From positions 17,632,817-17,696,816 of the forward strand of contig CM039466.1 in assembly GCA_022414725.1 (NCBI GenBank): a stretch of DNA of 64,000 bases. The letters are read 5' to 3'. The position numbers were made by a program, and so were the translations under genes. Under the pieces are notes generated by a model. That model worked only from the letters and a program-made list of their open reading frames with translations. It did not search any database and was not told the DNA's origin. The stretch is from Microglena sp. YARC (lineage: Eukaryota > Chlorophyta > Chlorophyceae > Chlamydomonadales > Chlamydomonadaceae). Of the stretch, positions 1-64,000 are shown in pieces; position 1 is the first letter of the stretch; the number at the start of each line of letters is the position of its first letter.

Positions 1-313
1 TCCATCAACGCTCACACCCACCAACACTCGCACCCCAACACTCACACCAACCGACACTCACACCCAGCAACACCCACCAACACCCACACTCCAACACCCA
101 CCAACACTGACCAACACTCAACCACCAACACCCAGTAACACCCACCAACTCCCCAAAACACCAACACCAAATCCCCACAACACTCACCAACACTCACACC
201 CACCAGCAACCACAAGCACCAACACTCACCCACCAACACTCACACCCACCAACACTCACCCACCAACACCTCACAACACCCACCAACACCTCACAACACC
301 CACCAACACTCAC
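1..313. repeat. Minisatellite in a topoisomerase II intron
   Basis: Degenerate tandem repeat of CCAACACTCACACCCA-type units fills the sequence from the window edge to the splice donor of the topoisomerase II exon. Short motifs such as CACCAACACTCAC recur many times with small length changes. The long overlapping open frames here are repeat artefacts. It lies in the intron downstream (on the minus strand) of exon 314-564. Confidence 0.85.
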
Positions 314-564
314 CTTATCGATGTCCACCTTCACTGTGTCCATGCTTGGGTCACGCACGCGGTTGTCCGCTGCATTCACAAGAATCTCATCGAAGATCTT
401 GTAGAGACCTGGGACGAAACTGATGGTGCTCTGCACCATGCGTGAGCCATCATGGACCCACATCTGCTGCTGCTGCTTCTCTGTACTGCCAATGTATGTG
501 TCAGGGCGCAGCAAGATGTGCTCCAGTTGACTCTTCTTCTGGTAGATCTCCTCGATGGCCTTGC
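314..564 (-). CDS. TOP2: DNA topoisomerase II, N-terminal ATPase exon (partial gene)
   Basis: This exon encodes part of the GHKL ATPase domain of eukaryotic type IIA DNA topoisomerase, the nuclear enzyme that passes one duplex through another using ATP. Translated on the minus strand it contains YQKKSQLEHILLRPDTYIGS, then MWVHDG, FVPGLYKIFDEILVNAADN and RDPSMD, a near-continuous match to the family as I know it. EILVNAADN is the N-box, whose Glu and Asn take part in ATP and magnesium binding. The exon is bounded by an acceptor (ctctcag before GCAAGG, at 565-571) and a strong donor (GTGAGT, 308-313). It starts inside a codon, so an upstream exon must supply one base. The rest of the gene lies beyond the left edge. 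Identity is nearly certain; the exon edges are inferred from splice signals. Confidence 0.95.
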
Positions 565-964
565 CTGAGAGTTGGGAAGGGATTGGTAGGGAGTTGGGAG
601 GGAGTTGGAAGGGAGGTGGGTGGGAATTGGGAGGGAGTTGGGAAGGAATTGGAAGGGAGTTGGGAGGGAATTGCGAGGGAATTGAGAGAAATTTGGGTGG
701 GCAGGGAAGAGCATCAGGGCAGGGCAGGGCAGGGAAGAGCAACGGGGCAGAGCAGGGCAGGGAAGAGCAGGGAAGAGCAGGGCAGGGCAGGGCAGGGCGA
801 AGCAGGGCAGGGCAGGGTAAGGCAAGGACTGGGCAGGGCAGGGCAAAGCAGGGCAGGGCAGGGTAAGGCAAGGACAGGGCAGGGCAGGGCGAAGCAGGGC
901 AGGGAAGGGTAAGGCAAGGACAGGCAAGGCAGCGCTGGGCTAGGCAGGGCAGGGGAGGTGGCAA
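565..964. repeat. Two purine-rich minisatellites in the topoisomerase II intron
   Basis: From about 575 to 700 the plus strand repeats GGGAGTTGGGAAGGAATT-like units of roughly 19-20 bp. From about 715 to 955 it repeats GGGCA/GGGCAGAGCAGG units of 5-10 bp. Both are strongly strand-asymmetric (G on plus). The Leu-Pro-Cys-Pro-rich open frames on the minus strand come from this composition and are not coding. Confidence 0.85.
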
Positions 965-2290
965 GTAGGTGGAGATGAGGAGACGAAAATGGTGGTGACG
1001 GGATACACAATTACTATATAATTATTGTTTTGGAAAAGGCATTGGAATGAGGTGGTGAGTTGAAATGGCATTGAAAGTGAGTTGTGAGGATGGACGACAC
1101 ATGATGTGATAAGCATGACTACTTTTAAACTATAGACCACTGATCAGGTCACCAGTTCAATCACTATTTACATTAAGTTACATGACAATGTCATCAACGG
1201 TCATTGTTGGCCAAAGACTCAACAACATCCGGGAGGTGTCCTCCAACAAATCACCAGACAAGGAAAGGCAATATTGCAGCAAGCAAGCATTATTATCAGC
1301 ATTTGATTCGTACCGGCGTGCAAACCCTCGGAAGGAACATTGTGAGCTTGGCTGGGGGCGAGAGGCTTGCCTGCTTTTGGCTTGGCTGCAGCCTTTCCCT
1401 GCAAGTTGAGTTGCATTTGTTTTGTTTTGTTTTGTTTTGGTTTGGTTTGTTTTGGTTTAGTTTGGGCTGGGTTGGGTGTCTTGGGTGGGTGGGCTGGGTT
1501 GAGTGAGGGGAAACAGGTTTATGTGTGAATAGGTTTCACAAGACGTTGTGAAACTATGCTGCATGGTTTTGTACCTTGCACTTGGACATGGCTTCGGACT
1601 GGGAAGAGTGAGGGGTGGGGGGGTGGGGGTGAGTGTGTGTGTGGGGGGGGGGAGAGGGGAGGGAGGGGAAGGGAAGGGAGGGGTAGGGGGGGGCAATAAA
1701 AGCTCCTTTCCAGGCAGTGGTTACTAGTGATATAAGTTGAAATGTTTTGAAAAAGAGAAATCAACAGAGAGAGGAGGCAAAGAATGGACGAATGATAACA
1801 GAAAGCAGCTCCAAACTACGAGGAGTGGAGATAGTACATTTGGGGACTGGGGACGGGGAAGGGGGCTACAGGTGTTTTTCAAGGCTGTGTGAAGGGAGGG
1901 GGGGGAGAGGTTGGTGGTGGTAGTGGTGGTGTTGGTGAGGAGTTGGGGTAAGGGGCGGGGGTGAGGGTAGGGGTGGGGGATGGTATTGGATATGTGGGAC
2001 CCTGGATGGTACAGATGGGTGTAAGAAGGGAGGGGGGGAGGGGAGAGGGGGTAGTGGTGGCGGAGGTGGCAGAGGTGGCGGAGGTGGTGGTGTGTGATGA
2101 GGGGTTGGGGTGGGGGGAGGGGCGGGGAGGTGGTGGGGGATGCATGGGGCCCTGAGAGGAACATATGGGTTGGTGAATGGAGGAGGGGAGGGGGATGGGA
2201 AGCTGGGGTGGGGGAGAGGGAAGATGAATATTCCGCATTTTTGCAATAAGCACGAGGAGCACTGATCAAAGGATCCTACATCAAACAAAC
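965..2290. other. Intron sequence with long polypurine tracts
   Basis: This stretch lies between the two proposed topoisomerase II exons. It holds a T/G-rich run (TTTTG units) near 1,418-1,500 and two long G/A-rich tracts at about 1,610-1,690 and 1,890-2,225 with almost no pyrimidines on the plus strand. No exon-like segment was recognised. The polypurine-polypyrimidine tracts could form triplex or G-quadruplex structures, but that is inference from composition only. Confidence 0.6.
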
Positions 2291-2371
2291 CTTGGTTTTT
2301 GCAGCTGGCGAAGGCGAGGGAGATGGCGAGGGTGAATTTTCCATGCTGTAGCAATCGCTATCTACGTCCAT
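2291..2371 (-). CDS. TOP2: Candidate first coding exon of topoisomerase II
   Basis: Read on the minus strand, an ATG at 2371 opens 27 codons (MDVDSDCYSMENS, then Ser-Pro repeats and AAKTK) up to a GTTTGT donor. An acidic, Ser/Pro-rich low-complexity start ending in Lys is typical of the region just before the ATPase domain in topoisomerase II. The phase does not match exon 314-564 if the donor at 2290 is used. A second GT five bases further on would give the needed phase, or a small exon in between was missed. Assignment rests on position, orientation and composition, not on a conserved motif. Confidence 0.45.
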
Positions 2372-2959
2372 GATGACAGACGGTAGTTTCTCTTTCGAGT
2401 TTCTCTCCTTTAGGCGTTTTGGGGACAGGTTGATCTGGACACCTCGACTAGCGGTTCGTTACCGAGTTGGGAAATAAGCTCGGCGAGCTCTGCTGCTCAA
2501 TCTCGTAATCCGCGCGCGGGTTTGAGCTTTCACGACAGACGCTTCAAAGGGATGCAAAATTTCAAAATCGAGCTGTACCGCTGCTGTACATTTATTGTCC
2601 TTAGGAGGACTTACCTCCTGTTGAGTCCTCCTGCCAGGCTGGGGCATGGAAGGCAGTCCTCATGCCAGGCTGGGACAGGGAGGCCTGGACCAAACTTCCA
2701 TGACCACGCCACCTCCCAATCCCTTTTCCAGTTTTCTTTCCCGGCCGCGACTGTTCTTGCGCTCTTGCACAATTCGTTTCGCTCCGTCTTCATCGCCAGC
2801 TCGTGTTACATATTTAGATACAGGGAGCGATCCATTCGCAGCCTGCGATTAAAGCGAAGCAATACCCACCCTGCTCCTTGGCGTATCAATTACTTCTCTT
2901 GTCATCACCCGGACATCTGGTTACAAATTCCCCGTTTTTAACTAGAAGCATAACGAGGC
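2372..2959. promoter_or_regulatory. Divergent intergenic region between TOP2 and the ARGLU1-like gene
   Basis: About 590 bp separate the proposed minus-strand start of topoisomerase II from the plus-strand start of the ARGLU1-like gene, so it probably holds both promoters and 5' leaders. It is not repetitive, unlike its surroundings, apart from a short duplicated motif (CCAGGCTGGG) near 2,635 and 2,665. An open frame of 139 codons on the plus strand (2,522-2,941) shows no recognisable domain. No TATA box was identified with confidence. Confidence 0.5.
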
Positions 2960-3000
2960 ATGGCACGATCCAACTCTCCAAAGCGCAGGAGGGACGACAA
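2960..3000 (+). CDS. ARGLU1: ARGLU1-like protein, exon 1
   Basis: An ATG opens a short basic Ser/Arg-type start (MARSNSPKRRRDD, then a split Lys codon) ending at a perfect GTGAGT donor at 3001. Known ARGLU1 proteins begin with an RS-rich segment followed by a long Arg/Glu-rich coiled coil. The first 13 residues here fit a shortened RS head. The exon ends in phase 2 (two bases of the next codon), exactly what exon 2 at 5447 requires. ARGLU1 is a nuclear protein linked to pre-mRNA splicing and Mediator-dependent transcription in animals. Confidence 0.65.
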
Positions 3001-3312
3001 GTGAGTCTCGTGCAGGATTATATCTTGGTATCAAAGCCTGGACGTTCCTCTCTTCGTTCTCCACCCCTGTGATATTGTTCACACCTGTGCTCAGGGTTGT
3101 ATCTGTTGTAGTAGTGTTTATACCATGCATGTTCCATGCAATAACTTGTCTAGGGATCAAAACCTGGATACGTTTCTCTATTGTCTTTACACTTCAGGTA
3201 GTGTGTAGTTGTGTTGGTGCCACCCATATCCTGTTTCTCTGCCTACGGACAGTAAGCAGCATGAAGGATTTTAGACCTTACATTGTTATTAAACAAACAT
3301 GAGCACCACATA

Positions 3313-3592
3313 CATATCCACCCATATCCATCCATACACATCCATCCATCCATCCATCCATTCATATCCATCCATATCCATCCATCCATATCCATCCATC
3401 CATCCTCGTCCATCCATATCCATCCATATCCATCCATATCCATCAATCCATCCATCCATATCCATCCATCCATATCCATCCATCCATCCTCGTCCATCCA
3501 TATCCATCCATATCCATCCATATCCATCCATATCCATCCATATCCATCCATATCCATCCATATCCATCCATCCATCCATATCCATCCATCGA
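3313..3592. repeat. (TCCATA/TCCATCCA)n satellite
   Basis: About 280 bp of TATCCA and TCCATCCA units, with occasional CTCGTCCA variants that recur as part of a longer phrase (near 3,402 and 3,487), so a segment of about 85 bp has itself been duplicated. Long open frames on both strands are by-products of the 4- and 6-bp periodicity. Confidence 0.95.
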
Positions 3593-3782
3593 ACAAGAGT
3601 ACCATGCATCCTATCTTTGCATTCTTGAGTGCATGTGACTTTTTGACCAGTTGACCTGTTACAGCACACTCAGTGCCCATCAAGTAAAACAAAGTTAGTT
3701 TTGGTCAGGGGCAACACACTCAGTTTTTAACAATTACAGCTCACTAAGTTTTCTGTTGATGATTAATAGATGTTATAAGCTG

Positions 3783-3783
3783 C

Positions 3784-3867
<84 letters not shown>

Positions 3868-3886
3868 AGAGAGAGAGAGAGAGAGA
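3783..3886. repeat. (GA)n microsatellite
   Basis: About 100 bp of near-pure GA dinucleotide with three AAAG interruptions. Confidence 0.97.
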
Positions 3887-4079
3887 TGTAAACGGTAAAT
3901 CGACGAAGGGCAGAACTATCGCTAATTGGCAATTGAATGAATAAGGAGTGCAGCTGGAGGAACAAATACCCAGCCGAGGTACTTCTTATTGAGATCAGTA
4001 CAAGGTCCTGGATTCACATATTGATAGGTTTAACAGTTTTGCACTGCTTGTATATTCTAAGTGGCAAACAGAGACTGGA

Positions 4080-4255
4080 CATATCTTGATTCGGACCATG
4101 CACACATACAAACGCACAACACGCACACATGCAAACACGCAACAGACAAGACGTACAAACACAAAACACATATAAACACATCATGTACATAAACACAACG
4201 CAAACAGACACATAACACACACATACAAACACACAACACATACGTATAAATCAAA
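4080..4255. repeat. CA-rich microsatellite
   Basis: ACACA-rich degenerate tract with repeated CACACATACAAACACACAAC-like phrases. It grades into the four-copy repeat that follows. Confidence 0.75.
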
Positions 4256-4257
4256 AA

Positions 4258-4745
4258 CTTGTGGCCTACCTATGTAGGGATGAGCGTCCTTCCACAAAAG
4301 AATATTCATCCCTGGAGTGGGGGGGGGTCGTCTCCAAAAGAAGCAAAATTCAGCACACACACATACCACACATACCACACACACATACCAACACACATAC
4401 CGACACACAACATAGACTCAAAAAAACGTGGCCTACGTTTGTAGGGATGAGCATCCTTCCACACAAGGATGGTCATCCCTGGGGGGGGCGGCGGCTCCAA
4501 AAGCCAATAACCTCTTGATTTGCACCACGCACATATACCAACACACAACATAGACTCAAACAAAACGTGGCCTACATTTGTAGAGATGAACGTCCTTCCG
4601 CACAAGGATGGTTCACTAGGGGTTTCGGCTCCAAAAGCCAATAATATCTTGATTTGCACCACAGACATATAGCAATACACAACATGGACTCAAAAACCCG
4701 TGGCCTATCTATGCAGGGATGAGCGTCCTTCCACATCGGCTCCAA
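4258..4745. repeat. Four-copy tandem unit containing GTGGCCTAC...GTAGGGATGAGCGTCCTT
   Basis: Copies begin near 4,261, 4,429, 4,567 and 4,699. Each carries a conserved block (GTGGCCTAC, then TGTAGGGATGAGCGTCCTTCC), then GGCTCCAAAAG and, between copies, CA-rich spacers ending ATAGACTCAAA. Copies differ by point changes and spacer length. Function unknown; it sits in intron 1. Confidence 0.8.
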
Positions 4746-4764
4746 AAGCGAAGAACAGGTGCGG

Positions 4765-4950
4765 ATGCTTGGGCTGTGTTGGGTGTTTGGGTTGGGTTGG
4801 GTGCTTGGGTTGGGTGTTTGGGGTGGGTTGGGTGCTTGGGGTGGGTTGGGTTGGGTGCTTGGGTTGGATCTCGATGGGGTGAGGGTGGGTGCTTGGGTTG
4901 GGTTGGATGCTTGGTTTGGTTTGGGTGCTTGGTTTGGGTTGGTGTATGGG
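4765..4950. repeat. GGTTGGGTGCTTGG-type minisatellite
   Basis: Irregular repeats of GGGTTGGGTGCTT and GGGGTGGGTTGGG units. It resembles telomere-like G-rich DNA only superficially, because the unit is not a constant 6-8 bp. Confidence 0.8.
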
Positions 4951-5446
4951 TAGAGTATGTCAATACACATACTCTAGGGGCTAGCATACTCTACCAATGT
5001 ATCTGATTGGACATCTGATCAGATGAAACTGAATATTTTGAAAATGCTATGTATGTAGGTATGTACATATGTAGGTATGTTACAATAGCTCACCCTACCA
5101 TATGCTATGCTATGTATGTAAGTTATAGTAGCTCCCCCTCCCCCTATGCAACTCTAGCTCCGGGGGCCTTGCATACGCCCCTACACGTGTACTCACGTTG
5201 TCTGTTTTGCATGAGCACTTATTTGTTTCCCTGTATGATTTTATATATCATCTCAGTGTCCAGAAAAGGTTACCTTGTAATTGTGTTAGAAGGCTGAGTT
5301 AGCCGATTTCATTAGCCTGGCATAAACAGCAAGTGGGTCTGGGTTCTAGGCTTACAAACGTTGCCTTCTGCTTGGGCACCAGTGCGCCCCCTCTTCTCAA
5401 GAAGAAGCATTGATGAACTGAACCCCAAACTGAAAATGCTATGCAG

Positions 5447-5500
5447 GCGCTACAGGCAGAAGGCTGGGACTGAGGGAGCACCGCCACAAGACGCCACCAA
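5447..5500 (+). CDS. ARGLU1: ARGLU1-like protein, exon 2
   Basis: A 54-bp segment flanked by an acceptor (CTATGCAG) and a consensus donor (GTAAGTAGGG). Entering in phase 2 from exon 1, it reads KRYRQKAGTEGAPPQDAT without a stop and leaves again in phase 2. The next exon (8708) begins with one base that completes an Asn codon. It encodes part of the low-complexity N-terminal region, which is poorly conserved in the family, so support comes from splice sites and phase agreement, not similarity. Confidence 0.55.
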
Positions 5501-5764
5501 GTAAGTAGGGACTGGCATATCCAGGGATTTTTTTCAAATCTGAATGTGGGTTTTTTCTAGCTTGATGGTTTTAGGCCTCCTCTAGGAACAGCTTTTTATA
5601 GCTTTTTAGGGACATTTAGGGCACACACAAAAACTCATATATTGCATTTCATATGACGCTGACCGAAGGCAGGTATGATATCATATGATGTCATACAAAC
5701 TGCATCATATGATATTCTATATAAATGGTAACTCTTGCCTAGTCAGACTCGGTGCTACCTGGTA

Positions 5765-6215
5765 AGAGCTGGAGCTGGCTGATGGTCCCAGGTTGCCAAA
5801 GTCAGTGCATGCTGCACCTTGGTCACCTTATCAGGCAGGGGTCCGAAGGAACGGGGGTTAGCAGGTCAAGGGCTGGAGCTGGTTGATGGTCCCAGGTTGC
5901 CAAAGTTCAATACGTCAGCGCATGCTGCGCCTTGGTCACCTGGTCAGGCAGGGGTCCGAAGGAACGGAGGTCAGCACGTGAAGAGCTGGTTGATGGTCCC
6001 ATGTTGCCAAAATCAACGCATGCTGCACCTTGGTCACCTGGTCAGGTAGGGGTCAGCAAGGAACGGAGGTCAGCAGGTCAACAGCTGGGAGCTGGCTGAT
6101 GGTCCCATGTTGCCAAAGTCAGTGCATGCTGCACCTTGGTCACCTTATCAGGCAGGGGTCAGCGGGGAACGGGGGTTAGCAGGTCAACAGCTGGTTGATG
6201 GTCCCAGGTTGCCAA
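5765..6215. repeat. 107-bp tandem repeat, about 5 copies
   Basis: Units centre on GCTGATGGTCCCAGGTTGCC, then AAAGTCAGTGCATGCTGCAC and CTTGGTCACC...TCAGG. Copies start near 5,772, 5,876, 5,985, 6,091 and 6,192, the last one partial. Divergence is moderate (point changes and 5-10 bp indels). Confidence 0.85.
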
Positions 6216-6294
6216 AGATTTCAGAGGAATTTTCAAGGCCACCAGAGGGTCTGCTAAGTTTGAATAGCGTGAAATAAAGATCTGGTTGATACAC

Positions 6295-6490
6295 ACGGGG
6301 CCACTGTTTTTTCTGTGCAACGCGCCGCAAATTGAGTGACTTGATGCAACCCCAGTGAGTCGCGCTGCCCCGCAAACCCCGCGGAGCGCGAAGTGCGCTG
6401 CCTGGGGGGTTCGGGGGCGCATTTCTGACTAGTTAAGCTAGACCCATGCGTCGCCATGCAGCGAAGGAATAGGTGGCGTCGTCAGAAACA
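6295..6490. repeat. Dispersed repeat, copy 1 (family with GCGACGCATCGCAAATTGAGTG core)
   Basis: This block shares GCAAATTGAGTGACT, then CAACCCCAGTG, GCATTTCTGACTAGTT and GCAGCGA with two others at about 34,460-34,650 and 49,765-49,965. Three copies in 64 kb mark a dispersed family, perhaps a short non-autonomous element; I cannot see clear ends or target duplications. Confidence 0.65.
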
Positions 6491-7164
6491 AAACACTGGT
6501 GCTTGTACCTGCCAGCAAACTTTCATTAACTTACATTAAAAACCGAGTTACCCGCTAGCAAACATACAAAAAGATCAGTGGTTCTTGTACCTGCTAGCAA
6601 ACTTACCTAAATTTACTAAAACAAAACAGTGCTACCCGCTAGCAAACTTACCAAACAAATCCTATGCAGCATCGCAAGCGACGTGGAAAATTGGCCGAGT
6701 GTGATGGCAACGGAACGAAAGGTGGTAACGATGGAGCTGACCAAAGCGAGTTAGGTACGCGACCGTTGGATGACGTGTCAGGCTTCAAGTTGTTTTCAAT
6801 TTTTCAGTCGGACAAACGGACGAATGGGTAACCCTGGTGGCCCCCTTGAAGAGGGGGCTCCGCCAAAAACAGTGGTACCCAGTAGCAAACTTACAACAAC
6901 AAAAAACTAGCACCAATACGCCTTCCCTGCGTAGCCCAGTAAGTCCAGCAGCTTCAGAGCTTTTTTATTTCAGAAAGGGGGTCTTATGATAGGGATCAGG
7001 GATTTGGTGTCTTTCAACGTTGGGCTCCTGTTAGCGATTTGGGTTGGCGCCCTAAGGGCCGGCCTGGGGGAGCCAGGGGGCAGGGCTGAGATTCAAGGCT
7101 CATGGCAGCGGAAGGTTGGGCCAAAACAGGGTCCCAGGTAGCGATCGGTATCCTATACAACCGG

Positions 7165-7742
7165 CATCTTACAAGCGCATACGAGCAAAGCGGTACAAGC
7201 GCATACAAGCAAAGCAGTACATCCTTACAAGCGCATACAAGCAAAGCGGTACAAGCGCATACAAGCAAAGCAGTACATCCTTACAAGCGCATATGAGCAA
7301 AGCGATACAAGCACATACAAGCAAAGCAGTACATCCTTACAAGCGCATATGAGCAAAGCGATACAAGCGCATACAAGCAAAGCAGTACATCCTTACAAGC
7401 GCATACGAGCAAAGCGATACAAGCGCATACAAGCAAAGCAGTACATCCTCACAAGCGCATACGAGCAAAGCGATACAAGCGCATACAAGCAAAGCAGTAC
7501 ATCCTTACAAGCGCATACGAGCAAAGCGATACAAGCGCATACAAGCAAAGCAGTACATCCTTACAAGCGCATACGAGCAAAGCGATACAAGCGCATACAA
7601 GCAAAGCAGTACATCCTTACAAGCGCATACGAGCAAAGCGATACAAGCGCATACAAGCAAAGCAGTACATCCTTACAAGCGCTTACGAGCAAAGCAATAC
7701 AAGCGCATACAAGCAAAACAGTACATCCTTACAAGAACATAC
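7165..7742. repeat. 56-bp tandem repeat, about 10 copies
   Basis: Each unit is two related 24-mers (TACAAGCGCATACGAGCAAA plus GCGA; TACAAGCGCATACAAGCAAA plus GCAG) and an 8-bp spacer TACATCCT. Copies are highly similar in the middle and diverge at the ends. Because 56 is not a multiple of three and the unit lacks plus-strand stops, it yields artefactual open frames up to 155 codons. Confidence 0.93.
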
Positions 7743-8023
7743 AGCAGAGCATAGCTTTTATTTTTGGCTCCAAGCGATTGCTTCTAGGCAGCTCCCCTAA
7801 CTGGCTATTCAGCTAGCGCAACCGAGTGCACCTTGAAGCTGGCACAATCAGCTACCCAGGACTGCTTTAATACTTGGAAGTAGCTAAGTGATAGGCAAAT
7901 GCAGCCATTCGTTTAATTCGAATTTTATCTCCAATGTTTGCTTTTAAATATAACATATTTAGATAGAGTGATTAGAAGTGCCCTCTCTAAATATGGTCTC
8001 TAATAAATATGGTCTCTAAAAAA

Positions 8024-8788
8024 GCTAAACACAGCTTGAGAAGCAGGTACTCTAGATCACCCCTAACACCACCATGCCCCCTCTACATTGCCCAGTAAAA
8101 CTAGCGGTAGACAAGCGCAGCAGTTAGCGCAACTGGAGGAGGTAGTGCTTCGCAATGTGCAGAAAGCTGTGACGAAGCTAAACACAGCTTGAGAAGCAGT
8201 TACTCTAGATCACCCCTAACACCACCATGCCCCCTCTACATTGCCCAGTAAAACTAGCAGTAGACAAGCGCAGCAGTTAGCGCAACTGGAGGAGGAAGTG
8301 CTTCGCAATGTGCAGGAAGCTGTGACGAAGCTAAACACAGCTTGAGAAGTAGTTACTCTAGATCACCCCTAACACCACCATGCCCCCTCTACATTGCCCA
8401 GTAAAACTAGCAGTAGACAAGCGCAGCAGTTAGCACAACTGGAAGAGGAAGTGCTTCGCAATGTGCAGGAGGCTGTGACGAAGCTAAACACAGCTTGAGA
8501 AGCAGTTACTCTAGATCACCCCTAACACCACCATGCCCCCTCTACATTGCCCAGTAAAACTAGCAGTAGACAAGCGCAGCAGTTAGCGCAACTGGAGGAG
8601 GAAGTGCTTCGCAATGTGCAGGAAGCTGTGACGAAGCTACACACAGCTTGAGAAGCAGTTACTCTAGATCACCCCTAACACCACCATGCACCCTCTACAT
8701 TGCCCAGTAAAACTAGCAGTATACAAGCACAGCAGTTAGCGCAACTGGAGGAGGAAGTGCTTCGCAATGTGGAGGAAGCTGTGACGAA
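8024..8788 (+). repeat. 153-bp tandem repeat x5 spanning the exon 3 acceptor
   Basis: Five units start with GCTAAACACAGCTTGAGAAG (or GCTACACAC) at 8024, 8177, 8330, 8483 and 8636, each exactly 153 bp apart. Each unit contains the 3' end of intron 2, the AG acceptor and the first part of exon 3 through GAAGCTGTGACGAAG. Only the last copy continues into the full exon and a splice donor. The upstream four are therefore pseudo-exon copies, and 153 bp equals 51 codons. Confidence 0.93.
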
Positions 8789-8837
8789 GATGGTAGAAAA
8801 GGAGATGGCCTCTGAGGATGTACAACGGAGAATTCAG
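8708..8837 (+). CDS. ARGLU1: ARGLU1-like protein, exon 3 (start of the conserved coiled coil)
   Basis: After the acceptor CATTGCCCAG the exon contributes one base to finish the split codon, then 43 codons ending at a GTAGCG donor in phase 0. The product QLAQLEEEVLRNVEEAVTKM followed by VEKEMASEDVQRRIQ follows the conserved ARGLU1 block as I know it (the LEEE-RVEEAV-K-VEE-SE-V---IQRRL region), a charged helical coiled coil. It is the most recognisable part of the gene. Four tandem partial copies of this exon precede it. ARGLU1 homologues act in the nucleus in splicing and transcription; here that role is inferred from similarity. Confidence 0.8.
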
Positions 8838-10680
8838 GTAGCGGTACATTTCACATGTGATTTATGATTGAATGTACATCAGGACTGCTCCCCAGATGTG
8901 GCAGTACATAATTAGATGTCTGAATTGTGTAGTTTCTTTAATGTTGTTTTAGGTTTCTTCTTGAATCAAGTTGAACGTTTGACTTCTGTACAAGTCAAAA
9001 AGGGATATTGAATTTGTTTTGTTGCTTATAGAATTAAGTAGAACGTTTGACTTCGGTGCACTTTTTTGTTGGAGTGGGCGCTCAGGATTCGTTTTGAATT
9101 TGTTTTGTTGCTCTTAGAAAAACATTGCTCGGTTGTTTGTTGAATCAAGTTGAACGTTTGACTTCGGTAAAAGTGAAAGAGGACTTAAGAATTTAGAATT
9201 TTTTTTGTTGCTTTTTGAATCAAGTTGAACATTTGGCTTCGGTACAAGTGAAAGTGGAATTTTGGATTTTTAATTTTGATTTTGTTTAGTTGCCTTTTGA
9301 ATCAAGTAGAACGTTTGGCATGGGTTCACTTTTTTGTTCCAGAGGAGCTGGCGCTCAGAATTTGTTTTGAATTTGTTTTGTTGCTCTTAGAAAAACTTTG
9401 CTCCGTTGTTTGTTGATTTGAGTTGAACGTTTGACTTCGGTACACTTTTTTTTTTTAGAGGAGCAGGCGCTTAGGATTCGTTTTGAATTGTTTTGTTGCT
9501 CTTAGAAAAACATTGTCCTGTTGTGTGTTGAATCAAGTTGAACGTTTGAATTCGGTACAAGTGAAAAAGGACTTTTGAATTTTGAAATTTGAATTTGTTT
9601 CGTTGTTTTTTGAAACCAGTAGAATGTTTGACTTCGGTACACAATTTTTTTCTTTTTTAGAGGAGCGGATGCTCAGGATTCGTTTTGAATTTGTTTTGTT
9701 GCTCTGAGAAAAACTTTGATCCGTTGTTTGTTGAATCAAGTTGAATGCTTGACTTCGGTAGAAGTGAAAGAGGACTTTTGAAATTTGAATTTTGAGTTTG
9801 GTTTGTTGCTTTTTGGATCAAGTTGACCGTTTGACTTCGGTACACTTTTTGTTTTTAGAGGAGCAGGCGCTTAGGACTTGTTTTGAATTTGTTTTGTTTC
9901 TTGTTGAATCAATTTGAACCACCGACTTCAGGAACGATCGAAAGAGGAGGGAGCATTTGAGTATTTAAAAGTCGCTTTTGGGGTCATTTGTGGGCTTATT
10001 CATGATTTTTTTTCTTCTGTTGCTTGTTGAAGCAATTTGAACCACCGGCTTCAGGTGCGATCGAAAGAGGAGGGAGCATTTTAGTATTTAAAAGTCGCTT
10101 TTGGGGTCGTTTGTGGGCTTAAACATGATATTTTAAATGTTTTTTTTTTTTTCTTCCGTTGCTTATTGAATCAATTTGAACAACCGACTTTGGGTGCAAT
10201 TGAAAGAGGAGCGAGCAGTCAAGTCTTGTTTTGATTTTGTTTGTCGCTTGTTGAATAATTTTGTTTTGTTTCTTGTTGAATCAATTTGAATCGCCGGCTT
10301 CAGGTGCGATTGAAAGAGGAGAGGGCGCTCAGTTATTTGTTTTAGTTTGTTTTGTTGCTTTTTGAATCTAGTTGTTTTCCTTCAGGTGCGATTGAAAGAG
10401 GAGCGAGCATTTAAGTATTTAAAAGTCGCTGTTGGGCCATTTGTCCTGTTTGTTTTGGCTGTTGGCCTTTTTTTCCTGTTTGATTTGGCCTGTTTGTTGA
10501 CTTGTTTTGAGTTTGTTTCGTTTCTTGTCGAATCAATTTGAACCACCATCTTCAGGTGCGATTGAAAGAGGAGCGAGCATTTAAGTGTTTTATAGTGGCT
10601 TTTAGCCCGTTTGTGGGCTTGAAATGGTATTTTTAGTTTGTTTCATTGCTTGTCGAGTAAATTTGAACCACCCCCTTCAG
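8838..10680 (+). repeat. Intron 3: degenerate repeats built from the exon 4 acceptor region
   Basis: From about 8,960 onward a 100-170 bp phrase recurs roughly a dozen times: TTGTTGCTTxTTGAATCAAxTTGAAC, then CTTCGG or CTTCAGGTGCGATTGAAAG, then AGGAGCGAGCA. The later copies (9,900-10,620) contain TTCAGGTGCGATTGAAAGAG, identical to the true junction at 10,671-10,690, while earlier copies are progressively more diverged (TTCGGTACAAGTGAAAGAGG). The whole intron therefore looks like serial tandem duplication of the intron 3/exon 4 junction. Confidence 0.8.
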
Positions 10681-10779
10681 GTGCGATTGAAAGAGGAGCG
10701 AGCACGCTTGGAGGAGCAAGTCAGTATTCAGCTGGACACCGAGCGGGCTGCCCTGTTGGAGAAGAAGAGAAAGGAGCAG
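10681..10779 (+). CDS. ARGLU1: ARGLU1-like protein, exon 4
   Basis: A 99-bp exon (33 codons, phase 0 at both ends) between acceptor CCCCCTTCAG and donor GTGGGT. It reads VRLKEERARLEEQVSIQLDT, then ERAALLEKKRKEQ, matching the family block in which a basic Arg/Glu helix is followed by a V-x-QLE-E-EAAL-E--QKEE-type sequence. It is continuous in phase with exons 3 and 5. Degenerate copies occur both before it and after it (11,131-11,267 and 11,496-11,559). Confidence 0.78.
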
Positions 10780-10859
10780 GTGGGTCAAGCAAATTAATTC
10801 ATTAAATAATCAATGTTGTGCCTTTGTGGGGGGTAGGATGATGGGGGAAGCCCGTCCGC

Positions 10860-11075
10860 TGGTGGGTACAAAGGATGTTGAGGGAGGGAGGGTGGGTGCA
10901 AGGGATGTACAGTGATAGAAGGTGGGTGGGTGCAAGGGATGTACAGTGATAGAAGGTGGGTGGGTGCAAGGGATGTACAGTGATAGAAGGTGGGTGGGTG
11001 CAAGGGATGTACAGTGATAGAAGGTGGGTGGGTGCAAGGATGTACAGTGATAGAAGGTGGGTGGGTGCAAGGGTG
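10860..11075. repeat. 34-bp minisatellite in intron 4
   Basis: About six copies of GTGGGTGGGTGCAAGGGATG followed by TACAGTGATAGAAG with an exact 34-bp step in the centre (for example 10,912 to 10,946). A related G-rich tract at 11,340-11,470 includes a run of about 27 G residues (11,434-11,460). Confidence 0.9.
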
Positions 11076-11128
11076 TAGAGTGGAGGAAGGTGGGGGTAGG
11101 AGGGGTAAGAGATGGGGGTTCAGATTGT

Positions 11129-11568
11129 GAGGGAGCAAGTGAGTATTCAGCTGGACACCGAGCGGATGCGCTTGAAAGAGGAGCGAGCACGCTTCGAGGA
11201 ACAAGTGAGTGCTCAGCTGGACACCAAGTGGGCTGCCATGTTGGAGAAGAAGAGAAAGGAGCAGGTGGGCTAGGTCAATGTTGTGCCTTTGTGAGGGGTA
11301 GAATGATGGGGAATCCGTTCGCCTGGTGGGTGCAAGGAATGTAGAGGAAGGGTTGTAGAGTGAAGGAGGGTGGGGGGGTGTAAGGATGTACAGTGATGGA
11401 GGGAGGGTGGGTGAAAGGGTGTGAAGTGAAGGAGGGGGGGGGGGGGGGGGGGGGGGGGGGAGGGGGGTAAGGGATGGGTTCAGGTTGTGAGGGAGCAAAT
11501 GAGTGCTCAGGTGGACAATGAGCGCTCTGCCCTGTTGGAGAAAAAGAGGAAGGAGCAGGTGGGTTAAG
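11129..11568 (+). pseudogene. Partial duplicate copies of exon 4
   Basis: Two segments repeat exon 4: 11,131-11,267 (GAGCAAGTGAGTATTCAGCT through GAGAAGAAGAGAAAGGAGCAG and a GTGGGC donor, containing an internal rearranged repeat of the exon) and 11,496-11,559 (through GAGGAAGGAGCAG and GTGGGT). They carry substitutions such as GTGAGT in place of GTCAGT and lack a clear acceptor, so they are most likely decayed exon duplicates rather than used exons. Confidence 0.75.
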
Positions 11569-11768
11569 TAATGATAACGCCTGGTGGGGTGTTGTATTTA
11601 AGGATCCCTGTCTTACGGCGGTAGGGAACGGGCTGGTACCTTACCTGGGCAAGCTGCCATGGCGGTTGACAGCGACCGCATGCACTTAAGAGCACCCGTG
11701 GGGATACGAACCCGGCACCCGAACCGTTCAAGGAGCTCTGCCATTGAGCATTCGTCCAAAACGGGGAT
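11567..11768 (-). mobile_element. tRNA-derived SINE, copy 1
   Basis: Flanked by a perfect 13-bp target duplication AGCAGGTGGGTTA (11,554-11,566 and 11,769-11,781). On the minus strand it begins with a tRNA-like head containing an A-box-like TGGCAGAGC and a B box GGGTTCGTATCCC, the internal RNA polymerase III promoter of SINEs, followed by an unrelated body (CGGTCGCTGTCAACCGCCAT, AAGGTACCAGCCCGTTCCCT). A second copy of the same body is at 31,788-31,956. The insertion sits exactly at the donor of an exon 4 duplicate. Confidence 0.85.
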
Positions 11769-11781
11769 AGCAGGTGGGTTA

Positions 11782-12497
11782 TGTTCATGTCTCATCTTTC
11801 GCTTTTCTACTGTTCTTAGTTCCATTATTGGTGTTGTCCCTTTCCATTGTTCAATTGTCAATGTGAGGGAGCAAGTGGTTCTGTGCCGGTTGGTGCTGTC
11901 CCCTTCCCTTGTTCCATTGTCCAGTTGTCAATATGAGGGAGCAAGTGGTGCTGTGCTGGTTGGTGCTGTCCTCTTGCACGTTCGTGCTGTCCCCTTCCAT
12001 TGTTCCATTGTTCAATTGTCAATATGAGGGATCAAGTGATGCTATGCTGGTTGGTGCTGTCCCCTTGCAAGTTGGTGCTGTCTCCTTCCATTGTTCAATT
12101 GTTCAATTGTCAATGTGAGGGAGCAAGTGGTGCTGTGCTGGTTGGTGCTGTCCCCTTGCAAGTTGGTGCTGTCCCCTTCCATTGTTCCATTGTTGGTGTT
12201 GTCCCTATCCATTTCCATCTTCCTTTCTTCATTGTCCCTTTCCATTTCTTCCTTGCGCCTTTTCAGGGATTTTTTATATATATAGCGATCGCTACTTTTG
12301 ACCCCGTTTTGGCCCAATTTCCAAAAGAACAACAAAAATGGCCCTAAACATTTAAAAAGCTATAAACGGCTATAAAAGCTGTAAAAGCTGTCCCTAGAGG
12401 AGGTTTTAAAACCATTCCGCTAAAAAAAAAAAAAAATGAAAAGAAAATCCTTGTGCCTTCTCATATGTTGATGTGTTTCTATGCTTCAAACTTGCAG
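11782..12497 (+). other. Intron 4, right part, with about 90-110-bp repeats
   Basis: From 11,855 to 12,200 a phrase recurs about four times: TGTCAATRTGAGGGAGCAAG, then TGGTGCTGTGCTGGTTGGTG and CTGTCCCCTTCCATTGTTC. It includes GAGGGAGCAAGTG, which also appears in the exon 4 duplicates, so these may be further junction-derived copies. 12,200-12,497 is unique, with a short poly-A run at 12,423. Confidence 0.65.
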
Positions 12498-12557
12498 GAA
12501 GAGGTGAAGCGAAAGCAAGAGGAGCTGAACCGGATTTTGTCTGAGAACAAACGCAAG
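12498..12557 (+). CDS. ARGLU1: ARGLU1-like protein, exon 5 (source of the large array)
   Basis: A 60-bp exon (20 codons, phase 0) between acceptor CTTGCAG and donor GTAGGT reads EEVKRKQEELNRILSENKRK. ARGLU1 proteins have at this point a K-EELERMLEENRRKVEE-type sequence, so the match is good. Its 3' half (AACCGGATTTTGTCTGAGAA, then CAAACGCAAG) is the recognisable ancestor of the 15-bp satellite that fills the next 16 kb. A degenerate copy with its own donor follows at 12,857-12,895. Confidence 0.78.
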
Positions 12558-12790
12558 GTAGGTGGGTGGGTGTAGTGGGTGGGGGGGAGTGGATGGGGGG
12601 ATGTAGTGTGGGTGGGTGGGTGTAGTGGGTGGGGGGGAGTGGATGGGGGGATGTAGTGTGGGTGGGTGGGTGTAGTGGGTGGGGGGGAGTGGATGGGGGA
12701 TGTAGTGTGGGTGGGTGGGTGTAGTGGGTGGGGGGGAGTGGATGGGGGGATGTAGTGTGGTGGGTGGGTGTAGTGGGTGGGGGAGTGGGT
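12558..12790. repeat. G-rich minisatellite at the start of intron 5
   Basis: About five copies of a 55-60-bp unit, GTGGGTGGGTGTAGTGGGTG followed by GGGGGGAGTGGATGGGGGGA and TGTAGTGTGG. The first copy begins inside the GTAGGTGGGTGG donor, so again the repeat grows from an exon edge. Confidence 0.9.
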
Positions 12791-12856
12791 GGGTGAAGTT
12801 TGTGTCTTAGCATGCTTCCCACGAGATAAAAAAGCATGTGACCAACAAGGCGCGTT

Positions 12857-12912
12857 GAACATAGCTGAACCGGTTTTGTCTGAAAAACAAGCGCAAGGTG
12901 GGTTATCCCGGG
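12857..12912 (+). pseudogene. Degenerate duplicate of the 3' half of exon 5 with splice donor
   Basis: CTGAACCGGTTTTGTCTGAA, then AAACAAGCGCAAG and GTGGGTTATCC reproduce the end of exon 5 with a base lost in ATTTTG and an extra A. The following GTGGGTTATCC is the same intron start found at the far end of the 16-kb array (29,169-29,179), showing that the array arose between two copies of this exon-intron boundary. Confidence 0.8.
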
Positions 12913-13028
12913 AGGCCGTGAGGAAGTTTTGTAATCTACCTTACCCCACACACCCATCCCCCCCCAAAAGCCCAAACCTCCTTCAGGAATTATAATTAGG
13001 GGTCAAATTAGGGTCTAGTGATCCCCTC

Positions 13029-16000
13029 GAACCTGAACCAGATTTGTCTGATTGTCTGAACTGAAAACTCTTTGTCTGAAAACTCTTTGTCTGAAAAACT
13101 CCTCTGTACCAGATTTTTCTTAAAAACTCTTTGTCTGAAAATTTGTCTGAAAACTCTTTGATGTCTGTACAGATTTTGTCTGAAAACTCTTTGTTGAAAA
13201 CTCTTTGTTGTACCCTGAAAACTCTTTGTCTTTTCTGAAAACTCTTTGTCTGAAAACCTTTGTCTGTACCAGATTTTGTCTGAAAACTCTTTGTTGAAAA
13301 CTCTTTGTCTGTACCAGATTTTGTCTGAAAACTCTTTGTCTGAAAAAACTCTTGTCGTGTACCAGATTTTGTCTGAAAACTATTTGTCTGAAAACCTCTT
13401 TGTCTGTACAGATTTTGTCTGAAAACTCTTTGTCTGAAAACTCTTTGTCTGCCTGACAGTGAAAACCCTTTGTCTGAAAACTCAGATTTTGTCTGAAAAC
13501 TCTTGTCTGAAACTTTTGTCTGAAAACTGTAAGATTTTGTCTGAAAACTCTTTGTTGAAAACTCTTTGTCTGTACAGATTTTGTCTGAAAACTCTTTGTC
13601 TGAAAACTCTTTGTCTGAAAACTCTTTGTCTGTACCAGATTTTGTCTGAAAACTCTTTGTCTGAAAACTCTTTGTCTGAAAACTCTTTGTCTGTACTCAG
13701 ATTTGTTCTCTGAAAATTTTGTCTGAAAACTCTTTGGTCTGAAAACTCTTTGTCTGTGAGAAAACTTTTGTCTTAAGATTTTGTCTGAAAACTCTTTGTC
13801 TGAAACTCTTTGTCTGTAAGAACTTTTGTCTGAAAATTTTGTCTGAAACTCTTTGTCTGAAACTCTTGTCTGTACCAGATTTTTGTCTGAAAACTCTTTG
13901 TCTGAAAACTCTTGTCTGAAAACTCTTTGTCTGTACCAGATTTTGTCTGAAAACTCTTTGTCTGAAAACTCTTTGTCTGTACCAGATTTTGTCTGAAAAC
14001 TCTTTGTCTGAAACTCTTTGTCTGAAAACTCTTTGTCTGTACAGATTTTGTCTGAAAACTCTTTGTCTGAAAACTTTGTCTGAAACTCTTTGTCTGAAAA
14101 CTCTTTGTCTGATTTTGTCTCTTTGTCTGAAACTCTTGTCTGAAAACTCTTTGTCTGTACCAGATTTTGTCTGAAAACTTTTGTCTGAACTCTTTGTCTG
14201 TACCAGATTGTCTGAAAACTCTTTGTCTGAAACTCTTTGTCTGAAAACTCTTTGTCTGTACCAGATTTTGTCTGAAAACTCTTTGTCTGAAAACTCTTTG
14301 TCTGTACCAGATTTTGTCTGAAAACTCTTTGTCTGAAAACTCTTTGTCTGTACCAAGACTTTTGTCTGAAAACTCTTTGTCTGAAAACTCTCTTTGTCTG
14401 AAAACTCTTTGTTCTGTACAGATTTAGTCTGAAGAACTTTTGTCTGAAAACTCTTTGTCTGAAAACTCTTTTGTCTGTACCAGATTTTGTCTGAAAACTC
14501 TTTGTCTGAAAACTCTTTGTCTGTGAGAAACCTCAGATTTTGTCTGTGAAACTCTTTGTCTGAAAACTCTTTGTCTGTACCAGATTTTGTCTGAAAACTC
14601 TCTTTTGTCTGAAAACTCTTTGTCTGTACCAATTGTTGTCTGAAAAAACCTCTTTTGTCTGAAACTTTGTATCTTTGTCTGAAAACTCTTTGTCCTGTAC
14701 CAGATTTTGTCTGTAAAACTCTTTGTCTGAAACTCTTTGTCTGAAAACTCTTTGGTCTGTACCAGATTTTGTCTGAAACTCTTTGTCTGAAAACTCTTTG
14801 TCTGAAACTCTTTGTCTGTACCAGATTTTGTCTGAAAACTCTTTGTCTGAAAACTCTTTGTCTGTAACCAGATTTTTGTCTGAAAACTCTTTGTCTGAAA
14901 ACTCTTTGTCTGAAAAAACTCTTTGTCTGTACCAGATTTTTGTCTGAAAACTCTTTGTCTGAAAACTCTTTTGTCTGTACCAGATTTTTGTCTGACTCTT
15001 TGTCTGAAAACTCTTTGTCTGAAAACTCTTTGTCTTCTTTGTCTGTCCAGATTTTGTCTGAAAACTCTTTGTCTGAAAACTCTTTGTCTGTACAGATTTT
15101 GTCTGAAAACTCTTTGTCTGAAAACTCTTTGTCTGTACCAGATTTTGTCTGTAAAACTTTGTCTGAAAACTCTTTGTCTGTCTTTGTACAGATTTTGTAC
15201 CAGATTTTGTCTGAAAACTCTTTGTCTGAAAACTCTTTGTCTGTAACTGCTTTGTCTCCAGATTTTGTCTGAAAACTCTTTGTCTGAAAACTCTTTGTCT
15301 GAAAAACTCTTTGTCTGTAACCAGATTTTGTCTGAAAACTCTTTGTCTGAAAACTCTTTGTCTGTAACCAGAGTTTTGTCTGAAAACTCTTTGTCTGAAA
15401 ACTCTTTGTCCTGTACCAGATTTGTCTGAAAAAACTCTTGTCTGAACTTTGTCTGAAAACTTTGTCTGTACCAAATTTGGTCTGAAAAATGCTTTGTCTC
15501 CCCCCCGAAAAACTTTTTGTGGAAAAAACTCTTTGTCTGTACCAGATTTTGTCTGAAACTTCTTTGTCCTAAACTCTTTGTGAAAAGCTAAAGATTTTGC
15601 TGACTCTTCTGTCTGAACTCTTTTGTCTGTGACTCAGATTTTTGTCTGAAAACTGCTTTGTCTGAAACTCTTTGTCCTTGGTGCTAAAAACCTTTGTCTG
15701 AAAATTCTTTGTCTGTACCCAGATTTTGTCTGAAAACTCTTTTGTCTTAAAAAACCTTTGTCTACAGATTTTGTCTGAAACTCTTTTCTAAAACCTCTTG
15801 GTCTGAAAACTCCTTTGTGCTGTAACCAGACTTGAAGAACTTTTGTCTGAACTCTCTTGTGTTGAAAACTCTTTGTCTGTCCAGATTTGTCTTGAAAACC
15901 TCTTTTCTGAAAAACTCTTTTGTCGGTACCCAGATTTGTCTGAAAGCCTTTGTCTGAAACTCTTTTGTCTGAAACTCTTTGTCTGAGATTTTTTGTCTGA

Positions 16001-19000
16001 AAAATTCGTGAGTAAGACTCTTTGTCTGAAAGCTTTTGTTGTCAGATTTTGGGAAAACTACCTCTTGTCCTGAAAAATTCTTTGTCTGTACCAGATATTT
16101 GTCTGTAAACTCTTTGCGAAAACTTTGTCTGAAACTCTTTGTCTGTACCAGATTTTGTCTAGAACTCTTTGTCTGAAAACTCATTTGTCTGTTACCGAGT
16201 TGTTGTCTGAAAACTCTTTTCTGGTCTGTACCCAGATTTGTCTGAAAACTCTTTGTCTGAAACTCCTCTTGTGTCTGTACCAGGATTTTGTCTGAAAACT
16301 TCTTTGTTCTGAAACTTCTTTGTCTGGTACCAGATTTTGTCTGAAAACTGCTTTGTCTGAAAAACTCTTGTCTGAAAACTCTTTGTCTGTACCAGATTTT
16401 GTCTGAAGAAATCTTGTCTGAAAACTCTTTGTCTGCTAAGATTTTGTCTGAAAACTCTTTGTCTGGAAACTCTTTTTTGTCTGTACCAGCATTTTGTCTG
16501 AAACTTCTTTGTCGTGAAACTCTTTGTCTGTACCCAGATTTTTGTTCTAAAACCTTTATTGTCTGAAAACCTCCTTTGTCTGAAAACTCTTTGTCTGTAC
16601 CTAGATTTTGGGTCTGAAAAACTCTTTGTCTGAACTTCTTTTGTCTGTACCGAGATTTTTCTGAAAACTCTTTGTCTGAATAACCATCTTGTCTGTACAG
16701 AATTTTTGTCTGAAAACTCTTTTGTCTGACAAACTCTTTGTCTGTACCGAATTTTGTGTCCTGAAAACTTTTGTCTGAAACCTCTTTGTCTGAAAAATCT
16801 TTGTCTGTACCATGATTTTGGTCTGAAAACTCTTTTGTCTGAAAACTCCTTTGTCTGTACCCAGGATTTTGTTGAAAACTCTTTGTCTGAAAACTCTTTG
16901 TCTGTTACGCGAGATTTTGTCCTGAAACTCTTTGTCTGAAAAGTCTTTGGTCTGAAAACTCTTTGTCTGATACCAGATTTTTGTCTGAAAACTCTTCTGT
17001 CTGTAAAATCTTTTTGTGCTGAAAACTCTTTTGTCTGTAACCAGATTTTTGTCTGAAAACTCTTTTGGTCTTGAACTCTTTGTCCTGTAACCAGATTTGT
17101 CTGAAAACTCTTTGGTCTGAAACTCTTTGTCTGTACCAGATTTTGTCTGAAACTCTTTGTCTGAAAACTCTTTGTCTGTACACAGAATTTTGTCTGAAAA
17201 TCTTTGTCTGCTAACCTTTTTGTCTGAAAAACTACTTTGGTCCTGAAAAAACTATTGAAAACTCTTTTGTCTGTACCAGATTTTGTGAAACTCTGAAAAA
17301 CTCTTTTGTCTGAAAACTCTTTGTCTGAAATTGTTTTTTTTTTTTTTACCAGAATTATTGTCGTTTTTGTCTGTACTTTGTTCTGTACCAGATTTTGTAT
17401 GAAAAGACTCTTTGTCTTGTTTTGTCTGCTTTGTGACTCTTTGTCATTGAAACTCTTTGTTGTACCAGCACGAGCAAGATTTTGGTCTGAAAACTCTGTT
17501 GTCTTGAAACTCTTTGTCCTGACCCTTTGTCTGAAAACTCTTTCGTACCTGTTTGGTCTGAACTCTTTGTCCTGAAAACTCTTTGTCTGTTAACAGATTT
17601 TGTCTGGACTCTTTGTCTTGAAAAACTCTTTGTCTGAAACTCTTTGTCCTGAAAATCTTTGTCTGTACGAGATTTTTGTCGTGAAAACTCTCTTTGTCTG
17701 AAAAACTCTTTGTCTTGTAAAACTCTTTGATCTGTACCAGATTTTTGTTTGTTGAAAACTCTTTGTCTGAAACCATCTTTGTTTACCAGATTTTTCTGAA
17801 AACTCTTTTGTCTGAAAACTCTTTGTCTGTACCGATTTTGTCTGAAACTCTTTGTCTGAAAAACCTCTTTGTCGGTACCAGCAAAGCTCTTGTGTCTGAT
17901 GAACCACTCTTTGTCTGAAAAAACTCTTTGTTGTACCAGATTTGTCATGAAAACTCTTGTCTGAAAACTGCTTTTGTCTGTAAAACTCTTTGTCTGTACA
18001 GACGTCTTTGTTCTGATCTGAAACACTCTTTTGTTCTGAAAACTCTTTTTGTCTGTACGCAGATTTTGTCTGGAAAACTCTTTTGTCCTGAAAACCTCTT
18101 TGTCTGAAAATCTTTGTGTGTACCAGACTCTTTGTCTGATCTCTTTGTCTGAAAATAACCAGTTTTGGTCCTGAAAACTCTTTGTCTGTACCAGATTTGG
18201 TCTTGAAAACTCCTTTTGTCTGAAAAACTCTTTGTCTGTAGCCAAGATTTTGTCTGGAAACTCTTTGTCTAAAACTCTTTGTACTGTACCAGATTCCCCT
18301 TGTCTGAAACTCTTTCGTCTGAAACTCTTTTGTCTGAAAACTCTTGTGTACCCAGATTTTGTCTGAAAACCTTTGTCTGAAAAACTCTGTTCATACCAGA
18401 TTTTTGTCCTGAAAATCTTTGTCTGAAAACTCTTGGTCTGTACCAGATTTTGTCTTGAAAACTCTTTGTCTGAAAACTCTTTTGTTGAAAATTCTTTGTC
18501 TGTACCAGATTTTGTCTGAAAATCTTTGTCTGAAAACTTTGTCTGAAACCTCTCTTTGTCTTACCATTTGTGCTGAAAATCCTCTTGGTCTGAAAACTCT
18601 TTGTTCTGAAACTCTTTGTCCTGTCCAGATTTTTGTCTGAAAACTCTTTGTCTGAAATCCTTTTGTCTGAAAACTCTTTGTCTGTACCATATTTTCGTCG
18701 TGTCCTGAAAATTCTTCTTTTGTTCTGAAACTCTATTGTCTGTACCGAGATTTTGTCTGAAAATCTTGGATCTTGAAAAGCTTTTCCTTGTCTGTACCCA
18801 GATTTTGTCTGAAAACTCTTTGTCTGAAAAACTCTTGTCGTGTATCCAGATTCTGGTCTTGAAAACTCGTACAGAGTGTCTGAGAAACTCATTTGTCTTG
18901 TCTGAAAACTCTTTTCTGTACGCAGATTTTGTCTGAAAACTCCTTTGTCTGAAAACTTTTTGTCTTGTACCAGAGGTTTTGTTCTTAGAAACTCTATGAT

Positions 19001-22000
19001 CTGAAGAACTCTATTTGTTCTGTACCAGATGTTTGTCTGAAACTCTTTGTTGAAACTCTGGTCTGAAAACTCTTTGTCTTGTGGACCAGTTTGTCTGAAA
19101 CTCTTTGTGAAAACTCTTTGTCTAACTCTTTGTCTGTACCAGATTTTTGGTCTGAAACACCTTCCTTTGGGTGCTGAAAATACTTTGTCCTCTGAAAACT
19201 CTTTGTCTCTTGCTTACCAGATTTTGTCTGAAAACTCTTTTGTCTGAAAACCTCTTGTTGAAAACTTCTTTTGTCGTACCAGATCTTGTCTGAAAACTCT
19301 TTGTCTGGGAAAACTCTTAGTGTCTGTTACCAGATTTTGTCTGAAGAACTTCTTTTCTTGAAAACCATCTCTGGTGGAAAACTCAATTTGTCTAGATACC
19401 AGATTTTGTGCTGGCCATAACTATACTTTTTCTGAAAAAACATACTTTTACTGTACCAGATTTTGTCTGAACTCTTTTGTCTGAAATTCTTTGTCTGAAA
19501 ACTTCTTTGTCGAAACTCCTTTGTCTGAAACTCACTAAATATTCTGTACCGATTTTCTGTCTGAACTCTTTGTCTGAAAACTCTTTTCTGAAACTCTTTG
19601 TCTGATACCAGATTTGTCGAAAACTGCTATTGTCTGAAAACTCTTTTGGTTCTGTACCAGATTTTGTCCTGAAAACTCTCTTGCTCTGAAAACTCTATTG
19701 ATTCTGAAAACTCTTTGTCTGTAAAATCTCTTGTCTGAAAACATCTTTGTCGTTGAAAACTCTCTTGTCTGAAAACTCTTTTGTCTTGTTACCGACTTTT
19801 TGTTCTGAAACTCTCTTTAGTCTGAAACTCTTTGTCTGAAACTTTCTGTTTACCAGATTTGTTGAAAACTCTTGATCTGAAAACTTCTTTGTCCTGCTCA
19901 CCATATTTTTGTCTGAAAACTTCTTTTGTCTAAATACTCTTGTGTCTGTACCAGTATTTTGTCTGAAATCTTTGTCTGAAAACTCGTTTGTCTTTACCAG
20001 ATTTTTGTCTGAAAACCTCTTGTCTGGAAAAACTCTTTGTCTGTAAAACTCTTTGGTTCCTGTTACCAGATATTTTGTCCTGAAAACGTGGCTTTGTTGA
20101 AAAACTACTTTGTCCTGTACCAGATTTTTGGGTCTGAAAACCTCTTGCCTAAAAACTCTTCTGTCTGGAAAACCACTCTTTGTCTACGCTAACCAGATTA
20201 TTGCTCTGACTCTTTGGTCTGAAACTCCTTTGTCTGAAAACTCTTTTGTCTGTACCGAGATTTTTGTCTGAAAAACTCTTTGTTGAAAACTCTTTGTCTG
20301 TACGCAGATATGTTCTGAAAAACTCTTTGTCTGAAAACTCGTATTGTCTGAAAACTATCTTGTCATGTACCAGATTTGTCTGAACCTTTTGTCTGAAAAC
20401 TCTTTGTGCTGTACGCAGATTTGTCTTTTGAAACTCCTTTGGTCTTGGAAACTCCATTGTCTGTACAGATTTTTTTGTCTTGAAAAACTCTTGTCTGAAA
20501 AACTCTTGTCTGAAACTCTTTGTTCATGTACCAGACTTTTTGTCTGAAAACTCTTTTGTGGAAACTGTTGTCTGATACCAGATTTTGGTCTGAACGAAAC
20601 TCTTTGTCCTGCTGATTTTGTCTGGAAAACTCTCTTGCAAAAACTCTGTTCTGAAAAAACTCTTCTGTCTGTACCCAGAATTTTCGTCTTGAAAACTCCT
20701 CTTGCTGAAAACTCTTTCTGGGAAAAACTTTGTCTGTGTACCAGATTTTGGTCTGTCTTGAAAACTCTATTGTCCTGAAAACTCTTTGTCTGAACTCTTT
20801 GTCTGAAAACTCTTGTCTGTACGCAGTTTATGTCTCTTTGTCTGAAAACTCTTTGTCCTGAAAACTTTTGTCTTACCTTTGTCTGAACTCATTTGATAAA
20901 AAAACTCAGATCTTTGTCTGAAAACAACTTCTTGTCTGAAAACTCTTTGTCTGTTCCGAGATTTCTAGTTGCTTGTGCCTGAAAACTCTTTTGTCTGGAA
21001 AAACTAGCTACTCTTTGGTCTGTACAGAGTCCCCTTTCCTTCTCTGGCGAAACTCGCTTTGTCTGAAATCGTTTGTGGGTACAGAATTTCTGCTCTGAAA
21101 CTCATTTGTCGAAAATCTTGGTCTGTACTGTCTTGAAATTTTGTTCTTGGAAAACTCTTTGTGTCCTCATTGAAAACTTCTTGAACTGTCTTGTACCAAG
21201 ACTTTTGTCTGAAAACTCTTTGTCTGAAAACTCTTTTGTTTGAAAACTCTTTTGTCTGAAAACTGCTTTGTTGAAACTCCTTTTGTCGGTGTACAGGGAA
21301 TTTTTCGTCTGTGAAAACTCTGAAAACCTTTGTCCTGAAAATCTTTGTCTGACAACTCTTTGGTCTGTACCAGATTTTGTCTGAAAACTTCGTGTCTGTC
21401 TGAAAACTGCTTTGTCGGTACCATGAATTTTGTCTGAAAACTCTTTGAAAACTCGTCTGAAATCTTTGTCTGAAAACTCTTTGGTCTGAAACTCCTTTGT
21501 CTGAAACTCTTTTGTCGTGAAACTTCTTTCTGTACCAGATTTTTTGTCTTTGTCTGAAAATCTGTTGTTGTAAGATTTTATGTTTGAAAACTCTTTGAAA
21601 ACTCTGAAAACTCTTTGTCTGTACCAGATTTTGTCTGAAACTCTTTGTCTGAAAACTCTTTGTCTGTACCAGATTTTTGTCTGAAAAACATCTTTGTCTG
21701 AAAACTCTTTGTCTGTAACCAGATTTTGGCTTTGTCTGAAAACCTCTTTGTCTGAAAACCTCCTTTGTCTGTACCAAGATTTTGTCTGAAAACTCTTTGT
21801 CTGAAAACTCTTTGTCTGAAAACTCTTTGTCTGTACCAGATTTTGTCTGAAAAACTCTTTGTCTGAAAACTCTTTGTCTGTACCAGATTTTGTCTGAAAA
21901 CTCTTTGTCTGAAAAACTCTTTGTCTGTACCAGATTTTGTCTGAAAACTCTTTGTCTGAAAACTCTTTGTCTGTACCAGATTTTGTCTGAAAACTCTTTG

Positions 22001-25000
22001 TCTGAAAACTCTTTGTCTGAAAACTCTTTGTCTGTACCAGATTTTGTCTGAAAACTCTTTGTCTGAAAACTTCTTTTCTCTTTGTCTGAAAACTCTTTGT
22101 CTGTACCAGATTTTGTCTGAAAACTCTTTGTCTGAAAACTCTCTTTTGTCTGAAAATTTGTCTGAAAACTCTGTCTGTACCAGATTTTTCTGAAAACTCC
22201 TTTGTCTGAAAACTCTTTGTCTGTACCAGATTTTGTCTGAAAAACTCTTTGTCTGAAACCTTTGTCTCTTTGTCTGAAAACTCTCCACTGAAAACTTTGT
22301 CTGTACCAGATTTTGTCTGAAAACTCTTTGTCTGAAAACTCTTTGTCTGTAACCAGATTTTTGTCTGAAAACTCTTTGTCTGAAAACTCTTTGTCTGTAC
22401 CAGATTTTGTCTGAAAACTCTTTGTCTGAAAACTCTTTGTCTGAAACTCTTTCTCTGTACCAGATTTTGTCTGAAAACTCTCTTTGTCTGAAAACTCTTT
22501 GTCTGTACCAGATTTTGTCTGTGTCTGAAAAACTCTTTGTCTGAAAACTCTTTGTCTGTACCAGATTTTGTCTGAAAACTCTTTTTGTCTGAAAACTCTT
22601 TGTCTGTACCAGATTGTTGTCTGAAAACTCTTTGTCTTTTTGAAAACTCTTTGAAACTCTTTGTCTGTACAAATTTTGTCTGAATAAGCTCTTTGTCTGA
22701 AAACTCTTTGTCTGAAAACTCTTGTCTGTACCCTTGTCTGAAAACTCTTTGTCTGAAAACTCTTTGTCTGTACCATTTTGTCTGAAAACTCTTTGTCTGA
22801 AAACTCTTTTGTCTGAAAACTCTTTTGTCTGTACCAGATTTTGTTCTGAAAACTCTTTGTCTGAAAACTCTTTGTCTGTACCAAGATTTTGTCTGAAAAC
22901 TCTTTGTCTGAAAACTCTTTTGTCTGAAAACTCTTTGTCTGTACCAGATTTTGTCTGAAAACTCTTTGTCTGTCTTTGTCTGAAAACTCTTTGTCTGTAC
23001 CAGATTTTGTCTGAAAACTCTTTGTCTGAAAACTCTTTGTCTGTAAGATTTTGTCTGAAAAACTCTTTTTGTCTGAAAACTCTTTGTCTGTACCAGATTT
23101 TGTCTGAAAACTCTTTGTCTGAAAACTCTTTGTCTGTACCAGATTTTGTCTGAAAATCCTGAAAACTCTTTGTCTGAAAACTCTTTGTCTGTACCAGATT
23201 TTTGTCTGAAAACTCTTTGTCTGTGTCTGAAAACTCTTTGTCTGTACCAGATTTGTCTGAAAACTCTTTGTTCTGAAAACTCTTTGTCTGAAAACTCTTT
23301 GTCTGTACCAGATTTTGTCTGAAAACTCTTTGTCTGAAAACTCTTTGTCTGAAAACTCTTTGTCTGTACCAGATTTGTCTGAAAACTCTTTGTCTGAAAA
23401 CTCTTTGTCTGTACCAGATTTTGTCTGAAAACTCTTTGTCTGAAAACTCTTTGTCTGTACCAGATTTTGTCTGAAAACTCTTTGTCTGAAAACTCTTTGT
23501 CTGTACCAGATTTTGTCTGAAAACTCTTTGTCTGAAAATTAAAACTGTCAGTTTTGTTGAAAACTCTTTGTCTGATTTTGTCTGAAAACTCTTTTGTCTG
23601 AAAACTCTTTGTCTGAAAACTCTTTGTCTGTACCAGATTTTGTCTGTGTCTGAAAACTCTTTGTCTGAAAACTCTTTGTCTGTACCAGATTTTGTCTGAA
23701 AACTTTTGTCTGAAAACTCTTTGTCTGAAAACTCTTTGTCTGTACCAGATTTTGTCTGAAAACTCTTTGTCTGAAAACTCTTTGTCTGTACCAGATTTTT
23801 GTCTGAAAACTCTTTGTCTGAAAACTCTTTGTTGTCAATTTTGTCTGAAAACTCTTTGTCTGAAAACTCTTTGTCTGTACCATTTTTGTCTGAAAAAACT
23901 TTTGTCTGAAAACTCTTTGTCTGAAAACTCTTTTTGTCTGTACTTTGTCAGATTTGTCTGAAAACTTTTGTCTGAAAACTCTTTGTCTGAAAACTCTTTT
24001 GTCTGAAACTCTTTGTCTGAAAACTCTTTTGTCTGACTCTTTGTCTGAAAACTCTTTGTCTGAAAACTCTTTGTCTGTACCCAGATTTTGTCTGAAAAAC
24101 TCTTTGTCTGAAAACTCTTTGTCTGAAAACTCTTTGTCTGTACCAGATTTTGTCTGAAAACTCTTTGTCTGAAAACTCTTTGTCTGAAAACTCTTTGTCT
24201 GTACCAGATTTTGTCTGAAAACTCTTTGTCTGAAAACTCTTTGTCTGTACCATTTTGTCTGATTTTTGTCTGAAAACTCTTTGTCTGAAAACTCTTTGGT
24301 CTGAAAACTCTTTGTCTGTACCAGATTTTGTCTGAAAACTCTTTGTCTGAAAACTCTTTGTCTGTACCAGAGAAAATTTGTCTGAAAACTCTTTGTCTGA
24401 AAACTCTTTGTCTGTACCAGATTTTGTCTGAAAACTCTTTGTCTGAAAACTCTTTGTCTGAAAACTCTTTGTCTGTACCAGACTTTTGTCTGAAAACTCT
24501 TTGTCTGAAAACTCTTTGTCTGTACCAGATTTTGTCTGAAAACTCTTTGTCTGAAAACTCTTTGTCTGTACCAGATTTTGTCTGAAAACTCTTTGTCTGA
24601 AAACTCTTTGTCTGTACCAGATTTTGTCTGAAAACTCTTTGTCTGAAAACTCTTTGTCTGAAAACTCTTTGTCTGTACCAGATTTTGTCTGAAAACTCTT
24701 TGTCTGAAAACTCTTTGTCTGTACCAGATTTTGTCTGAAAACTCTTTGTCTGAAAACTCTTTGTCTGTACCAGATTTTGTCTGAAAACTCTTTGTCTGAA
24801 AACTCTTTGTCTGTACCAGATTTTGTCTGAAAACTCTTTGTCTGAAAACTCTTTGTCTGAAAACTCTTTGTCTGTACCAGATTTTGTCTGAAAACTCTTT
24901 GTCTGAAAACTCTTTGTCTGTACCAGATTTTGTCTGACTCTTTGTCTGAAAACTCTTTGTCTGAAAACTCTTTGTCTGTTACCAGATTTTGTCTGAAAAC

Positions 25001-28000
25001 TCTTTGTCTGAAAACTCTTTGTCTGTACCAGATTTTGTCTGAAAACTCTTTGTCTGAAAACTCTTTGTCTGAAAACTCTTTGTCTGTACCAGATTTTGTC
25101 TGAAAACTCTTTGTCTGAAAACTCTTTGTCTGAAAACTCTTTGTCTGTACCAGATTTTGTCTGAAAACTCTTTGTCTGAAAACTCTTTGTCTGTACCAGA
25201 TTTTGTCTGAAAACTCTTTGTCTGAAAACTCTTTGTCTGTACCAGATCTTTGTCTGAAAACTCTTTGTCTGAAAACTCTTTGTCTGTACCAGATTTTGTC
25301 TGAAAACTCTTTGTCTGAAAACTCTTTGTCTGTACCAGATTTTGTCTGAAAACTCTTTGTCTGAAAACTCTTTGTCTGTACCAGATTTTGTCTGAAAACT
25401 CTTTGTCTGAAAACTCTTTGTCTGTACCAGATTTTGTCTGAAAACTCTTTGTCTGAAAACTCTTTGTCTGAAAACTCTTTGTCTGTACCAGATTTTGTCT
25501 GAAAACTCTTTGTCTGAAAACTCTTTGTCTGTACCAGATTTTGTCTGAAAACTCTTTGTCTGAAAACTCTTTGTCTGAAAACTCTTTGTCTGTACCAGAT
25601 TTTGTCTGAAAACTCTTTGTCTGAAAACTCTTTGTCTGTACCAGATTTTGTCTGAAAACTCTTTGTCTGAAAACTCTTTGTCTGTACCAGATTTTGTCTG
25701 AAAAACTCTTTGTCTGAAAACTCTTTGTCTGAAAACTCTTTGTCTGTACCAGATTTTGTCTGAAAACTCTTTGTCTGAAAACTCTTTGTCTGTACCAGAT
25801 TTTGTCTGAAAACTCTTTGTCTGAAAACTCTTTGTCTGAAAACTCTTTGTCTGTACCAGATTTTGTCTGAAAACTCTTTGTCTGAAAACTCTTTGTCTGT
25901 ACCAGATTTTGTCTGAAAACTCTTTGTCTGAAAACTCTTTGTCTGTACCAGATTTTGTCTGAAAACTCTTTGTCTGAAAACTCTTTGTCTGAAAACTCTT
26001 TGTCTGTACCAGATTTTGTCTGAAAACTCTTTGTCTGAAAACTCTTTGTCTGTACCAGATTTTGTCTGAAAACTCTTTGTCTGAAAACTCTTTGTCTGTA
26101 CCAGATTTTGTCTGAAAACTCTTTGTCTGAAAACTCTTTGTCTGAAAACTCTTTGTCTGTACCAGAAAATTTTGTCTGAAAACTCTTTGTCTGAAAACTC
26201 TTTGTCTGTACCATTTGTCTGATTTGTCTGAAAACTCTTTGTCTGAAAACTCTTTGTCTGTACCAGATTTTGTCTGAAAACTCTTTGTCTGAAAACTCTT
26301 TGTCTGTACCAGATTTTGTCTGAAAACTCTTTGTCTGAAAACTCTTTGTCTGAAAACTCTTTGTCTGTACCAGATTTTGTCTGAAAACTCTTTGTCTGAA
26401 AACTCTTTGTCTGAAAACTCTTTGTCTGTACCAGATTTTGTCTGAAAACTTTTGTCTGAAAACTCTTTGTCTGAAAACTCTTTGTCTGTACCAGATTTTG
26501 TCTGAAAACTCTTTGTCTGAAAACTCTTTGTCTGTACCAGATTTTTGTCTGAAAACTCTTTGTCTGAAAACTCTTTGTCTGTACCAGATTTTGTCTGAAA
26601 ACTCTTTGTCTGAAAACTCTTTGTCTGTACCAATTTTGTCTGAAAACTCTTTGTCTGAAAACTCTTTGTCTGAAAACTCTTTGTCTGTACCAGATTTTGT
26701 CTGAAAACTCTTTGTCTGAAAAACTCTTTGTCTGTACCAGATTTTGTCTGAAAACTCTTTGTCTGAAAACTCTTTGTCTGTACCAGATTTTGTCTGAAAA
26801 CTCTTTGTCTGAAAACTCTTTGTCTGAAAACTCTTTGTCTGTACCAGATTTTGTCTGAAAACTCTTTGTCTGAAAACTCTTTGTCTGTACCAGATTTTGT
26901 CTGAAAACTCTTTGTCTGAAAACTCTTTGTCTGTACCAGATTTTGTCTGAAAACTCTTTGTCTGAAAACTCTTTGTCTGTACCAGATTTTGTCTGAAAAC
27001 TCTTTGTCTGAAAACTCTTTGTCTGTACCAGATTTTGTCTGAAAACTCTTTGTCTGAAAACTCTTTGTCTGTACCAGATTTTGTCTGAAAACTCTTTGTC
27101 TGAAAACTCTTTGTCTGTACCAGATTTTGTCTGAAAACTCTTTGTCTGAAAACTCTTTGTCTGAAAACTCTTTGTCTGTACCAGATTTTGTCTGAAAACT
27201 CTTTGTCTGAAAACTCTTTGTCTGTACCAGATTTTGTCTGAAAACTCTTTGTCTGAAAACTCTTTGTCTGAAAACTCTTTGTCTGTACCAGATTTTGTCT
27301 GAAAACTCTTTGTCTGAAAACTCTTTGTCTGTACCAGATTTTGTCTGAAAACTCTTTGTCTGAAAACTCTTTGTCTGAAAACTCTTTGTCTGTACCAGAT
27401 TTTGTCTGAAAACTCTTTGTCTGAAAACTCTTTGTCTGTACCAGATTTTGTCTGAAAACTCTTTGTCTGAAAACTCTTTGTCTGTACCAGATTTTGTCTG
27501 AAAACTCTTTGTCTGAAAACTCTTTGTCTGTACCAGATTTTGTCTGAAAACTCTTTGTCTGAAAACTCTTTGTCTGAAAACTCTTTGTCTGTACCAGATT
27601 TTGTCTGAAAACTCTTTGTCTGAAAACTCTTTGTCTGAAAACTCTTTGTCTGTACCAGATTTTGTCTGAAAACTCTTTGTCTGAAAACTCTTTGTCTGAA
27701 AACTCTTTGTCTGTACCAGATTTTGTCTGAAAACTCTTTGTCTGAAAACTCTTTGTCTGTACCAGATTTTGTCTGAAAACTCTTTGTCTGAAAACTCTTT
27801 GTCTGAAAACTCTTTGTCTGTACCAGATTTTGTCTGAAAACTCTTTGTCTGAAAACTCTTTGTCTGTACCAGATTTTGTCTGAAAACTCTTTGTCTGAAA
27901 ACTCTTTGTCTGAAACTCTTTGTCTGAAAACTCTTTGTCTGAAAACTCTTTGTCTGAAAACTCTTTGTCTGAAAACTCTTTGTCTGAAAACTCTTTGTCT

Positions 28001-29168
28001 GAAAACTCTTTGTCTGTACCAGATTTTGTCTGAAAACTCTTTGTCTGAAAACTCTTTGTCTGTACCAGATTTTGTCTGAAAACTCTTTGTCTGAAAACTC
28101 TTTGTCTGAAAACTCTTTGTCTGAAAACTCTTTGTCTGAAAACTCTTTGTCTGAAAACTCTTTGTCTGTACCAGATTTTGTCTGAAAACTCTTTGTCTGA
28201 AAACTCTTTGTCTGAAAACTCTTTGTCTGTACCAGATTTTGTCTGAAAACTCTTTGTCTGAAAACTCTTTGTCTGTACCACATTTTGTCTGAAAACTCTT
28301 TGTCTGAAAACTCTTTGTCTGAAAACTCTTTGTCTGTGATCTTTGTCTGAAAACTCTTTGTCTGAAAAACTCTTTGTCTGTACCAGATTTTGTCTGAAAA
28401 CTCTTTGTCTGAAAACTCTTTGTCTGAAAACTCTTTGTCTGATTTTGTCTGAAAACTCTTTGTCTGAAAACTCTTTGTCTGTACCAGATTTTGTCTGAAA
28501 ACTCTTTGTCTGAAAACTCTTTGTCTGAAAACTCTTTGTCTGTACCAGATTTTGTCTGAAAACTCTTTGTCTGAAAACTCTTTGTCTGTACCAGACTCTT
28601 TGTCTGAAAACTCTTTGTCTGAAAACTCTTTGTCTGAAAACTCTTTGTCTGTACCAGATTTTGTCTGAAAACTCTTTGTCTGAAAACTCTTTGTCTGAAA
28701 AACTCTTTGTCTGTACCAGATTTTGTCTGAAAACTCTTTGTCTGAAAACTCTTTGTCTGTACCAGATTTTGTCTGAAAACTCTTTGTCTGAAAACTCTTT
28801 GTCTGTACCTTTTGTCTGAAAACTCTTTGTCTGAAAACTCTTTGTCTGAAAACTCTTTGTCTGAAAACTCTTTGTCTGAAAACTCTTTGTCTGATTTGTC
28901 TGAAAACTCTTTGTCTGAAAACTCTTGTCTGTCTTTGTCTGAAAACTCTTTGTCTGAAAACTCTTTGTCTGAAAACTCTTTGTCTGTACCAGATTTTGTC
29001 TGAAAACTCTTTGTCTGAAAACTCTTTGTCTGTACCAGATTTTGTCTGAAAACTCTTTGTCTGAAAACTCTTTGTCTGTACCAGATTTTGTCTGAAAACT
29101 CTTTGTCTGAAAACTCTTTGTCTGAAAACTCTTTGTCTGAAAACTCTTTGTCTGAAAACAAACGCAAG
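13029..29168 (+). repeat. 16.1-kb satellite array of an exon 5-derived 15-bp monomer
   Basis: Two 15-bp monomers alternate: A = TTTGTCTGAAAACTC and B = TTTGTCTGTACCAGA (usually plus one T). They are arranged as A-A-B (46 bp) and A-A-A-B (61 bp) higher-order units, with occasional longer A runs (27,890-28,010 and 28,078-28,165). At the left edge the array begins GAACCTGAACCAGATTTGTC, at the right it ends TTTGTCTGAAAACAAACGCA then AG and GTGGGTTATCC, that is, exon 5 sequence plus donor. By length it holds on the order of one thousand monomers. Homogeneity varies: near-perfect from about 24,400 to 28,270, good from 21,600 to 24,400, and very noisy, with many single-base indels, from about 15,480 to 21,590. 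No monomer has a stop on the minus strand, which creates open frames up to 1,739 codons that should not be read as genes. Confidence 0.97.
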
Positions 29169-30190
29169 GTGGGTTATCCTTTATAGATATAGTATATTTG
29201 TATTTTTATTACAACAAGGATTTGCCACATGGCAACACTCCTCACGCCAAGGTCCTTGCCTAACGCCAAGGTCCAAGGTTGGCAGTTGTGGTACAAGGTC
29301 GGTTCCTAGCCCAGGAACTCGGCAAAACAGGTCCTGACAGTGGACCGCCATGCTTCAGGTAGGCCTTATGGCGCGAAATTAGGCCACGCATCACTACGAA
29401 TTCCACCGCAAGAGGGGGTTCGTACTTTTCCCAAGTTGTGGGTTCTTGTCTCGGAAGGTGGGTTATCTCTTATTTATTTGTATTATTAGCACCACAAGGA
29501 TTTTCGCCCCAAAGGGTGCACTAGCCTTAAACTCAAGGGTTTTGTTGATGTGACTCGGCAGAGCCACTCCCACAAAATTTAATTGTGCGATTTCAGTGCG
29601 ATTTGATCATTTAATTGTGTGAACCTTGTCGCCTTTTTAAATATTTTACATAAGTGAGGGAGTATCTCCATAGATGCCTAAGTCTTGGTCAGCTCGAATC
29701 GCATGGCTTTAGCCTATGGCCTCCGGTCCCAAGACAAATATATGTTGGCATAAAGTTGCCCAACCACATCAGTTAAATATATAAATCATAGGCTATCGCG
29801 CTCAAAGCGAATTCCATTCAAATAAAAAGAAGGTAGACCTATAGCTTACATCTTCCTTTACAAGTCATGGTGATGGCAGGTTATGGGAGATGGTGTACAG
29901 GCGGTACGGCAGTACAATAGCCAAAATCACTGATTATTTGCATTTGTTCGGTGTCCTGAGTCATGTACGTAGCTGTGGAGAAATCACCAATCAGAACCGA
30001 ATGGGTCAGTGGCAGAGCTAAGGGGAAATAGCGAGGCAGGTGCGGGGTTCGACCCCCCTTGAGCACGTCCTTAGAGGTCATTGTGACAATTCTTGGATGT
30101 TTAAATTTTCAATTTTTTTTAGCTGCGGAGAAACTTGGAAACAGGTTACTACATGTTGCCATTCTGGGTTAAATGAAAAACGTACATGGT
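29169..30190. other. Intron 5, segment right of the array
   Basis: Mostly unique sequence. A GGTGGGTTATC phrase seen at the array edge recurs at 29,458-29,470 with similar following bases (TTATTTATTTGTATTATT), so this flank was also duplicated once. A plus-strand segment at about 30,000-30,056 has tRNA-like boxes (TGGCAGAGC and GGGGTTCGACCCCC) but does not fold as a complete tRNA by eye; it may be a SINE head fragment. No exon was recognised. Confidence 0.55.
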
Positions 30191-30462
30191 GGTCTTCAAG
30201 TTCAATGCTGGCATCGCCTGGCACGTAACTTTGGGTCTCCAGGCTTAGCAGTGAAGGGGGTCTTCAAGTTACATGCTGGCAGTGCCTGGCACGTAACTTT
30301 GAGTCTCCAGGCATAGCAGTAGATGGGGGTCTTCAAGTTACATGCAGGCAGTGCCTGGCACGTAACTTTGGGTCTCCAGGCATAGCAGTAGATGGGGGTC
30401 TTCAAGTTACATGCAGGCAGTGCCTGGCACGTAACTTTGGGTCTCTAGGCTTCGCAGGTTTT
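30190..30462. repeat. 68-69-bp tandem repeat x4
   Basis: Copies start with GTCTTCAAGTT at 30,192, 30,260, 30,329 and 30,398. Each unit contains GGCAGTGCCTGGCACGTAAC then TTTGGGTCTCCAGGC. The last copy decays after TCTAGGCTTCGCAG. Confidence 0.92.
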
Positions 30463-30547
30463 TTTGTTTACCTGATTCACGTAGATGGGCTCCAAAAGTT
30501 TACGTGTTGTCACGTTAAAACAAACGTTTTGTAGTACCATGCTTGGA
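30462..30547. repeat. Dispersed repeat with paired GATTCACRTAGAT and ACGT motifs
   Basis: The block GATTCACGTAGATGGGCTCC, then AAAAGTTTACGTG and TTTTGTAGTACC matches segments at about 34,348-34,430 and 49,651-49,735 in the repeated 6.5-kb units. It is a short dispersed sequence found three times in the window. Its nature is unknown. Confidence 0.6.
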
Positions 30548-30720
30548 ACATGTTCCTTTTAAGGGGGCATTTTCTGTATTCTCTGTATTTTTCTGTATTT
30601 TTCATATCTCCTACTGATGTCTCCTTCTCATGCCTCCTATCAGTTGGAAGAGGCCCATCCACCACCACCATCACCCACCCACCCACCCACCCACCCACCC
30701 ACCCACCTACCACCTATCAG

Positions 30721-30780
30721 TTGGAAGAGGCCCAACTTCGTGCTACGCAAGAAAGAGAGAAGCGAGAGGAGCAGTGGAAG
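30721..30780 (+). CDS. ARGLU1: ARGLU1-like protein, exon 6 (last exon identified)
   Basis: A 60-bp, 20-codon exon in phase 0 after acceptor CACCTATCAG and before a GTGGCA donor: LEEAQLRATQEREKREEQWK. It continues the charged helix of exon 5 (SENKRK then LEEAQLR), as in the family where ENRRKVEEAQRR-type sequence follows directly. A truncated copy of the acceptor and first codons lies at 30,640-30,660 just upstream, and four degenerate copies follow. The conserved C-terminus of ARGLU1 (a KSRPKLSF-type motif) was not found downstream, so the 3' end of the gene is missing, unrecognised or displaced. Confidence 0.7.
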
Positions 30781-31195
30781 GTGGCATCTGATCTCAGGGC
30801 TGCTACAACTGCACAGCGATGGTAGCTGGCTGGTAGCTGCTTAAGAGAGGGAGAAGGGAGAAGAGCAGCGAAAGGTGGCATCTGATATCAGGGCTGCTAC
30901 AACTGCACGACAATGGTAGCTGGCTGGTAGCTGCTTAAGAGAGGGAGAAGGGAGAAGAGCAGCGAAAGGTGGATTCTGATATCAGGGCTGCTACAACTGC
31001 ACAACAATGGTAGCTGGCTGGTAGCTGCTCAAGAGAGGGAGAAGCGAGAGGAGCAGTAGAAGGTGGCATCTGATATTAGGGCTGCTACAACTGCACGATG
31101 ATGGTAGCTGGCTGGTAGCTGCTCAAGAGAGGGAGAAGCGAGAGGAGCAGTGGAAGGTGGCATCTGATATTAGAGCTACTACAACTGCACAACTA
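30781..31195 (+). repeat. 94-bp tandem repeat carrying the 3' part of exon 6
   Basis: After the true exon, four more copies of GAGAGGGAGAAGCGAGAGGA, GCAGTGGAAG, GTGGCATCTGAT, then GGGCTGCTACAACTGCAC and TGGTAGCTGGCTGGTAGCTG follow. The GTGG donors fall at 30,781, 30,874, 30,969, 31,063 and 31,157, a 93-95-bp step. Each copy has the end of exon 6 and its donor but no acceptor. Confidence 0.92.
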
Positions 31196-31774
31196 CTATT
31201 TTGTAGGAGTTGCAACGCCATTCAAACTGAATCCTCTGTGCCGCTGGTTTGTGTAGGGAGACCCTCCTCTTGGAGTGAAATACCTTTCACACCTAAAAAA
31301 CGATGTTAGCTGGATGGTAGCTGCTTGAGAGAGGCAGAGGGGTGTGGGGGCAAAGGCCGGTGATATTCGACAGGGGTATATACTGGTACTAGAATACCGG
31401 GGGTCTTCCGACCATTCTTTTAGCTGAGAAATTGGCGAAATGGGGCAAGAAACAAGGCAGTGACGAAAAGAAGGTAAAAATGAAAAGGAGCCCCCATGTT
31501 TACCCATTTGTCCGTCCGACCGACCGTTTGATCGTGATGAAGCCTGACACGTCAGCCACCGGTCTCGTAACTAACTCGCCTTCTGTTGCCACCTGTCGCT
31601 CCCTTGCGATCACTCTACGCCATTTTTTAGCGTCGCAGGCGACGCTGCATAGAACTTATCGAAGTAGTTATTATGAATGGTTTACATATTGTTCGGAAGA
31701 CAAACAATTTCTCTGGGACATATCTCAAAACTTAATTCACGCATCTCCCATGTGATAGCATTCCATACTCAGGA
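31196..31774. other. Unassigned sequence downstream of exon 6
   Basis: Part of another TAGCTGG repeat copy appears at 31,310. A possible exon starts after TTCTTTTAG at about 31,422 (AEKLAKWGKKQGSDEKK, charged and Lys-rich) and could belong to the 3' end of the ARGLU1-like gene, but it does not match the known C-terminus and its donor is uncertain. Nothing else is recognised. Confidence 0.35.
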
Positions 31775-31787
31775 GTGTGGTGTAGTA

Positions 31788-31956
31788 TTGCCTGGTGGGG
31801 CGTGGTTTTAAGGGAGCCCCGTCTTACGGCGGTAGGGAACGGGCTGCTACTTTACCTGGACAAAGCTACCATGGCGGTTGACAACGACCGCTAACACTAA
31901 ATCGCAACCCGTGGGGATTCGAACCCGGCAACTTCTTCGCTCTTTCTAGGAGCTGG
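31788..31956 (-). mobile_element. tRNA-derived SINE, copy 2
   Basis: Same body as the element at 11,567-11,768 (GCCTGGTGGGG, TCTTACGGCGGTAGGGAACG, CATGGCGGTTGACARCGACC). It is bounded by a perfect 13-bp target duplication GTGTGGTGTAGTA (31,775-31,787 and 31,957-31,969). On the minus strand the B box GGGTTCGAATCCC is intact (about 31,914-31,926), but the A box is missing, so the head is 5'-truncated relative to copy 1. Confidence 0.87.
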
Positions 31957-31969
31957 GTGTGGTGTAGTA

Positions 31970-32696
31970 ATACACTAGTTTAATATTCGGTCATGGTAGT
32001 TCATCGTGTATGTGTGAAGACGCGCACTCCAGAGGGGTGAGTGTGGGTGAAAACGCACACTTTCACTGGGATGTGCGTGTAAACACACATTCTTGACAGA
32101 GTTTGACTGGGACGTGCGTGTTTCCTTGGTTTCACAGGTTTACACGCACATTTTGACAGGGACGTGCGTTTTGGCGTACACATTTGGGGGGGGGGGGGGG
32201 GGGCATGTGCGTGTGCAACGTGAACTCTCAATGGGTGTTCAACAGCCCTTGTCACGGTCGTACTACTGTACTGCGATCCCATCCCAGTAATGCGTCCGTA
32301 GATGACTTAGGATTGGATTGTAACATGTTTTTCAGCCAACTCTGGGCTGCTCTCCGTCTTTCATTTCCAACTATCCACGATATCCACGTAAAGCAGGTAG
32401 CATACTCAATGGATTAGACAGAGTAAAGACTTATCCAGTTTTTTGTTTTGAAGTTGTGAAAGGAGGTGGGTCTCCCGACATATTCAGGTCGAATAGCTTG
32501 GCCACTCCGACAAAAGAGTAAGTGCACTTAAGTACGTCAACCTCCAGACGGTGAGCAGTCTGAACGTTGACGGACCTTGTAACTTGAAATTGAACTTGCT
32601 CCATAGCTCTATCCAGCCATTTGGCTGCTCGACGGATCTCACAGATAATTGGATAATCACATGAATACTACCGGGTACTGCCTTTATTTTTACAGT
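31970..32696. other. Spacer with CACACTTTCACTGGGACGTGCG-like repeats
   Basis: From 32,020 to 32,220 a phrase of 35-60 bp (GACGTGCGTGT, AAACACACATT, TTGACAG) recurs four times, ending in a run of about 18 G at 32,185-32,203. The rest up to the repeated unit is unique and shows no gene. Confidence 0.55.
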
Positions 32697-33639
32697 CGGG
32701 GTTCATTAGCATGATAGTCATTGATAACCCAATCAATCAATCATCCCCGATTCATAATTTATAATTAAAAACCCTTCAGACTAAAAGGGGCATTCCATCA
32801 CGAAGTGCTTCATCCTCTCCTAGTCTCCTATCTTCAACCACCGTATCACAGCACCTACAGTACATAAATAAGTCACGGCACTCATTAAGTAATTTGTGCG
32901 ATTCCTGCATCTATATCTACATTCTAATATCCTAGATTTATTCTGTATATATTCTATATCTACATCGCCACTCATCACTCTTCTTGGCACATATGGCACC
33001 ATCTTCTCCTCAATCGACACCAATGACCAATCTAGTGACTCTCGGCGTCCCCTCCCCCAAACTCCCGTCTCTCCGCTCACTCCATGTCCATGCTGTCCAC
33101 GTTGCCCACTCCCTCGTTGTTACCCTTCGCCCACTCACCCTGCCCGTACCCCCCGTATGACCCACCATAGCTTGCACCGGCTTGCACTGTCTTGGTGTGA
33201 TCCTGTTACTGCCGTCCGGTACCACGTTCCCTAAAGGGGCGGCGAAAAGGATCGGCGGTAGGGTGGAGTAGGTCAGAGTAATAAGCCTACCGGCGCTCAT
33301 TTCATCTTTAAGATCGCTTCAGTGCGGCTTGCTCTTTGCCCTCTTTGATGAGCGCAGCATCCACCTCCTGTATCTAAAGCCACGCATACTCGCGTTCTAT
33401 TTATTTCCTCTTTCTGGTACCTCGCGTATTCGTGTCCTCTGTCCCGCTCCATCCTTTTTATCCTGCGCTTCATCAGATCGATTTGTTGTCCTGCTTCTGC
33501 ATCGACCGGAGCCTTTTATTATTTTCCGCTGTCGAGGTGAGGGGGATCTTTGGAAGGACTAATCCCGATTCAAGGATTCAAATCGACGATATTGAGAAAG
33601 GCAGCGAATCCGTCCTTACAAGTACAGTCTGATAAGCGC

Positions 33640-33775
33640 AGGCCCAATAATCAAGGATGCAGCTGTTGCTCAGGGCAAGGCCCATGCTGCAATCCAGGAT
33701 CCCACTCCTGTCACTGTGTCAGCCCACACCACAGTGGAGTACTACTGCTGCATCACATGTCATCCGTGCCCCCCT
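33640..33775 (+). CDS. Candidate exon of the unit 1 gene, duplicated at its donor
   Basis: An open segment reads PIIKDAAVAQGKAHAAIQDP, then TPVTVSAHTTVEYYCCITCH and PCPP, ending at a consensus GTAAGTATG donor. The third unit conserves the frame (48,940-49,070) but has lost the donor GT. The last 35 bp of the exon with its donor are repeated immediately downstream (33,815-33,860, CTGCTGCATCACATGTCATC then TCTGAGTAAATATG). No domain is recognised, and the 5' end of the exon is unclear. Confidence 0.35.
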
Positions 33776-34120
33776 GAGTAAGTATGTGTGAGAAGTATGA
33801 TGCCAACATGACCTCTGTACTGCTGCATCACATGTCATCTGTGCCTCTCTGAGTAAATATGCATGTGTAGGTATGATGCCATCATGTAATAGCCCCTCCT
33901 GCCATGGTAGGCTAGTCCCTTAAGCCTATTTGGTCTACCCCTGGACTGTTACAACATGCATACATGATTTTTATGGCTGCTGGTATGGATAACCATCTGC
34001 ATACTGACAGTATTCATGTTTTTCCCTGGCTCCCGGCTCCTGCTGGCTTGCTGGCGCTTGCTGGCTTGCTGGTTCCCTCCCTGGTTCCCTGACTCCCTGC
34101 TCCTGCTGGCTTGCATGCAG

Positions 34121-34329
34121 ATGAGCGCCCCCTTTGGTCTGGGTGGGGAGAAACAAGGAAGGAAGCTCCAACTTGGAGTCATGGCTATGCTACCAACTAC
34201 TACGCTGGTTGGAAGGCAGGACAGGCATCTCCTGTGAAGGGCCCTGCTGGTCCCTCTCAACGAGGAAGAGAAAGAGAAGCATCATCTGGAAACAATACAT
34301 CACGACGTAAAAGCCATCAGGATGACAAG
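34121..34329 (+). CDS. Candidate 209-bp exon conserved between units
   Basis: Bounded by acceptor CTTGCATGCAG and donor GTAGGA. The product is DERPLWSGWGETRKEAPTWS, HGYATNYYAGWKAGQ, then a basic Gly/Ser/Arg-rich tail to HQDDK. The counterpart in unit 3 (49,425-49,633) has the same length, the same splice sites and few amino-acid changes (for example Pro to His after GQAS). Same-length conservation in a repeat-ridden region suggests real coding, but no family is recognised and the phase with the preceding candidate exon does not fit. Confidence 0.4.
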
Positions 34330-34344
34330 GTAGGACGAGTTTGT

Positions 34345-34650
34345 TTTTAATCTATGTGATTCACATAGATTGGCTCCATAAGCTTACGTGATGTAACGTA
34401 CAAACTTATGTTGTGTAGTACCTTGATGCTGATGTTGCCCACAGCATGATGACCACTTTCTTTCTTTCGTGCGACGCATCGCAAATTGAGTGACTCGGTG
34501 CGACCCCAGTGCGACTCGCTGCACCCGGAACACCGCAGAGCACAAAGCGCGGAGCCTGGGGGCTTAATTGGGGGCATTTCTGACTAGTTTAGCCGGACCC
34601 ATTCGTCACTATGCAGCGACATAATAGAGACGCGCCGCACACAAAAAGGA
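34345..34650. repeat. Dispersed repeats within unit 1
   Basis: 34,348-34,430 belongs to the GATTCACATAGAT family (also at 30,462 and 49,651). 34,460-34,650 belongs to the GCAAATTGAGTGACT family (also at 6,295 and 49,765). The two are adjacent here and in unit 3 but separate elsewhere in the window, so they may be parts of one longer element. Confidence 0.6.
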
Positions 34651-36702
34651 TTGGTGGGGACAAGACAACCAATTTGTGTACATGTGGGCTTTCTAATTTG
34701 TTTAGTGTCATAGACTCATAGTGTGCTCCCTGGTTTCCGTGGGTGTCCCACGGGATGACTTGGAATTGGAAGATGGTGAGCATCCATGAGTTGGCTGAAA
34801 AACCATGCAAAAATCCAAGCTTGGATACATCTTCATCATCATCATCATCATCATCAACATCATCATGCCGCGATCGCTTTGCTAGGGTAATAGACTATTA
34901 GGGTTACATGGTGCAGTCGCCCTGCATCATCCTAGCGGTGATTACAAGACAGCTACCTTCATGTGCACGTGGGCTCTACATTCATTCACAGCCCACATGT
35001 TTGGATATGCAGAGCTGTTACACTGTGTATCCCAAGTGAACATTCCTATTGTTTGTTAGTGTAATGTATTTCTGTACATTATTGGCTGATATATTTGAAT
35101 ATTATCAGTCCTTCAATGTGTGCAATAGTAGATGCTGCTATGCCCATATACATATAGCTTGGGAACGGCTATGTTAGCTAATATGAGGAAATGCATAATA
35201 TTGGTTAATATTAGTTGGCCGAGCCAACTATTATTAGTACCCAAATGAAAAAGAAAAAATATTGAGAAGGGATTACCCCAAATAAATTCTCCGTCTGTCC
35301 GTTAGTCCTTTAGTCACAGAACAACATTTTCAGGTTTCATGAAAAGACAACAAAAACTTGAACATTTTTTATCTTCAAAAATATCTAAAAATTAGAAGAC
35401 TTATTTAAACAGGGCAGATTCTCACGAGAGCACGTATGAGCATCCCAATTGAAGAAGAGAACCTTACTTATTTTTGTTTTGCCAAAAGCTACGATTAACG
35501 TGTTATATTTTTCACCATTCAAATTTGTACCATTCAAATATCTGCGCATACATAGGTTTGAGAGCAGAATTGTTGTCAAGAATTCAAGCATCACAATCGA
35601 GGAAACATTCCCCTTGGGCACTTATGCTATAATTAGCACGTGGAACTCACCTCAAGGCCGTGCTTGGGGTGGGCAGGGGCAAGCCACGCCAAGTACCATA
35701 GGCCAAAAATTGTGAAAAATGAAATCCCATGTTTTGAATCTCACTCGGACCAAAATTCAACTTTTTCAAAAAAAACAATTACGTCATGGAACTATAAAAT
35801 CATATTTGTGCATGAATTACGAGACCATACATGCTCACATAATATACATGGGGCCACGCATGCGCCTATAAATCCACATTCTTCACGTGTATGGGGTGTT
35901 CGCGTTTCCAAATACCTACTTCGCACATAAATATCTCACGGAATACTTTGAATCAAGTTGCACACAACATGTTGGCATATTCATATACCACATATGATCA
36001 TATTAAAACGCCAAACACAGTTATGATCAAAGTGATGGGTATGCCACAACGCACCAAACTTTACATTTTCACGTTTATGGGGTGTACCCGTTTCCAAACA
36101 CCTACTTTGATCATCAATATCTCACCGCACACTTCGAATCAGGCTGCAGCCAAATTGTATGCCTATTCACCTACCAAAATAAAAGCATAGCAGATTGCCA
36201 AAACAAGTCATATCATTATCATATTCAATTCTATTCAATCCAATTAAATCAAATTAAATTCATTATTAATTAGAAAATTTCATTCATGACGCGCCTCTAC
36301 GCGCCATTAATGAGATTTGTACACCCCGAATTTCAACGCATTGTTTCGTTCCAATTTGGATTTAGATACCTCATTTAAAAGGTCCTTGTCTCCTCTTTCA
36401 CAAAACCGTATGCAATCAAATAAACTTCACAACATACAAATTTTGTTTACATTGGATTTAAAGTTGGCTTGGGCCAAATTTGACTTGCTTCATTTCTGTA
36501 ATTTCCAGAGTGGCTCCCATCACAATTACAATCTGGCTCCATTGAAGTCGAGTTATGAAATTTTCTATTCGGCCCAACACAAAATGGAGAATATTTGTTG
36601 GGAAATCTGAAGTCTAATATTAATTCAATGTTAGTTCAAATTAGTTAATAACTGTTTTCAAGCACTCAAGCAGACATGACCATCCCTACTTGATGTGCAC
36701 AG

Positions 36703-38670
36703 GCCACAGTACACCCTGCCAAGCTGATGGGGAGAATCATGGCTTGTGCAGATCTGAGCAGCTTGGATCAGGTTGTCACGGACCATGGGCAGCGCTTTAA
36801 CGACAGGCATGTGTCCATTGCGATGAACAGGGCAGGCAAATTGTATGAGCGGATGGGGCGCAACGAAGTGGCCAGGGCACAACGGATGATGCAGGCTCTG
36901 AGTGTCTTTGCCCTGCATGAACTAAACATTATGGGTGCTCAATCTCTGTCTAATGTGTTGGGTGCCTTGGCCAAGGTAGGAGGTCCAGTTAACCCTGCTC
37001 TAGTAGCTACCTGGTTGCGTGTGGCTAAGCCAAAACTGCTTGACTTCAATGCCCAGGACCTGTCCAACAGTCTATGGGCAGCAGAAAAGCTGGGTATCCA
37101 AGATAAAGATTTTACTGATACCTGGTTGCGTGTGGCTAAGCCAAAGCTGCCTGACTTCAATGCCCAGAACCTGTCCAACAGTCTGTTGGCAGCAGCAAAG
37201 CTGGGTATTAAGGATAAAGCTTTCACTGATACCTGGTTGCGTGTGGCTAAGCCGAAGCTGCCTGACTTCAATTCCCAGGAGCTGTCCAACAGTCTATGGG
37301 CAGCAGCAAAGCTGGGTATTAAGGATAAAGCTTTTACTGATACCTGGCTGCGTGTGGCTAAGCCGAAGCTGCCTGACTTCAATGCCCAGGGGCTGTCCAA
37401 CAGTCTGTGGGCAGCAGCAGAGCTTGGTATTGAGGATAAAGCCTTCAGTGCTACCTGGTTGCGTGTGGCTAAGCCGAAGCTGCCTGATTTCAATGTCCAG
37501 AACCTGTTCATCAGTCTGTGGGCAGCAGCCAACCTGGGTATTAAGGATGATGACTTTGCTGCTACTTGGTTGCGTGTGGCTAAGCTGAAGCTACCTGTAT
37601 TTGATGTGCAAGCCCTGTCCAACAATATGTCATCAGCAGCCGACCGGGGTACTGATGCACCAACAGTCCAGGTTGTAGGGGATGCCTCTGACAAGGCCCT
37701 GGCAGCCTACACCCCTAATGGTGAGCTGAGACAAGCCATCAACCAGCCCTTTAGCGAAGAAGAGCTAAAGGCTGTGCGGGCAGACAAGTGGTCTAGTACT
37801 GCAAGGGAGCTGGCTGTTGTGAAGCTGGCACTACAGGTCATGGAGGAGCAACGTCCAGGGTACTTGGCAGGGAAGACGATCCAGTATGGGACAGATTGTG
37901 AAGTAGCTGTGATGATGATGCACATGATTGTATTCCCTGATGACCCTACGGCCTCCCCATTTGCACATGACGTGACCAACAGTACAAAGGGGACTTATGC
38001 TGATGCAATGGCCACAGCCATGAGCATAAAAGGAGGAGCAAGCATTGTCCCTTTAGTGAAGGACATTAGGTTGCTCTGCGAAGAGTTGGGGGTAGAGCTA
38101 GATGTAGTATGGAGGCGTAGGAATCATCCTGAGCAGCAGGTGGCCGATGACCTGTCCAAGGTCGAAGATCAGGAGGATTGGTCTCTACATCAAGGAGTGT
38201 ACCTGAAGGTGCTAGAGCACCCCTGTCTGCAAGGCAGGAGGCCAACGCTGGATGTGTTTGCCTCAGCAGCCAACACCAAGGTGCAGAGTTCCTACTATTC
38301 CAAGTATCTGGGAGTAGGCTGCCTAGGGGTGGATGCTTTCAAACACCCATGGGTGAGGGAAGGAACACCTAGGGAGGAGCAGTTGGCCTACATTCACGGC
38401 CCCTTCCATCTCCTGCCGCAGATCTTGCAGAGAGTGAGTGAGCAGCAGGTGGATTGCATTGTAATTACTCCAGGGTGGAATGGGCCGTGGGCATCCTTGC
38501 TATCAGGGTTACCTGTCCAGGCCACAATGGAGTTGCAATGGAAAGCTGACCTCCTGGTGGCTGGGGCTTTGGTCCCAGCCAGGGATAGGGGGGACTGGAG
38601 CAAGCGCCCCAAAGACCCCCTAAAGGCCAGCATCATCCTATGGGGCAGCAAGCAAGGTCCCCAGGACTAG
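36703..38670 (+). CDS. OPR-repeat protein fused to a retroelement-type RNase H and C-terminal domain
   Basis: The ATG-initiated frame (36,727) encodes 647 residues. It is also open upstream to an acceptor (GTGCACAG, 36,702), so it may be an internal exon. Residues 106-290 are five near-identical 37-residue repeats of the form DFNAQxLSNSLWAAAKLGIK, DxAFTDTWLRVAKPKLP, with diverged copies on each side. They match the octotricopeptide/FASTK-like helical repeats of green-algal organelle RNA-binding proteins. Residues 350-480 resemble the RNase H of DIRS-type pol: STARE (357-361), YGTD (387-390) and QVADDLSK (471-478) supply the Glu and two later Asp residues, but the first strand Asp motif is not visible. 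The following DVFAS-N-YYS-DAF-W and FHLLPQIL blocks are the usual C-terminal extension of that pol. No reverse transcriptase is present. It could be a functional fusion or an OPR gene joined to a retroelement remnant. Confidence 0.75.
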   Translation, partial: ATVHPAKLMGRIMACADLSSLDQVVTDHGQRFNDRHVSIAMNRAGKLYERMGRNEVARAQRMMQALSVFALHELNIMGAQSLSNVLGALAKVGGPVNPALVATWLRVAKPKLLDFNAQDLSNSLWAAEKLGIQDKDFTDTWLRVAKPKLPDFNAQNLSNSLLAAAKLGIKDKAFTDTWLRVAKPKLPDFNSQELSNSLWAAAKLGIKDKAFTDTWLRVAKPKLPDFNAQGLSNSLWAAAELGIEDKAFSATWLRVAKPKLPDFNVQNLFISLWAAANLGIKDDDFAATWLRVAKLKLPVFDVQALSNNMSSAADRGTDAPTVQVVGDASDKALAAYTPNGELRQAINQPFSEEELKAVRADKWSSTARELAVVKLALQVMEEQRPGYLAGKTIQYGTDCEVAVMMMHMIVFPDDPTASPFAHDVTNSTKGTYADAMATAMSIKGGASIVPLVKDIRLLCEELGVELDVVWRRRNHPEQQVADDLSKVEDQEDWSLHQGVYLKVLEHPCLQGRRPTLDVFASAANTKVQSSYYSKYLGVGCLGVDAFKHPWVREGTPREEQLAYIHGPFHLLPQILQRVSEQQVDCIVITPGWNGPWASLLSGLPVQATMELQWKADLLVAGALVPARDRGDWSKRPKDPLKASIILWGSKQGPQD

Positions 38671-39222
38671 GGGATAGGGTGGCTTCCCTGTGTGTGGACA
38701 CATCAGGATAGACATAGTAGGAGGAGGTTTATGTATGTATGAACGGAAACCTGGGAGCACAATAAGCGGATTAGACAGTTTAAAGATTTGACAACCCTAC
38801 ATATACCGCATGGCCATGTAGCGTTCCAGATTCTTACATGTCGGATCTTGAGCTAGTTGTTCAGAAATCTGCGTCTTTCGCTGCTGACGCAACGTGGGGA
38901 GGGTATGTTATGTCTAAATCGCAGATCCAGTGGGCCGGTTGCGTTGCAGATATAGAGTTTGTAGGAGATTGTGTGAAGGAGGCTTGTCTTGGGTCAACAA
39001 TTTCCTGTTGATGACAATGTAATGTACTGTTATGTTATGTTATGTAATGTTATGGGCCGGAAAGACAGTTTGGAAAAGCAGGCACTGGTCAACTGAAACT
39101 CTACAAAACATAATGCAGAGGGCTCGGAGTTCGTCCTAAGCAGGTGATTTAAATCTATGCTTGTTGTCAAATTGTTTAGTACATGTAACACGATGTTTCT
39201 ATCGTCTGAATGAGTCAGGGTT

Positions 39223-40716
39223 CCCTCTACCCTTTCTCCACACCTGTGTGACCATTCATCAAAGCCATGGCCCTAAAGAGGGCCAGGACATGCTGCCCCC
39301 CCCTGAGCTTGCATTTATATACACCTATGTTTCTGCTGAACCCTAAACCGAAATGGCTTCTTGCAGCCTTTGAATGGCAACAAGTCCCTGCTTAGGTGTA
39401 TAGACCAAGTCTTTGGCTTAGGGTTCCTATTCTTACTTTTTCCTGTTTTTTATTTTTTTGCTGGATGGCATTCAGACTTATATATATGGGATTTGGACTT
39501 GTACAAGGTGGCCTTTTCTGCTGAAAGTGCCACATCCACTGAAAGCCTAATAGCTCTTGGTTGACTTAGAATTTTAAAAAAGTGGCACGTTCGCTGGATA
39601 GCTTGTCACCTGGTCTATTTCCCAATATATGGTTCATTGGGGTGAATCTCAAAAAATCAGATATGGAATTTACTTGGCATACATGATGTTGAGAAGTTTT
39701 GGCTCAAAACAAAAACACCAACACACCACCACCACCTCCACCATTTATGTTTGTGTGTGTGTATGTGTGTGTGATGGTGGGAGGTTTGGTGGGCTGATGG
39801 TGGGAGGTGTTTGGTTGGGTGATTGGGTGGTGGGAGGTGGTTGGGTGGGTGATTGGGTGGGTGGGTGATTGAATCTAGATTTCTCCAGGGTGGGTGGTTG
39901 TGTGTGTGTGGTTGGGTGGTTGGTTTGTTGGGTGGTGGGGTGGTTGGTTGGTTGGGTAGTGGGGTGGTTGGTTGGGTAGTGGGGTGGGTGGGTGGGTGGT
40001 TTATTGGTCAGGTCTTTACCCCCTCTACCCTTTGCCCTCACCAGTGTGCTCTAACTCGAAGGCATGACCCTACAGAGGGCCCTGAGCAGGTGCCCCCTGG
40101 GCCAATTTTTTCTTCTCGAAATAGACATCTGAATAGCCTGCTACATTCAGAAGCTCAAGGGGATCTCGAATTTCGAACAATAATTGAGTTTGTGGGAATT
40201 CTAGTGTAGCAGCTGCACCTTGGAGTCCTTATAAGTATTAGACACACACACACACATCCACCCCCAATTTTCTAGAAGCTCAGACATTGAGATTCAGGCC
40301 CCATACTGACCCCATTCCAGGAAGCTGAGTGGCTGAGCAACAAGATGGCCATCTTACTTTTCCCCCATTCCAAGGCTCTCAACAGTTAGGCAGCCTTTCA
40401 AGCACTACTAAGCCTTGTGTCAAATCCCTTGGGATGGTGGTGGTGGTTATATTGTAAGCTGCCTACCTTTTCAGGGGCTTTGAATCAGGAGCTTTCCAGC
40501 ATATATTTTTGTGGTTAGAGCTCCTGAAGACTTTGAATCTTTGCACACTGGGACCCAACTGTCAAAAAGCTTCTCCACATTCTGCAGCTCAGCACCACTC
40601 ACCAGGAAGGAGGCTGGTAGTGCTCAGGCTTCCCCACAAGGGGTGGGGCACCCAATGGTGTTTACACACTGCCACCCCCATTTTTATATTTGTATGGGTG
40701 AGTGGGTGGGTGGCTG
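39223..40716. other. Spacer between repeated units 1 and 2
   Basis: Contains an 85-bp phrase present twice (39,221-39,305 and 40,018-40,100: CCCTCTACCCTTT, then GGCATGACCCTA, AGAGGGCC), a GGTGGGTGGTTGG minisatellite (39,770-40,010) and a short CA run at 40,240. No gene is visible. Confidence 0.6.
39770..40010. repeat. GGTGGGTGGTTGGTTGGGTG minisatellite
   Basis: Degenerate 4-20-bp periodic G/T repeat interrupted once at 39,870-39,890. Confidence 0.9.
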
Positions 40717-41660
40717 TTGGCAGCAGCCAATCTAGGTATTAAGGATGATGAATTTACGGATTCCTAGATGAGTGTGGCTAAGCTGAAGTTACATGGATTT
40801 GACATTCAAGCCCTGTCCAACAATCTGTCATCAGCAGCCGACCGGGGTACTGATGCACCAACAGTCCAGGTTGTAGGGGATGCCTCTGACAAGGCCCTAG
40901 CTAGCAGCCTACACCCCTAATGGTGAGCTGAGACAAGCTATCAACCAGCCCTTTAGCAGGGAGGAGCTAAAGGCTGTGCAGGCAGACAAGTGGTCTAGTA
41001 CTGCAAGGGAGCTGGCTGTTGTGAAGCTGGCACTACAGGTCATGGAGAAGGAACGTCCAGGGTACTTGGCAGGGAAGAGGTTCCAGTATGGGACAGATTG
41101 TGAAGTAGCTGTGATGATGATGCACATGATTTTATTACCTGATGCCCCTACGGACTTCCCATTTGCCCATGACTTGACCAGTTCAAGCAGGAAGTATGAT
41201 CATGATCTGGCTACGGCCATGGGCATAAAAGGAGGAGAAAGCACCGTCCCTTTAATGAAGCAAATTAGGTTGCTCTGCGAAGAGTTGGGGGTAGAGCTAG
41301 ATGTAGTATGGAGGCGTAGGAAACATCCTGAGCAGCAGGTGGCTGATCACCTGTCCAAGGTCGAAGATCAGGAGGATTGGTCACTACATCAAGGAGTGTA
41401 CGTGGAGGTGATAGAGCACCCCTGTCTGCAAGGCAGGAGGCCAACGCTGGATGTGTTTGCTTCAGGGGCCAACACCAAGGTGCAGGGTGCCTACTATTTC
41501 AATTATCTGGGAGTAGGCTGCCTAGGGGTGGATGCTTTCCAACACCCATGGGTGAGGGAAGGAACATCTAGGGAGGAGCAGTTGGCCTACATCCATGGTC
41601 CCTTCCACCTCCTGCCGCAGATCTTGCAGAAAGGGAGTGAGCAGCAGGTGGATTGCATTG
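40717..41660 (+). pseudogene. Unit 2: truncated OPR-RNase H gene copy (5' piece)
   Basis: Homologous to 37,521-38,462 of unit 1. It starts abruptly within the last OPR repeat (GGCAGCAGCCAATCTAGGTA) next to a minisatellite, so the rest of the OPR array is missing. A stop (TTCCTAGATG) replaces the Trp of ATWLRV near 40,765, and a 4-bp insertion (CTAG in GCCCTAGCTAGCAGCC) shifts the frame near 40,902. Downstream the RNase H frame is open (STARE, YGTD, QVADHLSK) until the LTR retrotransposon inserted after the codons for QQVDCIV. The piece resumes at 47,338. Confidence 0.88.
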
Positions 41661-42062
41661 TGTAGATGTCGGCGTCGGAGGACTGGAATCGGGGAGTTAA
41701 TACTGAGTAGTTTCAGTTATTCCTGGAGGGAGGGTGTGATCCTCGTATACCAAAGTATACTCAGTACGCGTAGACTGACCTCCAGGAGTTCGGCTTCGGT
41801 TTATATACTAATCGGAATCGGAATCGGTAGGTGGTCGGTAGTCGGTAGTCGGTGGTAGCAGTGTCGGTAGTAGTGTCGGTAGCAATGTCGGTAGCTGGTC
41901 GGTGGCTGGTCGGCAGCAGTATGTGGTAGCTGGTCGGTAGTCGGTGTGTGTGATGTGTGATGAGTAGCAGTGTCGGTGTCAGCTGGTCGGTAGTCGGTGT
42001 GTGGAAGCTGGTCGGGAGTCGGTGGTCGGTCGTCTGTGTCGGTGGTCGGCCAGGCTACTACA
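41661..42062 (-). repeat. 3' LTR of the gypsy-like element
   Basis: 402 bp, TG...CA type with 5-bp terminal inverted repeats (TGTAG/CTACA). Its right two-thirds is a degenerate CGGTAGTCGGTGG repeat on the plus strand. Compared with the other LTR it has G/T, T/C, GG/AA and C/T differences. Confidence 0.93.
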
Positions 42063-42080
42063 AGTGCTCCCCCTTTCAGA
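42063..42080 (-). promoter_or_regulatory. Polypurine tract of the gypsy-like element
   Basis: On the minus strand the bases directly before the 3' LTR read CTGAAAGGGGGAGCACTTG, a purine-rich tract in the position used to prime plus-strand synthesis. Confidence 0.65.
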
Positions 42081-42623
42081 CAACCACGTCCGCGGGGTTG
42101 CTGTCTGCATGAAGCTCTGGTACCCGGAGAACTGGGTGTATTCGGTGTGGTCGGTGTATACCCGGTCAAAGTTTGTATATAATCGGTGTATTGTCGGTAC
42201 ATTCGGGATATAACTGGTCATTGTCGGTGTATAATCGGTGTATAGTCGGTACATTCGGTGTATAACTGCTCATAGTCGGTGTATAATCGGTGTATAATCG
42301 GTGTATAGTCGGTACATTTGGTGTATAACTGGTGTATAGTCGGTATAGTCGGTATAGTCGGTATAGTCGGTATAGTCGGTATAGTTGGTATAGTCGGTAT
42401 AGTCGGTGTATAATCGGTGTATAGTCGGTATAGTCGGTATAGCCGGTATAGTCGGTCTAGTCGGTCTAGTCCGTATAGTCGGTGTATAATCGGTACATTC
42501 GGTGTCAGTGGTCGGGGTGTTGAGATGAAGATTTTGTCTACCAAAATCCGTCGTTTTTTTCGTAAGCTGATCGCTAAATGATTGTGCAGAAAAATAAGTG
42601 CCGGTTGTGTATCTCAAGAGGAT
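42081..42623. repeat. GTATAGTCGGTATAGTCGG tandem repeats inside the gypsy-like element
   Basis: A 10-bp unit GTATAGTCGG and longer GTGTATAATCGGTGTATAGT phrases occupy 42,170-42,510. The Tyr/Thr-Asp open frames here are repeat artefacts. This is where the 3' end of the internal region should lie. Confidence 0.9.
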
Positions 42624-42809
42624 TTATTGCTCGGCTGACGGTGGGTCGGGCAGTGTCTGACCTTGTGCAACAATGGCACTGACAAAGGCCGGGTGTCGGG
42701 AAAGGGGGTCGGCAACATTGGTTTGGCCAGCAATGTGTTTCAATGTGTACTCAAATCGGAAGGAAAATGCTATCCATCGAGCCTGTTTGGGGCTGAGCAA
42801 TTGCTGCAT
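42624..42809 (-). pseudogene. RNase H fragment of the gypsy-like element
   Basis: The minus-strand product contains QQLLSPKQARWIAFSFRFEY, TLKHIAGQTNVADPLSRHPAF, the C-terminal part of Ty3/gypsy RNase H, where the Asp in NVADPLSR is the last catalytic residue. The N-terminal half of the domain, with the other acidic residues, is not recognisable in the adjacent repeats. Remnant, not functional by itself. Confidence 0.85.
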
Positions 42810-44303
42810 TTGCAGGTAAATTAAAGGACAGTGGTCGGGTATAAGGTCAAAAGTACACCATCAAGCTAGCATCAGAATTCACTGAGGACTTTGTGGCAAG
42901 CAGAAAGATCAAGGTTATTACTGCAATTGTTTCGGTTGGAGGAATATCGGGTGGTACGGGTAGTATCAGATTCAGATTTAGCATCAGATTTTCAAATGTG
43001 TCGGATGTTCAGATGTGTCAGATATTGAGATATGCAGATATTCAGATATTCAAATGTTCAGATGTTTATATGTTCATATGTGTCATATGTTCAGAGGTTC
43101 AGAATTGAAAATACCAGATGTTCAGATGTTTAGGTGTTCAGGTGTTCTGAAACGGATCAGATATGCAGATGTTCGTTTATGCACATGTGTCAGTTTGTCA
43201 GATATGCAGATGCTCAGATTTTCATATGGTCATATGTTCAGATTTTCAGATGTTCAGATGTTCAGAGGGTCAGGTGTTCAGATGTTCAGATGTTCAGATG
43301 TCCAGCATAGAAATTGGCAGATTTGGTTAGGGGATCCAAGCATTATGGCTGGATTGAGGAAAAGACAGGTCAGAGTGAGCGGAGGCTGAGGTAGGCTGAG
43401 GCTGAGGGAAATCTGAGACAGATCTGAGATGGATCTGAGGCTAGCTGGGTGATCTATCTGAGACGGATCCCATGGGGATCTGAGAAAGGCTGATTGATCG
43501 GAGGCAGATCTCAGGTGGATCTGGGTGATGCTGATTGATCTCATACAGATATGAGGCTGATTTGAGGCGGATGTGGGGCTGATCTGAGCTGTTGGGCTGA
43601 CATTTCATCGGTTTCGGGGTAGTCCGGAAGGTCGGGGTTGTCCGGAAGGTCGGTGTAGTGCACTATCGGAGAGTTCGGTGAGGTGGTAGGATAGAGATGG
43701 TGGAGAGTAGGGGGGGTTCATGAATCATGATGGGAAGGATTGGTGGTCCATTTCGGTAGATTCGGCGTTTGAAGTGTTCGGTGGCCAAGTCAGGCTTGTC
43801 ATACGGATAGCTTTTGGTCGCACCATAAGGTGGAAGCATGTTGGTAAGGATATAATGGACATAGTGGTATGTCGGCATTATCGGTACATATGATATATGT
43901 AGGGGTATCAGGCACCAAGTGAAGTAGTTATACCATCCATATCGGACGGAGGAGGTGCTCGGGGATGGTTGTCAATAATCGCTCCTCATCCCGGGATATA
44001 TACATCGGCATTGTATTTATCTGGCGGAGGTGCCTGTCAGTGATCAACCCGACAGGACTACGATCGGACTACTACAAGTTCACTTCCGGTTGTGGCATGG
44101 TCGGATGTCACATTCGGTTTCAGGTTCAGTTTCGGGTTCAGAGTGCAGGTTCGGGTACGGGTTCGGGTGTGGAAGGACGGGGGAGGCCGTAATCGGTTAG
44201 GCAAGGAGTGGTGCATATGTGAGAGCAGTTTTGGTAGCCTCAAAAGTGGCGGTATGGGCATTAGTCCATTAGAATCGGTTGGAGGAGGCTGTGATGAGAG
44301 TTG
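42810..44303. other. Degenerate interior of the gypsy-like element with TTCAGATG and GATCTGAG repeats
   Basis: 42,990-43,320 is an 8-10-bp TTCAGATGTTCAGATG repeat and 43,390-43,600 a GATCTGAGGCTGATCTGAG repeat. From 43,600 to 44,300 the sequence is irregular. Parts of RNase H would be expected between the reverse transcriptase and 42,809 but were not recognised. Simple repeats may have replaced coding sequence. Confidence 0.6.
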
Positions 44304-45250
44304 TCAACGGTGCCACAAGGCTTGAATATCCTTTGATATACGTCCGGAGATAGGTTGAAAGTCCAAGGAAGGATCGGAGGTTGGCAACGGTTTTCGGCTT
44401 TCGGTTTTCGGTGGCCAGGATATTATTGTATCGGTTTGGGAGGGATCCATCTTGAGGTGTCCATTTCCAACAATATGACCAAGGAATTTCATTTCGGATG
44501 TGAAATTCGCATTTGTGGAGTCTGCAATAGAGTTTCTCCTTTCAGAGGCTATCAAACACCAGTCGGAGGTGTTTCAGTGGGTCAGCCGGGAGTTTTGAAA
44601 ATATCAGAATATCATCGAGGAATATAACCACGAAGTCATCAAGATGGTCCCTGAAAATTCGGTTCATAAGGGCTTGAAATTCGGATGGCCCGTTACAGAT
44701 GCTCATGGGTAGGACCATATATTCGAAGTGACCTATCGGTTTGTTGAGAGCGGTTGTCGGAAGGTCGGATGGAAGGATTCTCATTATGAGGAACCACTTG
44801 TAGATCGGCATCGGTTTAGGTATCGGTATCGGTATCGGCATCGGCATTGGTATCGGCATCGGCATCGGGATTAAAAATCGGCATCGGTATCAGTATCGGC
44901 ATTGGTATCGGCATCGGCATCGGGATTAGTATCGGCATCGGTATCAGTATCGGTTTCGGATTTTGAGTGCATGTACTGGCCGGTAGTTGATGCACAGACG
45001 GAAGGAACCATCAGGTGTTGGTATGAACTGCACGGGGGAGCCAAATGGAGATAAACTAGGTCAGATCTATCCTTTGGACAGGACATCGGTAACGGTTGTC
45101 TTGACTGCAGACATTTCTATTGGACTCATGCGGTAACAGTTTCGGTACGGTATGTTCGGTATGTTCGGTTGGAGAGGAATGAGTTCATCAATCTGGTCAC
45201 GAAAAGGGGGTAAACCAGGGACTGCGGTGAAAATGTCAGTGTAAGAGTCG
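44304..45250 (-). pseudogene. Reverse transcriptase of the gypsy-like element, disrupted
   Basis: Minus-strand fragments give the start of the domain (YRNCYRMSPIEMSAVKTTVT, then DVLSKG), the central palm (GHFEYMVLPMSICNGPSEFQ, ALMNRIFRDH) with the catalytic FLDDILIFS at about 44,605-44,635, and the region after it (FLGHIVGNGHLKM). A hexanucleotide repeat (CGGTATCGGCATCGG, 44,808-44,965) has expanded between fingers and palm, where the first catalytic Asp motif would be, and several frameshifts separate the pieces. The enzyme encoded here cannot be active. Confidence 0.85.
44808..44965. repeat. (GGTATCGGCATC)n microsatellite inside the reverse transcriptase
   Basis: About 158 bp of 6-bp units encoding Pro-Met/Pro-Ile on the minus strand, interrupted by one imperfect segment near 44,870. 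Its position replaces conserved codons. Confidence 0.92.
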
Positions 45251-45644
45251 GTAAGAGTACGGAGAGCTGCAGCTAGGGCATGTTCCGTTGGTTTAGTCTC
45301 AGCAGTCAAATTGTTGAATGTTACATGGACAGTCTGAGACGGTATGTCACATGGGATTGTGCCAGATTGGGGGCGGTGGTCGGATGTGTGGTCAGGTTGT
45401 GGTCCTAAACTGATAGGTGGTTGTGATTGTTCAAAAAAAAGAAAGGAACCGCATCCTTGGCGGATTAGTTTACGGGCGCCCTTGGCGGTGATCATTTGCA
45501 GTGTGTCGGATGAGGGAAAGGATGCCAAGAATTGGGCAAGTGCGTGTTGCATGACAGCTGGACCAGAGTCAAATCGGGTTTTTGAAACGGAGGATACTGT
45601 GAAGTCGAAGCTAGTTTGGTGACGAAGTGATAATGTCTGTGCAC

Positions 45645-46328
45645 TCATGTCAATACGGGTTGGCAAAGGAATTGATTACCTAAGATGGGGTTAAATGTTG
45701 TGGACGGTGTGAAATTACCAAGTTGGAGTTTTGCAATGGCATGACCAATTATCGGTATGGTCTGTGGACTCCCAGCAAGGGAGACAGAAGGTAGGGGATA
45801 TGATGTAATGGGGAGTCCTATCCGCTGGGCCATACGGAGGGTGCCAAAATTATGGGATGCACCAGTGTTACCTAAAATGGAGACTTTAGCATCTGCCAAG
45901 AGGTCGGAATAAACATTAGCCAGGGGGATTGTAATTGTCCAAGCATGGTATAGCCAGTGTTGGTCGGATGGGTCAGTTTTAGGTCGAATAGGTCGGATGG
46001 GTCGGTTTTGGGTCGGTTGGGTCGGTTTAGGGTCGGTTGGGTCGGATGGGTCGGTTGGGTCGGTTATGGGTCGGGTGGCTCGGATGGGTCGGTTTGGGGT
46101 CGGATTTGGACAGTCCCAGGCGTAGGTGGGCCGGTTGCCGGGGGGGGGGGGGGGGGGGGGGCACAGTTGGTACTGTGTCAGGCGGGGGTGGGCCGGTTGC
46201 CGACTGGGGAGGCAGAGTCGGTTGCTGAGTCGGCACAGTGTCAGCCACAGTGGATGGTCCGGCACCATGAAGTGATGAAGGTGTTCAGGTTCGGTGTCCG
46301 CACTGTTGCGGGTCATGCGTGGGGGCAT
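45645..46328 (-). pseudogene. Protease-like region of the gypsy-like element with altered active site
   Basis: A 227-codon open frame on the minus strand has a Pro-rich N-terminal half made of expanded GTCGGATGG-type repeats and a retropepsin-like C-terminal half: VSILGNTGASHNF, MAQRIGLPI, GHAIAKLQLG and NPILGNQFL. The family active site is D-T/S-G-A-S; here Asp is replaced by Asn (about 45,857-45,880, AAC in place of GAC). That is expected to abolish catalysis. Poly-G of about 22 bases lies at 46,140-46,161. Confidence 0.75.
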
Positions 46329-46329
46329 G

Positions 46330-46915
46330 TCGGAGTCAGTGTTGTCGGTGTTGTCAGTTCTGTCTGTCAGGGACAGATTAGAGAACGGATTGGATGGGTC
46401 GGTGGATCGGTGTTGGGTGCCACGCAGTGCCGGTGGCGGTTTGGGTACTGTTCGCGTGCCTGTTCTTTTCAGACTGTCAGAGGTAAGGAAAAGAAAGGCC
46501 GGTTAATGACGGGATTGTCGGGGAGGGTCGGTGGTGTTCGGGAGCAGCAGTGTTTGAGAGGATCGGATGGTTGTGAACGGTACCTGCTCCAATAGTCTCA
46601 TTCTGAGGAAATGAGCAGTTGAGATTCCGGAAAGGTAGCCGGGCACGGGTGTCTGAGATTGTCGGGAGTACAGAGAGTGGCAGGTTGGGTAATCGGGCGT
46701 GTCTGTGGGGTCGTTCGGTTGCGGATTTAGGTCCCTGGGTGTAAGCAACAAGGAACTGGGGGGCGGGAATCGGTGCTAACGGCATGCAGTGGCGTACACG
46801 GAATACACCTGGAGTAGTCGAAGGGTGTGCAAAAGCCGGGATCTTTGACGAAGCAAAAAAAAAACTGCAGGAAGAATCGGATAATCGGTAGGGAGCCCCA
46901 GCTCCAAGGCTTTAA
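46330..46915 (-). other. Gag-position region of the gypsy-like element
   Basis: Lies between the 5' LTR/primer site and the protease. Minus-strand frames of about 100 codons (46,477-46,785) show no zinc knuckle or recognisable capsid motif. If it is gag, it is too degenerate for me to identify. Confidence 0.4.
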
Positions 46916-46933
46916 CCTCGGCTCCAGAAACCA
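46916..46933 (-). promoter_or_regulatory. Primer binding site of the gypsy-like element
   Basis: Two bases inside the 5' LTR (minus strand) is TGGTTTCTGGAGCCGAGG, beginning with TGG as needed to pair with a tRNA CCA 3' end. The implied tRNA ends CCTCGGCTCCAGAAACCA; the isoacceptor was not determined. Confidence 0.8.
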
Positions 46934-46935
46934 CT

Positions 46936-47337
46936 TGTAGATGTCGGCGTCGGAGGACTGGAATCGGGGAGTTAATACTGAGTAGTTTCAGTTATTCCTG
47001 GAGGGAGGGTGTGATCCTCTTATACCAAAGTATACTCAGTACGCGTAGACCGACCTCCAAAAGTTCGGCTTCGGTTTATATACTAATCGGAATCGGAATC
47101 GGTAGGTGGTCGGTAGTCGGTAGTCGGTGGTAGCAGTGTCGGTAGTAGTGTCGGTAGCAATGTCGGTAGCTGGTCGGTGGCTGGTCGGTAGCAGTATGTG
47201 GTAGCTGGTCGGTAGTCGGTGTGTGTGATGTGTGATGAGTAGCAGTGTCGGTGTCAGCTGGTCGGTAGTCGGTGTGTGGAAGCTGGTCGGGAGTCGGTGG
47301 TCGGTCGTCTGTGTCGGTGGTCGGCCAGGCTACTACA
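46936..47337 (-). repeat. 5' LTR of the gypsy-like element
   Basis: 402 bp, same length as the partner LTR and about 98.8% identical by my count (5 differences). It ends next to the target duplication CATTG. Confidence 0.93.
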
Positions 47338-48110
47338 CATTGTAATTACTCCAGGGTGGAATGGGCCGTGGGCATCCTTGCTATCAGGGTTACCTGTCCA
47401 GGCCACAATGGAGTTGCAATGGAAAGCTGACCTCCTGGTGGCTGGGGTTTTGGTACCAGCCAGAGATAGGGGGAGCTGGAGCAAGCGCCCCAAGCACCCC
47501 CTAAAGGCCAGCATCATCCTATGGGGCAGCAGTCAAGATTCCGGGGACTAGGGTATAGGGTATAGGGTGGCTTCCCTGTGTGTGGAAACATCAGGACAAA
47601 CATAGTGGGAGGAGGTTTATGTATGTATGAACGGAAACCAGGGAGCACAATAAGCGGATTACAATTTTTAAAGATTGGACAACCCCACAGAAACCGCAGG
47701 ACCATGTAGCGTTCCAGGTTCTTACATGTCTGTTCTTGAGCAGGGTTGTTCAGAAAGCTGCGTCTTTTGCTGCTGACGAAACGTGGGGAGGGTCTGTTGC
47801 GTCTGCAACGCAGTTCCAGTGGGCCGGTTGCGTCGTAGATATAGAGTTTGGAGGAGATTGTGTGAAGCAGGCTTGTCTTGGGTCAACAATTTCCTGTTGA
47901 TGACAATGTATTGTACTGTACAGTGCTGTACTGTTTTGTTATAGGCCAGGAAAGACAGTTCGGGAAAACAGGCACTGGTTAACTGAAACTCTACAAATCG
48001 TAATGCAGAGGGCTCGGAGTTCGTCCTGCGCATGTGAACGATAATCTATGTATGTTGTCAAATTGATAAATAAATGTAACAAGATGTTTCCATCGTCTGA
48101 ATGAGTCAGG
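47338..48110 (+). pseudogene. Unit 2: 3' piece of the OPR-RNase H copy and its 3' flank
   Basis: Resumes exactly where 41,660 was interrupted (after the duplicated CATTG) with the codons ITPGWNGPWASLLSGLPVQA, and ends at a stop at 47,551. The following 560 bp match 38,671-39,222 of unit 1, including GGGAGGAGGTTTATGTATGT and CGTCTGAATGAGTCAGGG. At 48,110/48,111 it passes directly into the left end of unit 3. Confidence 0.9.
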
Positions 48111-50131
48111 GTTCATTAACATTCTCATATTAAAGACATTGATAACTCAATCAGGCCCGATTCCTAATTTCGAATATCAAACATTCCTCTCAGAGTAATA
48201 TGGACATTCCATCACAAAGTGCATTTAATCCGAAACTATTCTTCTACCTTCAACCACCGTATCAAAGCACATACAATACATCAATAAGTGACAGCACTTG
48301 GGTCAACACTGACCTGGTGTATGTAATCAAACCAAGCGCTTGACGGGAACCAGTCCATTATTTATGGGATGCATTATCGATTGACCGATAATAATATTCC
48401 GAGAAGCATACCATGGTTGTTCAAAACGTTCAGGGCTGACAAAAACAAACGTCAAGGGTTGTTCAAAACGGTACAATTCACGTCTCAAACGCACATGTTG
48501 CAAGGTCATACACTGTCCGAGCTGGCATCAACAAGGCAAGATCTAAGCTGGCACCGCCTGGCACCAAGATCGGCCGCCATTACGACTCCCCCTTACTGAG
48601 CTTGTAGGATCGCCTCGGTACAGCTTGCTCTTTGGTGCGCGCAGCAACCACCTCCTATTCCTAAAGCTGCGCATACTTGCGTACTAGTTATTTCTTCTTT
48701 CTTGCGCCTTGCATATTCGCGTTCTCTGTCCCGCCACATCCTTGTTTTTCCTGCGCTTCATCATATCGATTTGTTGTCCTGCTTCTGCATCAACAGAAGC
48801 CTTCTATTCATTTCTGCGGACGAGGTGAGCGGGATCTTTGGAATAACTAATCCCGTTCAAGGATTCAAATCGACGCTATCGAGAAGGGCAGTGAATCTGT
48901 CCTAACAAGTACAGTCTGATGTGCGTAGGTCCAATCATCAAGGATGCAGCTGTTGCTCAGGGCAAGGCCCATGCTGCAATTCAGGATCCCAATCCTGCCA
49001 CTCTCTCAGCCCACTCCACAGTGGAGTACTACTCCTGCTGCATCACATGTCATCCTTGCCTCCCTGAGGAAGTATGTGTTAGTATGATGAGAACATGTAC
49101 CTCTGTACTGCTGCATCACATGTCATCTGTGCCTCTCTGAGTAAGTATGCATGGGTAGCTATGATGCCATCATATTATAGCCCCTCCTGCCATGGTGGGC
49201 TAGCCCCTTAAGCCTATTTGGTCTACCCCTGAACTGTAACAACATACATACATCATTGATTTGGCTGCTGGTATGGATACATCTGCATACTGACAGTATT
49301 CATGTTTCTCCCTGACTCCCGGCTCCTGCTGGCTTGTTGGCTCCTGCTGGCTTGCTGGTACCTGCTGGCTTGCTGGCGCCCTCCCTGGCTCCCTGACTCC
49401 TTGCTCCTGCTGGCTTGCATGCAGATGAGCGCCCCCTTTGGTCTGGGTGGGGAGAAACAAGGAAGGAAGCTCCAACTTGGAGTCATGGCTATGCTACCAA
49501 CTACTACGCTGGTTGGAAGGCAGGACAGGCATCTCATGTGAAGGGCCCTGCTGGTCCCTCTCAACGAGGAAGAGAAAGAGAAGCATCATCTGGAAACAAT
49601 ACATCACGACGTAAAAGCCATCAGGATGACAAGGTAGGACGGGTTTGTTTTTAATCTATGTGATTCACATAGATTGGCTCCATAAGCTTACGTGATGTCA
49701 CGTACAAACTTATGTTGTGTAGTACCTTGATGCTGATGTTACCCACAGCATGATGACCACTTTCTTTCTTTCGTGCGACGCATCGCAAATTGAGTGACTC
49801 GGTGCGACCCCAGTGCGACTCGCTGCACCCCGAACACCGCAGAGCACAAAGGGCGGAGCCTGGGGGCTTAATTGGGGGCATTTCTGACTAGTTTAGCCGG
49901 ACCCATTCGTCTCTATGCAGCAACATAATAGAGATGCGCCGCACACAAAAAACATTGGTGGTGACAAGACAACCAATTTGTGTACATGTGGGCTTTCTAA
50001 TTTGTTTAGTGTCGTAGACTCATAGTGTGCTCCCTGGTTTCCGTGGGTATCGCACTGGGTGACTTGGAATTGGAAGACGGTGAGCAAACCAGAGTTGGCT
50101 GAAAAACCATGTAAAAATCCAAGCTTGAATA

Positions 50132-50180
<49 letters not shown>

Positions 50181-51423
50181 GTTGTCATCAACATCATGCC
50201 GCGATCGCTTCGCCAGGGTAGTAGTCCAGTAGGGTTACATGGTGCAGTCACACTGAATCATCCTAGTGGTGATGACAATACAGCTACCTTAATGCTCACT
50301 TGGGCTCTACATTCATTCACAGCCCACATGTTTGGATACGCAGAGCTGTTACACTGTTTATCCCAAGTAAATATTCCTATTGTTTGTTAGTGTAATGTAT
50401 TTCTGTACATTATTGGTTGATGTATTTGAATATTATCAGTCCTTCACCGTGTGCAAGAGTGGATGCTGCTATATGCCCATATACATATAGCTTGGGAACG
50501 GCTATGTTAGCTAATATGAGTAAATGCATAATATTGGTTAATATTTGTTGGCGTACGCAACTATCATTAGTACCCAAATGAAAAAGAAAAAATGAAGAAG
50601 GGATTACCCCAAATAAAATCTCCGTCTGTCCGTTAGTCACAAAACAACATTTTCAGGTTTCATGAATTACAGCAAAAATTTGAATATTCTATATCTTATT
50701 ACAATTATAAGTCTTATTTAAACCGGACAGATTCTCACGAGAGCACATATGAGCATCCCAATTGAAGAAAAGGAGCTAAGTTTGTTTTGTTGATGCCCAA
50801 AGCTACAATTAACGGGTAATATATTTCACCATTTCAAATTTGTACCATTTAAACATGTGCGCATACATAGGTTTGGGAGCAGAATTGTTGTCAAGAATTC
50901 AAGGCGAAAACATTTAAGCATCACAATCGAGGAAACATTCCCCTTCGTCACTTATGCTATAATTAGCACGTGGAACTCACCTCAAGGCTGTGCTTGGGGT
51001 GGGCAGGGGCAATCCACGCCAAGTACCCTTGGCCGAAAATTGTGAAAAATGAAATCGCAGGTTTGAATCTCACTCAGACCGAAATTCAACTTATTCAAAA
51101 AAAACAATTACGTCATTGAACTGTAAAATCATATTTGTGCATGAATTACAAGACCATACATGCTCACAAATATACATGGGGCCACACATGCGCCTATACT
51201 TCCACATTCTTCACGTGTATGGGGTGTTCGCGTTTCCAAATACCTACTTTGCACATAAATATCTCACGGAATACTTTGAATCAAGTTGTACTCGACACAT
51301 TAGCATATTCATATACCACATATGATCATATTAAAACGCCACATACAGTTATGATCGAAGTGATGGGTATGCCACAACTAGTTCTGCCACAACTAGTGAT
51401 GGGTATGCACCCAACTTCACATA
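48111..51423 (+). repeat. Unit 3: left part of the 6.5-kb repeated unit
   Basis: Co-linear with 32,697 to about 36,060 of unit 1. It carries counterparts of the candidate exons (48,930-49,070 and 49,425-49,633), the dispersed repeats (49,651-49,965), a longer (TCA)n tract (50,131-50,180) and the AT-rich segment. Differences are mostly substitutions and small indels. It is interrupted by the copia-like element and continues at 58,358. Confidence 0.88.
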
Positions 51424-51747
51424 TATCAGCATGTATAGCGGTGCTCTCACGCGTTTTATGACTTGGTGACTACTTATGTACTCCCTTAGAACTATCGGCT
51501 CTCCTGAGCCAGCTTCCCGTGGGACTGAGTCATCTTGAGATGACTCAGTGGCAGCTTCCTGTCACCTACGTCTCCGGTCTGATCTGTACCCTGTTAGGTT
51601 CCTGTCTACCGCCTCCTTTCACCACAGGTGCCCCTTTATGGGTCTCCTGTGTCTGTAACGTTATCCTTGTCTCCGTGTATAGATTGGTGCGTCTGTTCCG
51701 TTGCTTTAATCTACTGTCCACTCTACCGGAGTGATTTCAAGCTGATA
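51424..51747 (+). repeat. 5' LTR of the copia-like element
   Basis: 324 bp, TATCAGC...GCTGATA. Contains an internal palindrome GACTGAGTCATC...GATGACTCAG (51,530-51,550). No TATA box is obvious. The sequence right after it (GGTTACTGGGCTCCTC) is the primer-site position but does not match a tRNA end that I recognise. Confidence 0.96.
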
Positions 51748-51846
51748 GGTTACTGGGCTCCTCATCACTACCACTGCTTTGATAATGCAACTTCCGTGAG
51801 GGCCTCCTGCCGGCTTTGTGAAACTTACCAAACTTAATGGTGTTTC

Positions 51847-53934
51847 ATGGGCTCGTGGGATCCGCAGTGTCATTGTGAGCAATGGATGCGACCGAATCCT
51901 CCCAACGGGGGTGAAGGTTCCTCTAGATTGGCTAGACGACTGCGCGCCAGCGGCCTCTGCTGCCGGAGAGGAGGGTCCTTCCGCCATCAAGGAAGTAACC
52001 CCCCCGATCAATCCTCCAACTTTACGGTTCCTTCTCTCAATGTTCGACGCCTGTCCTCTGATGTTGAGGATGTCCTGATGAAGCTGTGTTGTGTACAGAC
52101 ACAGATCATCCGTTGTGCATCAGACCCGCAGCCTCATTGCGTCCCCTTCAATTATGATGAAGACTACTCTACTACTACTGATGATGAGGAGGACTTGAAG
52201 AGTGCTACGAGTGCTGACTTCGGTGGCGTGACCCCATCTGCTGCTGCCACTCGTGTCTTTGAGACTTCCGCTGTTTCGCCGGTGTATGAGCCTGCTGATC
52301 AGCAGATGCCTAATCGAGAGCTTTCGCCTGTGTATCAGCCTCAGCCTTCGTCGGCGCCTCCCTTTGAGCCTGTTCCCCCGGCTTACCCGGAGGTGGCTAA
52401 GCCCACTTTCTTGAAGGGCTTTGCTTCTTTTTCCTCTGCATCTGCCCCCATGGAGCGTGGCCTCCCTGGCTACCACACTCGCTCTCGCGAGGCTGCTGTT
52501 TCCTCTGCACGCACCTCTGCTGCTGGTGCCTCCCTGGAACCCCCTCCGCCTCCGCCGGTGGAGCTGCCTCCTGCCCCTGGCCCTCCTCCTATGCTATATA
52601 CGCGGTCATGCGAATCTTGGGAGCATCTGCTCACTGGTGGATCTCCTCCGACTTTGAACTTGCGGGACTACCGCCTGATCAACCAGGATCGACGGGATGG
52701 TGAGTCCTTGAACCGCTCTTTGTACGGTCGGATGGATATGCAGGCTACAATGGCAAATGTTAGTGTGAAGCTGAGGCATCGCCGAGTGATGGCTTTCTCT
52801 GAGCTTGGTACCAGGTGTCGTTCTTTTCTTGGTCCAGTCACTTCTGGGATTCTGTATCCCCCAGATCATGGTGTTTCCTTTGGTGGTACGAGGCGTAGTG
52901 ATCACGAGAAGCTTGGTTATCAGTTTGTGCGAGTGCCTGTCCCTCTGTGTCCTGTTAGCCCAGATTTCGAGCTGCTTATGAGTGTTGCGAGGTCCATTCC
53001 TGTGATTAGGAACATAGACGACCAGCGCGCTCTTGACGCTGGTCTTGCTGCGGAGTATTTCATGGACATTCGTAGGTCCTTGGCTCCTGTCCCTTCTGCG
53101 ATTGGAGCTGGGTCTAATACCCTCATTCATGGTGAGTCTCGGTTTGATCCTGCACTGTTGGGGTTCAGTGCACTGCCTCTCGAACGTCAGGAGTTCATGT
53201 GTTTAACTATGATGCTCGCGAACATGGAGGACGATATGGTCAAGGTATACCAGGACTTTGCCACCCCTCGGGATATCCTTTTGGATATCCGGAAGACGCA
53301 GTCTGATGCCCTTGCCTCTAGAGTCCCTCTCATGCGTATCGAACTTCATAATGCGCACATGGGCCCTTCTGACCGTGTCGATGATTTCTTTCGCATGGTT
53401 CGCAGTCTGTGCACTGACCTCCGCAGTGCTGGACATCCTGTCACTCAGCGCCACGCCATGGAAACCATTGTGAATGGGATCCGTTTGATCCGATTTGAAT
53501 CGCTGCGGATCCAGTACGGTATGATGTTGGCTAACAGACAGACTGTAGATTACTGGTCTTGTCTGGAGGCATATCGGTCTCTCGACATTTTGAACATTGC
53601 TCTCCCCAGGTCCGACTCCAGGCATCCTGGTTGGTCCCGGGACGCTCCCCAGGTTCCTGCCAATGCTGCGTTTCAGCGTGGGCAGGGATCTGGTTCTCAG
53701 GGTTCTGGTTCCAACAAGCGACGTCTGGATTGCACTTGGGGCCCATGCCTCAGCAAGACGACCCACTCGGAGGATCGCTGTTTCACGAAGCATCCGCACC
53801 TGCGTAAGACCAAGCCTGGTGCACCGGTTACCAATCCGGTGCCCATGGCCTTGGCCCTTCCAGGTGTGCTTACTCCGCGGCAGCTGGCCTCCTTGCAGGC
53901 TCAGATTGATGGGTATGCTTTGGACAAGAAATAG
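51847..53934 (+). CDS. Gag-like polyprotein of the copia-like element
   Basis: An open frame of 695 codons ends at TAG (53,932-53,934). From about residue 75 on it is an acidic, then Pro-rich, then helical protein with a retrotransposon-gag-like middle (IELHNAHMGPSDRVDDFFRM) and, at residues 629-645, a zinc-knuckle-like Cys/His cluster (CTWGPCLSKTTHSEDRC) with CX4CX5HX4C spacing rather than CX2CX4HX4C. The first 70 residues look unnatural. The overlapping frame at 51,800-52,070 (KLTKLNGVSWARGIRSVIVS) looks like the true gag start, so a frame break near 52,070 is likely. No ATG is evident in that upstream frame. Confidence 0.8.
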   Translation: MGSWDPQCHCEQWMRPNPPNGGEGSSRLARRLRASGLCCRRGGSFRHQGSNPPDQSSNFTVPSLNVRRLSSDVEDVLMKLCCVQTQIIRCASDPQPHCVPFNYDEDYSTTTDDEEDLKSATSADFGGVTPSAAATRVFETSAVSPVYEPADQQMPNRELSPVYQPQPSSAPPFEPVPPAYPEVAKPTFLKGFASFSSASAPMERGLPGYHTRSREAAVSSARTSAAGASLEPPPPPPVELPPAPGPPPMLYTRSCESWEHLLTGGSPPTLNLRDYRLINQDRRDGESLNRSLYGRMDMQATMANVSVKLRHRRVMAFSELGTRCRSFLGPVTSGILYPPDHGVSFGGTRRSDHEKLGYQFVRVPVPLCPVSPDFELLMSVARSIPVIRNIDDQRALDAGLAAEYFMDIRRSLAPVPSAIGAGSNTLIHGESRFDPALLGFSALPLERQEFMCLTMMLANMEDDMVKVYQDFATPRDILLDIRKTQSDALASRVPLMRIELHNAHMGPSDRVDDFFRMVRSLCTDLRSAGHPVTQRHAMETIVNGIRLIRFESLRIQYGMMLANRQTVDYWSCLEAYRSLDILNIALPRSDSRHPGWSRDAPQVPANAAFQRGQGSGSQGSGSNKRRLDCTWGPCLSKTTHSEDRCFTKHPHLRKTKPGAPVTNPVPMALALPGVLTPRQLASLQAQIDGYALDKK

Positions 53935-55659
53935 GAGGTACGCTCTGTCCTTTTCTCTTGCACTGCGAAATTTTCAAATGTCTGCAGCCCGAGCCTGTCT
54001 GAGGGTGTCTGGCATGTTGATTCTGGAGCTGGGATGTCAATCACAGGTGATATGTCTTTGTTCACTGTGTTTCATGCTTCTGAGACTGGGCCAGCAGTTA
54101 AATTTGGTGATGGTGTGGTTCAACGGTCTGTGGGTCAGGGTTCTATTGTGTTATGTAGTGATTGGTTACCAACACCAATCACTTTAACCAATGTTCTCTA
54201 CATCCCACACTGTCCGGTGAACCTCATGTCAGTAAATGCTGTTGCCCATGCTCACAACTGCAAGATTTCTTTTGATAGTCTTAGTTGTACTGCCACACAG
54301 GGCTCTTCTGTTCTGTGGTCTTTCCCTGCCTCCAGTGATGGTGTGTACAAGTTTGCATGTAGGCCTTGTCACACCCCTCGTGGCCGTTTGTATGGTGCTG
54401 AAGATTATCCAGCTTTTGCTCTTGATGTTGATGAGGATGGTGGAGTTGTGATCCCTACCACTCCTGAATGGTTGTGGCATAGGCGGCTGGGTCACCCTGG
54501 CTATGATGCCATGCACAACCTTGTAAGGAAGGGTTTGGTTCAGAACTTACCCCTCACTCTCCAACAGGTGCAAAGACTGTCTAAGATCCCATGTGATGCT
54601 TGTCAGAAGGCAAAGGGAAAACGTATCCCTTTTCCTAAAGAAAGCAAAACTAGGATCCGTGCCCCATTACAACGCCTTCACTTGGACATCATGGGGCCAT
54701 TTAATATTAGGGGCTTGCGTGGGGAGTTTTATGTTCTGTGTCTCACTGACCAATACTCTGGCTATGCTGAGGTCTTGTGCTTGAGAACCAGGGATGAAGC
54801 TCCCTTAGCAGTTCAAACTACCATCCTCAGATGGATGACTCAGCTGCATGGATTTGTTTTCAAGTGTCTTAGGTCTGACAGGGCTAAGGAATTTATAGTG
54901 AAGTGGTTCGAGGATTGGTTAGAATCGGTTGGTGCTGTGCATGAATTGTCCATGGCTTACACTGCTCAGCAGAATGCGACTGTGGAACGGTACAATGGGG
55001 TCCTTCAGAACGTAGCTAGGAGCATTAACTTGGAGTCTAAGCTCACTAAGTCCTTCTGGCCCTATGCCTTCCTCGCCGCGTGTTACCTACGCAACCGGCT
55101 GCCTAATCAGGGTGACAAGACTCCTTATGAGTTGTTCTTTGGGGTTCTACCTGATGTATCGTTATTGCGCGTGTTCGGGTGCCCATGCTATGTTACCTTA
55201 GTGAATGGGAAGAAGCGCAATAAGCTTGACGAAAGGGCGTTATCTGGTAGACTGGTTGGGTATTCTCTGGTGAGTAAGGGTTATTTTGTTTGGGTTCCTA
55301 AGTTGCGCCAGGTGGTAGAGAGTCGTGATGTGCTCTTCTATGAACAGTTTAGCTATAACTGTATCCCTGGGCTTTTTCCCTATGATGGATCTCAGTATTT
55401 TTCTCGCACCCCTGCCGCTATCATCGGTAAAGGGCTTGATACTACTGACAATGTCCTGGGCCCTTTACCAACCCCGATTGTTGACCGCTTTACTGGTCAT
55501 GGGATGACGATGCGTCCCAGGCCAGGTAATGATGGTGCTGTATCGCGTGCGGCGGCATTGGGCCAGGGGAGTCTGATGTTCCTTCAAGCTCTAATTTATT
55601 CGAATCTCAGGGGGTCGCCGGGCCTTCCTCTGCGCCACGTTTCGTCGGTGAAGTCGTAG
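53935..55659 (+). CDS. Pol, protease and integrase part, in frame with gag after a TAG
   Basis: The frame is identical to that of gag and is separated from it only by the TAG at 53,932-53,934. Just downstream comes the protease site WHVDSGAGMSITG (DSGA at 54,019-54,030). Next is the integrase zinc domain (WHRRLGHPG, then CDACQKAKG), followed by the catalytic core: LDIMGPF, CLRSDRAKEF and NATVERYNG supply the D, D and E. The ATG at 54,034 lies after the protease Asp, so it is not a useful start; readthrough or a missing start must be assumed. The frame ends at 55,659, while a more natural sequence continues in another frame from about 55,560 to 55,757. Confidence 0.9.
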   Translation, partial: EVRSVLFSCTAKFSNVCSPSLSEGVWHVDSGAGMSITGDMSLFTVFHASETGPAVKFGDGVVQRSVGQGSIVLCSDWLPTPITLTNVLYIPHCPVNLMSVNAVAHAHNCKISFDSLSCTATQGSSVLWSFPASSDGVYKFACRPCHTPRGRLYGAEDYPAFALDVDEDGGVVIPTTPEWLWHRRLGHPGYDAMHNLVRKGLVQNLPLTLQQVQRLSKIPCDACQKAKGKRIPFPKESKTRIRAPLQRLHLDIMGPFNIRGLRGEFYVLCLTDQYSGYAEVLCLRTRDEAPLAVQTTILRWMTQLHGFVFKCLRSDRAKEFIVKWFEDWLESVGAVHELSMAYTAQQNATVERYNGVLQNVARSINLESKLTKSFWPYAFLAACYLRNRLPNQGDKTPYELFFGVLPDVSLLRVFGCPCYVTLVNGKKRNKLDERALSGRLVGYSLVSKGYFVWVPKLRQVVESRDVLFYEQFSYNCIPGLFPYDGSQYFSRTPAAIIGKGLDTTDNVLGPLPTPIVDRFTGHGMTMRPRPGNDGAVSRAAALGQGSLMFLQALIYSNLRGSPGLPLRHVSSVKS

Positions 55660-56683
55660 GATTAGGACAGCCTCGGGTCATAGTGGAACCTAGTACAGGT
55701 CCACTGCCCACTAGTCGCCACCCCCGTCCACCTATTCGGATAGCTCGCGGGAGTTGTTGATCACTTCACCCCCTGCTATACCTGGTGGTTTATACCGGAC
55801 CAGGCATTGCGACGATGTGGCCGTCACAGATGATGTGAGTGATGACCTCGAACACTGGTCCGGGTCAGATACTGCGTATGGCTGGGGTGTTCCAGTGTAC
55901 CCAGGCTTCGACGATTTAGAGGCAAAGGAGGCCGGCCTTGTTCAACCACGCATGAGTGCTGCGCTGGGGGCTTTATTACCGGTTACTGCTGATACTGCTG
56001 ATATCCCCGCTGCCCATGTACAAGTACACTGCTTGTACGTGGGGGCTTTTATTTCTACCTCTACTGAACTCTCTTATAAAGCTGCAATGTTACCTACCAA
56101 CCCAGACAGAGATCTCTGGCTGCAGGCTATGAAGGATGAGATGGCCTCCCTCCATGCTCATGGCACTTGGGTCCTCACTCCACAGCCTCCTAGGCAGAGG
56201 ATTCTATCTGGCAGATGGTTATTTTTCAAGAAACATGGGGCTGATGGTTCTTTGCGTTTTAAAGCTCGTTTTGTAGTTCGTGGTTTTCTGCAACGTCCTG
56301 GGCTGGACTACCATGATGTATATGCCCCCGTCTCCTCTAAAGCAGGTCTTCGTGTGCTCCTTGCTGCCATCACTCATAGAAAAATGTTTGTGAGGCAGCT
56401 GGACATCAAGACTGCATTCTTGAATGCCAAGCTGGAACCTGGTCTGGACCTGTTCTGCTACCAGCCTGAGGGCTTTCATGAACTTGGTCCTGACAATGTT
56501 CCCCTTGTGTGCAAGCTTATTAAATCTCTTTATGGTTTGAAGCAGGCACCCAGGGCTTGGAGCAAAGATGTAAAGCAGGTTTTGGTTGCCCACGGTTTTA
56601 CCATGTGCAAAGCTGAACCTGCTCTGTATTTCAGGAGGGATTCTACTGGTGGGGTGGAGCTATGTCCTGACCTATGTGGATGA
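55660..56683 (+). pseudogene. Pol, reverse transcriptase N-terminal part (frame-broken)
   Basis: From 55,754 the frame is open to 56,683. It contains WLQAMKDEMASLHAHGTWVL, GRWLFFKKHGADGSLRFKAR, DYHDVYAPVSSKAGLRVLLA, LDIKTAFLNAKLE and LIKSLYGLKQAPRAW, the standard copia reverse transcriptase blocks including the first catalytic Asp (LDIKTAFLN). The stretch 55,660-55,757 reads naturally in a third frame (RHPRPPIRIARGSC) that ends in a stop. At a G-rich run near 56,649-56,658 the frame changes again just before YVDD. Confidence 0.9.
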
Positions 56684-57645
56684 CTTTATCTGTGCTTTTA
56701 GTGAGCTGCATAGGTATGCCTTGCTGATCAAGGCTATGGAAGCAGCTGGGTGGGAAGTCAAGGAAATGGGTGTACCTGTCCAGTTCCTTTCATTGGACAT
56801 GACTTGTACACTTGATTCTGACGGCAGGTGTGTTAAGATCGACCTCTCCCAGCACTCCTACATTGTTGAGCTGGTGGAGCAGTTTGGTCTCACTGCTTCT
56901 ACCAAGCCCAAGTTTTCAGTTCCCATGTCCAAGTGCACTGTCACTGATCCTCCTGGAGAACCTCTGGCCTCTAATAGCCAGTACCTCTCTCTTGTGGGGG
57001 CTTTGCTGTACCTGGCTACCTGCACAAGGCCTGATATTTCTTTTGCTGTTAGCTACCTGTCCAAGTTTTTCTGCTCAACCCACTGCCCCCCTGTGGGCTG
57101 CAGCCAAGCGCTTGCTTTTGTATTTGAGAGAACATTCCCATCTGGGCCTCACTTACACTCACAGCCCTGGTTTCTCTTTTACTGTCTTTAGTGACTCATC
57201 CTTTGCTGATGATGGGTCTGACAGGAGATCTCAGACTGGCTATGCTGTGCTTGCTGGAGGCTGCCTTGTGAACTGGATGAGCAAAAGGCAACCCACTGTT
57301 GCTGTTAGCTCCAGTGAGGCTGAGTATCAGGCCCTGTCTCAGACTGCCAGGGAGGTGCAATGGTTGAAAAAGTTGAGAATTGATCTAGGGCTGCCTTGTG
57401 ACCTGGTCACCATTCAGGGTGACAACTTGGGGTCCTTGAGCTGGGCCAATGACTGTCAGCTGCTCCCTCGCAACAAGCACATTGATGTCATCCATCACTA
57501 TATCCAGGAGCTGGTGGAGGATGGCCAGGTGGATGTTGCCTATGTTAACACTAAGGACAACTGTGCTGACCCCTTCACCAAGCCCCTTGATCCTATGGTG
57601 TTCTGGCGTTTCATTCGCATGTTTGGAATGACTGCTTCTCCTTAA
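56640..57645 (+). pseudogene. Pol, reverse transcriptase C-terminal part and RNase H (frame-broken)
   Basis: The catalytic YVDD (56,673-56,684) and following block (VQFLSLDMTC, SQHSYIVELVEQFGL, YLATCTRPDISFAVSYLSKF) are in one frame. At a C run near 57,084-57,092 the frame shifts and RNase H follows: FTVFSDSSFADD, QTGYAVLAGGCLVNWMSKRQ, VAVSSSEAEYQALSQTAREV, QGDNLGSLSWAND and RNKHIDVIHHYIQELV, with the acidic residues in place, ending at 57,645. Each enzyme motif is intact, so the breaks are few and simple. Confidence 0.9.
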
Positions 57646-58033
57646 ACCATTTTTTTTTGGTTACATGTATTCTAGAATTTTGGTTACATGTATTCTGGAA
57701 TTTTTGGTTACATTTTAGGGTTTCTTTGGTTACATTTAAAGTTTCTTTAAGTTATCATTGATTGGCATTAGGTTCCTATTCCCGGATCGGGTTTTCTATA
57801 CCGTTGTTACCCGACTTTGATATTTAGTTGTCCTCTTATATCCACTTGGCAAATTTTGGTTCTTTGCCTTGCTTCATACCTTCCCTTACACCCTTCGGGT
57901 TTCATTTGAAGTTTCTCTCGATTTTTTTTCCGGAGTTCTTTGATTTTTTTTTTAATTTGTTACATATAGTTCTATGTCACCAGTGCCATAGGTGGAGTAG
58001 TACTATTGTATGTCACCTGTGTCATAGGTGGAG
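57646..58033 (+). other. 3' untranslated region of the copia-like element
   Basis: TTTTGGTTACAT is repeated four times (57,653-57,735). Two phrases with TATGTCACC-GTG-CATAGGTGGAG (57,973-57,996 and 58,009-58,033) follow; the second ends at the 3' LTR, so ATAGGTGGAG is probably the polypurine tract and has a nearby duplicate. Confidence 0.7.
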
Positions 58034-58357
58034 TATCAGCATGTATAGCGGTGCTCTCACGCGTTTTATGACTTGGTGACTACTTATGTACTCCCTTAGA
58101 ACTATCGGCTCTCCTGAGCCAGCTTCCCGTGGGACTGAGTCATCTTGAGATGACTCAGTGGCAGCTTCCTGTCACCTACGTCTCCGGTCTGATCTGTACC
58201 CTGTTAGGTTCCTGTCTACCGCCTCCTTTCACCACAGGTGCCCCTTTATGGGTCTCCTGTGTCTGTAACGTTATCCTTGTCTCCGTGTATAGATTGGTGC
58301 GTCTGTTCCGCTGCTTTAATCTACTGTCCACTCTACCGGAGTGATTTCAAGCTGATA
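58034..58357 (+). repeat. 3' LTR of the copia-like element
   Basis: 324 bp, identical to the 5' LTR except C for T at 58,311. Followed by the target duplication ACATA. Confidence 0.97.
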
Positions 58358-59081
58358 ACATATTTCACGTTTATGGGGTGTACGTGTTTCCTAACACCTA
58401 CTTTGATCATCAATATCTCACTGCACACTTCGAATCAGGCTGCAGCCAAATTGTAAGCCTATTCACATACAAAAATAAAAGCATAGCAGATTGCCAAAAC
58501 AAATTATATCATTATTATATTAAATCCTATTAAATCCAATTAAATCAAATTAAATTCATTATTAATCAGAAACTTTCATTCAGGATGCGCCTCCAGGCGC
58601 CCTTAATGGGATTTGTACTCCCTGCATTTCAACGCATTGTTTCGTTCCAATTTGGATTTAAATACCTCATTTATAAGGTCCTTGTCTCCTCTTTCACAAA
58701 ACCGTATGCAATCAAATAAACTTCACAACATACAAATTTTGTTTACATTGGATTTAAAGTTGGCTTGGGCCAAATTTGACTTGCTTCATTTCTGTAATTT
58801 CCAGAGTGGCTCCCATCACAATTACAATCTGGCTCCATTGAAGTCGAGTTATGAAATTTTCTATTCGGCCCAACACAAAATGGAGAATATTTGTTGGGAA
58901 ATCTGAAGTCTAATATTAATTCAATGTTAGTTCAAATTAGTTAATAACTGTTTTCAAGCACTCAAGCAGACATGACCATCCCTACTTGATGTGCACAGGC
59001 CACAGTACACCCTGCCGAGCTGATGGGGAGAATTATGGCTCGTTCAGATCTGAGCAGCTTGGATCAGGTTGTCACGGACCA
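58358..59081 (+). repeat. Unit 3: right part, truncated
   Basis: Co-linear with about 36,063-36,783 of unit 1 and carrying the first codons of the OPR exon (AKLMGRIMARSDLSSLDQVV, about 59,010-59,080). It stops at GTCACGGACCA, where unit 1 continues into CATGGGCAGCGC, and the palindrome begins. The OPR repeats and RNase H of this copy are absent. Confidence 0.88.
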
Positions 59082-59443
59082 ACACGGTGTGATGGAACGG
59101 TGCGATAAACGTCCCGGACAAAAACACGGGGTGATAAACACGAGAACGGGGTGATAAACTGGGTACAGATAGCATTATGTAATTAATCCAAATATAAACC
59201 AAAAATATAGTATTTATAGATAAAAATAGAATTACATTAATCCGCGGATTAATGTAATTCTATTTTTATCTATAGATACTATATTTAATGTAATTCTATT
59301 TTTATCTATAGATACTATATTTTTGGTTTATATTTGGATTAATTACATAATGCTATCTGTACCCAGTTTATCACCCCGTTCTCGTGTTTATCACCCCGTG
59401 TTTTTGTCCGGGACGTTTATCGCACCGTTCCATCACACCGTGT
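59082..59443. repeat. 362-bp near-perfect palindrome
   Basis: The left arm (59,082-59,244) and right arm (59,245-59,443) are reverse complements around CCGCGG (59,242-59,247). Ends are ACACGGTGTGATGGAACGGT and its complement. The right arm has one extra 36-bp tandem copy of TTTAATGTAATTCTATTTTT-ATCTATAGATACTATA. The only other difference I saw is TATTTATAG against TATCTATAG. Outer 80 bp are GC-richer with repeated GGGGTGATAAAC motifs; the centre is AT-rich. It lies exactly at the truncation of unit 3. Confidence 0.95.
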
Positions 59444-59464
59444 ATTTTGGCCTGAATTTCTAAA

Positions 59465-59728
59465 ATGTCATCTCACCGCATCGGGTGTCGCGCACGGTGT
59501 GATACCGACGCGTATCTAACACAAATCCGATGTACATCTAACACAAATCTAATTCGGATCTATCCTAAAACTGTCTGTACGGGGGCGAAATCTGGTTTGT
59601 TAGCGCGCATTGAACGAGTCGCAGTTCGACAGAGAGAGATTCGAGTTTGTATGGCTGTAATCTGTATGGATTTTGCGTGGTTTACACTCGTTTTTCGAAG
59701 CGCACACGAAACACTTGTCGTCGATTAA
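59465..59728 (+). CDS. Hypothetical protein, 87 aa
   Basis: ATG at 59,465 shortly after the palindrome (preceded by GAATTTCTAAA). The product is basic, with a hydrophobic C-terminal stretch (VCMAVICMDFAWFTLVF) that could be a membrane segment. No family is recognised. It is followed directly by a copy of the recurring hairpin element (59,739-59,840), as expected if that marks 3' ends. Could be a chance frame. Confidence 0.35.
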   Translation: MSSHRIGCRARCDTDAYLTQIRCTSNTNLIRIYPKTVCTGAKSGLLARIERVAVRQREIRVCMAVICMDFAWFTLVFRSAHETLVVD

Positions 59729-59738
59729 AGCCGCATTG

Positions 59739-60080
59739 AGTCTTACGCAACCGCATTCACTGTGGTTCCGGTACTTAAAAGAAAGCCGTGTGTAGCAAGC
59801 AGGCTTCTGCTTGACAACCCTAGTGAATTTCTGAAGGGAGGGGCGCGGGCACCGTGTAGCGGTGCAGAGGGATTCAGTTGCTGACTCGCACAGTGAATAC
59901 GTGGGGTGCCGCCAACATATTCAACGGATTCCTGAAGGCCCTGTGTTCTCAAGCAGACTTCTGGTTGACAACTCTGTTAGATTTATGAAAGGGAAATCGC
60001 GGGCAGTGGAATTGAGCTGCTGACTCACTCACTCAGATTAAAGGGGTCCTGAAGACCACGTGGTCTCAAGCAGGAAAACA
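59739..60080. repeat. Recurring hairpin element, copies 1-3
   Basis: Copy 1: CTTACGCAACCGCATTCACT, then the 18-bp hairpin CAAGCAGGCTTCTGCTTG (59,796-59,813) and ACAACCCTAGTGAATTTCTG. Copy 2: CAAGCAGACTTCTGGTTG (59,950-59,967), with an imperfect stem. Copy 3: only CTCAAGCAGG (60,064-60,073). The remaining bases are GC-rich spacers (GGGGCGCGGGCACCGTGTAG) and no gene is seen. Confidence 0.8.
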
Positions 60081-60081
60081 T

Positions 60082-60699
60082 TCAGATACCTACAAAACCG
60101 CGGGGAGGCAGATGTGATGCAGGGAATGTATTCAGTTCAGCAAACTGTGCGTCAATGATGAGATGGCATGCCCTTGCATCGTATAAATTCCATGCACACC
60201 TGAGGCAGCGACACATCGTTGCAAAGTGCTCGCAGTTGTTGAATGCGGCGTTGTAGACAAATGGGGTTTGCTCAGCATCTTTGACCAGAGCGAGGGCAAG
60301 GCTTGCCGAGAGGGTCTGATCCGGAGCAGCCCCTTCGGGGTACAAAGCCTCCGCAAAGATAGAGCCGTTGGTAACGAAGTCTTCGTAGGATCGCAATGAG
60401 ACGTTGGCCTGCTCCTTCGAAATTCCCCACACATCAACGACTGTCGGGACTTCGATATCCCCTGGTACCACAACTTGCTGCCCGACAAAGATGCCATGGT
60501 GCCTGTAACCGGATGCGTCTTTGACCATGATCTGGGCGCCAGGCTTAAGCTTGCCGAGCATAGCATAGCCGCTCTTGTACGGCGTCAGGGTAGCATATGG
60601 GTGCCCGAGGTCTGGTGGTGACCAATCTGGAAGCATTCGCTTGATGTGGGCGATTGCCGATGTGAGGATGTCGGCAAGGGGATCTTCCCGAGCTGCCAT
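60082..60699 (-). CDS. LRAT/NlpC-P60-like domain protein
   Basis: The minus-strand product is 205 residues from the ATG at 60,699. It has the signature of the LRAT branch of the NlpC/P60 papain-like superfamily: KPGAQIMVKDASGYRHHGIF with the catalytic-type His at residues 67-68, a beta-rich middle (VVDVWGISKEQ), and FNNCEHFATMCR with Cys156 as the presumed nucleophile. Members are thiol acyltransferases, phospholipases or peptidases; the substrate cannot be told. An upstream frame from ATG 60,835 could be joined by a 37-bp GT-AG intron (60,706-60,742) in phase 0, adding about 33 residues. The shared upstream motif lies about 30 bp before that ATG. Neighbours are compact and virus-like. Confidence 0.75.
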   Translation of the reverse strand: MAAREDPLADILTSAIAHIKRMLPDWSPPDLGHPYATLTPYKSGYAMLGKLKPGAQIMVKDASGYRHHGIFVGQQVVVPGDIEVPTVVDVWGISKEQANVSLRSYEDFVTNGSIFAEALYPEGAAPDQTLSASLALALVKDAEQTPFVYNAAFNNCEHFATMCRCLRCAWNLYDARACHLIIDAQFAELNTFPASHLPPRGFVGI

Positions 60700-60744
60700 G
60701 TTTGTCTGAAATTATGTGAGATAATAATGTTGAGAATCTAACTT

Positions 60745-60835
60745 TGTAAACTTGAAACTGGTGTTTGAAGAAGAGAGTACACTCGTATTTCGATGGCGCG
60801 AGGAACACACGTGTCGGATATCTTTTTTTAGACAA
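60745..60835 (-). CDS. Possible first exon of the LRAT-like gene
   Basis: ATG at 60,835 opens MSKKRYPTRVFLAPSKYECT, LFFKHQFQVYK, then GTTAGA at 60,742. An acceptor ATTTCAG lies at 60,706-60,712 and the joined frame continues TNMAARED without a phase change. An intron of 37 bp is unusually short, so this needs transcript evidence. If wrong, translation simply starts at 60,699. Confidence 0.35.
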
Positions 60836-60862
60836 TGTTTTTACTCTGTTTTGTTCATTTAT

Positions 60863-60905
60863 ACAGTCAACGGAATACTAAAATGAAACCGCTTCGTGTA
60901 CGGCA
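60863..60905. promoter_or_regulatory. Recurring upstream motif, copy 1
   Basis: ACAGTCAACGGAATACTAAA, then ATGAAACCGCTTCGTGTACGGC. Similar blocks occur at 61,266-61,292 (minus), 63,179-63,222 and, in part, 63,241-63,260. Here it lies about 30 bp upstream of the minus-strand ATG at 60,835. Confidence 0.6.
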
Positions 60906-61014
60906 CACCTTACGGTGTAACCTAATGGTGTAGCAACCCACGGGGCAGTGGAACACCAATACGATTTTGAATCAACAAATTGCAGGATGTTAACGAGAAT
61001 ATCGTGGTTCTTTT

Positions 61015-61272
61015 TTAGATCACGGCTCTCCATCCTGCAGACTCCGTATCGTTCTTTTGTCGGTACTTTCGAGAGTGTCCATTGAAGGACCAGCCGCACT
61101 TAAGCGATCGCCTCTTCCCCGGTACCGTGGCCCAAAAGAACACGGGGTCTTTGTTGATGTGCAATGCGTCATGAAAGGAGGTTTCTTTGCTGGACGGGCC
61201 ATTTTGTAGGACCATCCACTCGTACACTATAACGTCTGTCGACGCCTTATACCGTTTATTGGGATGTTTCAT
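61015..61272 (-). CDS. Hypothetical protein, 85 aa
   Basis: ATG at 61,272 is embedded in the recurring motif (CAGTCGGCGGAACAGTAAAA then TGAAAC). The product MKHPNKRYKASTDVIVYEWM is followed by a region with FFWATVPGKRRSLKCGWSF and an Arg/Lys-rich end. No family is recognised. The presence of the shared motif at its start supports expression. It may be truncated, because the motif-to-start arrangement is intact but the protein is short. Confidence 0.4.
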   Translation of the reverse strand: MKHPNKRYKASTDVIVYEWMVLQNGPSSKETSFHDALHINKDPVFFWATVPGKRRSLKCGWSFNGHSRKYRQKNDTESAGWRAVI

Positions 61273-61292
61273 TTTACTGTTCCGCCGACTGT
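61266..61292 (-). promoter_or_regulatory. Recurring upstream motif, copy 2
   Basis: On the minus strand ACAGTCGGCGGAACAGTAAA precedes ATGAAAC of the 85-aa frame. It differs from copy 1 mainly at GG/AA and CAG/TAC. Confidence 0.6.
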
Positions 61293-61857
61293 AGTCCTGT
61301 GATTGTGTTTTTTACCCCAACTTGCATACCGAAGATCTTCTAATTCGTCTTCCTCTTGTTCAGTCCGTCGTTAATGTGTGACATTAGGCCGCCGACCTCG
61401 TGGGGCATTGTGGGGCATTGGCATTAGGCCCCGGGCGAAATTTTGCATTTGTGCCGCATTGTGTCGCGTCTTTCGCAACCTCATTCACTATGGTCCGGTC
61501 CTCCAAAGAAACCGTATGGTCTCAAGCAGGCTTCTGCTTGACAACACTATGGGAATTCTGAAGGGGGGATCGCGGGTCCCGCGGAGCGGGGCAGTGGAAT
61601 TGAGCTGCTGACTCACTGACTGATCCCATGTGGCACCATAAAGCAAGCAACAACCCAGCTGCGGCTTGGCTGTTCCGTATACAAATTCAAAAAGACCCAT
61701 CTTAACAACAAAAGGGAATAATAATAAGGGAGATGCTTGACAACACTATGGGAATTCTGAAGGGGGGGATGGGTAAAACGGGTTACACCGCTACAAACAA
61801 GTCTTAGATAATTTTGTTTTTTTATTTAAAATATATACACTTTCATTCATTCATTGA
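61293..61857. other. Intergenic with hairpin element copy 4 and a partial copy
   Basis: 61,465-61,580 repeats TTTCGCAACCTCATTCACTA, hairpin CAAGCAGGCTTCTGCTTG (61,523-61,540), then ACAACACTATGGGAATTCTG. A shorter copy starts at 61,733 (GCTTGACAACACTATGGGAA). Open frames of 77 and 70 codons overlapping them are probably spurious. 61,805-61,857 is AT-rich with AAAATATATAC, a TATA-like sequence 30 bp before the next gene. Confidence 0.7.
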
Positions 61858-62370
61858 ATGCCAAAACTACCTCAAGCGAAAAAAGAAACGAAGAGTCGAT
61901 CTGATGTCGTGTGCTACACAGGTCCCCGTCCACGCGGAAAGAAGGACGACTCGTACACGTCCGAAGAGTTCGTCGCGTTTATGAAGCATGAGGCCTCTGA
62001 CAAAAAAGAACGGACGCTTGATGAATGGATAGAGTGGGCAGGCGCGCTCCGCATGAAAGCATCGAAGTGCAGAAAAGTAACAAAATGCAACGATAAACTA
62101 TCGGCTGCAGGTGAAGTCGTTGAGAAAACTTATAATCCCCTCAAATCTTGTATCGAGAGCAAATGTCATACTAGTTATGAACGCATGGCGAGGATGACCA
62201 ATAATTCCAAAACCGCCATGAGCTCGTTCGATAAACACGCAATCACCGCGGGATGCGGTGCCGTCCATTGCTCGAATGAAGGCGTGAAATATGGCAAGGC
62301 GACCAAAGCATGGGACGCAATATCGAAGCGATGCGATATTCCCCGAAATGGATGTGTCGGTGATTGTTGA
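61858..62370 (+). CDS. Hypothetical Lys/Cys-rich protein, 170 aa
   Basis: ATG at 61,858 follows a TATA-like AAATATATACAC and ATTCATTCATTGA leader. The product begins MPKLPQAKKETKSRSDVVCY, has a central acidic/basic helical stretch (DKKERTLDEWIEWAGALRMK) and nine Cys residues between CRKVTKC and the end NGCVGDC, which suggests a disulfide-bonded or metal-binding fold. No family is recognised. It is followed after only 6 bp by a hairpin element copy, and beyond it lies a convergent minus-strand gene. Intronless. Confidence 0.6.
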   Translation: MPKLPQAKKETKSRSDVVCYTGPRPRGKKDDSYTSEEFVAFMKHEASDKKERTLDEWIEWAGALRMKASKCRKVTKCNDKLSAAGEVVEKTYNPLKSCIESKCHTSYERMARMTNNSKTAMSSFDKHAITAGCGAVHCSNEGVKYGKATKAWDAISKRCDIPRNGCVGDC

Positions 62371-62375
62371 GGCAG

Positions 62376-62460
62376 GGTCTTACGCAACCGCATTTACTCA
62401 AACGAAAGCCGTGTGTATCAAGCAGGCTTCTGCTTGACAACCCTAGTTGTTGCAGATCGT
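62376..62460. terminator. Recurring hairpin element, copy 5, between convergent genes
   Basis: CTTACGCAACCGCATTTACT, then CAAGCAGGCTTCTGCTTG (62,419-62,436) and ACAACCCTAGTTG. It lies between the stop of the plus-strand gene at 62,370 and the end of the minus-strand gene at 62,499, the position expected of a transcript 3'-end signal. The role is inferred from placement and from known hairpin-directed polyadenylation in some giant viruses. Confidence 0.5.
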
Positions 62461-62498
62461 TGCTTTGGGGAAAAACGTTGGGGGGTGCATGAGCTCAC

Positions 62499-63146
62499 CT
62501 ACGTTCGAGGATATTTAGCTTCGTTATAGCATGGATCGATACAGAATATACAACTGCACGAAAAACATAACAGCAAGCAGCTCCAGAATGCCCTTTTCCT
62601 GAGCGGACGATACCCGAATAGCCTTACGTAATCGTCCATGTATTCCCACGTGTTTGCAGTGTACGTCTTTTCTATCTCTACAATCTTCTTCAATCGAGCA
62701 GCATTCTGGTCGTACTCAATTGTGGCACCAGATAATAGGTGGATTGTCGTGCCGTCAAACGTGAACATAGTCTTATTCATCACGTTCGATGTACGCCTGA
62801 AGTAGAATGTCTCTTTGTACAGGTCGAGTATTTCTAAACATTTCTTGGCGTCATCCTCATTATCGAATACCACCATTCCATGTAAAATAAACTTGTTGCT
62901 CCTGTCATTCCACGTACTGCCTGAAACTGTGAAACACGCATACATGCATGTCTCCAACTTCTTGAAGTTATCCATTGTTTCTGTTTTACACAGATAGGGT
63001 GCGCAAAAGCAATATACTAGACATAGTCTTGATTTTTTATACTTGTGAAAAATAAACATGGTATCATTCTCATCAGACAGGTGTCTGCCAGGTGTAGCCA
63101 AGTCTGCGTGTGTAGCGTTGTAGACATCTTGACAGATGACACACAA
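62499..63146 (-). CDS. Hypothetical protein with C-terminal hydrophobic Cys-rich segment, 215 aa
   Basis: ATG at 63,146 on the minus strand, 33 bp downstream of a recurring motif copy that contains ATATAAAT. The product has a middle region alternating strands and helices (MVVFDNEDDAKKCLEILDLY, MFTFDGTTIHLLSGATIEYD) and ends with FWSCLLLCFSCSCIFCIDPC, a likely membrane segment rich in Cys. An internal Met (MDNFKKLE) is an alternative start. No family is recognised. Confidence 0.55.
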   Translation of the reverse strand: MCVICQDVYNATHADLATPGRHLSDENDTMFIFHKYKKSRLCLVYCFCAPYLCKTETMDNFKKLETCMYACFTVSGSTWNDRSNKFILHGMVVFDNEDDAKKCLEILDLYKETFYFRRTSNVMNKTMFTFDGTTIHLLSGATIEYDQNAARLKKIVEIEKTYTANTWEYMDDYVRLFGYRPLRKRAFWSCLLLCFSCSCIFCIDPCYNEAKYPRT

Positions 63147-63178
63147 AGCACACGGCCTGTATTGTCAGAGTGTAAGTA

Positions 63179-63260
63179 AGTCAACGGAACATATAAATGA
63201 AACGTCTCTGTGTACGGCCACACGCGGTATTACTTAAAGCCTACAGTCGGCGGAACAGTA
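63179..63260. promoter_or_regulatory. Divergent promoter region with two motif copies
   Basis: Copy 3 (AGTCAACGGAACATATAAAT, GAAACGTCTCTGTGTACGGC) sits 33 bp from the minus-strand ATG at 63,146. Copy 4 (CTACAGTCGGCGGAACAGTA, 63,241-63,260) sits 50 bp before the plus-strand ATG at 63,311. The two divergent genes thus each have a copy. Confidence 0.6.
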
Positions 63261-63310
63261 TCTTGTTTGTCAGAACTGCTTTCATTTGTTAATGCACACA
63301 GATAATAAGC

Positions 63311-63775
63311 ATGGACTTCACTAATACATCACCAGCTCAGCTAGGCATCATCATCGCTGACGGAGGGCCACACAAGAATGCTGCATTGGCTGCACTTGTC
63401 CAAACTGCTGAGCGAGCTGATGAGGCAGTGCGGGTGGCGCATGCGGCTGTTGAAGCTGCCGTAGCCCTGCTGCGAAACAACAACCGGTATGATTTGCTTT
63501 GTTGTCTCTATAGCCATTTAAACAACCTAGACAACATCATTAGTATAACACACGACGCTTGTGATTGTGATTGCACACAGGTGGGTCATCAACTCAACGG
63601 AGAAATCGGTGCTTCAGACTGCCCTGCAAGTCCTTCAACCAAGTGGCCATGCCGCTCTGGTGCAGGGAGGGATTGGAAGGCATGCATGGGGTTGATCCAT
63701 TGCGTCATGGAGTTGTACATGATAATTGGATTAATAGGGAATGGTACTACTTTGCCTCCTGGTATCACCGGATGA
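63311..63775 (+). CDS. Hypothetical protein, N-terminal Ala-rich helix; possible 94-bp intron
   Basis: ATG at 63,311 opens MDFTNTSPAQLGIIIADGGP, then an Ala-rich helical segment (ADEAVRVAHAAVEAAVALLR). A potential intron 63,487-63,580 (GTATGA...CACACAG) would join the helix to a reading frame with KSVLQTALQVLQPSGHAALV and a stop near 63,693. Without splicing the frame runs to 63,775 through a Cys-rich stretch. A third overlapping frame (63,571-63,861) is also open, so the 3' part is unsettled. No family is recognised. Confidence 0.5.
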   Translation: MDFTNTSPAQLGIIIADGGPHKNAALAALVQTAERADEAVRVAHAAVEAAVALLRNNNRYDLLCCLYSHLNNLDNIISITHDACDCDCTQVGHQLNGEIGASDCPASPSTKWPCRSGAGRDWKACMGLIHCVMELYMIIGLIGNGTTLPPGITG

Positions 63776-64000
63776 GGAAGATGCTCAGGCCCCCTATTTT
63801 GAAAACAAAGTTAAACTTGACAACCCTAGTGAATTTCCTTCATTTCATATTTTCTTATTAATCGGTAAATAGATACTTGTTCAAGTGCAGTTTATGTTTA
63901 CTGCAAATTCTAAGAAAGTGCAGCTCAGTTGAATGTAGTCCGAATATGTTAGCAAATCGGAGGGCTTTTTCGATACTATGTGGACACGTTTGACTCATGT
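63776..64000. other. Right edge with a partial hairpin-element tail
   Basis: 63,810-63,835 repeats the sequence that follows the hairpin (CTTGACAACCCTAGTGAATT) but without the hairpin's left stem. The rest is AT-rich with no gene visible. Confidence 0.6.

Follow-up and report, generated by a model that had tools for sequence, protein, structure and literature searches.

A very long intronic minisatellite that looks like a runaway copy of a coding-exon edge in Microglena sp. YARC

The DNA analysed here (the window) is a 64,000-nucleotide stretch of contig CM039466.1 of Microglena sp. YARC, and it carries a gene whose exons 3 to 6, when joined, match the ARGLU domain (PF15346, 60.8 bits, profile positions 7–109 of 149). 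A preliminary description made from the sequence had called this gene ARGLU1-like. The domain bears this out, but neither the 3' end of the gene nor the C-terminal motif LGKG..RPKLSF of the human ARGLU1 protein was found in the window, beyond which the gene may run on. When an ARGLU1-like C-terminus was searched for, ILGKGRTKLSFS was found at 20.6 Mb of contig C3 (E 2.4e-4); because this other locus combines a weak ARGLU match with a C-terminus like that of human ARGLU1, the ARGLU-domain gene in the window may be a paralog. The ARGLU family search returned one match and missed the short exons of the window itself, so other ARGLU loci may exist. The exons of the gene, the tandem array in its intron 5, and the copies of exon edges around them are as follows.

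8,104–8,636 (+), 5' part of exon 3, copied four times upstream of the exon, 153-bp tandem
8,708–8,837 (+), exon 3, with its start as in EukProt model P0001
9,918–10,579 (+), exon-4 edge, copied six times on the acceptor side
10,681–10,779 (+), exon 4
11,132–11,571 (+), three downstream exon-4 copies, including parts of open copies 4b and 4c
12,498–12,557 (+), exon 5, intact, EEVKRKQEELNRILSENKRK, with its own GT donor; part of the ARGLU domain of joined exons 3–6
12,863–12,908 (+), donor-side copy of exon 5, degenerate and separate from the array, with a GTGGGTTATCC donor
13,029–29,168 (+), tandem array of units A (CTGAAAACTCTTTGT) and B (CTGTACCAGATTTTGT), in the order AAB/AAAB for the most part
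13,029–13,041 (+), left edge of the array, GAACCTGAACCAG, from the middle of exon 5
15,501–21,500 (+), noisy array core, probably long-read sequence left unpolished
24,501–29,159 (+), clean stretch of array units, with 4 substitutions over 4,669 columns
29,085–29,168 (+), 84-nt open stretch in the exon-5 frame, bounded by the final CAG of the array and the donor, ILSEN(SLSEN)4KRK, a possible pseudo-exon
29,147–29,179 (+), right edge of the array, the end of exon 5 and the donor GTGGGTTATCC (28 nt, 92.9%)
30,633–30,657 (+), acceptor-side copy of the exon-6 edge
30,721–30,780 (+), exon 6, LEEAQLRATQEREKREEQWK
30,836–31,186 (+), exon 6, copied four times on its donor side, 94-bp tandem

The assembly does contain the array, at the coordinates first described. 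It comprises 1,029 near-identical units in a long head-to-tail run, 752 of 15 bp and 277 of 16 bp. Amplification of an internal 15-mer had been proposed; the amplification stands, but a single 15-mer does not account for it, as A and B types alternate. Two exact words from the array occur 111 and 177 times in the genome (568 Mb), and the same counts are obtained inside the window. At the level of exact words, the array thus sits at one locus; the search covered exact matches of these two words. The preliminary description had named the occurrence of the 15-bp repeat elsewhere in the genome as evidence against its own reading, and neither word turned up outside the window. Its term “satellite” fits the long head-to-tail arrangement but is loose in that satellites are abundant or present at many loci. 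As a single location was found for this array, we class it as an intronic minisatellite of very great length rather than a satellite.

Within the array core (15.5–21.5 kb), units deviate by insertions (10.3%), deletions (3.8%), and substitutions (3.7%), and overall the units do not have these deviations in common (1,008 observed against 989.0 expected, sd 28.6). Because the error profile is dominated by insertions and the deviations are hardly common to units, the ragged core probably represents unpolished long-read sequence, and we rejected true ageing of the core as its cause. Therefore, neither the decay of the core nor the exact length of the array should be trusted. The same error rates and unshared deviations could also reflect an assembly artefact, in which repeats were expanded or collapsed while noisy long reads were joined, which would affect how long the array is and might account for much of it. 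This is unlikely, as the array is clean at 24.5–29.2 kb and moderately clean at 13.1–15.5 kb, both parts are joined to unique flanks, and the AAB/AAAB order carries on through the noisy core. There is little reason to doubt that the array exists, but its length is doubtful.

Both edges of the array read as exon-5 sequence. The left edge is GAACCTGAACCAG, while at the right edge AAACAAACGCAAG ends at 29,168 and is followed by GTGGGTTATCC; put together, the two edges make up the 3' part of exon 5 plus a donor. The right edge matches exon 5 and donor over 28 nt at 92.9%; the degenerate copy at 12,863, which is followed by the same donor word at 12,898, does so over 42 columns at 88%. Each of the two matches has an E of 5.8e-6 within the 64-kb window. 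For the five queried exons, the reversed window gave no match at E 0.01. These edges, and the donor shared with the degenerate copy, agree with the preliminary description, and the edge matches support the origin that it proposed, namely duplication of the exon-5 donor edge and amplification between the two ends of the copy. It had also relied on an 18-of-20 phrase match to exon 5. That match exists, and with the array itself set aside, no plus-strand sequence matches the internal unit better than exon 5 (score 16). Of 20 equally long random sequences from a Markov model, however, 4 scored at least 16, so we rejected the phrase as the main proof of exon origin. Because random sequences score this well, the unit alone is not decisive, and the case for exon 5 rests on the edges. 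The Markov trials would equally fit an independent intronic minisatellite that resembles exon 5 by coincidence. We consider this very unlikely, given that both edges extend into exon-5 sequence missing from the unit, that the right edge ends in the donor word common to the copy at 12,863, and that edge copies of the same kind occur at other exons of the gene.

Edge copies were found at four of the five queried exons of the ARGLU-domain gene. Matches starting inside the array (13,051–29,139) aside, there are 20 copies, every one of them direct and next to its source, with none in the reversed window. This argues against the array being an isolated oddity, as it had been presented, and so does a survey of 15 other loci from two gene families of this genome alone (the CCT and synthetase sets), in which the introns next to 49 of 76 exons contain partial copies of the edges of those exons. 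At least one edge copy accompanies 28 of 52 exons in the CCT set and 21 of 24 in the synthetase set; 14 of the 15 loci contain such copies, and one has none. All 212 intronic copies are direct, next to their source, and on the side of the copied edge within 3 kb (212/212), with a median distance of 260 bp in the CCT set. The exon edge as defined by HMM, which is not an exact splice site, is reached by 199 of the 212. Intermediate stages are represented by one synthetase exon with 12 donor-side copies and another with 11 acceptor-side copies.

Random non-exon segments of the surveyed loci have local direct copies in 359 of 600 cases (167/300 and 192/300), compared to 49 of 76 exons, and a special role of exon edges as duplication hot spots is therefore unsupported. 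The random segments lack the side rule (2,801 copies matching and 2,186 not, in the synthetase set only). Because these segments are copied locally about as often, local tandem duplication is general in the surveyed loci, and the exons make it readable. Copies are not always confined to edges, since 11 of 35 trimmed exon interiors in the CCT set also have local copies. Outward pushing of copies in sequence predicts that identity falls with distance, and a weak trend of this kind was observed: the nearest copy is more similar than the farthest on 26 of 39 exon sides, with 2 ties, and 16 of 24 identity–distance correlations are negative (p = 0.09). A clear gradient was accordingly discarded.

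The array looks like the runaway end member of this local exon-edge duplication. Very probably, it is a donor-side copy of exon 5 that ran away under frequent local tandem duplication, a mutational by-product that is most likely spliced out with the 18-kb intron. In the order of events that we infer, local tandem duplication would be frequent in the genome; where a duplicate spanned an exon–intron border, the copy attached to the remaining exon would stay coding and the other would become intron, and introns would lengthen outward from exon edges. The exon-5 copies carry the donor and thus span the border. A donor-side copy of exon 5 would have arisen first in intron 5, and inside it the 13–20 nt stretch ACCAGATTTTGTCTGAAAAC would have been re-duplicated, possibly by slippage or unequal exchange, into the 15- and 16-bp units, whose number then rose out of control to about 1,000. 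The duplication model does not explain the origin of the TC linker or of the T in CTGTACC.

The open stretch at 29,085–29,168, preceded by CAG and followed by GT, could be taken as a cassette pseudo-exon, and the pyrimidine-rich TCTTTGTCTGTACCAG at the A/B unit junction could point to CAGs serving as decoy acceptors, which would make the array or its end functional. Any such function is highly improbable: when the exon frame is followed starting at an A unit, the 16-bp length of B throws the reading out of frame and a TGA is reached, and an open frame at the array end is expected from its descent.

A further alternative to tandem duplication is that the exon-edge copies are introner-like or retroposed insertions. 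The window contains GTGGGTTATC three times, along with related nearby tRNA-like stretches, presumably SINE-like, with possible target-site duplications, and exons match other loci outside the exons of those loci, the CCT set giving 56 such matches and the synthetase set 9. However, at least 36 of the 56 CCT matches connect locus g4 with locus g5, a pattern to be expected if these are paralogs that each have edge copies, and every copy within an exon's own locus is direct and lies beside the edge that it repeats. Introners would leave near-identical copies at many genes, but the two exact array words occur at one locus. Insertion is thus scarcely credible as the source of these copies.

Tandem duplication of exon edges may extend further. 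We tentatively suggest, at somewhat less than even odds, that introns in this genome are built largely from tandem copies of adjoining exon edges, that the process is genome-wide and ongoing, and that long single-locus arrays are born from it. If so, exons would provide a constrained yardstick for following, stage by stage, how tandem DNA arises, decays, and is amplified out of control. The origin of arrays and the growth of introns are usually hard to trace as the source has decayed, whereas the source here is a coding exon kept readable by selection. Because of this, and because copy numbers in this single genome grade from one, through a dozen, to about a thousand, the birth of arrays and the growth of introns become testable through strain comparison and RNA sequencing.

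Among titles and abstracts, with few subscription journals included, we found no report of genome-wide exon-edge copies or of a long exon-derived array. Related systems have been described. In the potato RdRp gene, a tandem genomic duplication crosses an intron–exon boundary (Ma et al. 2016, PMC4974935); as here, the duplication is direct, and one copy remains exon while the other gives intron and splice signals. In potato, one recent duplication created a new intron, whereas here events are repeated at most examined exons, would mainly lengthen introns, and include one runaway amplification. Fission yeasts have a 24-bp AGGT-containing exon segment in multiple tandem copies that are spliced as an intron (Zhu & Niu 2013b, cited in PMC4974935), likewise short tandem repeats from an exon that become intron, but in a few copies rather than about 1,000, and the units here lack AGGT. 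The giant introns of the Drosophila Y genes kl-3 and kl-5 are filled with satellite (PMC6508621) and resemble intron 5 in holding long arrays within a gene; those are megabase arrays of simple satellites, while this one occupies one locus and is traceable to the adjacent exon. In Lathyrus, satellites arose from tandem repeats inside LTR retrotransposons (PMC7004042), so that a seed array can be traced and was later expanded in both cases, the seed being a mobile element in Lathyrus and a coding exon here.

The array in the intron between exons 5 and 6 of the ARGLU-like gene (window C5:17,632,817-17,696,816; assembly of 568,105,699 bases in 2,390 contigs) is built of two unit types, the 15-bp A (CTGAAAACTCTTTGT) and the 16-bp B (CTGTACCAGATTTTGT). 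Graph alignment divides it into 1,029 units (752 of type A, 277 of type B), most commonly in the order AAB or AAAB. It is preceded by GAACCTGAACCAG and terminates in TTTGTCTGAAAACAAACGCAAG, then GTGGGTTATCC. When the edges are joined, with the shared middle taken from a unit, they reconstitute the 3' part of exon 5 plus a donor, with two substitutions (TGAACC to AACGCAAG). On its own, the left edge is one T short. The features are as follows.

12,498-12,557, exon 5
12,863-12,908, another copy of the exon-5 edge, degenerate, sharing its donor word with the array's right edge
13,029-29,168, tandem array

Outside the array, the plus strand matches the repeat unit best at exon 5, with a score that is not exceptional, being reached in 4 of 20 random sequences. 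The right border matches exon 5 plus donor over 28 nt (92.9%, E 5.8e-6) and the copy at 12,863 matches the exon-5 edge over 42 columns (88%, E 5.8e-6), while none of the five exons searched found a match in the reversed window. The argument for an exon-5 origin is carried by the array edges and not by the unit match, and the origin proposed in the preliminary description is upheld by edge matches at both borders. That description had regarded occurrence of the satellite at older loci unrelated to the exon as contrary evidence; at the exact-word level, for two array words, there is no occurrence elsewhere. The 20-mer ACCAGATTTTGTCTGAAAAC occurs 111 times forward and 0 times reverse genome-wide, and a 30-mer made from two A units does so 177 times forward and 0 times reverse; because the window alone accounts for 111 and 177, the array is, at this level, a single-locus product.

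The clean part of the array (24,501-29,159) has 4 substitutions, 28 deletions, and 18 insertions per 4,669 unit columns, and the noisy core (15,501-21,500) has 10.3% insertions, 3.8% deletions, and 3.7% substitutions (580, 214, and 208 over 5,634 columns). Error is intermediate in both core flanks (13,061-15,500 and 21,501-24,500), and the core ends sharply on its right, the match rising from 0.894 before 21,561 to 0.990 after. Core units have 1,008 deviations in common versus 989.0 expected (sd 28.6), overall no excess over chance, and neighbouring units have more in common (z 3.5 at lag 1). For 13,061-15,500 the count is 148 versus 145.1 expected, with a single peak at lag 3 (z 4.5); the clean part peaks at lag 30 (z 7.4; 22 versus 11.5, sd 5.5), which may reflect real duplicated variants. 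Insertion-heavy private errors are a signature of older PacBio reads, and those of the core, insertion-heavy and mostly private, fit uncorrected single-molecule reads. The array is present through the core, because unit order continues there; the decay seen there and the exact length of the array are no evidence of age.

Copies of their own edges, lying in the adjoining intron, accompany four of five queried exons of the ARGLU-like gene. All 20 copies are direct, and exon 1 has none.

Upstream copies: four at exon 3, six at exon 4, one at exon 6
Downstream copies: three at exon 4, two at exon 5 (the array edge among them), four at exon 6

Two exon-4 copies, 4b (11,124-11,264) and 4c (11,484-11,558), are open and in frame, with CAG upstream and GT downstream, and are possibly extra coiled-coil exons. 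The EukProt model P0002 incorporates 4b, joined to exon 5, and stops within exon 5, and P0001 contains exons 1, 3, and 4, indicating that gene models stumble at this locus.

To determine whether edge copies are peculiar to this gene, we compared CCT/TCP1 exons (11 loci) and class-I tRNA-synthetase exons (4 loci) with their own surroundings, using a cut-off of 40 bits and a distance of 3 kb. We retained 52 of 64 CCT and 24 of 29 synthetase matches, omitting 12 and 5 that were isolated or widely spaced, comprised a single exon, or came from small contigs; one of those omitted had eight stops. Some of the 76 retained contain a stop, for example where a match extends into intron sequence. Overlap with a neighbour in the profile marks at least two (C5:39,358,262 and C5:33,108,387) as possible copies. 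At least one intronic copy was found at 28 of 52 CCT exons (117 copies) and 21 of 24 synthetase exons (95 copies), excluding matches on other exons (2 per set) and 7 synthetase matches beyond 3 kb. Fourteen of the 15 loci contain edge copies. All 212 copies are direct and all 212 lie on the side of the copied edge; 199 reach the exon edge of the family model. Exon interiors trimmed by 50 nt per side have copies at 11 of 35 (23 matches), so some copies extend deep into the exon. Copy-exon identity is 62-100% (median 86%), so that identical sequence duplicated during assembly is unlikely to be the main cause. Against other loci of their family, CCT exons gave 117 matches (61 on an exon there, 56 off) and synthetase exons 19 (10 on, 9 off). 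One pair of CCT loci, g4 and g5, accounts for at least 36 of the 56, as expected of paralogs each with its own edge copies.

Direct local copies also accompany random non-exon segments drawn from these loci, at 167 of 300 (CCT) and 192 of 300 (synthetase), and inverted ones are rare (21 and 15 of 300). Reversed-sequence matches of the random segments number 64 and 59 versus 816 and 4,987 direct; exons searched against their own reversed loci gave no match in the CCT set and one in the synthetase set. Tandem repeats make up about 32% of the CCT loci (TRF; 5% to 46% by locus). Local tandem duplication is therefore general in the sampled loci, and the comparable copies at random segments give no support to exons as special targets. 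Random segments show no comparable side rule (2,801 matching versus 2,186 not, counted in the synthetase set); the rule is the trace expected from selection keeping the exon intact.

The proposed exon-5 origin of the array stands, and the array is not an isolated case: 53 of 81 exons across all loci examined have edge copies, and it looks like an extreme case of a process seen at most of them. This process resembles tandem duplication across exon-intron borders, documented in single cases (PMC4974935); PMC3443670 tallies intron-gain mechanisms. The literature searched contained no report of such edge-copy density in one genome with a thousand-unit array at its end. Fill-in by Pol alpha-primase at breaks with 3' overhangs, a source of small tandem duplications according to PMC8355091, is a candidate route for local duplications in this genome. 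Exon 5 contains CTGAACC and CTGAGAAC at a spacing of 16 nt, a plausible start of slippage into 15- and 16-bp units, which unequal exchange or more slippage could later have amplified and homogenised. The 15-bp unit preserves the exon frame, and the B unit disrupts it, giving TGA. The last stretch, 29,085-29,168, encodes ILSEN(SLSEN)4KRK with CAG upstream and GT downstream, but is unlikely to be a functional pseudo-exon.

Joined exons 3 to 6 contain an ARGLU domain (60.8 bits, profile 7-109 of 149); a C-terminal exon was sought within the window and not found. A 59-aa ENA protein shows an 84% match to the query over 34% of the query's length, corresponding to exon 3. A family search, which missed the short exons of the window gene itself, gave one other match, at C3:20.6 Mb (28.3 bits, cut-off 27, one internal stop). 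Nearby tblastn matches, ILGKGRTKLSFS (E 2.4e-4) and a weak MGRSRSRSRQRD (E 0.17), suggest a possible paralog status for the gene in the window. The interval C3:20,576,001-20,616,000 (L037-L040) is another ARGLU locus, and weak tblastn matches suggest several copies of its own exons, of RLELESRLVEEETAKRV and EEELAALEAARQ types.

Directly 3' of the array (29,166-29,467), AAGGTGGGTTATC occurs twice, 289 bp apart; this could mark an insertion at the array's donor, an event that would account for the third GTGGGTTATC. Two mutually related stretches, 11,579-11,737 and 31,790-31,954, resemble tRNA-derived SINEs, and AGCAGGTGGGTTA at 11,554 and 11,769 possibly represents a target-site duplication. A Copia-type retroelement (51,424-58,357; integrase, gag_pre-integrase, and Pol_BBD domains; 324-bp direct repeats, 99.7% identical) interrupts a duplicated copy of 33,341-36,785, and a second, retroelement-like unit (41,661-47,337) lies between 402-bp direct repeats, 98.8% identical. 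The ORF at 36,694-38,667, without a Pfam match, has about five 37-residue repeats (TWLRVAKPKLPDFNAQ..NSLWAAAKLG) and a tail that looks RNase H-like. An ORF at 60,082-60,711 (minus strand) contains an LRAT domain.
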